Shown here: one piece after another, positions 1 through 64,000 of the stretch
How the letters are laid out: each line of letters starts with the position of its first letter
How positions within the stretch are numbered: position 1 is the first letter of the stretch
Source: Alphaproteobacteria bacterium
GTDB lineage: Bacteria; Pseudomonadota; Alphaproteobacteria; TMED109
Reading direction: 5' to 3'
DNA length: 64,000 nucleotides
Assembly (NCBI GenBank): GCA_022825235.1
Contig: JAJDYI010000049.1
Span: 1-64,000 of the forward strand
Notes under the pieces: model-generated
Seen by the model: only the letters and a program-made list of their open reading frames with translations
Databases searched by the model: none
Told to the model about the DNA's origin: nothing
Position numbers and translations under genes: made by a program

Positions 1-3000
1 CTCCGTCTGGCTGTCGGCCGTGACGCTGTCCGTGTCGACCGAAAGCGCGATGCCGCCCGGGGCGTCGTCGTCGTCGGTCAGCGTGATCTCGGCGTCCGTC
101 ACCGTCACGCCGGCAAGCGTCCCGTCGAGGCTGATGGTCTCGTTCTCCTCGTCGACGGCATCGTCGGTCGGCGTCAGCGTGAAGTCCGCATGCCCGCTCG
201 ACGCCCCCGCCCCGATGGTGATCGTCTGCGTCGCCACCCTCGCGTAATCGGTGCCCTCGGTGGCGCTGTCGCTGGACTTGCCCACCTCGACGGTCACCGT
301 CTTGTCGGTGGCGAAGGTCGTCGAGCCGTCGAGCGTCGCCGTCACCCGCACCGTCTTCGCGCCGCCGTCCTCGGAAACGGACGTCTGCACATTGTCAGCC
401 CCCGTGTCCGCATCCACCGTCAGCGTCAGGGCCGTCGGCGCCGCGTCGTCGTCGGTCACGGTCACGGTGACGTCAGGCACGCTCACGCCGCCATAGTCGG
501 ACCTCCCGACGGTCAGGGCATGGGTGATCGACGCGCTGCGCCGGTTGCCCGTGTTGTCGACGTTGTCGTCGACCGCCGTCACGGTCACCACCTGCGCCGT
601 GCTCCAGATGCCGGCCCCGCTCGCAGTGAAGGTCAGGCGCGACGGCGACGCCGTGAACGGCGCCCCCGCTGGCACCGAAAGGTCGATCACCACGTCGTCC
701 GTCGGCTGGCTCGCGAGGACCACCGTGTAGGTGGCCTCGTTCTCCGTCGTCTCCGTGGTGCCGCCGTCATCCGTCTCCCGGATCGTCAGCCCGACCGCCG
801 CCGCCGACACCGTCACCCCCTTCGTGTCGTCGTCGGAGATCGTCCCGGTAGCGTCGAGCGTCGTCGCCCCGGCCGCGAATCTGGCGTTGGTCGGCGACGA
901 CAGGCGCAGCGTCACCGTCTCGTTGTCCTCGTCCACGTCGTCGCCGTTCACCGTCACCGCGACCGTCTTGCTCGTCTCGCCCGCGGCGAAGGTGAGGGTG
1001 CCCGCCGTCACAGAAGAATAGTCGGTGCCGGACGTCGCCGTGCCGCTGCCGGCGTCGGCGTAGTCCACCGTCACCCGCCGCCCGCTCGCCGCGGACAGGT
1101 TCACCGCGAAGCTCATCGTCGCCGTGGCGTCGGCCGCGCCCTCGGACACCGCCGCGGGCGCGGCGATCGACAGTTCCGCAGTCGTCTCGTCGTCGTCGAT
1201 GATCGTGCCGGTGGCCGTTCCGTCCGCGATGGAAGTGCCGGTGCTCGGCGAACTCAGCACCACGAGGAAGGTCTCGTCGTCCTCGTCGAGCGTGTCCTGG
1301 GCGGTCCGCACGGTGATGGTCTTGCTGGTTTCCCCCCCAGCGAAGCTCAGCGTCTGCGCCGCGGTCTGGGCCGTGTAGTCCGCCGAAGAGGCCGGATGAT
1401 CGCCGTCGGCGTCTTCGGCGGTGCTCCAGGCGACGGTGGCGGCGTCTCCAGTCGCCCCGCGCCGGGTCACCGTGAAACTCGCGGCCTGCCCCTCCGTGAC
1501 CGAGACGTCGCCGATCGAGAACGACGCGGCCTCGTCGTCGTCCGTGACGGTCACCGGCAGGACGACGGCAGCCAGGTCGTCGTAGCCGCCGCCGGACGTC
1601 GTGTGCCGGATCGCGGCCGTGCGCCGGTCGTCGGCGTTGTTGCGGTCGTCGTCCTGGCCGGTCAGGGTGACCGTTTGGCGCGTATTCCAGGTTGTGCTCG
1701 TGAACGTCAGTTCATTCTCGTCCACGGTCGCCGTCGTCGCGTCCGTGCTCGACAGGGTCACGGTCACATCGTCGGTGGGCTGGGCGCCCAGCCACACCTC
1801 GTAGGTGTCCGTGGCACCCTCCTCGACCGTCAATGTCTTGGGCGAAAGGTTGACGCCCAGGGCGTCGTCGTCCTCGAGCGCGATCGTCGCCACCTTCACG
1901 ACCAGGTTGCGGCTGGCCCTGTCCGTGGTGGCCGTGCCCTGCACGACGATGGTCTCGTCGCCCTCCGCGACCGAATCGTCGGTCGGGGTCAGCGTGAGCG
2001 TGACCGTGTTCGACCCCAGGGTGGACTCCCGGGGAATGGCGATCTGCCTCGAAGCGGGCGACCACGTGGCCGAGTAGTCCGTCCCCGCCGTCGCCGTGCC
2101 GCCGAGTTCCAGCGTCACCGTGGTCACGTCGTTGGCCATCGCCACCTCGGGGTCGAGCTCCGCGCTCACCGTGACCGAGACCGCCGCGCCGCTCTCCGAC
2201 ACGGCGGAGGTGTCCACGGACAACGTGACCGCGGGCACCGTTTCGTCGTCCGCGAGCGTCAGTTCAGCGGAGACGACCGGACGCCCTGCGGCCGAACCCC
2301 CGATCACGATGGTCTCGTCGCCCTCGAGCAGGTTGTCGTTCGTCGGCGTGATCGTTACCGTGGTCGTGCCGGATCGGGCGTTGGCGGGAATCGTCACAGT
2401 GGCGCCGCCGGCGCGCGCGTAGTCGCCGGGCCCCGCGGTGCCGCCCCAGGCGAGCGCCACCTCCAAGTCCCGCGCGAGCGTGCTGTCGGCGGTGTCGCCC
2501 CACGCCGCGGTGACCCTCACCTGGGTGGCGGCACCATCCTCGGTGATTCGCGCCGGCGACACCGACAGCGCGATGCCGGCGGCGTCGAGAATGTTCAGGT
2601 CGGCACCGCGCACGAAGGGCGTCATCATCGCCCCCTTGGAGCCTTCGATGCGCACCGTCTCCAGCCGATCTTCCCGGCGCAGGTCGTCGGTCGGCGTGAA
2701 CAGCACCGCAGTCGTCCTGCCCTCCACCTGCCCCCTGGGGATCGTGACGCTCAGCGGGCCGCGCACGCTGTAGTCACCGGCGCTCGTGGAGATGTCGGTG
2801 AAGGTCAGGGGAATGACCAGGTCGGCGCCGGCGGCCGATCCGGCGCGATTCACGGCGACGATCGTCAGCGCCTGTTCGCCGGTGCCCTCCTGCACGGTCT
2901 GGGGCGATACCGACAGGTCGATCGCGGTGCTGCCGCCGTAGATCAGCGTTCCCGGCATTTCGTAGGTCGTCTTCTCCGCCGGCAGGGGGCTGGCAACCGA

Positions 3001-4614
3001 CCCGGTGACCGTCGGGTCCCTGCGGTCACGCCAACTATTGAACTTGACGGCGCCTGCGGCCAGTTCGATCCGTCCGTCGAAGTCGAAGTCGCCGTCCTGG
3101 ATATAGTATTCGCATTCGATGATCCCTCTGCTAATGCCGCGGCATGGAACCGAGACGACTCCGCTGTCGAGCACGACCTCTATGTGATTCGCCGGTCCAT
3201 TGGGTTCCACCGGCCGAGTCGCTGCCGGAGAAAATGAAAAGACAAATGCCCGAGATAGGGGTATCCACACCCCTGGCCAGCTATGGAAGCGCCGAAAACC
3301 CGTTATCGTGTAACTGGGGTCCGCTGCGGGATAGACTCGAAAGGACTGGCTGTTTGCGGGGACTGTCTCTTGCTGGTCGTTGGGAGAGACCGTGACTAGG
3401 TAGAACAGTCTCATCCCGACCGACCCCGCATCCAGCGAAAAGCTGGCAGCCAGATTCCTGAGGTGTCCCGTACTGCCGGAGCCGACGGTAAACGCCTTCG
3501 ATGCGGGCGTCACCAGCGTAATGGGATCGTCATGGGCGTCCACCCAGTTCATCGTGACGGTGTAGGCCCTGTCGGTGGATCCTTCGGATACCACCGGCCA
3601 GCAGGAGATATTGTCTCCTGCATAAGCAGATTCATTGGGGTGACACTGCACGTCGAAAGACAGGGGCAAATCCGACGCCTCAATCGCAATGAAGACAGGA
3701 CCCGGCGACACGCTTCTTATCGTGGTTCCGGCAACCGTCACGGTTGCGCGGAGCCGGTTAACTTCTCGTTCTTCAGCGAGTTCGTCGTCCTCTACGGTGA
3801 AGCTCAGATTCATCTGGGCGGACACTCGGCCGGCGGGAATCGTCAGCGACCACGGAGGGGTGTTGGCGCCGTAGTCGATGTCGGCCGACGTAAACGAGGT
3901 GTCATATTGCGGCGCAAGCGAGACGGTTTCGTCCGCCTCGAACGTGGCGCCCACCAGGGAGACCGTGATTCGAAGGCTGCCGCTGCTGCCTTCTGCGACG
4001 CCGTTCGGGGTGCCGTCGAGAAGCGTCACCGACACGTTCAGGGTCGGCGTGGTCTCGTCGTCCGCGAGCGCGACATCCACCGCGTTCACCGTGACGCCGC
4101 CCGCGGAGCCGCCGATGCGAACCGTCTCCTCTCCCTCGAAGAAGGCGTCGTCCACCGGCCGCAGTATCAGATCGGCCGTGCCCACCGTCTGCCCGGCGGT
4201 AATGGTAATGTCGGGAAGCGTCACCACGGTGTAGTCCGTGGACTTGGCCGTCCCGCCGAGGGACAGGTCCACGACGGTGTTGGCGGATCGCGCCGCGGAG
4301 AGCGTGGCGGTGACGGTGACGCTGGTGTTGCCCTCGCCTTCGGCGAACTCGGTGTTTGCCGGGACGGAGAGGGTTACCGTGGGGGTGGTTTGCGCCGAAG
4401 CGGTGGGCGCGCACAGCGGCGCGACGATTGCGGTCAAGAGCCCCAGGCAACAGGCGAATCGGGAACCGCGGAACCCACGCCCACGGCGGAACCCGTCGCC
4501 GGGCGAATTCTCGCACGGGGTGCGAGGGACGGCGCGACGGTCTCGCGAAGCCGCCGTGCCCGTCTTGCGAAACGGCGGATCCGGTCGCCCCGGGAATATG
4601 CCGCGCCGACCCAT
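1..4614 (-). CDS. Giant secreted Calx-beta repeat protein (C-terminus beyond window)
   Basis: One minus-strand frame is open from an ATG at 4614, directly preceded by an in-frame TAG, to the left edge, giving 1538 codons of a longer protein. After a long basic n-region, a hydrophobic segment ends in APTASAQT, a plausible signal-peptidase site near residue 75. The rest is roughly ten beta-sandwich repeats of about 100-130 residues with the Calx-beta signature: SEG or EEG starts, GTDY, FTPTDD or VNGDDVDEDNETV, and acidic ends such as TISDDD or TLTDDDD. Such repeats bind calcium and occur in adhesins and large surface or secreted proteins. Around 3050-3250 a non-repeat insert contains DGDFDFDG. 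The strong codon bias of the repeats opens long false frames on the plus strand. The exact role is unknown; adhesion or matrix function is inferred. The unusually long region before the signal sequence leaves the start somewhat uncertain. Confidence 0.85.
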   Translation of the reverse strand, partial: MGRRGIFPGRPDPPFRKTGTAASRDRRAVPRTPCENSPGDGFRRGRGFRGSRFACCLGLLTAIVAPLCAPTASAQTTPTVTLSVPANTEFAEGEGNTSVTVTATLSAARSANTVVDLSLGGTAKSTDYTVVTLPDITITAGQTVGTADLILRPVDDAFFEGEETVRIGGSAGGVTVNAVDVALADDETTPTLNVSVTLLDGTPNGVAEGSSGSLRITVSLVGATFEADETVSLAPQYDTSFTSADIDYGANTPPWSLTIPAGRVSAQMNLSFTVEDDELAEEREVNRLRATVTVAGTTIRSVSPGPVFIAIEASDLPLSFDVQCHPNESAYAGDNISCWPVVSEGSTDRAYTVTMNWVDAHDDPITLVTPASKAFTVGSGSTGHLRNLAASFSLDAGSVGMRLFYLVTVSPNDQQETVPANSQSFRVYPAADPSYTITGFRRFHSWPGVWIPLSRAFVFSFSPAATRPVEPNGPANHIEVVLDSGVVSVPCRGISRGIIECEYYIQDGDFDFDGRIELAAGAVKFNSWRDRRDPTVTGSVASPLPAEKTTYEMPGTLIYGGSTAIDLSVSPQTVQEGTGEQALTIVAVNRAGSAAGADLVIPLTFTDISTSAGDYSVRGPLSVTIPRGQVEGRTTAVLFTPTDDLRREDRLETVRIEGSKGAMMTPFVRGADLNILDAAGIALSVSPARITEDGAATQVRVTAAWGDTADSTLARDLEVALAWGGTAGPGDYARAGGATVTIPANARSGTTTVTITPTNDNLLEGDETIVIGGSAAGRPVVSAELTLADDETVPAVTLSVDTSAVSESGAAVSVTVSAELDPEVAMANDVTTVTLELGGTATAGTDYSATWSPASRQIAIPRESTLGSNTVTLTLTPTDDSVAEGDETIVVQGTATTDRASRNLVVKVATIALEDDDALGVNLSPKTLTVEEGATDTYEVWLGAQPTDDVTVTLSSTDATTATVDENELTFTSTTWNTRQTVTLTGQDDDRNNADDRRTAAIRHTTSGGGYDDLAAVVLPVTVTDDDEAASFSIGDVSVTEGQAASFTVTRRGATGDAATVAWSTAEDADGDHPASSADYTAQTAAQTLSFAGGETSKTITVRTAQDTLDEDDETFLVVLSSPSTGTSIADGTATGTIIDDDETTAELSIAAPAAVSEGAADATATMSFAVNLSAASGRRVTVDYADAGSGTATSGTDYSSVTAGTLTFAAGETSKTVAVTVNGDDVDEDNETVTLRLSSPTNARFAAGATTLDATGTISDDDTKGVTVSAAAVGLTIRETDDGGTTETTENEATYTVVLASQPTDDVVIDLSVPAGAPFTASPSRLTFTASGAGIWSTAQVVTVTAVDDNVDNTGNRRSASITHALTVGRSDYGGVSVPDVTVTVTDDDAAPTALTLTVDADTGADNVQTSVSEDGGAKTVRVTATLDGSTTFATDKTVTVEVGKSSDSATEGTDYARVATQTITIGAGASSGHADFTLTPTDDAVDEENETISLDGTLAGVTVTDAEITLTDDDDAPGGIALSVDTDSVTADSQTE

Positions 4615-5147
4615 CTACGAGTCACGACCCGGCGACCCGGCGATTATATCGGGATCGTCATCAGGTGGACTTGTCAAGCCCCCGGAAGGAAAATTTCTGC
4701 TGCTGGCGGCGCACAGGTCGAGCGACAGCGCGGGCGCCGTGGCGCGGGCCGAAACCTGCCTGTCCTCCGCCTTCTCCACCGCCTGCTCCCGAGGCTGCCG
4801 TCCGGCGGCACGGGGCGTACAAACACATCCGCCCGCCGAACGTCGCCCATCAACCCACTGCCATCATAAGGGAAATTCGGGGTCAACAGGAGTTCCGCGC
4901 GCTTCCACGGACCCGAGCACGGAACGGGGGTGAGCGCACGGCCGGGTCCGTTGTCGCGGTGATCTTTCCGGTTGCCCCCATCTGCTGCCCGACCGGCATG
5001 AGGAGCGGCGCCGCTCGCCCCGCGCCCGGGAAACCGGCGCCATCCCGCCCCCGGCAAGCCCGTTCCGGCCTGAATCGGCGACGCCCGAGCACGCCGCAGG
5101 ACCGCCAACGGACGTCACCACCGCGTCAGGACCGGGGCATGCCACCG
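4615..5147. other. Intergenic, no gene recognised
   Basis: This is the upstream region of the Calx-beta gene. Several frames are open because of high GC, but none has a convincing start, ribosome site or family resemblance. No promoter consensus or hairpin was found. Confidence 0.5.
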
Positions 5148-5524
5148 AAACCGCGACAACGCAGGGGTCTCGCCTTCACACTCTCGCCCGGTCAGGCCCA
5201 CGACGCGCCCGAAGGCCGCAATCTCCTGAAGAGCATGGCGAAGCCTGTGGGCACGCCGGCGCTGGTGGTGGATCGTGCGCCTACGAGGACGACGGCACCC
5301 GCCAACTGGTGCCCGACCTCGGCTTCGTTCCAGTCGTCCCGCCCGGGGGCAACCGCCTGAGCCCTTGGGAGTACGACCGGGAGATGTACCGCCAGCGGAA
5401 CGAAGTCGAGCGCCTGTCTCGCCACCTGAAGGGATTCCGGCGCATCTTCTCCCGTTTCGAGAAGCTCGGGGCCATCTTCCTCGGCTTCCTCATTTTCGTG
5501 CTCATCGTCGATGCGTTGCAATAG
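5148..5524 (+). pseudogene. IS5-type transposase, C-terminal remnant with frameshift
   Basis: Two frames joined near 5277 reconstruct the C-terminal part of an IS5-family DDE transposase. The first reads GLAFTLSPGQAHDAPEG. The second continues with YEDDGTRQLVPDLGF, then WEYDREMYRQRNEVERL and HLKGFRRIFSRFEKL. The RNEVERLxRxLKGFRRI block around the catalytic glutamate is diagnostic of the family. The N-terminal half, terminal inverted repeats and target duplication were not found, so this is a relic. A second, shorter relic of a similar element lies at 12369-12614 on the other strand. Confidence 0.75.
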
Positions 5525-5536
5525 TGTTAACGATCC

Positions 5537-6660
5537 CTAGTCCGTGCCGATTGGATCACCAAAATACATCAGTTCCCAAATCGCCTTGTCGCTGACATGG
5601 GTCTCGACCAGCTTGCCCTGATGATAAACGTCAAGCCGCGCCTCGCCGATCATCCGGTAGTAGGCGCTGCTGAGGCCGGTGAACAGCTTGAAGAGGCTCA
5701 ACACATAGCGGTTGTGGATCGCCTTGCTCAGCAAATCCATGGCGCTGATGTTGTGATCTTTCTTCAGCGTCAGCACGTAGCTCACGTCGTCTTCGGGACT
5801 GCCATAGACATATTTCAGGTTGTCGCTCATGGGCTTGCCAAAGTCTTCCTGCAATCTGGGTGCGCTGCGGTAGCCATCAACCTTGTCCTGGTCATCCGCC
5901 ACCGTCTTGCCGTCCCGGGCAAGGTAGAAGTTGAACGTGGTGGCGTAGCCGTATTTCTTGTGCGCCACCATGTCGGCCGTCGCCACCGTGTAGGGACCCA
6001 GCTCGGTCCGGGCCCAATACCAATGGTTGCGGGCATCCATCATGTTGACGTTGCCCCAATTGTGATCGTGGTAGCACGATCCTTCGAGCGCCTCTTCCTT
6101 GCCGTCGAGCGCGATCCGGGCCCGTACTCTGCCCTGAGGCACCGGCACGAGCCAGGCACCGAAGACGTCCTCTTTTCGCCGAAGAACTGATGTCCGGTAT
6201 CGGCACGCCAGCTGTCGGTGGTGCGGACCACGTCCAGCTTGACGTCGATACGCTCATCCCTCACGTGGATTTCGTAATGCTCGAGATCGCCCCGGAAATA
6301 GTTGTGGGCAATCTTGACGTCGCACCGGTCCTTCGCAGCCGAGAATTCATCTGCCCCGAACTTCATGTCGCGCTTGTACGAGGTGCCATCAGGGCGGTCG
6401 AACTCAATGTTGATCGTCGGCGCCAAGCCGTTGCGCATGGGCGCCATGGGCTTGGGGAAAAAGACGACAACCAGTGTGGATCCATCATCCAGATGGGCGT
6501 CGAAATATCACCATTCGTAGTTCGTCCCATCGGGTTCCGTGCGCATTCCGTCTTCCCAAGCGTCTGGGATGTTGCCGGTCCTCAGCCCCAGGCGGGTAAA
6601 GTCTTCGGCCGATTTCGACACGCCTTCGTAAGGCAGGGGGTGTGCGCTCTTCTTGCTCAT
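5537..6660 (-). pseudogene. AttH/CrtC-like lipocalin-fold protein, broken by a stop and a frameshift
   Basis: Reading from ATG 6660 gives MSKKSAHPLPYEGVSKSAED and then NYEW-stop-YFDAHLDDGS. The family normally has YEWWYFDAHLDDG, so TGG has become TGA at 6508-6510. The frame continues to GHQFFGEK, where a four-A run (6173-6176 on the plus strand) lacks one base. The rest, VFGAWLVPVPQGRV through HNWGN, HWYWARTELGPYT and WELMYFGDP, lies in the next frame to 5537. These motifs match the AttH / hydroxyneurosporene-synthase-like fold (carotenoid 1,2-hydratase relatives). Two independent lesions make a true pseudogene likelier than a sequencing error. The original substrate is unknown. Confidence 0.8.
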
Positions 6661-6805
6661 TGGTCATGCCCATGTTCGAGGCGGAGCTGATGGCTCACAT
6701 GATTGATGGCCAAACGTGCCGCAAGGTGATCAGCGCCGAGCGTTCGCTCCGGTTGCAATATTAGCGACGGTTGGGATGGCGGCCTCAACAAATATGTGCG
6801 AGTGA

Positions 6806-7327
6806 GCTGCAGGCGGTGTCACCGCGCCCACCATTGATGACCCGCAACTGCTGCCATATGTCGAGGCGACAGTTGCCGAGTTGCAGTTCGAGATCGGGAC
6901 AGCGACCTACAACGGTGATGGACATCGACATCTAAAAGTCTCCTTCGACGCCATCAGCGAGATCGACTTCATTGTGACGGGTCACGTCACGGACGACTGC
7001 GCCAGGACACGAGAAATTTTCGGACGGGAAGTCCATTTGGAGACCGTCCCGGAAATCATCGCCAAGAAGATCAGGTTTCGGGGTCCCGGTATCCAGCCTC
7101 GTGACGTGTTCGACATCGCGGCCACCGTCGAAGCGGGGTATCGCCGTGAGGTCAAGGCTGTATTGGCGGCGCTTCCGGATGATGTTGCGAATACGTCCGA
7201 GCGTCTTGCCAAGCTTTCGCCCGACTATGTCGAGCGGCTCATTTCTCAGCTCATGATCCGGCCTGGTTTCGAGGATCTGGTGCCGCGAGCTTACGCTGTC
7301 GCGCAGGAATTGCTGGCCGGGCATTGA
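6806..7327 (+). pseudogene. AbiEii-type nucleotidyltransferase toxin, C-terminal fragment
   Basis: The frame opens only after a TGA at 6803-6805 and reads VTAPTIDDPQLLPYVEATVA, then VHLETVPEIIAKKIRFRG, QPRDVFDIAA and a helical C-terminus ending at 7327. The block xVPEIIAxKIxxRGxxxxPRDxFDLA is characteristic of the C-terminal part of AbiEii/AbiGii toxins, which pair with AbiEi antitoxins in abortive infection. The N-terminal nucleotidyltransferase half (normally about 100 residues with GGTAL and the catalytic aspartates) is missing, there is no good start codon and no AbiEi gene is adjacent. It is therefore a remnant. A shorter translation from TTG 6881 is possible but unlikely to be active. 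Confidence 0.65.
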
Positions 7328-7346
7328 CACAGTTCCGGGGGGCAGG

Positions 7347-7726
7347 TCAGTTGTCGGTGACAACTATCGAGTCGTTCGTTTCCGCAATCGCGGCGATCAT
7401 CGTATCCAGCGCGCTGCGCGGGCTTCCCTGTGCCCTGCCGTCCGCCATGAGGCGCGCCCAGACGAGACCCGCCTTCTCGTCAAATGGCAGCACGCGACCG
7501 GCAAACAGTGTCGACGGTCCCTCTGGGCCTGCGAACCACGCTCGAGTTGATCCCGCTTGCGTCCCGGAGGTTTTTCCAGCACGCCGCGCCTGATCTCGGC
7601 AACGGTGAGCGCGGAGATATACAGGGTCTCGTCCGCCTGCTCCGCCATCCAGGCGAGCAGGGACTCCGACGGCACAGCCTTCGTGACGTTGCTGATGATG
7701 TTCATGTCCGGAAGAAAGCGGCTCAC
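7347..7726 (-). pseudogene. vapC: VapC-like PIN-domain toxin, frameshifted
   Basis: GTG 7726 starts SRFLPDMNIISNVTK, then LYISALTVAEIRRGVLEKPP, the usual start of a FitB/VapC-type PIN ribonuclease. After RDQLER (near 7538) one base is missing, and the conserved second half, LFAGRVLPFDEKAGLVWARL and LDTMIAAIAETNDSIVVTDN, lies in another frame down to a TGA at 7347. The tail after VVTDN is also shorter than usual. The start overlaps the stop of the upstream antitoxin remnant (GTGA), as in intact modules. Both partners are broken, so the module is dead. Confidence 0.75.
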
Positions 7727-8014
7727 AGGTCCACCTTGCGGCCTGTCTCGAACGGGCGCGATGCGACGGCGTCAGCACCCACCAGCGGCGACCGGCGCAG
7801 CGCTTCGAGGATGCCGCCCTTCGTCGGAGCCGTGCCGGCGATGCCCTGACGGACAGTCGCCCGCAGACGATCGGCCTCGGGGCAATCCTCCGCCAACCGT
7901 CCTGGCCAACGATCGGATCAAGTCCCCGTCCGAAGCATGGCCCAGGACCTCGAAGCGGGCCAGGCCGCGCTCAGTCAAGCGGCTGCGATATTTCTTCCGC
8001 TGTCGTTGGAGTGC
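7723..8014 (-). pseudogene. Antitoxin partner of the broken VapC, frameshifted
   Basis: Upstream of the PIN remnant, RQRKKYRSRLTERGLARFEV and LGHASDGDLIRSLAR are followed, after one extra base at 7900, by LAEDCPEADRLRATVRQGIA and LRRSPLVGADAV to GRKVDL-stop at 7723. The pattern (basic N-terminus, DRDLIRSLARxLAED, KKGGILxALRRSPLVGAD, GRKVDL end) is one I associate with antitoxins directly preceding PIN toxins. The reading frame is closed by TAA at 8015-8017 without a normal start in front of it. Role assigned by position and pattern. Confidence 0.6.
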
Positions 8015-8680
8015 TTATGAACAACACAGAAAGTGTTGCAACGATCACGTGCCCAAGGTTCGCTTAACGTCCCCGTTCGCAGTTCTTCTGTCACCCGGTG
8101 CCGGCTCCCGATACGTGGCGGTGGGTCGCACAGGCCCACTTCTCCTGCGGCCTGTAGCCGAATGGCGCTCAATCTTCCTTTCGATAGGGAAACCGTACGG
8201 AAAAGGGGCTGGACTCGACGGGGGTCAGTGACGTACGTCCATTGAGTAAGAATGTCCCGTGCGGATGTCGGCACTCCCCAGGAGCGTGATCAATGAGGGA
8301 GCTTCGCTCCGGGTCGCCCCAAGGCGCCGTCATCGCCGTTCGCCCCGGTCCCGGCCGCAGCGCCTTCACAAGACAGCGCGCGCGGGTCCTGATGTCGAGC
8401 CAGGGGCCCATGGTCGCGCCGAGCGCTTCTTTCGTTTGCCTGGGTCTGACGATGGCGATATCTCCGTCGGATGTCGGATGAGAAGATCCCTCCGCGAGCC
8501 GGCGACGGCAGTTCTTCACTACGGAAGCCGGGGCCGGAATCTCCCGATTCAGGCGGGGGCGACCAGTCCGACACGCCGCCGCTCGCACACGAACGCTCCC
8601 CCGCGGCGCCCGTCGGTGGCCACCTGAGTTCTGTTTCCATCAAGACGAGTCGCCATGAACCAGCCTCCGCCCCCTCCCGG
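8015..8680. other. Intergenic, no gene recognised
   Basis: No recognisable gene. The NhaA frame extends upstream to an ATG at 8471, but the 70 residues it would add are hydrophilic and low in complexity and are not part of the usual NhaA fold. Confidence 0.4.
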
Positions 8681-9859
8681 ATGACTTCGGCCATCCGGGA
8701 GTTCATTCAGCTCGAAGCGGCCGGGGGCATCCTGCTCCTTGCGGCGTCCGTCATCGCCCTGATCGCTGCGAACACGCCACTGGCAGCGGCGTACGCCGGA
8801 CTGCTGGACACGACGGTCGCCGTCCAGGTGGGCGCGCTTCTGATCACGAAGCCGCTGCTGCTGTGGGTGAACGACGGATTGATGGCCGTGTTCTTCTTCC
8901 TGATCGGCCTCGAGATCAAGCGCGAGTTCCTGGAGGGCGAGCTCGCCTCCGCGAACCAGGTGGTGCTGCCCGGGCTGGGAGCGCTCGGCGGAATGGTAGT
9001 CCCGGTCGCCATCTATGCGACGCTGAACTGGCAGGATCCGGTCGCCCTCGATGGCTGGGGGATTCCGGTCGCCACGGACATCGCCTTCGCGCTGGCGCTC
9101 GTCGGCGTGTTCGGGCGGCGCGTCCCGACCGCGCTCAAGGTGTTCCTGCTGACCCTCGCCATCTTCGACGACCTTGCGGCCATCGTGATCATCGCGGTCT
9201 TCTATTCGGCGGACCTGTCAGTCTCGGCGCTGCTGGTGGGCGTTGTCGCGCTCAGCGTCGGCGTTGCCCTGAACCGGTTCGGTGTGACGCGCACGAGCGC
9301 GTACGTACTGGTGGGAGTCGTGCTGTGGGTGGCCATGCTGAAATCCGGCGTCCATGCGACCCTCGCCGGGGTTCTGCTGGCCCTCTGCGTGCCCCTTCGG
9401 GCTCCCGAAGGACGCTCGCCGCTGAAGGCGCTCGAACACGACCTGCATGCACCGGTCGCGTACGCGATCCTGCCGGCGTTCGCATTTGCGAATGCGGGGC
9501 TGGCCCTGGGCGGGATCGGCCTCGAGGACGTGCTCCAGCCGGTGACCGTCGGCATCGCGGCGGGGCTCTTTCTCGGCAAGCCGGTCGGCATCGTTGCGTT
9601 CGTCGGCATAGGCGTGCTGCTCCGCATCGTTTCGCTGCCGAACGGCGTCACCTGGTGGCAGATCGTGGGCGCCGCGTGGGCGTGCGGCATCGGGTTCACG
9701 ATGAGCCTGTTCATTGCCGGGCTGGCCTTCGAGCACGGGAGCGGCGAGTACTTTGCGGGGGATCGCCTGGGAATCCTGATCGGGTCGATCGCTTCGGCGG
9801 TGGCGGCCTGGCTGGTGCTGCGGTGGTCGCTCGGGCCGGTGAGACGGTTGCCGCGGTGA
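8681..9859 (+). CDS. nhaA: Na+/H+ antiporter NhaA
   Basis: Inner-membrane antiporter that exports Na+ (or Li+) in exchange for about two protons, supporting salt and alkaline pH tolerance. From ATG 8681 it is 392 residues, close to the about 390 of the E. coli protein, and aligns end to end: AIREFIQLEAAGG, LLLWVNDGLMAVFFFLIGLE, GWGIPVATDIAFALAL, the ion-binding pair in LTLAIFDDLAAIVII, YVLVGVVLWVAMLKSGVHAT and CGIGFTMSLFIAGLAF. About 11-12 membrane segments are evident. An in-frame ATG at 8471 would add 70 hydrophilic residues; neither start has a convincing Shine-Dalgarno, so the start is a choice by family length. It stands alone. Confidence 0.95.
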   Translation: MTSAIREFIQLEAAGGILLLAASVIALIAANTPLAAAYAGLLDTTVAVQVGALLITKPLLLWVNDGLMAVFFFLIGLEIKREFLEGELASANQVVLPGLGALGGMVVPVAIYATLNWQDPVALDGWGIPVATDIAFALALVGVFGRRVPTALKVFLLTLAIFDDLAAIVIIAVFYSADLSVSALLVGVVALSVGVALNRFGVTRTSAYVLVGVVLWVAMLKSGVHATLAGVLLALCVPLRAPEGRSPLKALEHDLHAPVAYAILPAFAFANAGLALGGIGLEDVLQPVTVGIAAGLFLGKPVGIVAFVGIGVLLRIVSLPNGVTWWQIVGAAWACGIGFTMSLFIAGLAFEHGSGEYFAGDRLGILIGSIASAVAAWLVLRWSLGPVRRLPR

Positions 9860-10268
9860 CAGCAGTGCCGGCACGGTCGCGGGCGCCGCGGAATGGGCGT
9901 GTTGCCTCCTCGGGAACGGCCGTGCGACGGGTGCGCGATCGTCGCGAGGCCACTGCAGGTTTTCTGAAATTGCCGCGTCGTGCGCAATGCATCGGGGAAG
10001 CGGCCCGGCGCGTCTGTTGTCCGGGCCCTGGAATCCCGTCGACACCGGCCTGGCAGCCGGGCCGTGCAGGTCGCGATCTTCCCGTTGCAGAGCCCGGCAA
10101 GGTGCACTCTGTGCAGACGGTCGCGGGAATTCAGGGCACGGTCCGCGCGCTGCCCTGCGTCGGATGGCGCCCGTCAAGCAACTATGTGCCGAGTGCGTCC
10201 TGCTCGCCGCAGGAGGCCGAATGCTTGCACCTGAATGCCCCGGATCCGCCTCGTCGGGCACCCGCTGG
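9860..10268. other. Intergenic, no gene recognised
   Basis: Region behind nhaA. Long open frames here are extensions of antisense shadows of nhaA. Nothing recognisable was found. Confidence 0.4.
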
Positions 10269-10439
10269 CTACGTGACCTCGTAGCGGTCCGCCAGGGCCG
10301 AGGACAGCTGGCCCGCAAAGCGTGCAGCCGCGACCTGGAGGACGCGCGCCTTGAACTGTCCCATGTACAGGGCTACTGCCGGCACGTCTCGGGGGTCGAG
10401 CAGGATCCGGTGCGGGCGGTCGTGATCTTCGTCAGACAT
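10269..10439 (-). CDS. Possible small hypothetical protein (56 aa)
   Basis: ATG 10439 to TAG 10269 encodes a 56-residue protein starting MSDEDHDRPHRILLDPRDVP and continuing with an amphipathic helix-rich stretch (ALYMGQFKARVLQVAAARFA) to DRYEVT. The composition looks protein-like rather than like a shadow frame, and no longer gene covers it. There is no clear Shine-Dalgarno and I do not recognise a family. It may be a remnant of something larger. Confidence 0.3.
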   Translation of the reverse strand: MSDEDHDRPHRILLDPRDVPAVALYMGQFKARVLQVAAARFAGQLSSALADRYEVT

Positions 10440-10802
10440 TATGGATTGAGCTGCCCTGGCCTCGACATCCGTGGGTTACGTTGAGGTCGGGACCCTCAAT
10501 GCAGAGCCGGAAGAGCTGGGCGGTTGGGCTCAAGCCCACAGGGCGAGAAGATCGCGGTGCACACGCTGGGTGCTGCGGATGTCACGGGCCTCAAGAGCAT
10601 GATCGGGCGGCATAGCTCCGAGGCCAAGCAAGCGTCGACCCAGAGGGCAGTGGCGCAATATTGTCGTACAGTGTGACTCTTGCTTGGAGTGAATGTCCGG
10701 CCGCGACCACCAAGCCAACCGGCACTGGAGCTTCACTCAAGTTGAAGTTTGCGGCCCGCCCTCGGATAATGAACGACCGGAGTGTGAAAAGGAGTGCCAG
10801 TG
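10440..10802. other. Intergenic upstream of the first betaine-binding protein copy
   Basis: No gene recognised. The right end carries a good ribosome site (AAGGAG, 10789-10794) eight bases before ATG 10803. No convincing -35/-10 pair was found. Confidence 0.4.
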
Positions 10803-11813
10803 ATGTTGAGGTTGATAGGGGCGGTCGTGCTCGCAATGTTCGTGACGGGGTTGAGCCCGGCCCAATCCTAGGCATCCGAATGCGGTAGTGTCACGATGGC
10901 GGACATGAACTGGAATTCCGCGACGTTCATTGCCCACCTTGATCGGTTCATCCTGGAACATGCCTATGGCTGTGACGCTCGGCTCGTCGCTGGCGATACG
11001 ATGCCGACCGGGACTTCAATGATTGAAAAGGGTGAGCCGGACGTCGCGCCCGAGTTGTGGAGCAATTCGTTCAGGGATGCTATCGACACGGGTGTTGCGG
11101 AAGGCCGGCTGGTCTTGGCCGGCAAGGTGTTCTCCGACAGTGGTGAGGAGGGATTCTGGGTTCCCGGTTACATGGTCGCCGAGCGACCGGAGCTTGTGAC
11201 CATACAGGGCGTGATTGAACATGCAGGCCTGTTCAGGAGCCCGGAAGACCCTAGCGTTTCGCTCCTGATGGGTTGCCCGTCGGGCTGGAACTGCCAAATC
11301 TCGGCAGAGAATCTGTTTCGGGCACTGAAACTGGAAGAAGCCGGATTTGAACTGGGAGACCCGGGTTCCGGAGCGGGGTTGGCGGGGTCGCTGGCCAAGG
11401 CCTACGAACGGGGCGAATCATGGTTCGGCTACTACTGGGCGCCGACCGCGCTGCTCGGCAAGTACGACATGGTCAAAGTTGATTTCGGATCCGGTGCGGA
11501 TGTGGAGGAGTTCCAAAGCTGCACGACCCAGCCGGACTGCCCCGACCCGAAACCGACCATGTATCCGCCGTCGCCGGTGCACACTCTGGTCACGGCGGAT
11601 CTTGCCGAACGCTCGCCCACAGCCATTGCCTATCTTTCCTCCCGATCGTTCAGCAACAGTTTCTTGAACGCGATGCTGGCCTGGATGGAGGAGAACCAGG
11701 CGGATGGGGAGACGGCCATGGTGCATTTCCTCAGCGACTTCGGCGACATGTGGCGTCTTTGGGTGCCTGACGACGCCTCGCCCCGGATTGTGGCTGCGCT
11801 GGCCGAGCTCTAG
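10803..11813 (+). pseudogene. Glycine betaine/choline-type binding protein, copy 1, amber codon in signal peptide
   Basis: From ATG 10803, behind AAGGAG, the frame reads a signal peptide (MLRLIGAVVLAMFVTGLSPA), then QS, TAG at 10869-10871, and in the same frame ASECGSVTMADMNWNSATF and about 300 more residues to 11813. The intact paralogue at 20452-21474 has SPLLAQADSHGECGTVTVAD at this place and is about 80 percent identical by eye over the mature protein. The fold is the OpuAC/ProX class II binding protein. As written, translation from 10803 yields only a 22-residue peptide; internal ATG 10896 would give a cytoplasmic protein without a signal. The rest of the frame is clean, so the stop is recent, is read through, or is a sequence error. 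No permease or ATPase follows this copy. Confidence 0.75.
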
Positions 11814-12368
11814 TTGTGGCGTCAGGGCAGGGGTGCCGAAGCGCTTCCGGTTACTCATTCATTCCACGGAAGTCCGCGAAGTTCCGTCCAGGCGCTCCCG
11901 GACCGGCACGCGATGTCCGGCCCCCGCGTCTCGGCTCCACCCCACTCCCCGGCACCTTCGCCGCCCGGCGCGGATGTCACGGCAGCCCTTCAGCATGGTG
12001 CAGGCTTTGGCGGTACCGGCACCTGATTGCCGCCCGCATCCTCCCGTCCGGCCACCAGTCTTCCGCGCCGTGCTCCCGGCCACGGAGTGCGCCTGCACCC
12101 ATGGCGCGAATCACCCAGCACGTTCCTTACCCTCACCAAGGGGCAATGGCCTCAAACCCGACGGTATATTCCGGTGCCTCCGTATCGCTCTCCGGGCGCA
12201 TCACCCTGAAGCCGATCGACCGGTCGGACACGATCCTCGGCATGTAGCGCCAGCCGACGCCGTAATTCCGCGCCAACCCACGAAGTTCGAAGAATTGCGC
12301 CTGCGCATGCGGCAAGAAGCTATGTCAATGCTTAGGAGATGGGATGGGTGCCCCCGCGAAGCGAGGCA
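11814..12368. other. Intergenic, no gene recognised
   Basis: No recognisable gene. A 60-codon minus-strand frame at 12133-12315 has a protein-like composition but no family resemblance or ribosome site. Confidence 0.4.
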
Positions 12369-12614
12369 TCATGCTGTGCCAGTCTGGTGAGATTCGACCA
12401 GGACAAGGGACGCGGCATCCAGCTTGTCGAAGCGTAAAAAGTTCCGTCGGAATCCTTTCAGACGGCGAAAGAGCGGCTGTACCTCGTTACACCGCTCGTA
12501 CATCTCTCGGTCGTATTCCCAGAGTTCCACGAGGGTTCGCAACGGCAGCACGACCGGGGTGACGTTCAGGTTGAGGGCGATCTGGCGGGTTTCGTCGCCC
12601 TCGTATGCGCGGTC
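12369..12614 (-). pseudogene. IS5-type transposase C-terminal remnant
   Basis: The minus frame reads DRAYEGDETRQIALNLN, then WEYDREMYERCNEVQPLFRR and LKGFRRNFLRFDKLD before degenerating to a stop at 12369. The NEVxxLFRRLKGFRR block identifies an IS5-family DDE transposase. Only the last third is present, and the usual end (FLxFxLIVDAL) is lost. It is related to, but clearly not identical with, the remnant at 5148-5524, so these are two old insertions or diverged elements. Confidence 0.65.
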
Positions 12615-12811
12615 CCTGACCGAGGCTGGATGGCCAAGCTGCCGGCTAACGAATCTGTGGGCCGTGCGGTTGGAAACAGCGAAGCTGAAGCTTTGCGCGG
12701 ACCTGTCACATGACTGGTCTGGTCCGGTGGTTGTCGTGGGCTGACGGGCGGGCCGTTCGAAATCGAGGTGCTGAACCGTCGATGAAAGCAGGGCAATCCC
12801 GAAAACGTATT

Positions 12812-13834
12812 TCAGTTCGCGTCGGCTGGGTCACCGTCACCGGGCGTAAGCGCGTCGAAGATACCCGTAAAGCTTCCCTGCGAGCCGTCAGCTTCGGCGA
12901 AGTGAACATCGGTCGAGCCGACCACCCGGCGGGGGTGGCCGTTGACATCGGGTACGCTTGAGAACTGACCGCGCCACGTCCCGGCGGTGCGTGTGATCGT
13001 GCGGTCCGGGTGTGTGACCGTAACCGCGGTGTCCTCGAATTCGCCAAGCGCACCGAAGGATGCGGCAAAGTGTACTTCGTAATCGGCTGGCGATGCGGCA
13101 GGGTCGGGCCCCTGCCAAGGCACGACCGGAAAGAGGTGACGACCGGGAGCGGTCTCGATCGGCCCGAGACAGCCCATGCAGCCGGTGAGGCGGTTGCGGT
13201 CGAAGTCCGCGGTCAAGGAGATGGGCCCTGCGAATTCTGTGTACTCGGAAGATTCGGCCAGTTCTCCCCAATCATGGCCGTACAGGTAGGTGTACAGACC
13301 GCCAGCACTGCCGACGTAGTTGGCCGTGCCGGTCAGTGGGAGGTCGGGCGGCCGGGCGGGGTCAAGTTCCGGGCCATCGATAAACACACCGCGGATGGCG
13401 GAATCGACAGCCTCATAGGGTGCGCCGGGTGGGTAGACGAGCCACCATCCGGCCGCCAGATAGTCTGACGGATCGGCATCGTTCCAGGAGGCGAGTGCGT
13501 ACAGGAGAATCTTGCCGTCGTAGTGGTTTTCCGCGAGCAACCATTCGCGGCTGGAATGGTTGGGTTGCGATGGCGGGGGGAGATAAAGCCCCCACGACTG
13601 GTCGCGGTGTCGGCGGGTATCGAGGGTACGGGTATCGCCATCGTGGTAGCGCACGTCGATACTGAGGACACTATCGACGAAAGTCGTCTGCGTGCGGAAC
13701 GGCTGGGCAGTCGGCGTAAGCGTGGGGATCGGGATCGTGACTGGATCAGGATCAGGATCGGGACGGCTGCTGGAGCAGCCGGTCGTCAACGCGAGCAAGA
13801 GGAGCACCAGCACCGTTGGCACGAGGATTCTCAT
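12812..13834 (-). CDS. Predicted lipoprotein, function unknown
   Basis: Starting at ATG 13834 gives 340 residues with a lipoprotein signal: MRILVPTVLVLLLLALTTGC with the lipid-accepting Cys at position 20. An Asp/Pro-rich tether (SSSRPDPDPDP) follows. The mature part has an N-terminal domain with many aromatic residues and a C-terminal stretch with GTWRGQF, VVGSTDVHF and SQGSFTGIFDA, reminiscent of the small beta-barrels of transferrin-binding-protein-like lipoproteins. That resemblance is weak. The longer frame from 13975 adds 47 residues before the signal and is unlikely. It probably sits in the outer membrane. It shares orientation with the porin at 14262-15455, but a 427-base gap with a large hairpin separates them. 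Confidence 0.7.
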   Translation of the reverse strand: MRILVPTVLVLLLLALTTGCSSSRPDPDPDPVTIPIPTLTPTAQPFRTQTTFVDSVLSIDVRYHDGDTRTLDTRRHRDQSWGLYLPPPSQPNHSSREWLLAENHYDGKILLYALASWNDADPSDYLAAGWWLVYPPGAPYEAVDSAIRGVFIDGPELDPARPPDLPLTGTANYVGSAGGLYTYLYGHDWGELAESSEYTEFAGPISLTADFDRNRLTGCMGCLGPIETAPGRHLFPVVPWQGPDPAASPADYEVHFAASFGALGEFEDTAVTVTHPDRTITRTAGTWRGQFSSVPDVNGHPRRVVGSTDVHFAEADGSQGSFTGIFDALTPGDGDPADAN

Positions 13835-14152
13835 GAACCTGCAGTGATCTGTTGCAACGGGTGTTGCCAAGTTGTTTACCGCACGCAACGTCTTCGGATG
13901 ACTGCGCAGATATTCGCTTGCCTGCGGGGACCGGCACATCATCCCGCACGACTGGTGGGCACGCCATGGTCTCATTGCGCAAGAACTCCAGCAGACTTCG
14001 TTCGATCAGCCGCGGGCGGCATTCACGGAACTGGACGTTGCCCTTCCTTATTCCGGCACAAGCTCGCAAGAGTCCCAGATGTGAACCACGTGGGCCACTC
14101 GGTCCGGGGTGCCCTTTTCCGCCGGCGAAACGCAACTTTCCAGCAGGTTCTC

Positions 14153-14196
14153 AACATCCTGCCTCCGGGTCGATAAATCCAAGGAGGCAGGATGTT
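14153..14196. terminator. Perfect 14-bp inverted repeat, terminator-like hairpin
   Basis: AACATCCTGCCTCC (14153-14166) and its exact complement GGAGGCAGGATGTT (14183-14196) flank a 16-base loop, about 65 bases downstream of the minus-strand porin stop. No T-run follows on either strand, so it is not a classical intrinsic terminator. It could protect the 3' end of the porin mRNA or stop transcription together with Rho, or bind a dimeric protein. Confidence 0.5.
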
Positions 14197-14261
14197 CTAC
14201 GTGGGTTTTGGAAGCCGATGTTCCTGTCCAGAGGCTGCAGCACGTGGGGGTTCGTGACTGA

Positions 14262-15455
14262 TCACTTGAACAGGTTGAAGTAGTAGCGGACGTTGACGTT
14301 GAACCTTTTCTCCCATTCGTTGTTCGAATTGGCGCCAAAATCACCACCGGGCCCAACGAAGAAGTTCCCGTCCGAGAAGCCAATGTCGGTGTACACGTAC
14401 ACGCCACCCCAGAACCACGAGGCGCCAACCGTCCACAAGGAGCCGTCGTTGAAGTCGTCGCTTTCCCTCAGGATTGAGCTCCATTCCACGTAGGGGGTAA
14501 CGCTGCCAAGCCAAGCCAGGTCGGAAGTATCGACTCCCTCATACCGAAGGGATACCGCAGGGATCCAACCCTCAGTAGCGACGAGCGCGGGCCATTCGTA
14601 TGCACCCATGGGGATGAGACCGGCTCCCCAGGGGGTGTCGTCGGTGATGTCGTAATTGTAGTAAGACAGCTGAGAGACAACCTTTACGTCGCCGAGGGAG
14701 GCTGTCCCGTGCACGGATGCCGCGAAGTGAGTGGCACCACTGTCGTCAACATTCGTTCCTTCCAGTTGCCCGTATTGGATTGACCCACCCACATCTCCCA
14801 CACCCTCTATCGGATAGACGGCGCGCAGATTGATCTGTCCGTTTTCAGTAAAGCCGCATCTGTCGTGGCCTTGGTTACAAGTCCCGTTTGCCTTCCCCCA
14901 GATCACCGGATCGTAGCTGTATCGTGCGCTGTCCAAGCTCTCGCCGTCCCAGTGCCCCTCGTCTTGGAAGAAATAGGCGAGGTCGATGTTGAAGCCGCCA
15001 AGAGAAGTTTCCCATCTGACTCCAAGATCCATGTCATCGATGAGCCCGACGTAGAAGTGCTGGTCGAAGTACCAGCTCGACGACACTCCGTAGTCGCCGG
15101 GACCGAAGGGGACACGCACGATACCGGCCCGCACCGTGCCAAAGTCGTCCGACTGATATCCCAGCCATGCCGTGTGCATCATGCTGTATCCGTCGTACCA
15201 ACGGTACTCCACCCTGCCGATGAGGTTGTTGTGGCTGAGGTCGGCGTTGAGACGGAACATCTCTAGATCCACATCCCCAAGGTTTTCGCCCCGACGGTTG
15301 TCGTAGTCGCCGTACACCCAATTGATTCCAAGCGCACCGCCGACGCTGACCGGACCATTCTCGGCATTCACGTCATTCGCAGGTATCAGGAGGAGGGCGA
15401 GGCCTAGCGCAATAATCCGGCTGAGTGATGTTGCGTACCGCATTGGATTCTGCAT
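14262..15455 (-). CDS. Outer-membrane porin, OprO/OprP-like
   Basis: 397 residues with a signal peptide (LGLALLLIPANDVNA). The mature protein is rich in alternating beta-strand segments (LGINWVYGDYDN, GRVEYRWYDGYSMMHTAWLG, DFGTVRAGIVRVPFGPGD) and ends in an aromatic strand (RFNVNVRYYFNLFK). The GxxRVPF element and overall layout match the phosphate-selective porin O/P family, a trimeric 16-stranded outer-membrane channel. A ribosome site GGAGG lies about 11 bases before ATG 15455. Substrate selectivity cannot be read from the sequence. It is one of three porins of this type in the window (also 35116-36501 and 46651-48207). Confidence 0.8.
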   Translation of the reverse strand: MQNPMRYATSLSRIIALGLALLLIPANDVNAENGPVSVGGALGINWVYGDYDNRRGENLGDVDLEMFRLNADLSHNNLIGRVEYRWYDGYSMMHTAWLGYQSDDFGTVRAGIVRVPFGPGDYGVSSSWYFDQHFYVGLIDDMDLGVRWETSLGGFNIDLAYFFQDEGHWDGESLDSARYSYDPVIWGKANGTCNQGHDRCGFTENGQINLRAVYPIEGVGDVGGSIQYGQLEGTNVDDSGATHFAASVHGTASLGDVKVVSQLSYYNYDITDDTPWGAGLIPMGAYEWPALVATEGWIPAVSLRYEGVDTSDLAWLGSVTPYVEWSSILRESDDFNDGSLWTVGASWFWGGVYVYTDIGFSDGNFFVGPGGDFGANSNNEWEKRFNVNVRYYFNLFK

Positions 15456-15922
15456 GTCGTTAATCGCCTCCAGGTCACGAATGTGTGGCCGTGGTCACCA
15501 AGGAAAAAGGCGCGGACTTTGCGCCAGTGGACATGGGGCGATACGCGTGGTCCAGGTTGGATGGAGATTCAGAACCTCAACGAAGACTGAAGGACCGCCC
15601 CATGCAAGCGAAGTGTATCTGGACCCAGCTAACTTTTGAATGCCTTGACCGCTGCCGAGCGGTCTTCGGGGCGTACGCGGGGGTAAGTCGTCGCCCGCTG
15701 TAAGGCTTGCGACTTCCACGGGGCCGCAGCATCGTGATCGGGAGCGCGAGCGGACCAGCGAGCCATGTGTCGATGAAGGAAGCCGTGTCGGCGTCCTCGT
15801 CCCTGACCTGCCGGCGTTGCCGATCCGAATCCTGATCCGCACAATCGGCCCGATAATGCCGGGCGAGTTCGACGAAGCATAGCTGTCGCCCGGACGGTTC
15901 AGCGCGCGAAAGGGATCGGGCC
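15456..15922. other. Intergenic between porin and helicase
   Basis: Divergent upstream region of the porin and the helicase. A minus-strand stretch around 15730-15880 has protein-like composition but no start or family. No further element was seen. Confidence 0.35.
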
Positions 15923-18900
15923 GTGGCTAGTCGTGACTCGGTGCTGGTGGATGTTACCGGCGTGGTCGGTGAAGTGACGGAGCGCCAGACCCGGAAGGGC
16001 ACGCCGTTCGTGTACGCGCTCGTCGAAGACCGACGGGGCCGGGCGATCCGCATCAATTGGTGGGATGCTGCGGAAGCTCCGGAAGCAGGCGTACGAGTGC
16101 ATGTGCGCGGACGCCTGGATTCATACAACGGACAGCGTCAGGTGCATGCCGACGCCACGGAGCCGGTGTTCAGCGGTCCGCCCGAAGACCCGCTTGTCGC
16201 GCGCGTCGGGTACTACCGGGACTGCCTGCGGGCAGAGTCGTTCACTGCGGTCCGGCTGCGGGCGTCCGATCCCGGGCACCTTCTCATCTCCGCGCGCGTG
16301 GCCGGTCCCTTCCACGGGGGCCTGGAGTTGCCCCCGGCACCCGGCCGCGACAGATGGCTTCAGGCCCGCCGTCACACCGGCGACGAGCCGCTGACGGTGG
16401 GCTGGCCGCTGGTGCAGGGCGTGGAGCGCGCCGTTGGCGGCGCGGTCGAGCAGTTCTCGCCGCTTCTGGTGGGGAGCGCGCGCCTCGCCGAGAAGGCGGA
16501 CCGGGTCGATCTTGAGTCTGCGGACGTAGAGCTGAACCCGGTCGCGCTGGAACTGCTGGGCTTCGCTGCGACCGAAGCGGACGCGCTGATCGCTGAACTG
16601 CGGAAGAGCATCGACGTCGACGAGACGAAGACCCTTCGTGGCCGGATCGCCGCCATCTTCGAGCTTCTTGAGCGCGCCGGGGTCATGGGTCTCGGTCGTT
16701 GTAACCCGGACGCGATGTCGGGGGATGAGGTGGCGCCCGGGATCTGGGACCGGGCGGGCATATCCGTCGGTGATGTCGGGGCCGGGGCTTCGCGCGCGGC
16801 GATCACGGAGCTGACACGCCTTCTGCTTCGTCCCTCGAGCCTGCGGGAGGGCCCGCTGGCGGCCGTCCTCGGTCGGCTATCGGTGCCCGGCCGCTCGCCG
16901 ATGATTCCTCTGCCTGCGGTACTGCCGTCGACCGCTCGTCAGGACGAGGCCGTTTCGTGCGCCTGTCAGGACCTCCTGACCGTCGTGACGGGGCCGCCGG
17001 GCACCGGCAAGTCGTACGTCCTCGGCAACGTGGCGGTGGCCGCGCTGTACCGCGGAGACACGGTCCTGCTTGCTTCGAAGAACAACCGGGCGGTCGATGT
17101 GGTGGTCGACCAGCTGCGTCGCGGCACGTCGAGCCTGATCGTGCGCACCGGCAATGCGGACCGGCGTGCGAAGGCTGCGACCCGGCTGCAGGAGGAGCTT
17201 CGCGCGGAACGTCAGCTGGGGGACCTCCGCCAGCCGCAGCGTGATTGGGAGGCCTTGCAGGCCGAGCTTCGCGAGGTCTTCCAGCCCTTGGCCGAGCGGG
17301 CCCGTCTGGAACGTGCGATCGCGGAGATCCGTCAGCAGATCGGTCGCGTTGCCGCGCGTTGGGCGGGGACGCCGGGCTGCTTGCCCGTCGAGGAGGTGCT
17401 GCATCTTGATGCCGCCGGGGAGACCGAGGGGCTGGTCGCGGAGGCGACCGAGCTGCTGGCGCAGTTCCGTGCGCGCCCGGGCTGGTTTTGGCGCCGTCGC
17501 CGGCACCGCCGGCGGGTGGCGCGGGCGCGGACGTTGCTGCATCGCGTAGCCAGCGCCACCGGTGTCCCGTCCGGCGTCGTGGATGCGTGCCTGGCGGACG
17601 TGGCCTCTGATCCGATCGCGTCGGACCAGCCGGAGCAGCGATGGCGGGCTCTGTCGCAGGATCTCGTTCTTCGGGCGCAAGCGGCGCGCACTGCTGGCAA
17701 GCTCCCGCTGATGGAGCGCGAATTGGGGAAGCTGCCCCGGAAATTCGAGGTTGATGATGCGCTCGCGCACCTGGCGCGCCGCCGGACGGACGTCGGTAAG
17801 GCGCTGATCGAGGCCATCTGGGCGAAATTGTGGCGCCTCCAGCCGGACGCGCGCGAGGCGGGCCGCCAGTGGGCAGACCTCCTGCAGAAGAAGGGCATGA
17901 AGGGGGCGATCTCCTGGGCCCGCCGCATTGTTCGCGATGCGCTGCCGGCCGTGCCGCTATGGGCGGTAACCAACCTGTCCGTGGGCCTGAGCCTGCCGCT
18001 GTCGCGGGGGATGTTCGATCTCGTGGTGATCGACGAGGCCGCGCAATGCGACGTCGCCTCGGCCTTGCCGTTGCTCTATCGCGCGAAACGCGCGCTGATC
18101 GTGGGCGATCCGCACCAGTTGCCGCATGTGACTAACCTGGGTGTGGTGCGCGAGCGCCGGATTGCCGAGCGCTGGGGGCTGGTTGGCGAGGATGCCGGGC
18201 GTTGGGACTACAACGTCCAGAGCCTGTTCGGCGTCGCGGCGGCGGCCGTGCCAGAAGCCCCCGTCATCCTGGATCTCCACTTCGGTTCCCATCCGGCCGT
18301 TTCGGCGTTCGTCGCGGATGCCGTCTACGGCGGCGGGCTGGAGCTGTGTTGGTCGGGCCAGCCGCTGTCCGGTGGGCCGGCAATCCAGTGGCTCGACGTT
18401 CGCGGTGAGGCGACGCCGGGCCGTTCCGGCCGCAGCCTGCAGAACGCCGAGGAAGCCCGCCGTGTGGTCGAGGAGGTCCGTCGGACCGTGGAGGCGCTGG
18501 GCAGCGGGAAGAGGGTTGGCGTGGTGGCGCCATTTCGGGCGCAGGTGCTCGCCGTGCAGCGGCTCCTTGAGCGCGAACTGGGCCCGTCCATAGCCGACGC
18601 GGTCACCGTGGGCACGGCCCATACGTTCCAGGGCGGTGAGTGTGACGTCCTCTACTTTTCGACCGTTGTCGACGCCGGCCTGAAACCGCCGCTGCTGGCG
18701 TTCGCGGCCGATCCAAACCTCGTGAATGTTGCCGTAACGCGTGCCTGCCGGCGGCTGGTGGTGGTCGGCGATCAGGAGACTTGTCTGGGTAGCGGGACGA
18801 TCCTCGCGAAGCTCGCGGCCTACGTGCGCAATCTCCGGCAGGGCGGCTATGCCAGCGGTCTGGAGCTGCGGCTCAGCAGTGCGCTGGCCGCCGAAGGCCT

Positions 18901-19150
18901 GATGGCCAAGACGGGCGTCACGGTTGGCGGGTATCGCCTGGATCTGGCCGTGGAGTCTGGTTCCGTGCGGCTTGATGTCGAATGTGACGGGACCCCGTTC
19001 CACGTGGACCGGGATCAGGACGCGGTGCGAGATCGTGCGATCCGTGACGCTGGCTGGGAGGTCCTCCGGTTCAGCGGTCGGGAGATCAGCCGTGATCCGG
19101 AGCATTGCGCACGCCGGGTGGTTCACATCGTCGATCACCTGGCGGCCTGA
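15923..19150 (+). CDS. OB-fold / SF1 helicase / PD-(D/E)XK nuclease fusion
   Basis: A 1075-residue protein from GTG 15923. Residues about 1-95 look like an OB-fold nucleic-acid-binding domain (VTGVVGEVTERQTRKGTPFV, VRVHVRGRLDSYNGQRQVHA). An SF1B (UPF1/DNA2-like) helicase core follows: Walker A GPPGTGKS at 357-364, a long charged insertion, Walker B VVIDEAAQ with D704/E705, motif III GDPHQLPHVT, and the C-terminal motifs TAHTFQGGECDVL and NVAVTRACRRLVVVGD. The last about 120 residues carry a nuclease fold of the Vsr/DUF559 (MTES_1575) kind: YRLDLAV, LDVECDG (D1018, E1020), DRAIRDAGWEVLRF. It should unwind and cut DNA or RNA. Stand-alone helicase-nucleases of this layout often sit in defence islands, and a dead integrase lies downstream, but a defence role here is inference. 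Confidence 0.85.
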   Translation: MASRDSVLVDVTGVVGEVTERQTRKGTPFVYALVEDRRGRAIRINWWDAAEAPEAGVRVHVRGRLDSYNGQRQVHADATEPVFSGPPEDPLVARVGYYRDCLRAESFTAVRLRASDPGHLLISARVAGPFHGGLELPPAPGRDRWLQARRHTGDEPLTVGWPLVQGVERAVGGAVEQFSPLLVGSARLAEKADRVDLESADVELNPVALELLGFAATEADALIAELRKSIDVDETKTLRGRIAAIFELLERAGVMGLGRCNPDAMSGDEVAPGIWDRAGISVGDVGAGASRAAITELTRLLLRPSSLREGPLAAVLGRLSVPGRSPMIPLPAVLPSTARQDEAVSCACQDLLTVVTGPPGTGKSYVLGNVAVAALYRGDTVLLASKNNRAVDVVVDQLRRGTSSLIVRTGNADRRAKAATRLQEELRAERQLGDLRQPQRDWEALQAELREVFQPLAERARLERAIAEIRQQIGRVAARWAGTPGCLPVEEVLHLDAAGETEGLVAEATELLAQFRARPGWFWRRRRHRRRVARARTLLHRVASATGVPSGVVDACLADVASDPIASDQPEQRWRALSQDLVLRAQAARTAGKLPLMERELGKLPRKFEVDDALAHLARRRTDVGKALIEAIWAKLWRLQPDAREAGRQWADLLQKKGMKGAISWARRIVRDALPAVPLWAVTNLSVGLSLPLSRGMFDLVVIDEAAQCDVASALPLLYRAKRALIVGDPHQLPHVTNLGVVRERRIAERWGLVGEDAGRWDYNVQSLFGVAAAAVPEAPVILDLHFGSHPAVSAFVADAVYGGGLELCWSGQPLSGGPAIQWLDVRGEATPGRSGRSLQNAEEARRVVEEVRRTVEALGSGKRVGVVAPFRAQVLAVQRLLERELGPSIADAVTVGTAHTFQGGECDVLYFSTVVDAGLKPPLLAFAADPNLVNVAVTRACRRLVVVGDQETCLGSGTILAKLAAYVRNLRQGGYASGLELRLSSALAAEGLMAKTGVTVGGYRLDLAVESGSVRLDVECDGTPFHVDRDQDAVRDRAIRDAGWEVLRFSGREISRDPEHCARRVVHIVDHLAA

Positions 19151-19185
19151 TCCTCCGCACCTGATCAGCTTTGTGACGCAGGATC

Positions 19186-19401
19186 ATGCGGATCGTCGAG
19201 CCAGTGATCGCGCGTTCGCTGCTCGCGGAGCGGGAAACAGCGAAGGCCGGGGTCGCGGTCATGGTCGAACGTGCCGATGCGGCGGGCATGCTCGCCGATC
19301 CGGCGCTCAGTCTGTCAGCTGGTGCCATGGTTTTGCGGCACCGTCCGTGCAAGTTCGCCGACGGTCGCATTGAATATCTGTTCCCGGACACGGACGAATA
19401 G
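19186..19401 (+). CDS. Hypothetical 71-residue protein downstream of the helicase
   Basis: ATG 19186 follows the helicase stop by 35 bases and a short AGGA lies close in front of it. The product, beginning MRIVEPVIARSLLAERETAK and ending RIEYLFPDTDE, is acidic with two likely helices. I do not recognise a family. It could be a small partner of the helicase, a remnant, or a chance frame; the position is the main argument. Confidence 0.35.
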   Translation: MRIVEPVIARSLLAERETAKAGVAVMVERADAAGMLADPALSLSAGAMVLRHRPCKFADGRIEYLFPDTDE

Positions 19402-19415
19402 TGTTTCGGGGAGTG

Positions 19416-20073
19416 TCACGAAAGTCGGTTCGGTCCTTGGCTGTCTCCCTGGTTCACCGTCGACGCGGCATTGATCCTCGCTGCCTTTTCGGCAGCGGCG
19501 TGCGGGGCGGCATCGTCGAGACGCGCGTGGATTGCAGCCGTAGCCAGACGCCTGTGCCCAAGCATCCGTCCGACGGTGGGCAGACCAATACCATTCATGA
19601 TGCCCTAAGACGCTCGGGTGTGCCGCCCATCGTGCATGCGAAGGCCAGGCAGCCCGGCCTGCTCGCGGACGCCGCACAAGAAGACGTACAGGCGATCGGT
19701 AGTGAGGTCGTCGGGAAACACCCGCTCTGCGTTCTCTGCACGGGGAAGCGACGTGATCAGCCTTGCCGCTTCCGACCCGAACCAGATAGTGCGCGGCCCG
19801 GTCTTGCGTTCGGCCTGCGCCGCCTCGATCGCGGCGAGGGCCTTCTCCCACGCCGCGTCGGCGGCCTGGTTCCGCAGCCGTCCCGAGTACGACGTTGACC
19901 GACCCGAACTTCCGGACGACACGGACGAAGAAGGTTCGCATGTCGTCCGCCGTGACCTGGAAGCCGAAGCCGCCAAGGGTGTGGTCCGGGACGGTGAGCG
20001 GGCGCTGGCGGCGCTGGTGCTGACCGAACCGCCGGCGGACGGTCCGGTCGATGATGTCGGTGTAAATGTGCAT
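19416..20073 (-). pseudogene. Tyrosine recombinase (phage-type integrase), inactivated
   Basis: The N-terminal part from ATG 20073 (MHIYTDIIDRTVRRRFGQHQ, then LGGFGFQVTADDMRTFFVRV and KFGSVNVVLG) matches the arm-binding start of P4-type integrases. The frame then changes near 19880 with loss of the central region. The C-terminal part reads KTGPRTIWFGSEAARLI, LPGLRMHDGRHTRAS, TAG (19605-19607), GIMNGIGLPTVGRMLGHRRL, ATAAIHARLDDA. The family has HDLRHTxASQG and AxYAHL, so the stop replaces a glutamine codon and the catalytic tyrosine is a histidine here. At least four lesions make it dead. No tRNA target was found beside it. Confidence 0.75.
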
Positions 20074-20451
20074 GAAGTGGCCTCCCTGACGGTTCCCTCC
20101 GACGCTGCCCGCTCCCAGGAAATGGGACGGCGGATGAAGGAAGGAAGCAGGGGCCGCGCACCGGATCGGCAGTCAAGCGCGAGCACTGCGAAAGCAATGT
20201 TATTGCTCCGATAGACATACTTCGGAAAGGGCAGGAACGGCCCGCTCAGGGCATCACCGCTTCGGCCACTCGGCACGATGCTCGGGTCCGGAAACGTGAT
20301 CGTCCAGCAGTGCCGGAGTCCCCAGAACGATTAACCCGTCGGTGTCCCGAGTTGATCGAGATTCCCGTCTGGTGCAGGCTTCAGGCAAGGCTCGGCGTCG
20401 GCAGCACCCGCTTCGACGATGCATGTTTGGGCCGCAAAGGAGGACTTCGTG
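20074..20451. other. Intergenic upstream of the betaine/choline operon
   Basis: No gene recognised. The end carries a very strong ribosome site AAAGGAGG (20436-20443) eight bases before ATG 20452. No clear -35/-10 pair was seen. Confidence 0.45.
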
Positions 20452-21474
20452 ATGAGGTGGAAGATCATCGGAGGGCTTGGGCTTGCCTCGATCGTATGGG
20501 CCCTGAGCCCTCTACTGGCCCAGGCGGACTCCCATGGGGAATGCGGCACCGTGACGGTCGCGGACATGAACTGGAACTCCGCCACGTTCATCGCCAACCT
20601 TGACCGCTTTATCCTGGAACACGCGTACGGCTGCGACGCCCAGCTCGTGCAGGGCGACACGATGCCGACCGGCACGTCCATGGTGGAGAAGGGCGAGCCA
20701 AATGTTGCGCCGGAGCTCTGGAGCAACTCGTTTCGGGCCGCCATCAACGTTGGCGTGGCGGAAGGCCGGCTGCTGGTGGCCGGCCGGGTCTTCTCGGACG
20801 GCGGCGAGGAAGGCTTCTGGGTGCCGAGCTACATGGTCGCAGAGCGGCCGGAGCTTGCCACCATCGAGGGCGTGATCCAGCACGCCGGACTGTTCAAGAA
20901 TCCTGAGGACCCCAGCGAATCGCTGTTCATGGGCTGCCCGTCAGGCTGGAACTGCCAGATCTCGGCCGAGAATCTCTACCGGGCGCTGGGCCTTGAAGAG
21001 GCCGGGTTCGCTTTGGGAGATCCCGGTTCGGCGGCTGGTCTGGACGGTTCCCTGGCCAAGGCCTATGAGCGCGGCGAGCCGTGGTTCGGATACTATTGGG
21101 CGCCGACCGCGCTGCTTGGCAATTACACCATGGTCAAGGTCGATTTCGGATCCGGTGCCGATGTCGAGGAATTTCAGACCTGCACCACCCAGCCAGACTG
21201 CGCCGACCCGAAGCCGACGATGTACCCGCCTTCGCCGGTCGATACCCTCATCACGGCAGATCTTGCCGAACGCGCGCCGCAGGCCGTCGGCTATCTCTCT
21301 GCCCGTGCGTTCGGCAACGACTTCCTGAACGCGTTGCTCGCCTGGATGAATGAGAACCAGGCGGACGGCGAGACCGCGATGGTGCATTTCCTGACCAACT
21401 ACGAGGACATGTGGCTCCCGTGGGTGGCTGACGATGCTGCCATGCGGATCAAGAGCGCACTGGCCGAGCTCTGA
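20452..21474 (+). CDS. Glycine betaine/choline-type ABC transporter, periplasmic binding protein
   Basis: 340 residues. ATG 20452 sits eight bases behind AAAGGAGG, and a signal peptide ends near SPLLAQADS. The mature protein has the OpuAC/ProX class II fold signature: VTVADMNWNSATFIANLDRF, TGTSMVEKGEPNVAPELW, EEGFWVPSYMVAERPEL, WFGYYWAPTALLG and aromatic residues fit for a quaternary-ammonium cage. The Cys pairs (ECG, FMGCPSGWNC, CTTQPDC) suggest disulfides. It delivers substrate to the permease and ATPase that follow in the same direction. A near copy at 10803-11813 has a stop codon in its signal peptide. The exact ligand (betaine, choline or a relative) is not determined. Confidence 0.88.
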   Translation: MRWKIIGGLGLASIVWALSPLLAQADSHGECGTVTVADMNWNSATFIANLDRFILEHAYGCDAQLVQGDTMPTGTSMVEKGEPNVAPELWSNSFRAAINVGVAEGRLLVAGRVFSDGGEEGFWVPSYMVAERPELATIEGVIQHAGLFKNPEDPSESLFMGCPSGWNCQISAENLYRALGLEEAGFALGDPGSAAGLDGSLAKAYERGEPWFGYYWAPTALLGNYTMVKVDFGSGADVEEFQTCTTQPDCADPKPTMYPPSPVDTLITADLAERAPQAVGYLSARAFGNDFLNALLAWMNENQADGETAMVHFLTNYEDMWLPWVADDAAMRIKSALAEL

Positions 21475-21478
21475 TGGT

Positions 21479-21503
21479 GCGCGGCGGCCTCCTGCCGCCG
21501 CGC
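21479..21503 (+). terminator. GC-rich hairpin behind the binding-protein gene
   Basis: GCGCGGCGG (21479-21487), a 7-base loop and the exact complement CCGCCGCGC (21495-21503) begin five bases after the binding-protein stop. There is no T-run, so it is probably a partial terminator or an mRNA-stabilising stem. Such stems commonly keep the binding protein more abundant than the permease and ATPase of the same operon. Confidence 0.5.
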
Positions 21504-21768
21504 CCGCCTTCGGACGGTGCCACCCGCCCTGCTCGTCGTGCAGCGCGGGCGGCGCGGGTGGCGCCGTCCCCGAGCCCACGGCGCATGCACGGAAGAACCG
21601 GACCCCGCAAGGTACGGCGTCCCTCGCATTGCGGTTGCAAGTCTGCGACCCTGCGTTGACCAAGCCGACGCGGATACGCGCTTCACGTGCCGAATTCGCA
21701 ATCTGGAGGACGACCGGAGCAGCCACACGTACATGAAGCGACGCTGACAACCCAGGAGATCTGCCCCG

Positions 21769-22668
21769 ATGGCCAAAAACGCATGGTGGATCGAGTTTCC
21801 GCAGATGGAGCGCGAAACACTGGTGGCAATCCGCAAGGCGCTCGACGGTGCCTACCGAGACTTCTCGCGGTCATACGGTGACGTGATCGAGGCCGTGTTC
21901 GAGCCCCTGCTGTACTTCCTGGTCTGGTTCGAGAAACTCCTGCTCAACGCCCCGTGGTGGTCTGTCCTGCTCGCGGTCTGCGCCCTCGCCTACCTCACGA
22001 GCCGATCATGGAAGATCGTCGCCGGGGCCATTGTCGCCTTCCTGTTCATCGGTTTCTTCGGCATGTGGGAGGACACGATGAGCACCATGAGCATGATCGC
22101 GGTGAGCACCCTGCTGGCGATCGCGCTCGGGGTGCCGGTGGGCATCCTGATGGCCCGCTCAAACCGCACACAGGCCGTGGTGACGCCGTTGCTCGACGTC
22201 ATGCAGACCATGCCTGCATTCGTCTACCTCATTCCGGTCGTCATGCTGCTCGGGATCGGCAAGGTGCCGGGGCTGCTCGCGGTCGTGATCTACGCCATCC
22301 CGCCGGTGATCCGGCTCACCAATCTCGGCATCCGTCTGGTCGACCGCGAGGTGCTGGAAGCGTCCGATGCATTCGGTGCCAGCGGCTGGCAGCGGCTTGT
22401 CGGGGTGCAGATACCGCTCGCGTTCCCAACCATCATGGCCGGGGTCAACCAGACGATCATGATGGCCCTGGCGATGGTCGTCATCGCATCGATGATCGGT
22501 GTCCAGGGCCTCGGCCAGCCGGTCCTTCGATCCATCACCAATCAGTACTTCACGCTGGGCCTGCTCAACGGGCTGGCCATCGTCGCGCTCGCAATCATCT
22601 TCGACCGGGTGTCCCAGGCTTACGGCAAGCGCCTTCAACTGCAGTACAAGCAGGCGCACCATGGCTGA
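21769..22668 (+). CDS. proW: Glycine betaine/choline-type ABC transporter permease (ProW-like)
   Basis: 299 residues with about six membrane helices and the ABC permease EAA region: EVLEASDAFGASGWQRLVGV, then QIPLAFPTIMAGVNQTIMMA. The N-terminal soluble segment, GVPVGILMARSNR and MIGVQGLGQPVLRSI are typical of ProW/ChoW. It forms the inner-membrane channel, probably as a homodimer. A GGAGAT ribosome site precedes ATG 21769. It follows the binding protein by 294 bases and overlaps the ATPase gene by eight bases, so translation of the two is coupled. Confidence 0.93.
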   Translation: MAKNAWWIEFPQMERETLVAIRKALDGAYRDFSRSYGDVIEAVFEPLLYFLVWFEKLLLNAPWWSVLLAVCALAYLTSRSWKIVAGAIVAFLFIGFFGMWEDTMSTMSMIAVSTLLAIALGVPVGILMARSNRTQAVVTPLLDVMQTMPAFVYLIPVVMLLGIGKVPGLLAVVIYAIPPVIRLTNLGIRLVDREVLEASDAFGASGWQRLVGVQIPLAFPTIMAGVNQTIMMALAMVVIASMIGVQGLGQPVLRSITNQYFTLGLLNGLAIVALAIIFDRVSQAYGKRLQLQYKQAHHG

Positions 22669-23695
22669 ACCCATGATCCGGATCCAGGGCCTCTACAAGA
22701 TCTTCGGGGCTGCCGGGGAAGCAGTCCTGCCGATGGTGCGCGACGGCATGGGAAAGCAGGAACTGCTGGACACCCATGGCTGCGTGCTCGGACTGCGGGA
22801 CATCAACATGTCGGTGCCGCCGCGCTGCATCCAGGTGGTCATGGGACTGTCAGGATCGGGGAAGTCAACCCTGATCCGGCACATCAACCGGCTGATCGCG
22901 CCGACCGCCGGCGAAATCATCGTGGATGGCACCGACGTGGCCGGCATGGACGGTGCGACGTTGCGGGAGTTTCGCCGGCACCGGGCATCAATGGTCTTTC
23001 AGCGCTTTGCGCTCATGCCCCACCGGAGCGTCCGTGACAACGTGGCCTACGGGCTCACGGTCCAGGGACTGCAGAGTGCGGACGTCGAAAAGCGGGCCTC
23101 CCGCTGGATCGAGCGGGTCGGTCTCCAGGACTTCGCCGACCGGTACCCCGGGGAACTTTCAGGTGGCATGCAGCAGCGCGTCGGCCTGGGCCGGGCGCTG
23201 GCGACCGATCCCGACATCCTGCTGATGGACGAGGCGTTCAGTGCGCTCGACCCGCTGATCCGCTACGACATGCAAAACATGCTTCTCGATCTGCAGACAG
23301 AACTGAAGAAGACCATCGTCTTCATCACCCATGATCTTGATGAGGCGCTCCGCATCGGCGACAACGTCGCCATCCTGCGGGACGGCGGCATGGTGCAACA
23401 GGGGAAGCCCCAGGACATCGTGCTGACACCCGCCGACGACTACGTCGCGGATTTCGTGAAGGACGTCAACCGGGGGAAGCTGGTCCGGGTCGAGAGCATC
23501 ATGAAACCTGGAACCACGTGTGCCAGTGCCCCCGCCATCCCAATCGGGACGCGACTCGAGCGAGCCGCGCTCGCTCTCTCGGAAGCGGCCGCGAAACTCG
23601 GCAAGGTCACGGATCGCGACGGCACGGCTCTCGGGATCGTGTCGCAGCTCGATCTGCTGGACGCAATGGTCCGGCGCCGGCGGCCTTCTCCATAG
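22661..23695 (+). CDS. proV: Glycine betaine/choline-type ABC transporter ATPase (ProV-like)
   Basis: 344 residues from ATG 22661. It has Walker A GLSGSGKST, Q-loop FQRFALMPHRSV, signature LSGGMQQRVGLGRAL, Walker B ILLMDEAFSALDPL and H-loop FITHDLDEA, all in the ProV pattern (YKIFG start, GMGKQELL). After the ATPase core, about 60 residues (IMKPGTTCASAP to GIVSQLDLLDAMV) are a single reduced CBS-like segment instead of the two CBS modules of long ProV proteins, so ionic-strength sensing may be weak or absent. An in-frame ATG at 22673 is an alternative start. It energises uptake by the ProW-like permease. Confidence 0.93.
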   Translation: MAEPMIRIQGLYKIFGAAGEAVLPMVRDGMGKQELLDTHGCVLGLRDINMSVPPRCIQVVMGLSGSGKSTLIRHINRLIAPTAGEIIVDGTDVAGMDGATLREFRRHRASMVFQRFALMPHRSVRDNVAYGLTVQGLQSADVEKRASRWIERVGLQDFADRYPGELSGGMQQRVGLGRALATDPDILLMDEAFSALDPLIRYDMQNMLLDLQTELKKTIVFITHDLDEALRIGDNVAILRDGGMVQQGKPQDIVLTPADDYVADFVKDVNRGKLVRVESIMKPGTTCASAPAIPIGTRLERAALALSEAAAKLGKVTDRDGTALGIVSQLDLLDAMVRRRRPSP

Positions 23696-23788
23696 CGATC
23701 CCGCGCACGCGGGGCCTTCAAGGCACTTCGCTGCTCGTGACCGCCAACACCTGTCCTGCGCGCCGGACCGGACGGGCGACCGAGGCAA

Positions 23789-24421
23789 TCAGGCCTGGCC
23801 GCTTCCGCCCACTTGACGCATGAGGGCAGCCAGGGCACGGAGTTCCATCCCCGGCGCATCCGACGCTTCCAGCGCCGTCGCCGCACTGGCGCGTTCATCG
23901 GCCGTGCGGTTCTGATTCAGCTTGAACGTGCCGTCGACGCGGTCGACCGTGAGTTCGACCGGCATGATCCCACGCCTCAGGTTCGCCAGCACCAGGGGGT
24001 CGATCCTGTCTGTCTGCCACGCGGTCTTGGGGGCAAGCCGATCCTCGAACGTCTGTACAAGGCGATCAAGATGCGCGGGGAGAGCGTCATCTTCCAGCCC
24101 TCGCAGAGTTCCCCTGATGTGAACCGCGACATAGTTCCAGGTGGGCAACTTGCCGGGCGCCCTGTACCAGTCCGGCGAGATGTAGCTATCGGGTCCCGAC
24201 ACGATCAGCAGCGCGTCGACCGGCCCTTCGAGCAGGTGCTGTGCCAGCGGGTTGGCCCGCACCAGGTGGGCGGCAACCCCCTCCTGCTCCATCACGAAGG
24301 GCACGTGGGCGGCGAGCACCCCCTGAGGGCCGGCCGCGGTGAATATCCCGAAGCCGCGTTCGCGGACGAACTCCAGCAGGCGCGCGCTCGGTTCCTGCCG
24401 AAAAACAGGATTCGGGTGCAT
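23789..24421 (-). CDS. paiB: PaiB-type FMN-binding protein
   Basis: 210 residues matching PaiB, annotated as an FMN-binding negative transcriptional regulator with a split-barrel flavin-binding fold: MHPNPVFRQEP start, LLIVSGPDSYISPDWY, LPTWNYVAVHIRG, APKTAWQTDRIDP and GIMPVELTVDRVDGTFKLNQ. The DNA-binding role was inferred from Bacillus; other members may be plain flavin proteins. It is the last gene of a minus-strand run after the di-haem oxidoreductase, 147 bases apart, so co-transcription is possible but unproven. Confidence 0.9.
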   Translation of the reverse strand: MHPNPVFRQEPSARLLEFVRERGFGIFTAAGPQGVLAAHVPFVMEQEGVAAHLVRANPLAQHLLEGPVDALLIVSGPDSYISPDWYRAPGKLPTWNYVAVHIRGTLRGLEDDALPAHLDRLVQTFEDRLAPKTAWQTDRIDPLVLANLRRGIMPVELTVDRVDGTFKLNQNRTADERASAATALEASDAPGMELRALAALMRQVGGSGQA

Positions 24422-24568
24422 GGTGGCGGCTCCGTGCGGACAGGCAGGTCCGGGCGTCGGTCAACGGAGGCGGGGGCGCCGCATGGCCCGCCAATGCGCG
24501 ACCGCGGCCGCGACAACCGGAGACCAGGACCGTGTCCGGGTGGGACTGCACCCGCGGTCCCTGAGGTA

Positions 24569-26041
24569 CTACAGGGAACGCAGGAACGCCAGCAGTTGCT
24601 CCCGTTCGGCCCGGGACAGCTGCGCCACCCGATCGCGTGCCGCCGCGGCCTCTCCGCCATGCCAGAGGATGGCCTCCAGCAATCCGTCCGCCCTGCCGTC
24701 GTGCAGGAGCCGGAAGCTGCCGCTGACTGTTTCGGTCAGGCCGATGCCCCAGAGAGGCGGGGTCCGCCATTCACGCCGCAAGGGATCAGTGCCGCTGTCG
24801 GCGAGTTCGTCACCCATGTCATGCAGCAGCAGGTCCGTGTAGGGCCAGATCAGCTGGAAACTGTGCTCGGGCCGGCCGGCGATCTCGGGGGTCACGAACT
24901 TCGGGACATGACAGTCCGCGCAACCCGCCGCGAAGAAGATGCGCTTGCCGCCCAAAACCTCGGGCACCTCGGCATCCCGTCTCGCGGGCACCGCCAGATT
25001 GCGGGCATAGAACACGACCTGGTCGAACAACCGGGCCGAAATCTCGATCCCGTCGCCATTCCGGTCCCCACCCAGGGCTTCCAAACACGCCGCCTGCGTC
25101 GGCGTGCAGGCTCCCGCAGCACCCGGCAACGCGGGACTGCCGATCCCGATGTCCTCGAAGAACGCCTTCGCCGCCTGCGCGCGAACGGAGGGAGTCTCGG
25201 CCTTCCAGCCGAAGCGGCCGAGCAGGCGACGGCCCGATGCCTCCGCAGGCACCCAGGACACGCGGCCGGATATACCGTCGCCGTCAGCATCGTCCGGGTC
25301 GGCGTGCGCCAAAATGTCGGCTTCCGAGATGGCCTCGAGGAGCCCGAGCCCGATCATGGGCGGGGCAACGCGCGGGGAGATTCCGGTCTGCGGGTCCAGG
25401 GGTCCCCAGCCGAGGCCCCGGACTTCGTACAGCGGATGGCGCAGCGTGATGTCCGGCAGCCCCGGCAGCGATACCGGCCGGTGCGCGATTACAATCCTGC
25501 CCTCGGACGGGACTCCGGGGACGGCATGGGGCTGGAGCTGTCCCCCGTAGACCGGGTCCGCCCCGTTCGGGTGCGTCAATGCCAGCAACAGCGTGCCGCC
25601 CCGGTCGGACTCGTTGAGCGGGGGACGGCCGCGGCCATCCTTGCGGTGGCACCGCTGGCACGAGCGGGCATTGAAGAGCGGGCCGAGTCCGTCGGAGGCG
25701 GCCGTGGAGGCCGGCGCGGTGACCCAGAGCTTACGAAAGACCGCGTCTCCCACCCGGAACCGGGTCCGCTGGGCAGGCGCGAGATTCTGGGCCGGGTGCG
25801 AGAACGCGTTCCGGGTGGGCGCGTGAAAGCTCGTTCCGGCTCCGCCGGAATGATTCTCGTACGGCTCGATCCCGGAAAAGTCGTGCGGCGGCGCGGCAAG
25901 TGCGGCGGGCGGTGTGGCGCCCGCAGCGGACGGCGCGCCGACCTGATCCGCGATGCGGTCGTCGCCGGCCGCCCCTTGGGCGATGGCCAGGCCGAGCAGC
26001 AAGCAACAGGCGGCAACGGCCGGACGAGCGATGACGTCCAC
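24569..26041 (-). CDS. Di-haem CxxCH oxidoreductase (DHOR/DUF1111 family)
   Basis: 490 residues from GTG 26041, preceded by AGGAGGTT at good spacing. The signal peptide (LLLGLAIAQGAAG) sends it to the periplasm. Two haem c sites are visible: RSCQRCH near residue 130 and AGCADCH near 375. The family motifs GLGPLFNARSC, DGDGISGR, FGWKAE and LWPYTDLLLHDMG-like LIWPYTDLLLHDMGDELAD are present. DUF1111 proteins (often called thiol oxidoreductases) resemble MauG/cytochrome c peroxidases and are frequently found beside imelysin genes. Here the imelysin gene lies 42 bases upstream. It may handle the redox state of iron taken up by the neighbouring TonB system; this is inference. Confidence 0.88.
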   Translation of the reverse strand: MDVIARPAVAACCLLLGLAIAQGAAGDDRIADQVGAPSAAGATPPAALAAPPHDFSGIEPYENHSGGAGTSFHAPTRNAFSHPAQNLAPAQRTRFRVGDAVFRKLWVTAPASTAASDGLGPLFNARSCQRCHRKDGRGRPPLNESDRGGTLLLALTHPNGADPVYGGQLQPHAVPGVPSEGRIVIAHRPVSLPGLPDITLRHPLYEVRGLGWGPLDPQTGISPRVAPPMIGLGLLEAISEADILAHADPDDADGDGISGRVSWVPAEASGRRLLGRFGWKAETPSVRAQAAKAFFEDIGIGSPALPGAAGACTPTQAACLEALGGDRNGDGIEISARLFDQVVFYARNLAVPARRDAEVPEVLGGKRIFFAAGCADCHVPKFVTPEIAGRPEHSFQLIWPYTDLLLHDMGDELADSGTDPLRREWRTPPLWGIGLTETVSGSFRLLHDGRADGLLEAILWHGGEAAAARDRVAQLSRAEREQLLAFLRSL

Positions 26042-26083
26042 GGTGAAGGAACCTCCTGCAGGCGCGTCCCTGAGGGCGCGACG

Positions 26084-27331
26084 CTACCCTTCGACCTCGA
26101 ACCGGAACTGGCCGACCCCGAGCGCCGGCCCGACCCTTATCAGCTGTTCGCTGAACGCAATCAACGCACGGATGGCATCGCCGATCAGGCGCCTACCGTC
26201 GGAGTCGCCGGGTGCCAGCAGTTGGTCGTAGGCCTTCCCATCGGCGGCCGCTTCGCGAATCGCGTCCATGCGCCGGATCGCAGTGTCCATGTCTTCGCGA
26301 AGCTGCCGGTCAAGCCCCGGATCAACCGCGCGTACCAGCGCTGACAGCGACGGACCCGCCACCAGCGAACCGTCGATCCTCCGGTACCGGGCCAGGTACA
26401 CGTTCCGCAATCCCACCGCGTCCCAGTAATGGGATTCGTGCGTGTTGTCGGAAAAGCAGTCGTGCTCCTCCTCAGGATCGTGCAGTTCCAGGCCCACCTG
26501 CATGCGCGCCCCCGCCAGCTCCCCTGCGGCAAGATTGCCGAGACCGGTGACGATCGCCCGCACGATTCCCTCCGCGTCCTGACTCATCAGCGCAGACCGG
26601 GCCGCTCCGTCCTCTTCCCAGGCACCGGCCATCCAGGCTAGATCGCGCACCAGTAGGTCGACGGCCGTCCGGAGATAGGCCGTCCGCCGGCCGCAATTTC
26701 CGCCCGTGCACCGGGCCGGGTCGAAGTCGGTGGCCGGACGCTCACCGGCGCCCGGCCCGGTTCCGTTCAGGTCCTGGCCCCAGAGCAAGAATTCGATGGC
26801 GTGGTAGCCCGTGGCGACGTTGGTCTCGATGCCTTCGGCCTCGTGCAGCACGTCTTCGAGCAGGCGGGCATCAATCGGGTCTGCCGTCACGGTCATGCCG
26901 TTGATCAGCAGTGTGCGATTGGCAATGACGTTGACGGCATCCGGATGCCCGGCGACATAGTCGATCAATCCTTCGTCCAGGGGCCACGCGTTCACCCGCC
27001 CTTCCCAGTCATCGACCATTGTGTTCCCGAACCGGAACACTTCCGTCTGCATGTAGGGGATCCGGCTTTCCTTCCAGGCTGTCCTGGCGGCGGCCAGGGC
27101 CGCGGGGGAAGGGGCTGCAATCAGGTCGGCCACCGCCTCCTGCAGCACGCGGGCGCGCAGGAGCGAGTCTTCGTAGCCAGCCAGCGCGATATCCGCGTAT
27201 ACGCGCGCCGCTGCTGCCGGCGACACCTCGTTCTCGGCGGTGGTGGCGGACACGGGGCCGCCGGTCGTGCAGACCCCTGCAAAGAGTGCGGCAAGCGCCA
27301 GCCGCCCGAACGGAGCTTGATTCCTGGACAC
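26084..27331 (-). CDS. Imelysin-family (M75) periplasmic protein
   Basis: 415 residues with a signal peptide (LALAALFAGVCTTGGPVSA). The family GxHxxE motif appears as GYHAIEFLLWGQD near residue 175. Further family blocks are RFGNTMVDDWEGRVNAWPLD, EGIETNVATGYH and HDPEEEHDCFSDNTHESHYW. Imelysins (IrpA, EfeO M75 domains) are iron-regulated periplasmic or outer-membrane-associated proteins thought to bind iron; despite the peptidase label most seem not to be proteases. It lies between TonB and the di-haem oxidoreductase in the same direction, in line with a metal-uptake role. Confidence 0.9.
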   Translation of the reverse strand: MSRNQAPFGRLALAALFAGVCTTGGPVSATTAENEVSPAAAARVYADIALAGYEDSLLRARVLQEAVADLIAAPSPAALAAARTAWKESRIPYMQTEVFRFGNTMVDDWEGRVNAWPLDEGLIDYVAGHPDAVNVIANRTLLINGMTVTADPIDARLLEDVLHEAEGIETNVATGYHAIEFLLWGQDLNGTGPGAGERPATDFDPARCTGGNCGRRTAYLRTAVDLLVRDLAWMAGAWEEDGAARSALMSQDAEGIVRAIVTGLGNLAAGELAGARMQVGLELHDPEEEHDCFSDNTHESHYWDAVGLRNVYLARYRRIDGSLVAGPSLSALVRAVDPGLDRQLREDMDTAIRRMDAIREAAADGKAYDQLLAPGDSDGRRLIGDAIRALIAFSEQLIRVGPALGVGQFRFEVEG

Positions 27332-27556
27332 GGTACGAGGAGGCCTTTCCGGGCGGCCGCCGCGCGGGCGCCCTCACGATGATCGCCGGGCTCGGCTCCT
27401 CCTCGATGCCCGGCTCGACTGGCCCGGCCGCCTCCTCCGCGACCGGACGGAACCCGGTTGATAGTCGGAAAGCACAGCCCTGTCCAGATGTCGGCCTCGC
27501 CCGGCCAACAAATCCGGCCCCGGCATGGAACGGCCCTCGGGCCGGACCCTTCGCCG

Positions 27557-28834
27557 TTAGCGCTCCGCGATCCGGTATACCACCGGGAGCAGGATCGACT
27601 TGACGCCCGCCCCTTCCGGCAGCGGCTCGAACGGCGCAGCGCGCAGCACTGCCCGCTGCGCCGCGCGCTGCAGCCGCGGCGACGCATCGGTGCGCGCTTC
27701 CTGGATCTCGATATCGATGACGCTCCCATCCTCGCGAACGCGAATCAGCATCACGACAGTGCCTTCTTCGCCGAGGTCGAGTGAACGACGCGGGTAGCTG
27801 CGGGCAGCGATTGAGCTGATCTGGCCGCGAAGGCGCACGTAGTATGCCTCCGGAACCCCCGCCTCGCGGGCGGCCCGCGCCGCCGCCGTCTCAGGCTGCC
27901 GTGGCGCGGCCGGAGGGGCCGCCAACGCGGGCGGCGCCGACGCCACCACCGCCTCGGATGCGGGCAACGGCTCCACAGACGGGGGCGGCGCTTCCGCTGG
28001 TCGGGGTGCGACAACCGGCGGACTGGTCGCCGTCGGAGGCGGCGCTTCGGCCGCTGGCGCGGGCGGCGGAGTGACCGCAGACGGCGTTGGCCGGGGTGCC
28101 GGCGCCGGCACGGGCGGTGGTGGCGGAGCCAGGTCGGGGTCGGCCACGGCCTGCGGAGCGGCTGTGACCGGCGGCGGCGGAGGCGGCGGTTCGAGGCCGG
28201 GCACGAATACCTGTTCCAGGGACGGCGGCTCGACGGGCCGCAACTCCGCCGGGGCCGGCGGCGGTGTGATCTCCGGACGCAGCTGCGGGGTCTCCGGAAG
28301 ATCCGGCGGCGCGGGAGGTGGCTCCGGCTCCGGTTCGATTAGCTCCTCGGGTTCAGGCTCGGGCAGTGGCTCGGTGACCGGCGGCGGTTCTGGAACCGGC
28401 TCGACGACGACCTCAACCCGCTCCGGTTCCGGCGGCGTTGCCTGTGGCGTCACCGGCGGGGGTGGTGGCGGCGCGAGTTCTGGCCGCGGCGGCGGGAGGT
28501 CCGGGACCGGCTCGACGACCGGCGGCGGCTCCGTCGCCGGTGGCGGGGTAACCGGCGGCGGTGCCTCCAGGGCGGGCGGCTGGTGCGCTGGCGGTAGATC
28601 CTCTTGCTGTGGCAGCGCCGAGGCAAACGGGTCGGGCGGCAGGTCTCCGAGCGGCACGTCGTGCCCGAGCTCCAGTGAAATGAGCGGCTCCAGGTCGAGT
28701 TCGGGTTCGCTCAGCGCCCAAATCCCGACGACCACCGGCACCAGCACGTGCAACGTGGCGGCGAGAGCCGTAGCGCCGGCCACCTCCAGGAAGCCGATGT
28801 CATTGGAGTCGCGCTGGACGGCCTGGGGTATCAC
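27557..28834 (-). CDS. tonB: TonB-family energy transducer with very long Pro/Glu-rich linker
   Basis: 425 residues. An N-terminal membrane anchor (ATALAATLHVLVPVVVGIWA) is followed by about 290 residues dominated by Pro, Glu and Ala (runs such as PEPEPEELIEPEPEPPPAP). The C-terminal TonB fold covers about the last 95 residues (YYVRLRGQISSIAARSYPRR, EEGTVVMLIRVREDGSVIDI, LLPVVYRI). It connects the ExbB/ExbD proton motor to the outer-membrane receptor. The linker is about three times the usual length. The ATG overlaps the stop of the second ExbD gene (ATGA), so translation is coupled. Confidence 0.92.
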   Translation of the reverse strand: MIPQAVQRDSNDIGFLEVAGATALAATLHVLVPVVVGIWALSEPELDLEPLISLELGHDVPLGDLPPDPFASALPQQEDLPPAHQPPALEAPPPVTPPPATEPPPVVEPVPDLPPPRPELAPPPPPPVTPQATPPEPERVEVVVEPVPEPPPVTEPLPEPEPEELIEPEPEPPPAPPDLPETPQLRPEITPPPAPAELRPVEPPSLEQVFVPGLEPPPPPPPVTAAPQAVADPDLAPPPPPVPAPAPRPTPSAVTPPPAPAAEAPPPTATSPPVVAPRPAEAPPPSVEPLPASEAVVASAPPALAAPPAAPRQPETAAARAAREAGVPEAYYVRLRGQISSIAARSYPRRSLDLGEEGTVVMLIRVREDGSVIDIEIQEARTDASPRLQRAAQRAVLRAAPFEPLPEGAGVKSILLPVVYRIAER

Positions 28835-29244
28835 GGCGTGTCGGGCTCGGTGCGGCGCGTGGCGAGCAGAACCTGCTCGAAACCGGCCGCCTTGGCCTCG
28901 TCCATGACCTCTTGCAGCATCGAGACGGTGGCAAGCTGCGCCACCTTGATCAGGAGCGTCGTCTTCTCCGCCGTCACTGCGGCGCGAAACGTGGCCGGCA
29001 GGCCGTCCCGGGCAACCGGCGCTCCGTCGATCGTGAGCTCCCCGTCGGCGGCCACCGTCAGCACTGCCTGGACCGAGACGCCGGGCTCGCTGCTCTCAGC
29101 CTCCGGAAGCTGATGGTCAATTGGGTCGACCGTCCGGAACGTGCTGGTCAGGATGAAGAAGATCAGCAGCAGGAAGACGATATTGATCAGCGGGATCATG
29201 TTGATCGCGTGCTGTCGATGGCGCGGGGCCCCTTCGAACTTCAC
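28831..29244 (-). CDS. exbD: ExbD/TolR-family protein (second copy)
   Basis: 137 residues: a short cytoplasmic start (MKFEGAPRHRQHAINMIPLI), one membrane helix NIVFLLLIFFILTSTF preceded by the conserved MIPLIN, and a periplasmic ExbD domain (LLIKVAQLATVSMLQEVMD). In ExbD the conserved membrane aspartate carries protons; here the segment reads LINIVFLLL, so Asn stands where IDIVFLLL-type sequences have Asp. Its ATG overlaps the stop of the first ExbD gene and its stop overlaps tonB. Having two ExbD proteins of which one may lack the proton-carrying Asp suggests an ExbD heterodimer. Confidence 0.9.
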   Translation of the reverse strand: MKFEGAPRHRQHAINMIPLINIVFLLLIFFILTSTFRTVDPIDHQLPEAESSEPGVSVQAVLTVAADGELTIDGAPVARDGLPATFRAAVTAEKTTLLIKVAQLATVSMLQEVMDEAKAAGFEQVLLATRRTEPDTP

Positions 29245-29648
29245 GGTTCGTCCCGCACCGCGATCGCTATGGCGTCGACCCCGGCGAGGCGGATGTCGTC
29301 CACCACCGTGATCAGGCGTTGCACCGCCTCCTGGGAGGGTGCCACGACCACCACGTTCAAGTCGGCGTCCTCGGCGCGCGCCTGCTCCACGCGCTCGCGG
29401 ATCTCATCCGGCTCCACCACGACATTCCCGAACGTTACTGCCCCATCGTCGTGCAGACGGATGACCAGGGAGTCCGATTCGCCGCCACCTGCCGACGACG
29501 TCGCAGTGCCCGGGGCGGCCAGGTCCAGCGCCTCCAGGTTCAGGAACGAACCGGCCAGCATGAAAAACACCAGCAAGAGGAACACGATGTCGATCAGCGA
29601 AGCGATCGAGAGTTCCGGGCGGCGGCGTTCCTGTTCGCCGAAGTTCAT
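29241..29648 (-). CDS. exbD: ExbD/TolR-family protein (first copy)
   Basis: 135 residues. The N-terminus MNFGEQERRRPELSIASLID leads into the helix IDIVFLLLVFFMLAGSF with the conserved proton-carrying Asp, then a periplasmic domain (SLVIRLHDDGAVTFGNVVVE, LNVVVVAPSQEAVQRLITVV). It is part of the inner-membrane motor with ExbB. It begins 40 bases after the ExbB gene and overlaps the second ExbD gene by four bases (ATGA). Confidence 0.92.
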   Translation of the reverse strand: MNFGEQERRRPELSIASLIDIVFLLLVFFMLAGSFLNLEALDLAAPGTATSSAGGGESDSLVIRLHDDGAVTFGNVVVEPDEIRERVEQARAEDADLNVVVVAPSQEAVQRLITVVDDIRLAGVDAIAIAVRDEP

Positions 29649-29688
29649 GGTGGACCCCTAGAGACTCGCCGGTGCCGGCCGCGACTCC

Positions 29689-30312
29689 TCAGACCGATTG
29701 CGAGGCGATCACGCGGGCGGCAGCGTCGCGCATCAGCGCCCGAACCCCCTCGATCTTGCGCTCAAGGTAATGCACCGCCCCCAGCGCCGGGATCGCGACG
29801 ATCAAGCCGAAGGCGGTCGTCAGGAGCGCCTCCCAGATCCCGCCGGCAAGCTGGCTAGGGTCGACGCGGGCGCCCGCCTCCTCCAGGCGCCCGAACGCCT
29901 TGATCATGCCGATCACGGTACCGAGAAGGCCGATCAGCGGGCTCAGGTTCGCGACGACCTCAAGCGAGCGAATGTACGTCTCAAGGGCGCGGATCTCGAC
30001 TGATCCGATCCGCTCAACCTCGGCTTCCTGCAGTTCACGCGGCAGATGCCCCGTGTCAAGTGCCGTTTCCACCACGCGCGCGGCCGGATGGCGCGACAGC
30101 GCCATCCGGCGCCGGATTTCGTGCGTGGACCCGGTCGCGATGAGTTCCATCATCCCGGACCGGCTCGCACCAATCCTCCAGAACTGCAGAAGCTTCAACA
30201 GAATGATGGCGAGCGAAGAGATCGACATGAGGAGCAGGACGTACATGACGACGCCCCCCTTTTGGAGCAGGTCTGCCGCAGCATCCCAGTGCTCCAGGCT
30301 GAACTCCGGCAT
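29689..30312 (-). CDS. exbB: ExbB/TolQ/MotA-family proton channel protein
   Basis: 207 residues with three membrane segments: about 20-42 (VVMYVLLLMSISSLAIILLK), about 112-135 (LSPLIGLLGTVIGMIKAF) and about 150-172 (LLTTAFGLIVAIPALGAVHY). The blocks SLEVVANLSPLIGLLGTVIG and GIWEALLTTAFGL are diagnostic of ExbB/TolQ. It assembles a pentamer around ExbD and energises TonB with the proton gradient. It heads exbB-exbD-exbD-tonB, and the receptor gene lies 118 bases upstream in the same direction. Confidence 0.93.
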   Translation of the reverse strand: MPEFSLEHWDAAADLLQKGGVVMYVLLLMSISSLAIILLKLLQFWRIGASRSGMMELIATGSTHEIRRRMALSRHPAARVVETALDTGHLPRELQEAEVERIGSVEIRALETYIRSLEVVANLSPLIGLLGTVIGMIKAFGRLEEAGARVDPSQLAGGIWEALLTTAFGLIVAIPALGAVHYLERKIEGVRALMRDAAARVIASQSV

Positions 30313-30430
30313 ATCGCACTCCGTACATCAAACGCCCCAACAGGGGGCCAACTGTATACACAGCGGTCGTTTCGGAAAATTCCAACACCACTGGATGCAC
30401 GGTCGGCCCCGCCGTCAGAGAGCAACCTCG

Positions 30431-33094
30431 CTAGAACTGATAGCGCATCCCGATGTAGAAGGACTGCGGGGCACCTGGCGACAGGAAGCGATGGCCTTCA
30501 TGCCGTCCTTCGTCGAGTTCCAGAATGGGAACCTCGCCCTCACATTCACCACCCTCGTCCTCGCATTCGCCAAGAATGCCGAACGTGCTGTAGTCAGTAC
30601 CCAGCAGGTTCTCGATCCTGCCAAATAGCGTGAGTGCGCCAATCTGCCAATCCATCGTCAGGTTGACCAAATTGTAACCATCCGTTTTTTCAAGCTGGTT
30701 GGATTCGTCTCCCCGCAGGTACACGCCGGAACGCGCAACCAAGGTGGTGCCAATCCGCAGGCCGATTGCGAGCGTATAACCGACACCCAGCTTAACCGTA
30801 TGGTCCGGAACGCCCGGTATCCGGTTCCCCGCGGCTACATCGATGACCCTACCTTCGTCTCCGTCTTCGCTTTCGATTACCCTTGCGAGCGGGTGGTTGG
30901 CTCCGGGGAGCACGTCATCCTCGGCAAAAGTTGCCTGCACATAGCTGTAGTTCGCGTTCCAGTCCCAACTGTCAAATCGGCCACCAACCTGACCGTCAAA
31001 TCCGACCCGTCGGGTCTCACCGAAGTTCCGGAAATATCCCAGACCAGGCTGGCGATCAGGATTCGTGACCGCCACAAACAGGATGTCGTCTTCGTTGACA
31101 CTCGCGTAGGTTCCCATCTCCCACGCCACGGGACCTGCAGCAGTCATGGTGCGCCCACGAATTCCTGCCTCGACCGAGCGGGTGACCACTTGGTCCAGAA
31201 ACGGGTCAGCAACAAAGGCATTGGGAAGGCGACACGCCAGCTCTTCATCAGCACACCCGAGCTCAGCCGCCGTCGGTGCACGGCTCGCCTCCCGATAGCC
31301 GCCATACACGGACATATTGTCTGTCAGCCGATGGGTCAGGCCGAGCGCTGGGTTGAAGCGAGTGTACGTCCACGATTCGTCTGGCCGTCCGGCAATGTCG
31401 ACATCGACAACGACCCGGTTGTAGCGCCCGCTCGCAGTCAAGTCCGTGCGAGCAGAAAGCGCGAACGTGTCCGACACATAGAAGCCCAGTGCGCTCGTCT
31501 CTGACTTGACGCTTACCGGACTGTTGTCATCAAACGGTTCCGGATCGACCTCACCGTCTTCGATCTCCTCTTCGCACTCTTCGATGTCGTCCACCTCACA
31601 TTCGTGGTGGTGGCTCAAGACGTACGCTTCTCCGTCGATCAACAACGGTGGAACGTATCGGTCGCGATGCAGCTGACCGGCCAGCGTCATGCTCTCAAAC
31701 GCTGTCTCAGACTGATCGTAGGCAACCCCGAGCGCCACTTCGTGTGCGCCTTGCGTCATTCCCAGCTGTAGAGCGAGACCTTGCGTACTTGTGTCGGTCG
31801 ACGTGAGGTTGTGCGCGCCCGGCACGATTACTTTTTCCCCGTCCTCATCGTCATCGTCGTCTTCGACCATTCCCTCGCCCATTTCTTCGTCCATTTCATC
31901 GTCGTCTTCTTCCTCGACCTCGTGCTCATAGAACCCTTCTTTCAACGCCGCCAACTGACTCTCTGAGCCGTCCTCTATGACGATTGGCCTGGGGGTCCTG
32001 TCCGAACTGCCCTGCGGATACCCGAACAGGAAACTCACTGTCTCTTCTTCCTCTTCTTCGCCCTCCTCTTCCTCTTCTTCTTCGATTTCGCCAGCAAGCA
32101 GGTAACCACTGTCTTCGTCGGAGATGCCACCGTCAAATTCATCGCCGTTGATCGTGTCCCGTTGCAAGTCGCGATGATAGGCAACACCCGAAATCCGCAT
32201 GGTGTCAGAAATCTCGAAATCCCCGCGGATAGTCAACATGCTGAGATCGTTTTCAGTGATATCCGGATAAGTGAACACAGATTCGCGGCGTAATTCGAGC
32301 AAGTCCACCGGCGTTGCACCATTCCCGGTGATTTCGGTCCGGGCAAACAGGCCGCTGAAACCGAGGGAGCCGCGCTCAAACACATGTGTCGCATCGCCAT
32401 ACAACCGGAGAATGCTGCTGTCGCTGTTGTCGCGCCAGCCATCATCCGCGCCCCGCTCGGCGGCCACGTAGATCCCAGTGGCATCCAGCTTGCCGCCAGC
32501 CTGGACCGTTGTGTCCAGACGGCCATGCGAGCCACCCTTGATCTCAAACTCCGACCCACTGAACGACAGTCCAGTGTGCGTCTGGAGCGACAACGCCCCA
32601 CCCAGCGCGTTCAGACCAAACGCAGGGTTACCGCCTACGAGGTCGATTCGCCTGATCGCGGCGTCCGGCACCAGATCCCACTGCATCGTGTCGCCGAAGC
32701 TTTCATTGATACGGACACCGTTCAAGTACACGGCAATCCCCTGCGCCTCACCGAGCAGCGGCGAGAGCGTGAAACCGCGATAAGAGAGGTTCTGCTGGTA
32801 CGGGCTGTTTTGCACATCCGTCACGCTGACCCCGCGCAGCGTCTGTTCGACGAGGTCGGTCAGATTTCGCGGTTGCAGCGCGTCGATGTCCTCGTCCGTG
32901 ATGGTTTGGACTGCAGCAGGAACGCGATCGCGTGCCACTCCAGTGCCGGGCATCGGGGTAACTCCGATGACCTCAACCTCGGGCAAGGTTTCTTGCGCGA
33001 CGACGGGAACTGCGCCGAATCCGGCTGCGACGAGCACAGCCACACCCAACGCCGGCACGCCCAATCGGCGCGCCGAACGCAACAACAATCTCAT
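30431..33094 (-). CDS. TonB-dependent receptor with extremely acidic extracellular loops
   Basis: 887 residues from ATG 33094, chosen because a typical signal peptide starts there (RRLGVPALGVAVLVAAGFGA, then VVAQ); GTG/ATG 33169 would add 25 residues. A plug domain (AVQTITDEDIDALQPRNLTD, LGEAQGIAVYLNGVRINESF, GNPAFGLNALGGALSLQT) and a beta-barrel ending in FYIGMRYQF are clear. Unusual are low-complexity acidic inserts at about residues 331-352 (EIEEEEEEEGEEEEEE), 390-416 (EVEEEDDDEMDEE, VEDDDDDEDGE), 494-525 (SHHHECEVDDIEECEEE), and 840-868 (GECEDEGGECEGE). They are likely extracellular loops that bind cations, probably metal. The receptor heads a TonB-ExbBD, imelysin, di-haem gene run, in line with import of iron or another metal. 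No Fur box was seen upstream. Confidence 0.9.
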   Translation of the reverse strand: MRLLLRSARRLGVPALGVAVLVAAGFGAVPVVAQETLPEVEVIGVTPMPGTGVARDRVPAAVQTITDEDIDALQPRNLTDLVEQTLRGVSVTDVQNSPYQQNLSYRGFTLSPLLGEAQGIAVYLNGVRINESFGDTMQWDLVPDAAIRRIDLVGGNPAFGLNALGGALSLQTHTGLSFSGSEFEIKGGSHGRLDTTVQAGGKLDATGIYVAAERGADDGWRDNSDSSILRLYGDATHVFERGSLGFSGLFARTEITGNGATPVDLLELRRESVFTYPDITENDLSMLTIRGDFEISDTMRISGVAYHRDLQRDTINGDEFDGGISDEDSGYLLAGEIEEEEEEEGEEEEEETVSFLFGYPQGSSDRTPRPIVIEDGSESQLAALKEGFYEHEVEEEDDDEMDEEMGEGMVEDDDDDEDGEKVIVPGAHNLTSTDTSTQGLALQLGMTQGAHEVALGVAYDQSETAFESMTLAGQLHRDRYVPPLLIDGEAYVLSHHHECEVDDIEECEEEIEDGEVDPEPFDDNSPVSVKSETSALGFYVSDTFALSARTDLTASGRYNRVVVDVDIAGRPDESWTYTRFNPALGLTHRLTDNMSVYGGYREASRAPTAAELGCADEELACRLPNAFVADPFLDQVVTRSVEAGIRGRTMTAAGPVAWEMGTYASVNEDDILFVAVTNPDRQPGLGYFRNFGETRRVGFDGQVGGRFDSWDWNANYSYVQATFAEDDVLPGANHPLARVIESEDGDEGRVIDVAAGNRIPGVPDHTVKLGVGYTLAIGLRIGTTLVARSGVYLRGDESNQLEKTDGYNLVNLTMDWQIGALTLFGRIENLLGTDYSTFGILGECEDEGGECEGEVPILELDEGRHEGHRFLSPGAPQSFYIGMRYQF

Positions 33095-33256
33095 GGTAGG
33101 AACAACCTTAGAACGCGTTACACCGAGCCCGTCAACGCGCAGGGTGTCTTTGTTCGCCAGAGTCGTCAAGTCGCAAAAGGGATTCAGGCTCGCCCCATGG
33201 TTCTGTCCCTGGCGACAATACCCAGGGTCGTGACAGCGAACTCTCGTTCTGCGGGG

Positions 33257-34735
33257 TCAGGATTGGGCTGACCGGAGAGCTGACGAGAGGCCACACAGCA
33301 GATCATCTGCGATCAGACCCGCACCGTACTCCGAAGCCGCTGCGCCATGCAGCCATACGCCGCTGGCGGCTGCCGCGAACGGCTCCATGCCCGCGGCCAG
33401 GAGGCCTCCAATGATTCCGGCCAGCACATCGCCGGAGCCTGCCGTTGCCAGCTGCGCCGGTGCGTTTGCATTGACGATGGCGTCCCCGTCCCTGGTGGCC
33501 ACGACGGTATCCGGTCCCTTGCTCACCACCACAGCGCCCGTTCGTTCCGCAGCCGCTCGGGCACGGGTCAGCCGGTCACCCTCGATGTCGGGAAACAGTC
33601 GCCGGAACTCCCCGTCGTGCGGCGTCAGCACGGCCTCCTCAGCGCCCCCGACGAGTGCCGCCAGGGCATCCACGTCGCCGGCAAAGCTGCTGAGCGCATC
33701 CGCATCCAGCACGAGACGCAGGCCCGCCTCCGCTGCAACGGCCACGCGCAGCCGGGTCGCAGGTCCCACACCGTTACCGGGTCCCAACACGGCCGCCCGG
33801 ACCTTTGAACCCGCGATCAACGCCTCCAGATCCTCCGGCTCGGCAGCAGGCGCCACCATCAGAGCCTTCGGGTCACCAACGTAGGCAGCGAGCGCATCGC
33901 TCGGCACGGCGAGCGTGACCAGTCCCGCCCCGGCCCGAAGCGCGGCATGGGCAGCAAGGCGGGCGGCACCGGCGCGCTCAGGCGGGCCGCCGACGACCAC
34001 CACGTGGCCACGCCGGTACTTGTGGCTGTGCCAGTCCGGCTGTCGCACTTGCTCTTGCCACAGCCCCGGACCGTTGAGCAGAGCCGTTCCCGAGGCGGCG
34101 CCCCCCGGGATGCCGATGTCGGCGAGCACGATCTCGCCTGAGAGCGCGCGGCCAGGAAAAAGGACGTGCGCCGGTTTCAGCCGGTGGAACGTGACCGTCG
34201 CGCGGGCCGACAGGACGCCCGGGAATGCGACGCCGGTGTCGCCGTCAATCCCGCTGGGCAAATCGACGGCAATGCAAGGCAGATCCCGCGCCGCGTCGAA
34301 CATGGCCAGGACGCCGGCCGGCAGCGGCCGCGACAACCCGGCGCCGAATACCGCATCCACGACGACAGCCGCCCCGTCAATGAGTGCGGGGTCCCAAGGA
34401 CAGATTCCGCCCGTCCAGCGGGCGGCCGCCATGGCTGCGTCACCGGCAAGGGCTTCGCTGGCGCCGAAGAGCGCAAGGCGGACGTCGCGTCCATGGCGCG
34501 CGAGATGCCGAGCCGCGACGAAGCCATCGCCGCCGTTGTTGCCCGGCCCTGCCAGGACCGCGACGGTGCCGCTGGGACAACGCGTATGCACTGCTTCCGC
34601 AACCGCCCGCCCGGCATTTTCCATCAGCACGATGCCGGGCGTGCCCGATCGGATGGCGAAACGATCGGCGGCCGCCATCTGGTCCACCGTCAGGATTTCC
34701 GGCGGCAACGCCGGTCCAGATGACATCAGCCGCAT
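33257..34735 (-). CDS. nnr: Bifunctional NAD(P)H-hydrate epimerase / dehydratase
   Basis: 492 residues from ATG 34735; the open frame continues 100 codons further upstream, but these are unrelated to the family. The N-terminal YjeF_N epimerase domain (about 1-215) has VLMENAGRAVAEAV and AVLAGPGNNGGDGFVAARHL. The C-terminal ADP/ATP-dependent dehydratase has HKYRRGHVVVVGG, AAVLGPGNGVG, LVLDADALSSFAGD, LTPHDGEFRRLFPDI and QLATAGSGDVLAGIIGGLLA. It repairs hydrated NADH and NADPH in the cytoplasm. This is a housekeeping gene. Confidence 0.95.
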   Translation of the reverse strand: MRLMSSGPALPPEILTVDQMAAADRFAIRSGTPGIVLMENAGRAVAEAVHTRCPSGTVAVLAGPGNNGGDGFVAARHLARHGRDVRLALFGASEALAGDAAMAAARWTGGICPWDPALIDGAAVVVDAVFGAGLSRPLPAGVLAMFDAARDLPCIAVDLPSGIDGDTGVAFPGVLSARATVTFHRLKPAHVLFPGRALSGEIVLADIGIPGGAASGTALLNGPGLWQEQVRQPDWHSHKYRRGHVVVVGGPPERAGAARLAAHAALRAGAGLVTLAVPSDALAAYVGDPKALMVAPAAEPEDLEALIAGSKVRAAVLGPGNGVGPATRLRVAVAAEAGLRLVLDADALSSFAGDVDALAALVGGAEEAVLTPHDGEFRRLFPDIEGDRLTRARAAAERTGAVVVSKGPDTVVATRDGDAIVNANAPAQLATAGSGDVLAGIIGGLLAAGMEPFAAAASGVWLHGAAASEYGAGLIADDLLCGLSSALRSAQS

Positions 34736-35115
34736 GTGGTGGCCCTCTGGCTCGTCGACGCTTCGTAAGCCTGCCACCGAGTGATTGAAGAAGCCAGAAA
34801 AGTGGGAACGCAGTTGCACTGCGCGGCCACAGAGCAAGGCCCAGTACCCGGCCTGGCCGCCTTCGGTCGTGGCGGAAATGCCACATCCGGTTCCAAAGGT
34901 CGCACGATCTGCGGGCTTCTCGGAACCGGACACCGTTTCAGGAACTTGGAACGAAGCGGTCGAACTCCCACCCGCAATCTTCACGCTGCTGTAAAGGAAC
35001 CGCAACAAACGACCGGCAGGTTTGCACGCGGGCACTGGCGCACCGCGACCGCCGCCCTCACCGCGTTACGGGGCGATAGCCCACTACCACCTTCAATCTC
35101 TGGGAGGGTTCTTCC
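34736..35115. other. Divergent upstream region of nnr and a porin gene
   Basis: No gene recognised. The right end has GGGAGGG about eight bases before ATG 35116. Promoters are expected here but I could not define a convincing one. Confidence 0.4.
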
Positions 35116-36501
35116 ATGAACCGCACGCTACGTGCAACTGCGGCCGCCGCCGCGCTAATGGTTGGCCTTGCGGCCGGCAGCACCGCCTCAGCACAGGTTA
35201 CTGAGGCGGAGCAGAACGCCGAGATCGAAGCACTCAAGGAAGCCATCCAGAACCTGCAGATCAAGCTGAAGGGCCTCGAGGCCCAGCAGGCCGCCCAGGC
35301 GGAAGCACAGGCCGACAAGAGCGACGAACCGAGGATCAAGGTCGGCCCCGGGCTCTCGATTTCGAAGGGCAGAAACTCGGTTGCGCTCACCGGCCGTCTG
35401 CACTGGGACGTGGGCATCTACCCGTCCGACAAGTTCGAAAGCGAGAACTTCGACACCGGGACCAACCTGCGTCGTGGCCGACTCGGCGTGAAAGGCAAGT
35501 CCGGCGGGTTCTCCTACAACTTGACGATCGATGTCGGCGGCTCAGCCGATGACAACAGTGAAGCCGAGATCGACGAAGCCGCGATCTATTACTCGCCGTC
35601 GAAGATGATCAAGATCGGCTTCGGGAAGATGAAGATTCCGGTCACGTTTGAAGAGAGCACATCCTCGAACGACATCAGCTTCATTGAGCGCTCGCTGCCG
35701 GTCGACATGTTCACCGACAAGACCCTGGGTCCCAAGGCTGTCAACGCGCAAATCTGGGTGTATGGCACGCAGAGCCTGATCGAGGCAGCAATTCACAGCA
35801 ATGGCGATACCAAGACGTACGGCATCGACGGTGGCGCGGAGGACATGGGCTTCACCGTTCGCGCGGTCTACGCGCCGATCAAGACCGAGACGTCCGCGCT
35901 GCACCTCGGCGGCTGGATGGATCGGTCCGGGGGGCCGGTCGGCGACGCCCGATGGGGTTACCGGACAGAGCTCAACGTTGCGGATTACAAGCTCCTGTAC
36001 GGTGACAAGGAGAACAGTGATCTCGACGCCATGGTTCATTACGGTCTGGAACTCGCCTACCTGAACGGTCCGTTCTGGGCCCAGGCCGAATACATCAAGG
36101 GCACCTTCGAGAAGTCCTCCGGTCCCGATGTGGAAGCCGACGGGTACTACGTACAGGCCGGTTACATGATCGGCGGCGCGAAGCGCTACAACATGAAGAA
36201 GGGCGCCTGGTCCGGGCCGAAGGTCAAGAACCCGTTCCCCGGAGGGGGACCGGGCGTGATTGAGCTTGCTGCTCGTTACAGTGTCATGGACTTCGGTACC
36301 GACACATCGACGCCGTCGCACTACGGGAAGCAGTCGAACGTCACCCTCGGTCTGAACTGGTACCTCGACGGCAACACACGGGTCATGTTCAACACGATCC
36401 GCGTGGGTCTGGACGAGGCCACCAGCGGTACCTACGGCGAAGACGACTCCGTGACCGACGACTTCTGGGTACACGGTGTTCGCTGGCAGTACAAGTGGTA
36501 A
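35116..36501 (+). CDS. Outer-membrane porin, OprO/OprP-like, with N-terminal coiled coil
   Basis: 461 residues. The signal peptide ends at GSTASAQ, followed by a coiled coil (QNAEIEALKEAIQNLQIKLK) and then barrel strands in the phosphate-selective porin O/P pattern: SVALTGRLHWDVGIY, TNLRRGRLGVKGKSGGFSYN, IYYSPSKMIKIGFGKMKIPV, SSNDISFIERSLP, and the aromatic end HGVRWQYKW. The FGKMKxPVTFEE element and ERSLP are typical of this family. It is followed after 36 bases by a strong intrinsic terminator, so it is monocistronic. Substrate is unknown; phosphate is the best-known substrate of relatives. Confidence 0.88.
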   Translation: MNRTLRATAAAAALMVGLAAGSTASAQVTEAEQNAEIEALKEAIQNLQIKLKGLEAQQAAQAEAQADKSDEPRIKVGPGLSISKGRNSVALTGRLHWDVGIYPSDKFESENFDTGTNLRRGRLGVKGKSGGFSYNLTIDVGGSADDNSEAEIDEAAIYYSPSKMIKIGFGKMKIPVTFEESTSSNDISFIERSLPVDMFTDKTLGPKAVNAQIWVYGTQSLIEAAIHSNGDTKTYGIDGGAEDMGFTVRAVYAPIKTETSALHLGGWMDRSGGPVGDARWGYRTELNVADYKLLYGDKENSDLDAMVHYGLELAYLNGPFWAQAEYIKGTFEKSSGPDVEADGYYVQAGYMIGGAKRYNMKKGAWSGPKVKNPFPGGGPGVIELAARYSVMDFGTDTSTPSHYGKQSNVTLGLNWYLDGNTRVMFNTIRVGLDEATSGTYGEDDSVTDDFWVHGVRWQYKW

Positions 36502-36537
36502 GAGCCGAAACCTGGATCAGTCCTCAGCATGGGCAAG

Positions 36538-36575
36538 CCCCCGCCGTGCTCGACTCGGCGGGGGTTCATTTTTTG
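36538..36575 (+). terminator. Intrinsic terminator of the porin gene
   Basis: CCCCCGCCG (36538-36546), a 9-base loop, CGGCGGGGG (36556-36564), then TTCATTTTTTG. This is a stable GC stem with a T-rich tail, 36 bases behind the porin stop. Confidence 0.88.
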
Positions 36576-36632
36576 ATAGTGGGTCCATGGTCGCTTTCGG
36601 AGCGCCACTGATCGCGGGAGCGCTGTCCGACC

Positions 36633-38525
36633 TCACATGAGCGTTTGTTCGTAGTCGCGCTCCACCTCGTCGCACCAGCTCCCCACGTTCCATCGTCCAT
36701 AGGCCCCCATGCCGGACGCGGCATCTGCCCCGTAATAGACGGGAACATGCACCAGGCTCAGGCCCGCATGCGCATGGGCCACGCTCAACGCATCCTTCAG
36801 AGCTTCGCCGTCGTCACCGCCATGCAGAGCCAACACCCCATCAATCGACGCAGCCATCTGCACATAGTCAACGACAACTGCATCGGATGTGCGAAACGCT
36901 TCTCCGTACTGCGCGACCTGCAGTTCGCTGATCGCTGACATTCGGCGATTGTCGAGCAGAAGGATGGTTCCGCGCACGCCGTGCTCGACGCCATCGATGA
37001 GGACCTGCGGGTTCATCATGAACGATCCATCGCCGGTAAAGGCCATCGCATATCGGCCCCGATCAGCAATGGCGCCTGCCAGCAAAGCCGATACTGCGAA
37101 CCCCATGTACGACGCCCCCGCCTCCGTGAAGGTCTGGAACGGCTCGTCGTCCTCGACGATCTGGAAGCCGTTCGCCTGCACGTCCCCGGCGTCAAACAGC
37201 TTGAGCGCGTTGCGTTCCTTGCAGAAATCCGAAGCGATCTTGATTGCCTGCGGCTGGGACAGCACACGCCGTCCCCACACCGGATCCGGCGGCAATTCGG
37301 CACTGAATTGCGCGGTCTTGAACCTCCGCCACTCCACCTTCTTCTCGGCGCACGCCTTCAGCCAACTCGCCTTCCCTTCCGCGCATCCCGGGTAGTCACG
37401 AACGATGCGTGCGTGCAGGCGCCTGAGTACCTGCCCGGCATCCCCGCAGAGTGCGGTCGTCCGGTTGTAGTGCTGGACGTCCATTGGATCGGCGTTGATG
37501 TTGATGACGTCTCGCACATTCGGCCAGCCGATGCCCGAGCAATCGCTCTGGCACACAGCGCGGCTCCCGATCACCACCAGGAGCTCAGCCTCGTCCATGG
37601 CGTAGTTGCCGCTGATCGATCCCTTTGAACCGCCCACGTGCATGTTCTGCAGGTGGGCATCCGGCATCACGCCCGTCGAACCGGGCCCCAAGACGACGAC
37701 CGCGCCGGCACGCTCGGCGAATTCCCGGACGCCTGCAGCGAACGGACGTGCGCCGCCCCCGGCCTTAATGGCCACGCGCCTGGCTCCGCCGATCAGGCGG
37801 GCTGCCTCGGCCAAGCCCTCGTCGGTGCCCGGAACGGCGGGCGTGAACTGCGGCGCTTCCGGCAACGCGTCGAGCCGGAGCCGGGCTTCTCGCGGCTGCG
37901 TATTGAGCGGCAGGTTGATGTAGAACGGACCCGGGCGCCACGGATGAAACACGGTCATGGCACCGCGCCGCAGTGCCGCCCGCAACGCTCCGGGGCTGTG
38001 CAACGTATAGGACTGGCCCATCAGGGACGTGATCTGGCCGAACAGGCCCTGCACGGGCTTGGGGACCTGCTGCATGTTGTAGCCTTCACCGTGGGTGGTC
38101 TCGTCCCCGTACAGGTGATAGACGCCGACGCCATTGGAAGCGCTCGTGAGGGAGCCGGCCATCGCCTGCATGGCTCCCGGCCCGATCGATGTAACCACCG
38201 CTGAAGGCTCTCCGTAGATCCAGCGGAGCGCCGTGGCCGCATGGGCCATCTCGACTTCGTTCCGGAACTGCCAGCACCGCACCAGCCCATGCTTGGAGTA
38301 GACACGCAGGATCTCGCCAATGGCCGTGGAACCGTGTCCAAAAATGGCGAGATACTTGGTGACGCCCTGACGCATGAGGCCGAGGACCAAGGCCTCGGCC
38401 AGCGGCAACTCGACCGGCGCCGAGAGGAGACCGTCGCGGATGGCCATCTCGAGCCCGCCGGCATCGGCTAACCACGCCGCACGCTCCTCGATGCCGGAGG
38501 GAATGGTCGTCGACAGTGTCTCCAC
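36633..38525 (-). CDS. ThDP-dependent enzyme, IolD-like
   Basis: 630 residues from GTG 38525. The acetolactate-synthase-like fold is clear: N-terminal Pyr domain with IFGHGSTAIGEIL and the cofactor-activating glutamate in QFRNEVEMAHAATAL, central domain AIKAGGGARPFAAGV, and C-terminal PP domain with the ThDP motif GDGSFMMNPQVL to DNRRMSAI. Length and the FGHG/RNExxMAHAA pattern fit 3D-(3,5/4)-trihydroxycyclohexane-1,2-dione hydrolase (IolD) of inositol breakdown better than acetolactate synthase. A Gfo/Idh/MocA dehydrogenase lies 18 bases upstream in the same direction, consistent with polyol or inositol use. No other iol genes are present, so the substrate remains open. Confidence 0.8.
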   Translation of the reverse strand: METLSTTIPSGIEERAAWLADAGGLEMAIRDGLLSAPVELPLAEALVLGLMRQGVTKYLAIFGHGSTAIGEILRVYSKHGLVRCWQFRNEVEMAHAATALRWIYGEPSAVVTSIGPGAMQAMAGSLTSASNGVGVYHLYGDETTHGEGYNMQQVPKPVQGLFGQITSLMGQSYTLHSPGALRAALRRGAMTVFHPWRPGPFYINLPLNTQPREARLRLDALPEAPQFTPAVPGTDEGLAEAARLIGGARRVAIKAGGGARPFAAGVREFAERAGAVVVLGPGSTGVMPDAHLQNMHVGGSKGSISGNYAMDEAELLVVIGSRAVCQSDCSGIGWPNVRDVININADPMDVQHYNRTTALCGDAGQVLRRLHARIVRDYPGCAEGKASWLKACAEKKVEWRRFKTAQFSAELPPDPVWGRRVLSQPQAIKIASDFCKERNALKLFDAGDVQANGFQIVEDDEPFQTFTEAGASYMGFAVSALLAGAIADRGRYAMAFTGDGSFMMNPQVLIDGVEHGVRGTILLLDNRRMSAISELQVAQYGEAFRTSDAVVVDYVQMAASIDGVLALHGGDDGEALKDALSVAHAHAGLSLVHVPVYYGADAASGMGAYGRWNVGSWCDEVERDYEQTLM

Positions 38526-38543
38526 GGGCGTTGGGTTCCGGCC

Positions 38544-39620
38544 CTAGGTAGCCGGGACGCGTACGGTGCGGCCGGTCCGGGCCGACTCCTCGGCTGCCAG
38601 CGCAAACCGCAGCACCTGCCGGCCCTCCTCGGCTGTCAGGACCGGCGCACCACCGTTCCGAAGCACGTCAAGGTAGTGGCGCGTTGACAGAACGAAGCTC
38701 TCCTCCCACCCGGTCGCCATGTCGTGGTACGTCGTGACCGTTCCGTCGCGATAGAGCGCCAACGGAGCCGGGTCGCCCAGGCGGCCGTGACCGACATTGA
38801 TCCATAGCACGCCCTCGGTGCCCGTGATCTCCACTTTGTCGTCCTGCGCGTAATGCCTCGTGGTGACTTCCAGCTCGGGGGAATCGACCAGCTCCAGGCT
38901 TCCGACCCGGTTCTCCGGGAACCGAAACGAAATGATCGACGGTGCGTCTACGTACGATCCGTCGGGGTAGGTTGTCTTGCCGATGAACGCGTGCACTTCT
39001 TCCGCATTGCCCATGAAGTGCCAGGCCAGTGCGAACTTGTGATGTCCGTCGTCGAATACCAACGGGCCGCCGCCCGCGCTGCTTCGATCTTGACGCCACG
39101 CGCGCGTCGGCTTCGGGACCTCCCAGGCGGTGCGGTTCGATCCCTTGTTGCTCTTCAGGCGGATCGCGAGCGGCCGTCCCACCGCCCCTTCGTCAATCAG
39201 CTGCTTCGCCCGGATCACAGGTGGGAAAAAAACAAAGTTCTCGAACACCTTGAACGGTCGGTCGGAAAGCCCGGCCGCCGCAACCAGCCGGTCGGCCTCC
39301 TCCATGGACACGCACATCGGCTTCTGGAGGGAGACGATCTTTCCGGCCTGGATGGCCTTCTCGGCTGCGGAAAGATGCAGGTGGTGGGGCAGCAATATCT
39401 CGACGATGTCCACCGCTGGATCCCCCAGCAATTCGTCGATGTCGTCGGTGATGCGCGCGTCGTCCACCCTCCACTTGGAAGCACGTCGGTGCGCGAGTTC
39501 GACGTCCCGATCACAGAGCGCCACGATCCTTGCATGGGGATTCTGCAGGTATTCGATGGCGTGCAGATCGGAGATGCGCCCCGTTCCCACAATGCCAATG
39601 CCATACGGCTTCGTATTCAT
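38544..39620 (-). CDS. Gfo/Idh/MocA-family NAD(P)-dependent oxidoreductase
   Basis: 358 residues. The N-terminal Rossmann motif reads GIVGTGRISDLHAIEYL. The family catalytic-lysine region reads VSLQKPMCVSMEEADRL (usually EKP), and the C-terminal domain has FDDGHHKFALAWHFMG. Relatives oxidise sugars and inositols, such as inositol 2-dehydrogenase. It is translated just before the IolD-like ThDP enzyme (18-base gap), so together they may oxidise and then cleave a cyclic polyol or sugar. The substrate cannot be deduced. Confidence 0.87.
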   Translation of the reverse strand: MNTKPYGIGIVGTGRISDLHAIEYLQNPHARIVALCDRDVELAHRRASKWRVDDARITDDIDELLGDPAVDIVEILLPHHLHLSAAEKAIQAGKIVSLQKPMCVSMEEADRLVAAAGLSDRPFKVFENFVFFPPVIRAKQLIDEGAVGRPLAIRLKSNKGSNRTAWEVPKPTRAWRQDRSSAGGGPLVFDDGHHKFALAWHFMGNAEEVHAFIGKTTYPDGSYVDAPSIISFRFPENRVGSLELVDSPELEVTTRHYAQDDKVEITGTEGVLWINVGHGRLGDPAPLALYRDGTVTTYHDMATGWEESFVLSTRHYLDVLRNGGAPVLTAEEGRQVLRFALAAEESARTGRTVRVPAT

Positions 39621-40142
39621 CGCTTGGCACCCCCGCTCCGATTTCGGGCTGGACCCACGCGGAATTTGAGTCGGATTGTAGGGACAGCCACGCTACCCGC
39701 CAGAATCTCCATCATCCCGATGTGTGCCAAACGACCGTGATCGCCACCCGGGGGCAAAGGAAATGAACTGACAAGGTGGAATCTGGCAGATTCAAGGTTT
39801 GCCCTTGGTGGATGCGAGAGGAACAGGTCAGGGATGCGTTTGCCCCTGTCCAATGGCCGACACCGAAGGCCCGCCGCACGCCGTTATTTCGTTTGCTGAG
39901 GCGCGCAACCTTGTCGCGTGTGGCCGAGGCACCGGCGCCGGCACGACGACGGGGCACCGGAAGTTCTGCCACCACAGCCATAGAAGGTGTCACGTTGGCC
40001 TGGCGCGTAACCGACTCCGGTTCCGCAGCCGCATCAGTTTCGGCCCACGGCATCTATGACTCCGTGTTCTGTTCCCAATCTATGAGCGGAACACCGCCGC
40101 ACGCTGCGCCCGTAGTGTCGTCAGACGGTCTCGATCCCACTC
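39621..40142. other. Intergenic, no gene recognised
   Basis: No gene or clear regulatory element. An imperfect inverted pair (GGGCAAA near 39753, TTTGCCC near 39797) is too weak to interpret. Confidence 0.4.
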
Positions 40143-41402
40143 TCAGGCCTCCCAGAGCATCCTGACCGGCATTGCAAACAGTCCTGGAGCCGTTTGCAGA
40201 ATGCGCTCGCCATCGTGAAGGACAATGCCGCAGGCGAATCTGTCGCCCACGACCTCCTTGAGGCGTTGCAGCCCTCTGAAGTCTCGGGGGTGCGCTGTCG
40301 CCGCAGCTTTGACTTCGATCCCGACAATCGTTCCCGGTGAACGCTCCAGGACCATGTCCACCTCGACGCCGTCCTTGTCGCGGTAGTGGCTGACGTTCGT
40401 CATATCGTCCGAAAGAGCGATGGACTTGGCGACCTCTCCGAACACGAAACTCTCTAGAAGCGATCCCAGCTTCTGACGGTCCCGCGCAATGTCAGCAGTG
40501 TCCGTCCGCTGCAGCGCGGCGAGCAGACCAGAATCAAGGAACTGCAGTTTCGGCGTCCTGACCAGCCGCTTCAATCGGCTGCTGTGCCAGGCACGAACGC
40601 GACGGATCAAGAACATGTGCTCCAGCAGGACGAGCCAGCGGTCCACGGTCTTGCCGTCGACGCCGAGGCGTGCGCCAAGGCCGGACATATTGAGCAGCTG
40701 GCCCGCGGACACGGCTGCGTGGTCGATCAGGCGAGCCATTTCGCCGCGCTTGTCGACAGGAGCGATTTCGGAGACATCGCGTTCGGCAAGCGCCCGTGCA
40801 TAGGCGCGCAGCCAGGAACGGCGCCGCGCCGGGTCGGGGCGGGCAAGCGCCGCCGGATAACCGCCCGAAACGACGCGTTCAATCAGGTCGGTCGTCGGTC
40901 TCGTCTCCCCAATGGCCGGAAAGTCGCCGGCGAAAGCCCGGTCGAGGAATCGAGGCGACGCGGCACCGGTGATTTCGGCTTGAGAGAACGGCAGTAGCTC
41001 AATGGTCTCGACGCGGCCGGCCAGCGAGTCCGGCGAGATTGATCCCTTGAACAGATCGACCGAGCCTGTGATCAGGTAGCGTCCGGGACCAGGACGCTCG
41101 TCGACTTCTCTCTTGAGCGCCAGAATCAGGTCGGGAGCGCGCTGGATTTCATCGATCGCCGCGCTTTGCAGACTCCGGACGAGGCCCGCCGGATCCTCCC
41201 GGGCGAAGCGTCTGAACTGGGCGTCGTCAAGCGAGACAAACGCGCGGCCGTCGTCATCGGCGATGCGGCGGGCAAGTGTCGTCTTGCCAGACTGGCGTGG
41301 TCCTACTATGGCAACGACTCGGGTATCCGAGAGAGCCAAGCGCACCGATGCTTCGGCGTGCCGCCCCACGAAGGTTTCAGCATGGACCGTCCAGTTCGGC
41401 AT
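40143..41402 (-). CDS. AAA-type ATPase with DUF4143 domain
   Basis: 419 residues from ATG 41402. The P-loop VVAIVGPRQSGKTTLARRIA, Walker B-like SAAIDEIQRAPDLILALK and sensor YLITGSVDLF form the AAA_14 domain. The C-terminal DUF4143 part has YARALAERDVSEIAPV, GKTVDRWLVLLEHMFLIRRV, PKLQFLDSGLLAAL and a nuclease-like end SHYRDKDGVEVDMVLERSPG followed by IGIEVKAAATAHPRDFRGL-type sequence. These proteins are very common, mobile, and of unknown role. The frame is open further upstream to 41750, but that part is unrelated to the family. The start codon lies inside four 22-bp tandem repeats, which may be an autoregulatory site. Confidence 0.88.
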   Translation of the reverse strand: MPNWTVHAETFVGRHAEASVRLALSDTRVVAIVGPRQSGKTTLARRIADDDGRAFVSLDDAQFRRFAREDPAGLVRSLQSAAIDEIQRAPDLILALKREVDERPGPGRYLITGSVDLFKGSISPDSLAGRVETIELLPFSQAEITGAASPRFLDRAFAGDFPAIGETRPTTDLIERVVSGGYPAALARPDPARRRSWLRAYARALAERDVSEIAPVDKRGEMARLIDHAAVSAGQLLNMSGLGARLGVDGKTVDRWLVLLEHMFLIRRVRAWHSSRLKRLVRTPKLQFLDSGLLAALQRTDTADIARDRQKLGSLLESFVFGEVAKSIALSDDMTNVSHYRDKDGVEVDMVLERSPGTIVGIEVKAAATAHPRDFRGLQRLKEVVGDRFACGIVLHDGERILQTAPGLFAMPVRMLWEA

Positions 41403-41476
41403 AACCTCTCGTCCAATTCGGGATGAGTCACCGTCCATGTCGGAACATATGTCCGTCCAAGTCGGAATATACCAGT
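41389..41476. repeat. Four 22-bp tandem repeats over the ATPase start (iteron-like)
   Basis: GTCCAGTTCGGCATA (41389), GTCCAATTCGGGATG (41411), GTCCATGTCGGAACA (41433) and GTCCAAGTCGGAATA (41455) recur at exactly 22-bp intervals; read on the minus strand each is T-N-CCGA-N-N-TGGAC. The spacing is two helical turns and not a multiple of three, so this is not a peptide repeat. The array covers the ATG of the DUF4143 ATPase (41400-41402) and about 70 bases upstream. It is best explained as an array of binding sites for a protein. Confidence 0.7.
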
Positions 41477-41687
41477 GTTCTGACCGACCGACATTATTGA
41501 ATTGCAATACCTGCAACAGGGCTTTGGGACGGCCCGCCTCGCGTTCGGACCAAGATCGCATCGGCGTTCGCAGGCTGCCATTCCGAGCCACAACACCAAA
41601 TGGAATGAGGCGATCTTGCCGGACCAGCTGCACCTCTGCGTATGGTGAGCAGGCGCTACTTGAGCATCGTGGAGCCGGAGGCGGGCC

Positions 41688-42587
41688 ATGTTTCCAGGAT
41701 TTGCACAAACACGCATCGACGCCGGTGGCTGCGGAATTCAAGTCCGGCATGGCGGATCAGGTCCGGCGGTGCTGCTGCTCCACGGGTATCCCCAAAGCCA
41801 TGTCGAATGGCACAAGGTGGCGCCGCGGCTGGCGGAACACTTCACCGTCGTCTGCCCGGATCTCCGTGGCTACGGCGACAGCGACAAGCCGCCGTCCTCC
41901 AGCGTCGACCATTCCACGTACTGCAAGCGGACTTCCGCCGAAGATCAGGTGGGCGTAATGCGGGCGCTCGGCTTCGAGCGCTTTCATCTTGTCGGTCACG
42001 ACCGGGGAGTTCGAGTTGGGCTCCGGATGGCGCTGGACCACCCGGAGAAGATCCTGAGCCTGACCAATCTGGATGTGGTGCCCTCGAAGGACGCATTCGA
42101 GCACATGGACGCATCCTTGTCGTTTTCCTGGTTTCACTGGCATCTCATGCGCCAGCCCTACCCCTTCCCGGAAACCCTGATCGCCAACAATGCCAAGCTG
42201 TTTCTGGATTTCCTGCTCGACCAGTGGACTGCGGTGCCAGGCGCCTTTGACGAGCGTGCCTACGCGGAATACCTGCGCTGCTTTTCCGATCCCGACACTA
42301 TCAGGGCCATGTGTGCGGATTATCGAGCCGTCGAGCTCGACCTTGAACACGACCGCGGCGACAGCGAGGTCAAGCTCTCGTGCCCGGTTCTTGTCCTGCG
42401 GGCTGGAAGGATGCCGAAACGGCCAGGCTGGCAAACCGGCGCCTCACTGGACATGCTGAGCGTCTGGCGCGCCCGGGCACATGACGTTCGGGGGCGCGCG
42501 CTGGATTGCGGGCATTTCATTCCGGAAGAGGCACCCGAGGAACTGCTCTCCGAATTACTGCCCTTCCTCGCGGAGGTTTCGCACTGA
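41688..42587 (+). CDS. Alpha/beta hydrolase, fluoroacetate/haloacetate-dehalogenase-like
   Basis: 299 residues from ATG 41688 with LLLHGYPQSHVEWHKVAPRL (oxyanion hole) and nucleophile motif LVGHDRGVRVGLRMALDHPE. The nucleophile is Asp105, and D129 (LTNLD) and H276 (CGHFIPEEAPEE) complete the triad. Residues known in fluoroacetate dehalogenase for carboxylate (two Arg after the nucleophile) and halide binding (adjacent His-Trp and a Tyr) have counterparts R106, R109, H150, W151 and Y212, with nearly constant offsets from my memory of the Rhodopseudomonas enzyme. Hydrolytic removal of halogen from short haloacids is the best guess; an epoxide hydrolase is the alternative. No neighbour supports a pathway. 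Confidence 0.82.
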   Translation: MFPGFAQTRIDAGGCGIQVRHGGSGPAVLLLHGYPQSHVEWHKVAPRLAEHFTVVCPDLRGYGDSDKPPSSSVDHSTYCKRTSAEDQVGVMRALGFERFHLVGHDRGVRVGLRMALDHPEKILSLTNLDVVPSKDAFEHMDASLSFSWFHWHLMRQPYPFPETLIANNAKLFLDFLLDQWTAVPGAFDERAYAEYLRCFSDPDTIRAMCADYRAVELDLEHDRGDSEVKLSCPVLVLRAGRMPKRPGWQTGASLDMLSVWRARAHDVRGRALDCGHFIPEEAPEELLSELLPFLAEVSH

Positions 42588-42874
42588 GGTGCTGACCGAC
42601 GCTCTGGCTTTACCCGGCGCGCGGGCTCATACGATGGGAACCCGCCGACCAGCCAATTCTGCCGGCAGCCGTGCTGCGTTCCCAGGCGGGTCGTGACGCG
42701 GGCAGGTGTTGCACAGGTCGTGCGGGCCCGCTCCCCTGTCCTCCTCGCGTCCGGTATGCCCAGGAACATGTTGCTCTCACGCTGCGACTGACCCCAACCG
42801 TCTCCTTCGTTCCCACCGCCACTGCATGCCCGTCACCAAGGTGGCGTGTCTTGCGACGAACCGGCGTTGAGGGA

Positions 42875-43441
42875 CTACTCTGGACTGCGGGATGTGCCAA
42901 GCGATTGTACGGCGACGTCATCTAGATTGACGATGTCTTCCAGCGTCGTGACGTACAAGTCCTTCGCCTCTTCCGAGAAGCACGCGAACACGATTCGGTT
43001 GACGCCGCTGCCGTGCTCCAGATGCGTTCTGGCCTCGAGTGCGGCAATGCGCGTCGCCTTTTCCAGGGGATAGCCGTAGGCACCTGTGCTGATCGCGGGA
43101 AACGCAATCGAGAGCACCTCGTGCTCGACGGCCAGCGCAAAGCAGCGGCGATAGCAACTCGCCAGCGCCTCCGCCTCGCCTCGTTGGCCGCCCTGCCAGA
43201 CCGGACCGACGGTGTGGATCACGAAGCGAGCCGGAAGGTCATAGCCACCGGTGAGCTTGGCGTCGCCCGTGGAGCACCCGCCCAATCTTCCGCACTTTTC
43301 CCGCAGGCGCGGACCCGCCGCGCGGTGAATGGCGCCGTCCACGCCACCGCCGCCAAGCAAGGTGCTGTTCGCGGCATTGACGATTGCGTCAACCGCGAGT
43401 GTCGTAATGTCGCCCTGTAGCACATCTATCCGCCCGCGCAT
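42875..43441 (-). CDS. Macro-domain ADP-ribose processing protein
   Basis: 188 residues from ATG 43441 with CAGGAG in front; the frame extends upstream without similarity. Macro-domain motifs: [64 protein letters not shown] and [20 protein letters not shown]. This is the YmdB/AF1521 type that hydrolyses O-acetyl-ADP-ribose or removes ADP-ribose from proteins in the cytoplasm. It stands alone. Confidence 0.92.
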
Positions 43442-44157
43442 CGATGTTCTCCTGGTGCAGCACCAACCTTGCCCTTCTTCACACTGTACCGGTGCACCGG
43501 GCGGCTGCGTCCCACGCATCACGCCAATCGGTCTTCTCGGGGGATATCCCCCTTCGGAGTGGCCGTCGACCACCCTTGCGCCAGAAATGTACCGCGTAGG
43601 TGGAGAGCGTTCCATTGACCTCGTTCGCCACGATCAGGAGCAGTACGCCGTTCGGGCTGTCAGCGGCTTCGATCGACAGTCTCCTTCCTTGCCGAGATCG
43701 CCGGATCCCCCTCCTCCTCGTGAATCTGCAGCCGGACGATTGTGTGCGTATCCGAAGTACCTCCGCGACCGGAGCACCACGACATCTAGCACTACAATTC
43801 TGCCGACCAGACCGTGCGGGACAGCGCATGGCGAGCCTGGATCTCCGCGGCTCCGGGGTCGAAAACGCGGGTTTCGATCCGCACCATGCGAGGCATGGCC
43901 GCCGCGCCCGCGCCAAGTGCAGGCGGCCTAGACACCGCTGCAGCGCAGCTGAACGCAGTCCCGATGGTCTTGCGGCCCCGCCTCATCGCGCAACCTCACT
44001 ATCCACCGAGGACGTTCGGGACTCTGCCCTGCGAACGTGACATCGATGTGAAGATCCGGCCGGATCTCGAACTTCGTCGGCTTTGCCGGAGACCTGTAAC
44101 GCCCTATCCTGACAGCGATCAGGGCACGCTCCCAGGCACCCGCCAAGGAACCAATCC
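43442..44157. other. Intergenic, no gene recognised
   Basis: 700 bases without a supported gene. Minus-strand pieces around 43600-43900 (for example IHEEEGDPAISARKE and [20 protein letters not shown]) look protein-like in changing frames and could be an unidentified decayed gene. No RNA gene was seen. Confidence 0.35.
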
Positions 44158-44457
44158 ATGAACGCAGAAACCCGCACCGAAATTGAAGCGGCCGTGTTTC
44201 GTCGCCTTGTCGAACACCTCCGGGATAACCCCGACGTGCAGAACATCGACCTGATGGAGTTGTCCGGTTTCTGCCGCAACTGCCTGTCAAAGTGGTACAG
44301 CGCCGCAGCTGAGGAACGTGGCGAGACAGTTACCTACGAGCATGCAAGGCAGACCGTCTATGGAATGCCCTACGCCGACTGGAAGGCCAAGTACCAAGAG
44401 GAACAACCGGCGGCACGCGTCGACGCCCTGAAGGACCAGTTTCACAACCACAGCTGA
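44158..44457 (+). CDS. DUF1244 family protein
   Basis: 99 residues. It matches the small conserved DUF1244 family of Pseudomonadota over the full length: AAVFRRLVEHLRDNPDVQNI, DLMELSGFCRNCLSKWYSAA, ETVTYEHARQTVYGMPYADW and KAKYQEEQ. The CRNC pair is conserved. The fold is all-helical and the function is unknown. It stands alone. Confidence 0.92.
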   Translation: MNAETRTEIEAAVFRRLVEHLRDNPDVQNIDLMELSGFCRNCLSKWYSAAAEERGETVTYEHARQTVYGMPYADWKAKYQEEQPAARVDALKDQFHNHS

Positions 44458-44651
44458 CGCGCCGCGCTGTTCCAGCGTTTCGGGCAGCCGTCCGCGATCA
44501 GTCGGTCTCCCCATGACGCCGGTCTGGCCGGCGAGAGGGCCTGGGTAGCTGATAGCTGGTGTCAGAAGCCGTCGGGGTCCGCAGGTCCACGTCAGGGAAT
44601 CAGCAGCAGGTCGCCTCCCGGTGTACGTATGACCAAATCGGCTTGTGACGG

Positions 44652-44981
44652 TTATCCGCGAGCATCACGTGAGTTGCTCGGTACATTGAGGATCAGGCCG
44701 TCGAGCTGCTCGGTCAGCTCGACCTGACATCCCAGGCGCGACGTCTGGGTGACACCCCACGCTAAATCCAACATGTCCTCCTCGTCATCGGTTGGTGGAG
44801 GCAGGCGGTCGTGCCAGTCCGGGTGAACGATCACGTGGCAGGTCGAGCACGCGAGAGACGCTTCGCAGGCCCCTTCGATGTCGATGCCGTGCTTGTGGGC
44901 AATGTCCAGGATCGACTGCCCTGCCGTCTCGTCTACATCAAGCTCCGATCCGTCGGGCTGGCGGAAAATCACGCGTGGCAC
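44652..44981 (-). CDS. fdx: [2Fe-2S] ferredoxin, ISC type
   Basis: 109 residues with the adrenodoxin-type ferredoxin pattern: PDGSELDVDETAGQSILDIA, then EGACEASLACSTCHVIV. The cluster ligands are Cys39, Cys45, Cys48 and Cys85 (SRLGCQVEL). The acidic stretch DDEEDMLDLA fits electron-partner binding. It lies 13 bases behind the cysteine desulfurase gene in the same direction, matching a role as electron donor in iron-sulfur cluster assembly. Confidence 0.93.
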   Translation of the reverse strand: MPRVIFRQPDGSELDVDETAGQSILDIAHKHGIDIEGACEASLACSTCHVIVHPDWHDRLPPPTDDEEDMLDLAWGVTQTSRLGCQVELTEQLDGLILNVPSNSRDARG

Positions 44982-44994
44982 GGCCTAGTGACTC

Positions 44995-46161
44995 CTACGC
45001 GTGTTGTGCGCGGATCGCGTCGACGCCGTCGGCAATGGCCGTGGCCGCACGGTCGATCTCTGATACCGTCGTGAAGCGGCCTGGCGAGATCCGGAACGTG
45101 CCCGCGGCCAGCGACTCGGATACCCCCAGGGCCCGCAGCACGTAGCTGGTCTCGACCGAGGTATCCGAACACGCGGACCCGGTGGACAACGCGACGTCGC
45201 CGAGCTCCCGCACGAGGCGATGCGCCTGGATCCCGTCATAGCCGACGCTCAGGTTTCCGGGCAGCCGTGCATCCATCTCGCCGTGCACCACCACGTCCGG
45301 ATGCCGGACCCGCAGCCGGGAAAGCATGCGGTCCCGCAGCATCACGGTGCGCTCCGCCTCCTCGGCAAGCCTTTCGCGGGCAATGCGCGCGGCGGTTCCG
45401 AGGCCCACGACCAGGGGCACCGGCACGGTCCCGGAGCGCAGCGTGCGCTCCTGTCCGCCGCCGTCGAAGAGCGGTTCGACGCGCACGCGCGGACGGCGGC
45501 GAACGTAGAGTGCGCCCACTCCCTTGGGGCCGTACAGCTTGTGTCCCGACAGGCTGGCAAGGTCAACGTTGAGGGCCTGGACGTCGAAGGGGATCTTACC
45601 CGCCGCCTGCGCGGCGTCGGTGTGCAGCACCACGGAGCGCTCCCGGCAGAGCCTGCCCAGCTCGTGCAGGGGCTGCACCGTGCCGATCTCGTTGTTCGCG
45701 GCCATGACGGAAACGAGTGCGGTGCCTTCCTCCAGCACCGCCGCCATGCGCTCGAGATCGACCAACCCCGAGGGTTCGACCGGCAAGACCGTCGCCCGGA
45801 AACCTTCGCGCTCCAGGCGGGCGAACGACTCGAGCACGCACTTGTGTTCCGTCGCGACCGTGACGACATGATCGAGGCCGTGCCGCTCACGACGGAACCT
45901 GGCGGCACCCTTGATGGCGAGATTGTTGGATTCGGTCGCACCGGAGGTGAACACGATCTCGCGGGGATCGGCATTGATCAACTTCGCTACTTCGGCACGC
46001 GCAGTCTCCACGGCTGCGGCGGCTGCCCGTCCGAACGCATGGGCATCGACGTGCGGGTTCCCGAACTGCTCGCGGAAGTAGGGCAGCATTGCCTCGAGCA
46101 CTTCGGGGTCGAGCGGCGTCGTGGCCTGACAGTCGAGATAAATCGGATGCTGTGGCGCCAT
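44995..46161 (-). CDS. iscS: Cysteine desulfurase, IscS/NifS type
   Basis: 388 residues. It is a PLP enzyme that takes sulfur from cysteine for iron-sulfur clusters. Motifs: MAPQHPIYLDCQATTPLDPE start, FTSGATESNNLAIKG, TEHKCVLES (His106 stacks on PLP), HTDAAQAAGKIPFD, SGHKLYGPKGVGALY (PLP Lys208) and the mobile cysteine loop STGSACSDTSVETS (Cys331). It is followed by ferredoxin 13 bases downstream. No IscU, IscA or HscAB genes are nearby, so the rest of the ISC set must be elsewhere, or this is a second desulfurase. Confidence 0.94.
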   Translation of the reverse strand: MAPQHPIYLDCQATTPLDPEVLEAMLPYFREQFGNPHVDAHAFGRAAAAAVETARAEVAKLINADPREIVFTSGATESNNLAIKGAARFRRERHGLDHVVTVATEHKCVLESFARLEREGFRATVLPVEPSGLVDLERMAAVLEEGTALVSVMAANNEIGTVQPLHELGRLCRERSVVLHTDAAQAAGKIPFDVQALNVDLASLSGHKLYGPKGVGALYVRRRPRVRVEPLFDGGGQERTLRSGTVPVPLVVGLGTAARIARERLAEEAERTVMLRDRMLSRLRVRHPDVVVHGEMDARLPGNLSVGYDGIQAHRLVRELGDVALSTGSACSDTSVETSYVLRALGVSESLAAGTFRISPGRFTTVSEIDRAATAIADGVDAIRAQHA

Positions 46162-46650
46162 CAGTGGTTTGACCTTCCGTGGCCTGTCCGCCGTGGCAGC
46201 GGACGCCGGAGCAGCGCTGCCTGCGTCCTACCTGACGCGACGCCGGCGCGCCTGCGGGCCAGTACTCCAAAGCCCGCCCGCATAGACCCGAACCTGCCCG
46301 CGGCACGATCGTTGCATCGTGCCGGCCGGCCGACGCCCGGCACCCCAGGAACCAACGTTGCGGCACTTCCGGTGTCCGCATGAGCCGCCCGTCAGCCGGC
46401 GGCTCAACGGAGCGGAGCAGGCGTCAAACGGCGCTGCAACGGCAGGTCGCCTCGTTCCATCATACCGTTTTGCACGCCGCGCCCGTAGGTACGATCGGCC
46501 TAGCTCGCACGGCCCGCAGTCAAGCGCGTCACCGGGTGGCCCTGTACGCCAACACCTCGCGGCCACCACATCGCAGGCAGCTCTTCTCCACCACGGACAA
46601 CGGTGAAGAGCTTTCTCTCCGCAGCCCGGCGCCCTCTCGAACCCCTACGC
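46162..46650. other. Intergenic, no gene recognised
   Basis: 490 bases between the porin end and the desulfurase start, both on the minus strand. No supported gene, hairpin or IscR-type operator was recognised, though the promoter of iscS-fdx must lie here. Confidence 0.4.
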
Positions 46651-48207
46651 TCAGAAGAAGATCTCGACTCGCGCCACGTACTCGTCGACGCTCGCTTCCC
46701 GCGTGCCCAAACTCCCGCCTTCCGCTGTCGGGTACTCGACGTTGATGCGGCCGGCGTTGAAGATCGCACGAGTGAAGGCGTTGAAATACCAGTTGAGCCC
46801 GACTGAAAATCCGTTGGCTTCACCGCCGGTGACACCGGTGACGTTGCCATCGACGACACCCAGCCGGTCGTTGAGGTCGATCGTCTGCCAGCGCGCTCGC
46901 AACTCAAATGCGCCGAGCCCCCCCTGCCCGAGATCGTTGTTCGGCTTGAGGCGCCAGAACTGCCCGAAGTATGGGTTGTAGTTCCGGCTCTCTCCGGTCA
47001 GGAAGTACCCGACATCGACGTATCCGCCGCTGAACTCGTAATCGCCGTCCGACTTCGTGTTGACCTGCGCAACGCCCCATTCTCCCTGCAGAGAAACCGG
47101 ACCCCGGGAAAGGGCGCCCTCGGCAACGACGTAGGTGTAGTCTTCCACCGCGCAGAACTTGCCGGTATTCACCAGGGACGTGCCATCGATTGCGGAAATG
47201 CCGAAGGCCCTGAAGCGGAAGCCGCTGCCCATCGAGCCTGGCAGACAGGACCGCATGTGGTCGCCGCCCACGACTTCCTCCTCGGGCTTGCGCCAGTACC
47301 CGCTCACGCCGATCTGGGAACTCAGCCTGCGCTCTCGGTGGGGTTGGAGCAGGAACCGGCCGTGAAGGCCCCACCCTTCGTCAAATTCGCTGGCCACGCC
47401 GGAGTTCTTCCCGAACACGCCGAACCGCGAGTAGGTCATCTTCCCGCGATGCGAGGCAATGATCGCCACCACCGGCGCGCTCGGCGCGTAGGCGAAGGCG
47501 TTCGACATCATCGGGCGCTCGACCATGCCCAGGAAGCTGTTGAACGTGGACGATTCGAGCCCCACCGAGTTTCCGAACTGCCCCACCATCAGCCACCACG
47601 GCTTGATGCCCCGGTATACGATGGCTGCCGCCCGAAGCCCGCTGTCAACCTGCTCGCCGCTGTCGGCCAGGTTGTACGACATGAAAACGATCCAGTCCTG
47701 CTCGATGACGCTCGCGACGCCGAAGCTGGCCCTCCGCATCTTGCCGCCACCGCTGAAGTCGGTGTCGTCCTTCCCGATGTAGTAGTCGTCCCCGAAGATG
47801 CCTTCCCAATCACCGCTCTCGCTGTACGCCGCCAGATCCGTCTGCAGGTTCCCGTACAGGAACGTCTTGAAACGCCCATCGCTCGATGTCAACGGCCCGA
47901 TCGGGCCGAAGAAGGCTTTGTCGTAGTTGTACGCCCCTTGCTGTCCGGTGATGTCCGATCGGTTGTTTCCGTTCGGAGCCGGCTCCGCCTGCACTACCGC
48001 GGGCGCACTCTCGGCCGCGGGTGGTGCTTCAGCGCCCTCGATCCCCAGCGCCTCCGCCAGTGCCTTCTCCAACTGCTGAACGCGCTGTTCGAGTGCCTGA
48101 ATCCGCGCATCTGTCTCAGCGGAACCACTTTCCTGAGCGAATGCCTGGGTTCCCATTCCAACGACAACAGCAACGGCGTACGCATACGTGAGCAGGCGAA
48201 AAAACAT
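46651..48207 (-). CDS. Outer-membrane porin, OprO/OprP-like (third)
   Basis: 518 residues. A signal peptide (AVAVVVGMGTQAFA) is followed by a coiled coil (ARIQALEQRVQQLEKALAEA), an Ala/Pro-rich linker and a beta-barrel: FKTFLYGNLQTDLAAYSE, GGGKMRRASFGVASVIEQDW, FGNSVGLESSTFNSFLGMVE and the terminal aromatic strand EYVARVEIFF. The arrangement coiled coil plus barrel and RRASFGV matches the phosphate-selective porin O/P family. Longer extracellular loops with two Cys (SCLPGSMGSG, TGKFCAVEDY) are unusual. A promoter candidate lies about 100 bases upstream. Confidence 0.82.
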   Translation of the reverse strand: MFFRLLTYAYAVAVVVGMGTQAFAQESGSAETDARIQALEQRVQQLEKALAEALGIEGAEAPPAAESAPAVVQAEPAPNGNNRSDITGQQGAYNYDKAFFGPIGPLTSSDGRFKTFLYGNLQTDLAAYSESGDWEGIFGDDYYIGKDDTDFSGGGKMRRASFGVASVIEQDWIVFMSYNLADSGEQVDSGLRAAAIVYRGIKPWWLMVGQFGNSVGLESSTFNSFLGMVERPMMSNAFAYAPSAPVVAIIASHRGKMTYSRFGVFGKNSGVASEFDEGWGLHGRFLLQPHRERRLSSQIGVSGYWRKPEEEVVGGDHMRSCLPGSMGSGFRFRAFGISAIDGTSLVNTGKFCAVEDYTYVVAEGALSRGPVSLQGEWGVAQVNTKSDGDYEFSGGYVDVGYFLTGESRNYNPYFGQFWRLKPNNDLGQGGLGAFELRARWQTIDLNDRLGVVDGNVTGVTGGEANGFSVGLNWYFNAFTRAIFNAGRINVEYPTAEGGSLGTREASVDEYVARVEIFF

Positions 48208-48741
48208 CGGCAGTTCCAGCAGACATGAGGGTGGACGACGGGCGGCAACGCTCGGAGCTGACCGGAAAACCTACCTATCTGCGAACGACGGCCACCGGCA
48301 CCGCGTCAGACTATAGCGATGCGTATGGTATCGACAACCATGTTTACGCTTTTGCTGACAAGTGATTGCTATCTCTATCGTTTCTTCCTGGCGCCTTCCT
48401 CGGCGGGTAGCCATCCGCGGTTTGGGCTTCTACCGGGGCCGGCAACCCACCGAGCGCCGTTCCCGTTCTGGCCAGATTCACATCCCGGCGCAGAACGGCA
48501 CAGTGTCGACGACCAAGGAGCTGCGCATGGCTGACGGCGGCTTGCCCACCACCTGTCGGCGGGACCGGTTACCGGAACGTTCCTTGGGCCAACCGGTGGC
48601 CAGACTGCCGACGCTGCCGAGTCATCACATGACTTCCAACCCTCAAGTTCGACGGCGCCCTGACCGGTGTTCGATGTCGATTGAGAGTCCGGCGGGCACC
48701 GGCCATCATCCTGGACTGCATCCACGCGCGGAAATCGGGGC
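48208..48741. other. Divergent intergenic region, porin / PanE-like gene
   Basis: No supported gene. Carries the promoter candidate at 48310-48337 for the porin. The plus-strand gene has GGAA about ten bases before ATG 48742. Confidence 0.45.
48310..48337 (-). promoter_or_regulatory. Sigma-70-like promoter candidate for the porin
   Basis: On the minus strand TTGTCG (-35, 48337-48332), a 16-base spacer and TATAGT (-10, 48315-48310) lie about 105 bases upstream of the porin start. Each box differs by two bases or fewer from consensus, which is rare in this GC-rich sequence. Confidence 0.45.
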
Positions 48742-49668
48742 ATGAAGTTCATGGTGATGGGGACGGGCGGCGTCGGCGGTTACTTCGGCGCCCGGCTTGC
48801 AGCGTCGGGGCACGAAGTCGGGTTCGTCGCCCGTGGGCGGCACCTGCAGGCGATGCAGGAAGACGGCCTCACAGTTCGCAGCGTGCTGGGCGACGTCGTG
48901 CTGAAGCCGGTGCGCGCGAGCGACGATCCAACGGTCTTTGGGTCGCCCGACTATGTCCTGTTCACGGTCAAGAGCTACGACTGCGAGGAAGCAGCCGCAC
49001 GCGTCCGCGCTGCGCTTTCAAGCGAGACCGGCGTCATCCCGCTGCTCAACGGTATCGAACACATTGACATTCTCCGCGGGGTCCTGGGGCCCCGGCGGGT
49101 CTTGGGCGGTGTCGCGCAGATCAGCGCCGTGATCGAAGCCCCCGGTGTGATCCGGCATTTCGACCGCATGCAGACGCTTCGGATTGGCGAAATGGACAAT
49201 TCATCGAGCGGGCGCGTTCAGATGCTGCGCAAGGCCTGCACCGAGGCCGGCATCGATTGCCCACTGCCCGGTGACATCGAGTGCGAGCTTTGGCAAAAGG
49301 CGGCGATGATCTGCACGCTGGCGGGCGCCAACTGCCTTACCCGTTTGCCGCTCGGACCTTGCCGGACCAATCCGGCAACGCGGGCAATGATGTCGCGCCT
49401 GACAGCCGAAACCGTTGCCGTGGCGCAAGCGCTTGGCGTCTCCTTGCCCGACGATCAGGAAGCCCGGACAATGGAACTCCTCGACCGGCTGCCCGCTTCG
49501 ATGAAGGCGTCGCTTCTCGTTGCGCTGGAGCGGCGCGAGCGGCTCGAGATCTCGGCACTGAGCGGCGCGATCGAGCGCATGGGACGGCGGGTCGGGATCG
49601 ACACGCCGACCCACCGCACGGTGTACGCGGCCCTTGCGCCGCACGAGCACGGCTCGCGCGCTCCCTGA
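48742..49668 (+). CDS. 2-dehydropantoate 2-reductase family protein (PanE-like)
   Basis: 308 residues. NADP-binding Rossmann start MKFMVMGTGGVGGYFGARLA, then VGFVARGRHLQAMQEDGL, LFTVKSYDCEEAAARVR, PLLNGIEHIDIL, catalytic-lysine region ELWQKAAMICTLAGANCLTR and the C-terminal helix ASMKASLLVALERRERLEIS with P-T-H-R-T. This is the ApbA/PanE family, which reduces ketopantoate to pantoate for coenzyme A. Paralogues with other 2-keto acid substrates exist and the usual ExxxxxGxxxRxG spacing is not exact, so panE itself is not certain. Confidence 0.85.
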   Translation: MKFMVMGTGGVGGYFGARLAASGHEVGFVARGRHLQAMQEDGLTVRSVLGDVVLKPVRASDDPTVFGSPDYVLFTVKSYDCEEAAARVRAALSSETGVIPLLNGIEHIDILRGVLGPRRVLGGVAQISAVIEAPGVIRHFDRMQTLRIGEMDNSSSGRVQMLRKACTEAGIDCPLPGDIECELWQKAAMICTLAGANCLTRLPLGPCRTNPATRAMMSRLTAETVAVAQALGVSLPDDQEARTMELLDRLPASMKASLLVALERRERLEISALSGAIERMGRRVGIDTPTHRTVYAALAPHEHGSRAP

Positions 49669-49748
49669 GGCCCATCTGCCGGCGGCCCTCAAGGATGCCC
49701 GGAAATACGGACAGGACAGCCTCGCGATCGAGGCCGCAATGCAATTTG

Positions 49749-50084
49749 ATGATGACGATCGCGACCGAACAGAACCTCCTGGTGCGCACGATGGAGCCCG
49801 TGCTGGCGTCACTGGAGGCCTGCCGACCGGCGCGCACGGTCGCCTTCGACCGGGTGATCCGCGCCGGCCACCGGCTGCTCGGCCTCATCGCCTTCGATAC
49901 CGCCCGCGCGACCACGCCTGAGGCGGCGGGCCGCGTCCACACTGATTTCCAGCGAGGTTTCATCCGCGCCGAGTCCGTCGCCTTCGAAGACTACGTGGCC
50001 CGCGGCGGCGAGCGCGGCGCAAAGGACGCCGGGCGCACGCGCGTCGAGGGTGGCGACGTGATGCTCTTCCGCTTCAATCATTAG
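49749..50084 (+). pseudogene. ychF: YchF/OLA1 C-terminal (TGS) remnant
   Basis: The frame from ATG 49749 reads FDRVIRAGHRLLGLIAF, then GRVHTDFQRGFIRAESVAFE, DYVARGGERGAKDAGRTRVE and GDVMLFRFNH. This is the C-terminal TGS domain of the ribosome-associated ATPase YchF (GRxHTDFxxGFIRAE, GDVxxFRFN). The GTPase domain is absent upstream. Two conserved pieces inside the TGS part (around the TVGPKEARAWT and KDYVVQD segments) are missing. It is a degraded, truncated copy; a functional ychF is presumably elsewhere. Confidence 0.7.
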
Positions 50085-50127
50085 CGGCGGTTCTCGCCAT
50101 TCACGCCGGGGCATTTGTGTTCGATGC

Positions 50128-50152
50128 ACGATGCGTTAGCATCACGCATCGT
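50128..50152. promoter_or_regulatory. Palindromic operator candidate of the VapBC module
   Basis: ACGATGCG (50128-50135) and its exact complement CGCATCGT (50145-50152) flank 9 bases, directly upstream of the ribosome site CGGAGGG and the antitoxin start. Type II antitoxins normally bind such palindromes to repress their own operon. Confidence 0.6.
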
Positions 50153-50166
50153 TCGGAGGGCCGGCG

Positions 50167-50427
50167 ATGCGCACCACGCTCAATATCGACGACGACCTGC
50201 TGCTTGCGGTCAAGGAAATCGCGAAACGCGACTCCCAATCCATCGGCGGGGCGGTGTCCGACCTGCTCCGCCGGGCGCTGGCGGGCGGCGAGCCCTTTGA
50301 AACGGAAATGGCGCGGGCGCAGGCGCCATTCGGGACGGCTGAGGTCGGCTTTCGTCCGTTTCCGCCGCGCGGCGGCGTCGTCACCAACGAGCTGATCGAC
50401 CGGCTGAGGGATGAAAGCGGCGGTTGA
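50167..50427 (+). CDS. vapB: VapB-type ribbon-helix-helix antitoxin
   Basis: 86 residues. The ribbon-helix-helix start MRTTLNIDDDLLLAVKEIAK, then SIGGAVSDLLRRALAGG, is typical of VapB antitoxins that end with a toxin-binding tail (PRGGVVTNELIDRLRDE). CGGAGGG lies six bases before the ATG. The stop shares one base with the toxin start (TGATG), so the pair is translationally coupled. The palindrome at 50128-50152 is the likely autoregulatory site. Confidence 0.88.
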   Translation: MRTTLNIDDDLLLAVKEIAKRDSQSIGGAVSDLLRRALAGGEPFETEMARAQAPFGTAEVGFRPFPPRGGVVTNELIDRLRDESGG

Positions 50428-50855
50428 TGCGTGCCCTGCTGGACGTCAATGTGCTGATCGCGCTGCTCGACGCCCAGCACCTCCACCACGAACCAGCCTG
50501 GCGCTGGTTCCGGGACAATGCCAGGCACGGCTGGGCCACCTGTTCGCTGACGCGCAACGGATGTGTCCGCGTCATGTCGCAGCCGGCCTATCCGGGTAAC
50601 CTGCCGCCGCGCACCGTCGCCGCCCGGCTGCGCACCGCGGTCGCCGGAGACCACCACCACGCGTTGACGGACGATGTGGACCTTCTCGACCCGGGCACGA
50701 TCGACTGGCGCCATGTCTTCGGCCCGCGGCAGATCGCGGATATCCACCTGCTGGCGCTGGCTGTCGCCCATGGGGGACGGTTCGTCACCTTCGACACCCG
50801 TATTTCGCCCGACGCCGTGATCGGCGCGCGCGACCGCCACTTCTGCGTGATCTGA
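50427..50855 (+). CDS. vapC: VapC-type PIN-domain ribonuclease toxin
   Basis: 142 residues from ATG 50427. PIN fold with acidic metal-binding residues: MRALLDVNVLIALLDAQHLH (Asp6), HEPAWRWF, CSLTRNGCVRVMSQPAY and DIHLLALAVAHGGRFVTFDT. VapC toxins cut tRNA or rRNA when freed from VapB. It forms an intact module with the preceding gene, in contrast to the broken pair at 7347-8014. Confidence 0.9.
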   Translation: MRALLDVNVLIALLDAQHLHHEPAWRWFRDNARHGWATCSLTRNGCVRVMSQPAYPGNLPPRTVAARLRTAVAGDHHHALTDDVDLLDPGTIDWRHVFGPRQIADIHLLALAVAHGGRFVTFDTRISPDAVIGARDRHFCVI

Positions 50856-51062
50856 CCGCTCACGAACCCTGCGCCGCGGCGCGTTCTCCCCTCAGCGCCT
50901 CCGCCCGCCGGGACGATCTCCTCCACCAAGCGGCGGGTCTTGGCCATGATCCCCTCATCGTCACAGCCCCCTGGGCCAATGGACTCGGCAGAAACCTCCA
51001 GCCTACAATCGGCTTCACACCTGCGCTGATGTCTTCCCTGAATTGTCCCGGGCAGTAATCCG

Positions 51063-51902
51063 TTGCGTTTATGGGCGCTCTCTGACCTTCACGTCTCGCA
51101 TCCGGCAAACCGGGAGGCGCTGGAGAGCTGCCCGGCATTTCCCGACGACTGGCTGATCCTCGCCGGAGACGTTACCGACGGGCCAAAGCGGCTTGACTGG
51201 TGTTTTCGGCAACTGACTCGGAAATTCCGCCAGGTCGTCTGGGTTCCCGGCAACCACGAACTCTGGACCATTCCCGACACGGCGCCCGGACTGCGCGGCG
51301 TCGCGCTCTACGAGAGACTGGTCGCGCTCGCCCGCAGCCACGGAGTTCTCACCCCGGAAGATCCCTATCCGGTGATCCAACTTCGGGATGACACGGTACT
51401 GATCGCGCCGCTGTTTCTACTCTACGACTACAGTTTTCGGCCCCGGCACGTTCGGCGTGATGAGGTGATCCGGTGGGCCCAGGAAACCGGCGCTGTCGCC
51501 GCCGACGAGCTGGTCCTGCATTCCGACCCGTTTCCGGATCGGGAATCGTGGTGTGCCGCGCGCTGCCGAGATGCCGCCCGGCGGCTCGCATCGTGTCCTG
51601 CCGGCATCCCGAAGGTTCTGATCAACCACTTTCCGCTGGAAGAACAGCATGCCGTGCTGCCACGGGTTCCGCGTTTCACGCCGTGGTGCGGGACCCGCCG
51701 AACCCGGGGCTGGCACCGCCGATTCGACGCATGCGCGGTGGTGTACGGCCACCTCCATATCCGGGGCACGCAGTGGCTTGACGGCGTGCCTTTCCAGGAA
51801 GTCTCGCTGGGATATCCGCCGCAGTGGGACCGGCAACTCGGCGTCGGCGCCTACCTGCACGAAGTGACCCTGACCCCGTCGCCGGGCGCTGCTCCGCGAT
51901 GA
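51063..51902 (+). CDS. Calcineurin-like metallophosphoesterase
   Basis: 279 residues from TTG 51063, chosen because LWALSDLHVSH follows directly. All metal-binding blocks are present: DLH (Asp8, His10), LILAGDVTDG (Asp36), VPGNHELW (Asn64, His65), VLINHFPL and VYGHLHIRGT. It is a soluble phosphoesterase of unknown substrate. Its stop overlaps the start of the phosphopantetheinyl transferase gene (ATGA), so the two are made together. This coupling suggests a link with carrier-protein or polyketide metabolism, which is inference. Confidence 0.9.
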   Translation: MRLWALSDLHVSHPANREALESCPAFPDDWLILAGDVTDGPKRLDWCFRQLTRKFRQVVWVPGNHELWTIPDTAPGLRGVALYERLVALARSHGVLTPEDPYPVIQLRDDTVLIAPLFLLYDYSFRPRHVRRDEVIRWAQETGAVAADELVLHSDPFPDRESWCAARCRDAARRLASCPAGIPKVLINHFPLEEQHAVLPRVPRFTPWCGTRRTRGWHRRFDACAVVYGHLHIRGTQWLDGVPFQEVSLGYPPQWDRQLGVGAYLHEVTLTPSPGAAPR

Positions 51903-52639
51903 GCGTCGGTAGCGACGCCTGGTGGAATCCGTGGCACGAGACGGACGGCTCGCTCATCCTGCACGTCGACCTCGGGCCCGACCCGGACCGCGAACAACAG
52001 GCACTCGCTTTACTCGACCGTGATGAGCAGGCGCGGTGGAAGCGGTTCCTGGTCAAGGAAGCCCAGCGGCAATATGCGCTTTGCCGCGCGGCGCTGAGGA
52101 TCAACCTGTGCGAGCGGCTGGGCTGTCGCAACCGGGAACTGTCCTTCGGTTATCTCGAGCACGGCAAGCCCTTCGCGAAGGTAAACGGAGCGCCGGCTGA
52201 CGTGAGCTTCAATGTGAGCCACAGCGGTCAGCACGGCCTGATCGGATTCGCGCAGCGGGACGAATTCGGGGTGGATCTGGAAGTGCGCACGCCGGGCAGG
52301 GATTTCGACGGAATCGGGAGCTCCGTCTACGGCCCGCGGGAGCAGCTCGTCCTGGCGGCCGCCGCCGGACACGACAAGGCGGTTTTGTTCTATCGGCTCT
52401 GGAGCCTGAAGGAGGCGCTCATCAAGGCATTGGGCACCGGCTTCTCGCTGAGCCCCTACCGTTTCGAGGTGCCGAGACCGATGCTCGAGGGCGAACAGTC
52501 CGCGGTGTTCCGTTTCCCGCACCGGCCGTCCGACGCGTTCTGGCTGGAGGATCTCGGCGAACCCCGATTCGCCGCTGCACGGGCCTACCGCTTGCCGACG
52601 GGAGAAGGCGCCTCCAGCAGCGCACGCGACCAGAGCTGA
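51899..52639 (+). CDS. Sfp-type 4'-phosphopantetheinyl transferase
   Basis: 246 residues from ATG 51899. It moves phosphopantetheine from coenzyme A to the serine of carrier proteins. Motifs: SFNVSHSGQHGLIGFA, the Mg-binding GVDLEV (124-129) and WSLKEALIKALGTG (168 onward), in the long Sfp/Gsp class used by polyketide and nonribosomal systems. It converges with the PKS gene ending 120 bases away and is the likely activator of its ACP (Ser2546). The metallophosphoesterase gene overlaps it by four bases. Confidence 0.93.
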   Translation: MSVGSDAWWNPWHETDGSLILHVDLGPDPDREQQALALLDRDEQARWKRFLVKEAQRQYALCRAALRINLCERLGCRNRELSFGYLEHGKPFAKVNGAPADVSFNVSHSGQHGLIGFAQRDEFGVDLEVRTPGRDFDGIGSSVYGPREQLVLAAAAGHDKAVLFYRLWSLKEALIKALGTGFSLSPYRFEVPRPMLEGEQSAVFRFPHRPSDAFWLEDLGEPRFAAARAYRLPTGEGASSSARDQS

Positions 52640-52710
52640 AGCAGAATTGCGACCGGAACTTCCGCGATTCCGGTGCGGCCCCGGTCAAGTTCTGCCGCGG
52701 CGGCAGTCAT
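52585..52710 (-). CDS. Possible 41-residue protein behind the PKS gene
   Basis: ATG 52710 has a good ribosome site (CCGGAG, six bases away) 49 bases after the PKS stop, in the same direction. The product starts MTAAAAELDRGRTGIAEVPV and has a hydrophobic helix (AILLQLWSRALLEA). Its end overlaps the 3' end of the convergent transferase gene by 55 bases. No family is recognised; it could be a relic of missing PKS sequence or chance. Confidence 0.3.
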   Translation of the reverse strand: MTAAAAELDRGRTGIAEVPVAILLQLWSRALLEAPSPVGKR

Positions 52711-52758
52711 GGCAATCTCCGGCACTTGAGCGCGCCGTGGCGGAGCCCGTCGCTCACG

Positions 52759-55700
52759 TCAATTGATCCAGTAGCGCTGACGCTCGAACGGATAGCCCGG
52801 CAGCGCGATCCGACGTCGGATTTCACCCGCGAAAAGACCTGCGAAGGACAGCGCGAGCCCGGCCTCGTAGGCCCCGGCGACCGCGTCGACGAAGTCACCC
52901 GATCCCGCCGCCGGCATTTCATCGCCGCCCGTAGACCGTCCGAGGCTGGACAGAACCACCGGCGTGTCGGTGTTGCCGGCCGCCTGTGGCGAGGCCGATC
53001 TCATCAATTTCCCCAATCCCGCGGATGGGCCGGTCTCCACGACCACATCAACATCCAACGCCGCCAGTGTTCTGACGCAACGCTCAACCGGGGCAGGATC
53101 GTCCGCCGCGCGCTGGCGCCAGTACGACGCATCCAGGGCTTCATCGGCCGCCACCGCACGACCCGATGCGGCGCTCACCAGCGTGATCGACGGCGCACCC
53201 ATGACAACACCTTCCGATGCCGCGCCCGGATCGTCCGATGCCGCGGCCAGGCGCAGGCCATCCTCCAGGCCAAACACGCCGGATGCCTGCGCCGCCGCGA
53301 GTTCTCCGGCACCGTGCCCAACGACTACGCTCGGCCGTACGCCGATGCTCGACCACAAGGCAGTGAGCGCGCATTCCAGCGCATAGATCGCCGGTCGCCT
53401 CCACAGCGGATCGCTCAGGTCTCCCGCCGCACCCGACCGTCCAAATATCGTGTCCAGCAGTGAAGCGCCCCGAAGCTCGCCCAGTACCTCCTCGCAGCGG
53501 TCGAGTACCGACCGCACCACGGGCTCGCTCGCGTACAGGGCCTCGCCTGCCCCAAGCCACTGGCTCCCCTGATCGGTGTAAGCGAACGCAACCTTCGTCC
53601 CTGTCCCTGGCGCCGGTCCCGCGTCTCCTGCCGCGAGCACTTGCAGCCCGTCTCGTAGCGATCCGACATCGCTGAACACCACCGCAGCGCGACAGTCGAA
53701 GTGGCTTCGCCCTGCCCCGGCGGTCCAGGCCATGTCCGAGAGCGTCAGATCGGATGCCGCCCCGTCGAGCGCCTGCGCCGAATCCCGTTCGTCGAGCCAC
53801 GCGAGATAGCGGCCCGCCAGCCTCCGGAGCGCCCTCTCCGACTTGCCGGAAAGCGGCAGAAGCCGCGCCGCGCGCGCAGCGAGCCCACTGTCGGCACCCG
53901 GCGGCATTGCAACGTCGTCCGGCAGCGCGACAGCAACCGGCCTTGGCGCGCCGACGGCCCAACGGGCCTCGCCTCGGCTCAGTGAACTGTTGTCCGGGGC
54001 GTCGTAGCCCTCCACCACGACATGTGCATTCGTCCCGGAAATCCCGAAAGCACTGACACCCGCCCGCGGCGGCCGGCCAAGCTCGCCAGGCCAGGTTGTC
54101 GCCTCCGAGACCACCCGCACTGGCAACTGGTCCCAGTCCACGTGCGGATTCGGGTCCCGAAAATGCAGTTGCCTCGGGATCACGCCGTGGCGCATGGCCA
54201 GAACAACCTTGATTAGCCCGGCGACTCCCGCGGCTGATTCCAGATGGCCGATGTTGGTCTTGACCGAGCCGATCAGCAACGGACGATCCTTGGCGCGTCC
54301 CTGGCCGTAAACCGCCGCGGCAGCCTGCACCTCGATCGGGTCGCCCAGCGCCGATCCCGCCCCGTGCGCTTCCAGGTAGTCCACCTCGGAGGCCGCAACG
54401 CCTGCCTCCGACAGCGCTTCCTCGATCACCCGCTCCTGTGCCGGGCCGTTCGGCACCGTCGGTCCTGCGCTGACCCCGTTCTGGTTGACCGCCGCCCCCC
54501 GGATCACTGCCCAGATGCGGTCGCCGTCGGTTTCCGCCTCCTCCAGTCGCTTCAGGACCACCATGCCGCATCCTTCGCTGCGCACGAAGCCGTCCGCCGC
54601 GGCGTCAAAGGTCCTGCAGCGCCCCTCCCTGGACAGCATCCCGAGCGCCGCCATTTCGCTGGTCAGTCCGGACGAAAGGACCGCGCTCACGCCGCCAACA
54701 AGGGCAAGGTCCACCTCTCCGCGCCGCAAGCCTGCGACCGCCTGCTGGACCGTGACCAGCGAAGCCGCGCAGTTGAGCATCGCCGGGATCGCTGGTCCCG
54801 TGAAGCCCAGCTTGAACGCAATGCTGCCGACGGCGGCGCTGCTGGCCGTCCCGAGATAGTTGAGGCCCTTGCCATCCGCCATCATCAGGTCGCGGTACTC
54901 GCTGGTCGCGATGCCGGCGTAAACCCCGGTGCGGCTGCCCTTTAACCCGTCGGGATCGACCCCTGCGTCTTCGAGCGCCCGCCAGCTCGTTTCCAGGAGC
55001 AATCGCTGCTGCGGGTCCATCCCGCGCGCGCTGATCGGCTGGATCCCGAAGAAGCGCGTGTCGAACTGGTCGATCTCGTCGACGAATCCGCCATGTTGCC
55101 AGGCGCCGTCCACGATCGCAGGGTCGCCGGCGACGCCGGACCAGGGCCCCTTGTCCTGCCGCCCGTTTGTCACCGCATCGTGGCCGGATTCAAGCTGGCG
55201 CCAAAAGCTGGCAAGGTCCGGCGCGCCCGGGAAGCGGCACGCCATGCCGATGATCGCGATGCCGTCATCCCCGCGCGGCACGGGCGGTTGCGGGCTCGGT
55301 TCCGGCCCTGCCTCGGGCGCGGGGGCCGCCTCATCGAGCGCGTCCACGAGATGGCGGGCGAGATCGGCGATGGTCGGGTAGTCGAACACCAGCGTGTTCG
55401 GCGCCGTATAGGTTGCGGAGAAGGCCCGGTTCAGACGATTCCGCAACTCGACCGCCACCAGGGAGTCCATTCCCAGGTCGAAGAATCCTACCGTCGATGC
55501 CGGCGCTGACGGAAGCCTCAGCACCGCTTGCACTTCCCGCTGGAGGAAGGACACCAGCAGGTCTTCGCGCCCGGCCGGCGGGGTGGCGCCAAGCTGGACA
55601 AGCAAGTCTTCGGACAAGGACTCTTCGTCGTCATCCGTGGCGACGGCGAGCAAGTCCTCCAGCACGGACGGACGGCTTCCGAGGGAGTCTCCGAATACGG

Positions 55701-58700
55701 GCCAGTCCACCGCTGCCACCACGGCGTTCGTCGCGTCCTGCCGCAGCAGACGTTCAAGCGCCTTGAAGCCCTGCTCCGGCGTGAACCAGCCGGTGCCGGA
55801 TGCCTCCCGCCGCCCGGCGATCCGTTCCCGCTGCTCCTCCGCCTCGCCCAGCTCCGACCAAGCGCCCCAGGCAATGGCCTGCCCCGGGAGCCCGAGCGCA
55901 CGCCGGTGCGCAGCGAGCTGATCGAGGAAGGCGTTGGCGGCCGCGTGGTTGGCCTGGCCAGGATTGCCCAGAATCCCGGCGACGCTCGAGAACAGGACGA
56001 ACATGTCCAGGTCGCGATCTACCGTCGACCGGTGCAGGTGCCAAGCCCCCAGCATCTTCGGCCACAGGACGGTTTCGAAGCTCTCCCAGCTCTGGTTCCC
56101 GAGGGCCGCGTCCGAAAGCACGCCGACGCTGTGGATGACCCCGGCGAGCGGCGGCAGGGTTCCGTCCATCCGTGCCAGCATGGCATCCAGCGCATCGGTG
56201 TCGGTCACGTCGGCAAGCTCGACCTCGATCCTGAAGCCGCGGGCGCGCAGCGCCCCGATCGCCTCTTCCGACGCCGCGTCCGGCGGCCTGCGGCCATTCA
56301 GCACGATCGTTCCCGCGCCGTGCTCGGCCAGCCATCCGGCGAGGGCGCAGCCGATGCCGCCCAGGCCGCCGGTCACAAGATAAGTCCGGTCCTGCCGCAG
56401 CTGGCCGGTCTCAAGCGACGACGTCGTAAGCACGATCTTGCCGATGTGCCGTGCCGCGCGCATGTAGCCCATCGCTGCGCTGGTCTCCGCGAGGGGCCAT
56501 CTCGTGTGCCTGAGCGGCGCCAGCTCTCCCGCGGCAATTCGATCCAGTACGTCCCTCAAAGCTGCGCCTGGCCGCGCCGGATCCTGCGTCTTCAGGGTGT
56601 AGAGATCGAGGATCGAATAGGCGACGTCCGGGCGCAGCGCGCTCATCTCGTCCTCGCTCAGGATGTCCCGTCTGGCGAGCTCCACGAAGCGGCCGCCCTC
56701 CGCGAGGCAGGCGAGGCTCGCCTCGATGAAGCCCTCACCCGTCAGGCTGTTCAGGACCACGTCGACCCCGGCGCCGTCCGTTGCGTCGAGGATTTCCTGA
56801 CCGAACGCGGTCGAGCGGCTGTCGAACACGTGCTCGACGCCGAGGGAGCGGAGATAGGCCTGCTTGGGTGAACTCGCGGTGGCGAACACCTCCGCGTCAG
56901 CCACCTGCGCCAGCTGGATCGCCGCAAGCCCCACGCCGCCGGCGCCGGCGTGAATCAGCACCCGGTCGCCGGCTTTCAGCCCGGCGAGCTCGTATGACAG
57001 CGCGCAGGTCACGAACACCGAAGGGATCGTGGCAAGTGCCGCAGCCGACACGCCCGGCGGCGCCGGCGCCACCAGCTCCTCGGGAGTCACCACCTCCGGT
57101 CCGAACGTGCCGAACGCGAAACCGGCCACGCGGTCGTCGACCGAGAAGGAAGCGACGTCGGACCCTGTTTCGACAACACGGCCGCAAAACTCCTCGCCGA
57201 GCAGCCCCTCTTCGACCAGCCCCATCGCCCGGAACACATCAAGGAAATTGAGTCCGCAGGCTTCGACCGCGACGCGCACTTCCTTCGGCTCCAGACTGCG
57301 CGCGGTCAGCGGCTGCACCTGCAGCGATTCGATCGCGCCACCCTCATCGGGTGCCAACACCCAGCCCGCTTGCTCCGGCAGGGCGATACGTTCCATGCCG
57401 GATCCGGCCCGAACGAGCCGGGCCGCTTGGCGGCGTCCCTGGCGATACGCGATGTGGTTCTCGTTATCAGCGAACAGCAGCTCTTCCGCGAGCGCGGCCT
57501 GCGGCTCCACGGCCTCCGGGTCGAGATCGAGCATCCGGGATTGCAGTTGGGGCGCTTCTCGCACCACCACCCTGCCGAAGCCCCAAAGGGCGGCACCGGC
57601 CAACTGCCCGGTCCGCTCCCGTTCCAGCACTTGCGCACCGCGGGTGACGAACCACACGCCTTTCTCGGGCACAACGTCCGCGTCCGAGATTCCTTGCGCG
57701 AGTGCGAGCGCGCTCGCCGCCGTCCGCTTCGCGTCCGCCGCCATGTCAGCGGTCGAAGCGTCCATCCCGTGGCCGTCCTGAGAAACGAGGTGCACCGCGC
57801 CGGCGAAGGGTACGTCCGGGGGCAAACCTTCGATGAGCGATCGCCAGGACTCGCGCCGTTCGATCTCCACCGAAGCCGCCACGACCCCGGCCTCGCTCTC
57901 CGCCGTCGCGGGGACACCCTCCGGAGCGTCGCCGGCCAAGACCACCCGCTGATTTTGTGCCGCGAGCTGCGCCGCCAGCGTCGTGGCCAAGCCGCCCCGG
58001 TCGGCGGCCAGGATCCAGACACCCTCCGGCAAGTCGATCTTCGCCGGACCCTGCGCCACGATGACTCCTCGATCCGGCAGGCCTGCGGCTTCCGACCGGT
58101 CCACACCGAGAACTTCGGACTCGGCAAATCCCGAGTCCGCGAGCGCCTCGCACCAGATGTCGGGCCCCGCGAGGGCGTGGTTGGCACGGTAGCGATCGGC
58201 GAAGCGCCACCATCCGTCCAACTGACCGAAGATCAGGTCCATCCAGCCCCGGCCCCGCTGGTTCTCCAGTGCCACCAGCAGCCCCGACGGGGCCAGGAGC
58301 GCCCGGCAGTGGGCAAGCGTCTGGTCCAGATGGCGCGTGGCGTGCAGCACGTTGGCCGCGATGACCATGTCGTAGGCGTGGGGGTCGAAGCCCTGATCTA
58401 TCGGATCCTTCTCAATGTCCAGAACCCGGAAGTCGATTGAAACGCCGCCCGTGCCGAAACGCGCCTCCGCGTCGGCGAAGAAGCCCGCGGAAATATCCGT
58501 GTACATGAGGGCGAACCGGCCTGCCGGAAGCTCCGGCAGGAAGTGTTCGGTCGCCGAGCCGATGCCAGCACCCACCTCCAGCACGCGTAGCTGCCGTCCG
58601 TCCGGCAGTTCCTCCACGAGCGTCCGGACCACCTCGCCGATCATCCGGTTCGCCGCCCGCCAGACTGGCGCCAGCCGATACAGATCGCCGGCCGTCGGCT

Positions 58701-61700
58701 CAGCGTCGCCGAACAGCAGCGACAGCGGGTCCTCGTTGCCGCGGAGCACCTCCGGCAGGGCGCCCGCGCAGCGCCGAAACAGCCCGATCTCGTTCGCCGC
58801 GTGCGGGAAGCGCGTCGTCACCTCGGCCAGAAACGCCTCGGAATCGCGAGGCATCTTGTCCGGCAGCTGGTCGTCGGCCCCGACCATCACCGCGAAGCCA
58901 CCGTCTTTCACCTGCAGCACGCCCAAACGGGCCAGAATTTCCAGCATCCGGCGAAGCAGATGCACGTGCTCGGGTAGGACTTCGAGACGCTCGCGCAACT
59001 CATCCGGGTCCACGGCCGCGCCAGCTTCGCGCTCCCACCCTAATGTTTCCAGGGCCGAGAGCGCATAGCACCCGGCCGCCCGTTCCATTTCCCCTTGCAG
59101 GTCTATTTCGTCCGCGACCTTGACTCCCTCATCGGTCAGATACCGGGAGAACGGCTGCGAGCGGGCCGCCGCGGCCGACGGGCGCGGAAGAAAATCGGCC
59201 GGCAGCATGCCCGGCGGCAGGGCGCGGTCACGCCATACGACTTCGTAGAGCAGCTCCTCCACACCCTCCACGGCGGCAAGCAGCGCACTGCGCGTTGCCC
59301 GCTTCACCGTGTACCCGACCAAGGCCCCGATCGGCGTTCCGCCGATGTCGCAGAGGATGATGTCCGCCGTCATCACCTCCGGCGGACCGGCGTTGTCACT
59401 ACCCGCTTCACCCTTCATGCGCACATGGCAAAGCAGCCGGTCCGGCAGCCGGTCCGGCAACGTAAGCCGGTCCCACCCGAAGGGCAGGTAAGTGTCTTCC
59501 TCGTTGGATCCGACCGGCCCGCGGGCTGCTCCCATGACCTGAAAGCAGCCGTCCAGCAGGAGTGGATGAACGCCTAGCTCACTCGGGCCGACGGAGTCCG
59601 GCAGGGATATTTCGCCCAGGGCCTCGCCTGGCTGGAACCAGAGCGCCTTCAGCGTGCGGAAGGAGGGGCCGAGATCGATTCCTACCTCCGACTTGGCGCG
59701 GTAGTAGGCAGCAAGCTCCACCGGCGCCAAATCGGCCTTCAGTCGTGCGGGATCCAGCGATTCCGATGCCGGTGGCAGGGTCGAGCCCGGGCTTGCCGAG
59801 ACCCGGCCCTCCGCGTGCAGCGACCATTCGGCGTCGTCCGTCCCCCTGCTCAGAATCTGGACACGGCGCCACTCGTCCTCTCCGGCACTAGCCAGCTGCA
59901 CCTGCACGCGACGACCATCTTCTGCGCTTCCCCCTGTGACGCCCTTCTCCCCCGGAAAGACAAGCGCACTCCGCATCTGGAAGTCCTCGACGACAGCCGG
60001 GCCGGGGGTCTCGGCGGTGCAGGCCGCGACCGCCATGGCGCCGTAGAGCGCGCCAGGCGCCACCAGCCGGTCGAACACGCGGTGGTCACCGAGCCATGCC
60101 GGGTCCGAGGGGAACAAGTCGGTGTCGAAGCTGATCACGCCGCTCGCGGAATCGTGTCGCACACCCAGCAACGGGTGACCGGTCCCCGATCGCCGCCTCC
60201 TGCGTGCCTCGACCCAGTAGCGCTCGCGCTGGAATGGATAGCCCGGCAGCGCAATACGGCTGCGCAACTCGCCGGCAAAGAGCCCTTCGAAGCGTATTGG
60301 AAGCCCCGCCTCGTAGGCCGCGGCGACGGCCTCCACGAAGCCGCCCCCGGACCCCGGCAACGGTTGCTCCTCACCGGTTGCCGGACGCTTGAGACTAGAC
60401 ATCACCGCCGGGGTCTGGGACCCAGCCGCATCCGGCCAGGCAAGCGTGGTCATCGGCCCCAGCACCGCGTGCGGACCGACTTCCACGATCGCCTCAACCG
60501 ACAGCCCCGCCAGCGCTTCCACGCAGGTGCGGAACGCCACCGGCGCGCGCATCTGCTGCCGCCAATACGCCGCATCCAGGGCCTCGCCCGAACCGACCGG
60601 GAGACCGGTGAGATTGCTGACAAAGGGAAGCGTCGGAGGTGCGAAGGCAAGTTTCGAGAGGGCTGCCTCCAAGTCGTCCATCGCGGGCTCGATCATGGCG
60701 CTGTGGTAGGCAGGGCTCTTCCGCAGCCGCGCGACCCGGATGTTGGCCGCCTCCAGACGATCGAGGATCGCGGCGATTTCCGCTGCCGGGCCACTGATGA
60801 CCTGGTGCGCCCCGTTGTCGGCGGCAATGCAGAGGCCGACGCCCTGCGAAGCCCCATTGTGTTCATCCAGGGCCTCCGAGACGCGGGCGGCCGGTGCAAA
60901 CACCGCCGCCATCGCGCCCTCACCGGGCAACGCCCCGATCAGCGAACCGCGCAACGCCGCAAGACGAAGCCCGTCCTCCAGGCCGAACACACCCGCGGCA
61001 TGCGCCGCCGCGATCTCTCCCAGGCTGTGCCCCAGCACCACGGACGGCTGGATACCCAGACTCGACCAGAGCTCCGTCAGCGCGCATTCAAGCGCGTAGA
61101 TCGCCGGCTGTTTCCACTGCGGATCGTCCAAGTCTCCCGCGGCGCCGGAACGACCGAACATCACGTCGAGCAGCGAGGCGCCACGGTCCTTCCGGAGTAC
61201 CTCCTCGCACCGGTCGAGCACCGCGCGCACCACCGGCTCGCTGTCGTAGAGTGCGGCGCCCATACCCGGCCACTGACTGGCCTGTCCGGTGTAGACGAAC
61301 GCCACCTTCGAGGCCTCGCGGGATGGCGGACCGTCGCCCGCATCAGCGATCGCCCGCAGCCCGTCGCGCAGCGACTCCGCGTCGTGAAACGCCACCCCCG
61401 CGCGGTGGCTGAAGTGGCTCCGCCCGATGCTGGCCGACCAAGCCATGTCGGGGAGCAGGGCACCGGACACCGCGTCCCCGCCCGCGAGTGCTGTCTCCTC
61501 TTCGTCAAGCCATGCCAGATAGCGCCCCGCCAGGTCGCGAAGCGCAGCGCCTGACTTCCCGGAAAGCGGCAGCAGGCGTGTCCTTCGGGGGGCAAGTCCG
61601 CCCTCCGCCCCCAACGGGGCGACGGAGCCAGGCAGTGAAACCGCGATCGGCCGGGGAGCGCCGGCGACCCGACCCTTCCCGTCGAGGCTCGACACGGAAC

Positions 61701-63099
61701 CGCCGGGCGGGACATATCCCTCCAGCACGACATGGGCGTTCGTGCCTGACCAGCCGAACCCGCTGACGCCGGCGAGCGGCGGGCGGTCTGCATCGGCCGG
61801 CCATGACGTCGGGGCAGTCGTCACCTGCAGCGGCAGCCGCTCCCAGTCCATCGCCGGGTTCGGATTGCGGAAGTGCAGGTGCCTGGGGATGATTCCCCGA
61901 TTCATCGCCAGCACGGTCTTGATCAGTCCCGCGGCCCCTGCCGCCGATTCCAGATGGCCGATGTTGGTCTTGACCGAGCCGACCAGCAGCGGGCGGTCCG
62001 CGTCGCGACCACGCCCGTAGACCGCCGCCATCGCGTCGATCTCGATCGGGTCGCCCACCTCTGTCCCGGTCCCGTGCGCCTCCAGATAGTCGATATCCGA
62101 CGGGAGGACCCCCGCCCGCTCGAGCGCCGCCGCGATGACGCGTTGCTGCGCCGCCCCGTTCGGAACCGTCAGACCCGGGCTCGCCCCGTCCTGATTCAGC
62201 GCCGTGCCCCGGATCACGCCCCAGATGCGATCGTTGTCCGCCTCCGCGTCAGCGAGCCGCTTCAGGACGATGATGCCGCAGCCTTCGCCCCGCACGTACC
62301 CGTTGGCGGAAGCGTCGAAGGCCTTGCACTGGCCGTCCGGTGACAGCATTCCCGCGTTAGCGCGGAATTCCAGAAGCCGGCCGGACAGGATGATGTTCAC
62401 CCCTCCGGCAAGCGCGAGGTCGGCGTCACCTCGCTGCAGGCCTGCGACCGCCAGGTGCGTGGCGACCAACGATGACGAACAGGCGGTGTCCACCGCCAGC
62501 GCCGGCCCCCCGAGGCCCAGCGCAAACGCGACGCGGCCGATCGCGGTATTGAGGGACGTGCCAGTGACCGCATACAGGTTGGCGGCGGGCTCGGCCGACC
62601 CCGCATTCTCGCTGGCCTCCAGGATCAGTCCACGGTAGTCGTTGTTGCTGATGCCCGCGTAGACACCGGTACGACTGTCCTTAAGCCGCTCGGGGTCAAT
62701 GCCGGCGTCTTCAAGCGCCCGCCAGCCGGTCTCCAGGATCAGCCGTTGCTGCGGGTCCAGCAAGTTTGCTTCGACCGGCGAAATACGGAAAAAGGCGGCG
62801 TCAAACCGGTCGAGATCTTCGAGATAGGCGCCGAAGCGGCAGGCGTTGATTTGTCCCGTGTCGTCGGGAAACAACATGCCCAAACGCCCGATGCCGGACC
62901 CCGGAACACCCTGCTGGACCGCGTTCCCGCCGGCCTCCAGCAGGTCCCAGAAAGCGGAAAGGCCGCCCGCCCCTGGAAATCGGCAGGCCATGCCCACGAT
63001 CGCGATCGGCGAATTCGGGTCAGAGAATGCCGGCGAACGGCCCGCAGCGAGGGAGTGCCGTTCTTCGCCTAGCGCGGAATTCCGGTCTGAGTCCCTCAT
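52759..63099 (-). CDS. Type I polyketide synthase, KS-AT-DH-cMT-ER-KR-ACP-KS-AT*
   Basis: 3446 residues from ATG 63099 (AGAGGAT in front; the frame continues 78 codons upstream without similarity). Domains: KS1 about 30-460 (DTACSSS, Cys207; EAHGTGT; NIGH); AT1 about 598-890 (GHSLGE, Ser692); DH about 960-1240 (His1006, Asp1183); C-methyltransferase about 1440-1680 (VLEVGAGIGSAT); ER about 1930-2225 (IHAGAGGVGLAAIQLA); KR about 2235-2470 (TGGLGGIG; GQANHAAANAF with His2385 where Tyr is usual); ACP about 2505-2585 (LGMDSL, Ser2546); KS2 about 2613-3035 (NCAASL, Cys2777); AT* about 3166-3370 (GHGAGE, no Ser; middle part deleted). It ends RYWIN just behind the post-AT linker, with no ACP or thioesterase. 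A complete reducing, methylating module like this should make methyl-branched fatty-acid-like chains. The terminal KS-AT* role is unknown. Confidence 0.93.
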   Translation of the reverse strand: MRDSDRNSALGEERHSLAAGRSPAFSDPNSPIAIVGMACRFPGAGGLSAFWDLLEAGGNAVQQGVPGSGIGRLGMLFPDDTGQINACRFGAYLEDLDRFDAAFFRISPVEANLLDPQQRLILETGWRALEDAGIDPERLKDSRTGVYAGISNNDYRGLILEASENAGSAEPAANLYAVTGTSLNTAIGRVAFALGLGGPALAVDTACSSSLVATHLAVAGLQRGDADLALAGGVNIILSGRLLEFRANAGMLSPDGQCKAFDASANGYVRGEGCGIIVLKRLADAEADNDRIWGVIRGTALNQDGASPGLTVPNGAAQQRVIAAALERAGVLPSDIDYLEAHGTGTEVGDPIEIDAMAAVYGRGRDADRPLLVGSVKTNIGHLESAAGAAGLIKTVLAMNRGIIPRHLHFRNPNPAMDWERLPLQVTTAPTSWPADADRPPLAGVSGFGWSGTNAHVVLEGYVPPGGSVSSLDGKGRVAGAPRPIAVSLPGSVAPLGAEGGLAPRRTRLLPLSGKSGAALRDLAGRYLAWLDEEETALAGGDAVSGALLPDMAWSASIGRSHFSHRAGVAFHDAESLRDGLRAIADAGDGPPSREASKVAFVYTGQASQWPGMGAALYDSEPVVRAVLDRCEEVLRKDRGASLLDVMFGRSGAAGDLDDPQWKQPAIYALECALTELWSSLGIQPSVVLGHSLGEIAAAHAAGVFGLEDGLRLAALRGSLIGALPGEGAMAAVFAPAARVSEALDEHNGASQGVGLCIAADNGAHQVISGPAAEIAAILDRLEAANIRVARLRKSPAYHSAMIEPAMDDLEAALSKLAFAPPTLPFVSNLTGLPVGSGEALDAAYWRQQMRAPVAFRTCVEALAGLSVEAIVEVGPHAVLGPMTTLAWPDAAGSQTPAVMSSLKRPATGEEQPLPGSGGGFVEAVAAAYEAGLPIRFEGLFAGELRSRIALPGYPFQRERYWVEARRRRRSGTGHPLLGVRHDSASGVISFDTDLFPSDPAWLGDHRVFDRLVAPGALYGAMAVAACTAETPGPAVVEDFQMRSALVFPGEKGVTGGSAEDGRRVQVQLASAGEDEWRRVQILSRGTDDAEWSLHAEGRVSASPGSTLPPASESLDPARLKADLAPVELAAYYRAKSEVGIDLGPSFRTLKALWFQPGEALGEISLPDSVGPSELGVHPLLLDGCFQVMGAARGPVGSNEEDTYLPFGWDRLTLPDRLPDRLLCHVRMKGEAGSDNAGPPEVMTADIILCDIGGTPIGALVGYTVKRATRSALLAAVEGVEELLYEVVWRDRALPPGMLPADFLPRPSAAAARSQPFSRYLTDEGVKVADEIDLQGEMERAAGCYALSALETLGWEREAGAAVDPDELRERLEVLPEHVHLLRRMLEILARLGVLQVKDGGFAVMVGADDQLPDKMPRDSEAFLAEVTTRFPHAANEIGLFRRCAGALPEVLRGNEDPLSLLFGDAEPTAGDLYRLAPVWRAANRMIGEVVRTLVEELPDGRQLRVLEVGAGIGSATEHFLPELPAGRFALMYTDISAGFFADAEARFGTGGVSIDFRVLDIEKDPIDQGFDPHAYDMVIAANVLHATRHLDQTLAHCRALLAPSGLLVALENQRGRGWMDLIFGQLDGWWRFADRYRANHALAGPDIWCEALADSGFAESEVLGVDRSEAAGLPDRGVIVAQGPAKIDLPEGVWILAADRGGLATTLAAQLAAQNQRVVLAGDAPEGVPATAESEAGVVAASVEIERRESWRSLIEGLPPDVPFAGAVHLVSQDGHGMDASTADMAADAKRTAASALALAQGISDADVVPEKGVWFVTRGAQVLERERTGQLAGAALWGFGRVVVREAPQLQSRMLDLDPEAVEPQAALAEELLFADNENHIAYRQGRRQAARLVRAGSGMERIALPEQAGWVLAPDEGGAIESLQVQPLTARSLEPKEVRVAVEACGLNFLDVFRAMGLVEEGLLGEEFCGRVVETGSDVASFSVDDRVAGFAFGTFGPEVVTPEELVAPAPPGVSAAALATIPSVFVTCALSYELAGLKAGDRVLIHAGAGGVGLAAIQLAQVADAEVFATASSPKQAYLRSLGVEHVFDSRSTAFGQEILDATDGAGVDVVLNSLTGEGFIEASLACLAEGGRFVELARRDILSEDEMSALRPDVAYSILDLYTLKTQDPARPGAALRDVLDRIAAGELAPLRHTRWPLAETSAAMGYMRAARHIGKIVLTTSSLETGQLRQDRTYLVTGGLGGIGCALAGWLAEHGAGTIVLNGRRPPDAASEEAIGALRARGFRIEVELADVTDTDALDAMLARMDGTLPPLAGVIHSVGVLSDAALGNQSWESFETVLWPKMLGAWHLHRSTVDRDLDMFVLFSSVAGILGNPGQANHAAANAFLDQLAAHRRALGLPGQAIAWGAWSELGEAEEQRERIAGRREASGTGWFTPEQGFKALERLLRQDATNAVVAAVDWPVFGDSLGSRPSVLEDLLAVATDDDEESLSEDLLVQLGATPPAGREDLLVSFLQREVQAVLRLPSAPASTVGFFDLGMDSLVAVELRNRLNRAFSATYTAPNTLVFDYPTIADLARHLVDALDEAAPAPEAGPEPSPQPPVPRGDDGIAIIGMACRFPGAPDLASFWRQLESGHDAVTNGRQDKGPWSGVAGDPAIVDGAWQHGGFVDEIDQFDTRFFGIQPISARGMDPQQRLLLETSWRALEDAGVDPDGLKGSRTGVYAGIATSEYRDLMMADGKGLNYLGTASSAAVGSIAFKLGFTGPAIPAMLNCAASLVTVQQAVAGLRRGEVDLALVGGVSAVLSSGLTSEMAALGMLSREGRCRTFDAAADGFVRSEGCGMVVLKRLEEAETDGDRIWAVIRGAAVNQNGVSAGPTVPNGPAQERVIEEALSEAGVAASEVDYLEAHGAGSALGDPIEVQAAAAVYGQGRAKDRPLLIGSVKTNIGHLESAAGVAGLIKVVLAMRHGVIPRQLHFRDPNPHVDWDQLPVRVVSEATTWPGELGRPPRAGVSAFGISGTNAHVVVEGYDAPDNSSLSRGEARWAVGAPRPVAVALPDDVAMPPGADSGLAARAARLLPLSGKSERALRRLAGRYLAWLDERDSAQALDGAASDLTLSDMAWTAGAGRSHFDCRAAVVFSDVGSLRDGLQVLAAGDAGPAPGTGTKVAFAYTDQGSQWLGAGEALYASEPVVRSVLDRCEEVLGELRGASLLDTIFGRSGAAGDLSDPLWRRPAIYALECALTALWSSIGVRPSVVVGHGAGELAAAQASGVFGLEDGLRLAAASDDPGAASEGVVMGAPSITLVSAASGRAVAADEALDASYWRQRAADDPAPVERCVRTLAALDVDVVVETGPSAGLGKLMRSASPQAAGNTDTPVVLSSLGRSTGGDEMPAAGSGDFVDAVAGAYEAGLALSFAGLFAGEIRRRIALPGYPFERQRYWIN

Positions 63100-64000
63100 C
63101 GCGAATCCTCTTTTTTTGAGCGGCGCTGTGGCCCGCGAACCGGCGCCGACGTTGTCCCTTGAACCGTCATGATATTCGCAACATGATACTACCGAAGGCG
63201 ACGCTCGACGTGAGGCGGCGTGACAGCCTGAATGGCACTTCCCATTCCGAGGGTGTCTCGCCGAACGTATCGTCGAGAGCACCAGCCACCCCGCAAACAT
63301 CTTTTCAAGACAGCACAGACAACTCGAGGACAACCCCGCTGCCTACCCTGTATGCCACTCGCCGCGGGTGGTGGTGTTCTTCCGGGTCCCGCTCGATGAG
63401 CGTCAGCGGCATCGCCGCGTAATCGCTCTGCCGCCCTAGGCAGATGAGCGGCCGCGCACGTCGAGACACGCCTCAACTGACCGTCTGAAGGTGGTGGCGG
63501 AGTTCAACTCCGATCGGCACGGACCAACATCCAAGGCCTTCGTGGCCTCTCGTGGAAGTCCCTGTAAGGTGCCTAAGTGAAGCCATCATGACGTCCTAGC
63601 GCGCAAGCTTTCGAACACGGTGGCCCTGTTGCCGTATAATGGTGATCTTCCCGAAAACCAGAAGAAGCCTTACCCTGACTAGGCAACTCAAGTCTGGACG
63701 AGCTATTGAGATCGGAACCGGACGTCGGCCGCGATCGGCTCCTGCCACGGTCCAAGACGCCGGCGCTGCGGGAGGTGGCCGTCGCCGACCTGGCCGGTCT
63801 TGGCGTCAGCCGAGCCGACCGGGTGGCGCTCCAAGCCTGGGCGGCGGAGATCGAGCCGCGCCTGGAGCGTCATCAGATCGACATCGCCGATCGGACCATC
63901 ACCAGCCCGATCGGTGGGTGGTCAGTGGCACGTTCACGATCTTTACCCAACGTATCAAGGGGCGGATCGACATCCAGCCACCCGAGGCACGCCGAAAGCC
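63100..64000. other. Upstream region of the PKS gene to the window edge
   Basis: No supported gene. TATAAT occurs at 63635-63640 without a good -35 box. From about 63640 two plus-strand frames stay open to the edge (one containing DLAGLGVSRADRVALQAWAA), neither recognisable; a gene may continue beyond the window. Confidence 0.35.

Follow-up and report, generated by a model that had tools for sequence, protein, structure and literature searches.

A LutH-like TonB-dependent receptor with poly-acidic loops as a candidate lanthanide importer in an alphaproteobacterium

A stretch of 64,000 nucleotides from an alphaproteobacterial genome (assembly GCA_022825235.1, contig JAJDYI010000049.1), hereafter the window, encodes a TonB-dependent receptor whose predicted extracellular loops are crowded with Asp and Glu. 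It is probably a LutH-like lanthanide receptor, in which an antenna of acidic loops would serve the lanthanide-type PQQ dehydrogenases of the host. The class of lanthanide receptors is known; the new element is the unusually acidic surface of this receptor, whose lineage has many lanthanide-type dehydrogenases.

Receptor gene and acidic tracts

The receptor is encoded on the minus strand by an open reading frame (33094..30431) that begins with ATG, and by inspection about residues 1-34 form a signal peptide. Both Pfam domains score above their cut-offs (PF07715, Plug, 54.9 bits; PF00593, TonB-receptor barrel, 127.9 bits), and the protein has the plug, the 22-strand barrel and the C-terminal aromatic residue (...MRYQF) expected of a TonB-dependent receptor. 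Other receptor classes were rejected on curated cut-offs, namely, haem receptors (TIGR01785, 91.4 vs 316.85), siderophore receptors (TIGR01783, 84.5 vs 223.5) and the B12 receptor class. The first-pass annotation of this DNA had set the protein against ordinary siderophore receptors; that contrast holds, but the receptor passes no siderophore-receptor model and falls in a different clade.

The inserts had also been described as almost wholly composed of Glu and Asp, and the motifs quoted are all present in the receptor, including those with Cys pairs and SHHHE. Besides the two longest tracts (Table 1), VEDDDDDEDGE occupies residues 410-420, SHHHECEVDDIEECEEE residues 494-510 and ECEDEGGECEGE residues 843-854, while L9 also has an acidic stretch, ESEDGDEG. 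These tracts are far beyond chance: the window contains four runs of seven acidic codons (GAN x7), where 0.01 would be expected, and 0 of 100 shuffles reached this count. A pattern search of the whole genome (3.85 Mb) returned 18 matches at about eight separate places, with 4 inside the receptor gene. The maximum number of acidic residues per 40 is 23 in the receptor, vs 8-11 in four further TonB receptors that this genome encodes. All four GA-codons are mixed in the tracts, which show no simple repeat, and the tandem arrays detected in the gene are weak (score 53-62; 12- and 24-bp at 31854-31912, and 21-bp at 30532-30572). Elsewhere in this genome, a run of twelve Asp was noticed (contig C3, 17404-17438) in an open frame of 412 residues with an apparent N-terminal membrane segment.

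Table 1. Features of the receptor and its neighbourhood in the window (loops as predicted)
Feature	Position	Strand	Basis
LutH-like TonB-dependent receptor (class as assigned here), 887 aa	30431..33094	-	Plug and barrel domains, phylogeny
Plug domain, residues 57-167	32594..32926	-	Pfam; contains E131, D135, D140
Loop L4, residues 314-430, 117 aa, 47 Asp/Glu, 4 basic	31805..32155	-	Strand count; both longest acidic tracts
Poly-Glu tract EIEEEEEEEGEEEEEE in L4, residues 336-351	32042..32089	-	Motif and acidic-run search
Mixed acidic tract EVEEEDDDEMDEEMGEGMVEDDDDDEDGE in L4	31835..31921	-	Motif and acidic-run search
Loop L5, residues 466-527, 62 aa, 20 Asp/Glu, Cys pair C499/C507, SHHHE	31514..31699	-	Strand count
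Loop L9, residues 725-763, 39 aa, 9 acidic	30806..30922	-	Strand count
Loop L11, residues 834-876, 43 aa, 12 acidic, Cys pair C844/C851 (ECEDEGGECEGE)	30467..30595	-	Strand count
ExbB-like proton channel, same operon	29689..30312	-	Domain search, synteny
ExbD-like protein 1	29241..29648	-	Domain search, synteny
ExbD-like protein 2	28831..29244	-	Domain search, synteny
TonB-like protein, long Pro/acidic spacer and TonB_C domain	27557..28834	-	Domain search, synteny
Imelysin (PF09375), genus-specific operon neighbour	26084..27331	-	Domain search, synteny
Di-haem oxidoreductase DHOR/DUF1111 (PF06537), genus-specific neighbour	24569..26041	-	Domain search, synteny
FMN_bind_2 protein, genus-specific neighbour	23789..24421	-	Domain search, synteny
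NAD(P)H-hydrate epimerase/dehydratase (nnr), conserved upstream neighbour	33257..34735	-	Domain search, synteny
Porin_O_P porin, divergent, conserved in genus and some sister genera	35116..36501	+	Domain search, synteny

Loop topology and conservation of charge

Strand boundaries, set by visual inspection of the alternating pattern and then compared with a 32-sequence alignment, give a barrel of 22 strands whose ten periplasmic turns have 1-5 residues each in the window protein; the extracellular gaps are mostly long, and several are strongly variable in length. By this strand count, every acidic tract maps to extracellular loops L4, L5, L9 and L11, and none to a periplasmic turn, which agrees with the first-pass proposal that the inserts are exposed on the cell surface and makes this placement the predicted one. 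An AlphaFold2 model built on a shallow alignment of six closely related sequences of the genus had a pLDDT of 26 and a pTM of 0.17.

The inserts are not missing from close homologues, for the acidic tracts stand at identical positions in 7/7 genomes of the genus examined. In these seven genomes, the summed net charge of the loops ranges from -79 to -97; the family members outside the genus, 48 in number, have a median of -29, and L106, with -72, is the most acidic of them. Between subclades of the genus, the L4 insert shares an identity of 0.20-0.46, vs 0.72-0.78 for the rest of the receptor, with its acidity kept. Together with the mixed codons, this retention of acidity during sequence turnover argues for selection acting on charge, not on sequence. 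L106 and another receptor of the same family, L128, represent a separate lineage with a strongly acidic L4, perhaps convergent, with 38 and 32 acidic residues in this loop, respectively; the loop net charge of L128 is -56.

The same rapid divergence of the loop sequence would also suit a LutH-like receptor whose loops are no metal traps at all, and serve as low-constraint linkers, in phage escape, or in attachment to host matrix or calcium mineral. Receptors are often targeted by phages, and calcium minerals are bound by poly-acid. Against this reading, all seven genomes retain the net charge and the acidic class as the letters change, acidity has been raised jointly in four separate loops, and an acidic L4, usually with a Cys pair, is already present in the relatives, L106 having gone the same way. 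We therefore consider loops without a trapping role rather unlikely, while giving the idea real weight.

With regard to individual residues, a Cys pair is found in L4 of about 80% of the aligned family, the L4 of the window protein being without one; the Cys pairs of the motifs quoted earlier resemble disulfides more than metal ligands. The His residues of the loops seem non-functional because relatives lack them, so that His clusters were rejected as metal ligands and the role of metal-trap residues suggested earlier for SHHHE is not upheld. The conserved acidic residues of the family lie in the plug and in L2, L7, L8 and L10. In the plug, E131, D135 and D140 are acidic in nearly the whole family. 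Position 135, which matches the substrate-facing Q121 of the PQQ receptor PqqU and holds an acidic residue (Asp or Glu) in all but one of 55 family rows, is a plausible metal ligand. D217, E611, D630, D670, D796 and E797 are further acidic residues that may play a part.

Relationship to LutH-like receptors

In a tree of 51 proteins, obtained by a quick method and with some long outgroup branches, the 46 family members group in a single clade (SH-aLRT 100), from which PqqU and four receptors of other classes are separate. Plasmid homologues of the receptor (31-38% identity) were found in Variovorax, Sphingobium, Novosphingobium, Burkholderia multivorans and Paraburkholderia, and genes for PQQ alcohol dehydrogenase, PQQ biosynthesis, a PQQ-associated beta-propeller or PedF are adjacent to or near them. 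The Methylobacterium nodulans homologue is one gene from lanmodulin (LanM model 175.5 bits, cut-off 135). A further homologue, in genome G271, pairs with the window receptor as reciprocal best hit, and is preceded by genes matching TIGR03863 (PQQ_ABC_bind), TIGR03866 (PQQ_ABC_repeats) and TIGR03864 (PQQ_ABC_ATP), which we equate with lutA, lutB and lutE, and by further open reading frames. This gene order agrees with that of the lut cluster of M. extorquens, in which lutG and lutH come after the ABC genes (PMC7391723). The likeness to LutH systems thus includes relatives of the window gene that hold the place of lutH in a lut cluster or a place beside lanM.

The association extends to whole genomes, as PQQ alcohol dehydrogenases (strong matches) are present in 25 of the 30 alphaproteobacterial genomes that carry the receptor, vs 71 of the 357 that lack it (Fisher p = 2.6e-12), in a test on 387 genomes that ignores shared ancestry and with a dehydrogenase model that pools calcium- and lanthanide-type enzymes. 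Membership of the receptor in the LutH-like class appears fairly well supported, its identity with LutH resting on gene order and context.

LutH of Methylorubrum extorquens AM1 and the LutH-like receptor of Methylosinus trichosporium OB3b are TonB-dependent, as is the window receptor. LutH is needed for La uptake, and the lutH promoter is repressed by La (PMC7391723); LutH-like receptors are widespread and also plasmid-borne (PMC12482762). LanA of Methylotuvimicrobium buryatense is likewise a TonB-dependent receptor required for lanthanum uptake, but is treated as a distinct type, found mainly in Gammaproteobacteria (PMC12482762).

Other contexts were met within the clade. In Ideonella dechloratans (locus 4641-17924), a member lies beside genes for MbnP, the MATE exporter MbnM, a cytochrome c peroxidase and a two-component system, that is, methanobactin-type or copper-like genes, yet it belongs to the same receptor clade. 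The neighbourhood of a Caballeronia member contains no lut, lanM, PQQ alcohol dehydrogenase or methanobactin-type genes. Five genomes of 1.3-2.0 Mb from a single family encode a clear LutH-like receptor together with PQQ alcohol dehydrogenases, whose XoxF type was checked in one of them (G035), and may be marine methylotrophs of the TMED127 kind. No further relatives of the receptor turned up in a scan of viral contigs.

Lanthanide-related genes of the host genome

The genome carrying the window encodes eight PQQ alcohol dehydrogenases, located on eight contigs, and all eight have [WY]D-x-D at the metal site, which reads PHDEWDYDGVNE in the XoxF-like enzyme. The second Asp of D-x-D marks lanthanide-dependent enzymes, the calcium-type MxaF having Ala there. 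Lut-type ABC genes for a binding protein, a beta-propeller and an ATPase are grouped on contig C77; the binding protein scores 390.6 bits with the LutA model, just below the cut-off of 413.6, and the ATPase 307.7 bits, over its cut-off. PqqC is present as well. The genome thus combines lanthanide-type PQQ dehydrogenases, among them XoxF-type enzymes, with a Lut-type ABC system and PQQ synthesis, as do LutH systems and as expected of the host of a LutH-like receptor. No bona fide lanmodulin was found in the genome (best match 22.7 bits), and the loops of the window receptor are far more acidic than those of its lut- or lanM-linked relatives. The host is probably marine; some of the nearest named genome records presumably derive from marine sponges.

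Operon and genomic neighbourhood

The receptor gene sits in an exbB-exbD-exbD-tonB operon, and several sister genera keep the porin, nnr, receptor, exbB, two exbD and tonB genes together; the nnr product is probably unrelated in function to the receptor. Unlike lutH of AM1, the window gene, on contig C1, is not in a lut ABC cluster, a location that is a feature of the AM1 locus and is not required of other LutH-like receptors. Several observations speak against the lanthanide reading, namely, this position outside the cluster, the imelysin and DUF1111 neighbours, which are typical of iron uptake, the lack of a good lanmodulin match in the genome, and the different contexts of the Ideonella and Caballeronia members of the clade.

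This pair of genes immediately follows tonB in those members of the genus with contigs that extend there, and possibly links iron or another metal to the receptor locus. If the operon were an iron-uptake locus, the receptor would transport a ferric complex and its acidic loops would trap Fe3+. Imelysin and DUF1111 proteins are tied to iron uptake, as in EfeO/EfeB (PMC3143127), and genes for both are found in iron loci of the EfeUOB and icmP/irpA types as they are after the window operon; the receptor also has a weak likeness to haem and siderophore receptor models, far under the cut-offs. However, no EfeU permease was seen beside the window operon, and the receptor clade is not an iron clade but elsewhere accompanies lut, lanM and PQQ alcohol dehydrogenase genes. 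Furthermore, the imelysin/DHOR pair is absent beside the receptor in sister genera, which keep the porin, nnr, receptor, exb and tonB genes without it. An iron receptor is, in our judgement, improbable.

Several further features of the neighbourhood were recorded. Even some AT-rich sister genera have the Porin_O_P porin in the same position, with 24-31% identity, and the Sphingobium and Novosphingobium receptors also adjoin a porin. In a second sister group of five loci, HisI- and FolE-like genes, recognised by eye, come before the receptor, and a small TonB-like and a SufE-like protein come after it, with no adjacent ExbBD. On the plus strand of the window, positions 20419-23695 carry an apparent quaternary-amine (choline/betaine type) ABC transporter operon, assigned by eye. 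No Rfam families were found in the window, and this search therefore gave no riboswitch.

Comparison with PqqU

The closest solved structure is PqqU/YncD of E. coli (E 5.5e-38), which has the same 22-strand architecture, and family members occur near PQQ dehydrogenases, so that the receptor could be imagined as a relative of PqqU importing the same substrate, PQQ. However, it belongs to a separate clade with a long branch, and scores 55.5 bits with the PqqU model NF041535, vs a cut-off of 1200. The residues contacting PQQ in PqqU include Q84, Y99, Q121, N477, Y481, R536, R304, R365 and K274 (PMC12124388). The first six of these, the comparison being confined to them as R304, R365 and K274 could not be aligned, are replaced by Y, L, D, A, C and L, respectively, and the family as a whole does not conserve them. 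Tri-anionic PQQ would, moreover, be expected to be repelled by a strongly negative mouth, and the host, which has PqqC, probably makes PQQ itself. PQQ import is thus highly improbable.

Finally, it is scarcely credible that the tracts are replication-slippage noise. The weak 12-, 24- and 21-bp arrays may show how they grew, but the mixture of four acidic codons, the conserved tract positions across the genus, the involvement of four loops and the charge kept in seven genomes all contradict it.

Proposed mode of action

Fe3+, Ca2+ and lanthanides had been listed in the first-pass annotation as metals that the receptor might import; genome context and phylogeny favour lanthanides, which we take as the likely substrate. 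In the lanthanide reading, the receptor would bring lanthanides through the outer membrane, either as free ions or in complexes, with energy supplied by the ExbB-ExbD-ExbD-TonB proteins of its own operon, and the imported lanthanides would feed the lanthanide-type PQQ alcohol dehydrogenases. The poly-Asp/Glu loops L4, L5, L9 and L11 are predicted to form a densely negative ring around the barrel opening and would probably act as a weak, non-stoichiometric antenna, which enriches trivalent cations or positively charged complexes locally. The enriched cargo could then be handed to the conserved acidic site formed by the plug and L2, L7, L8 and L10. The acidic "antenna" is specific to the genus, and we infer its role as such.

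Seawater Ca and Mg would largely occupy the carboxylates. This weakens the case for a simple antenna and is the main physical objection to it. A more far-reaching version, in which the loops would collect bare trivalent lanthanides at picomolar levels without any lanthanophore and pass them to the conserved acidic plug site, strikes us as unlikely; if true, direct capture by poly-Asp/Glu would be a new metal-capture mode for TonB-dependent receptors.

Significance

We found no paper on acidic loops in lanthanide receptors. For marine TMED127 bacteria, lutABEFCG genes have been reported, with no genes for lanthanophores or storage proteins, and further scavenging strategies are expected; their outer-membrane receptor was not named (PMC12542740). 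The receptor described here is a concrete candidate for the means by which marine bacteria that have lanthanide-dependent enzymes acquire these metals at picomolar levels. With it, the LutH-like family would also come to include a lineage that has a linked energy operon and, per genome, eight lanthanide-type dehydrogenases. The natural acidic sequences of the loops may be useful for rare-earth binding.
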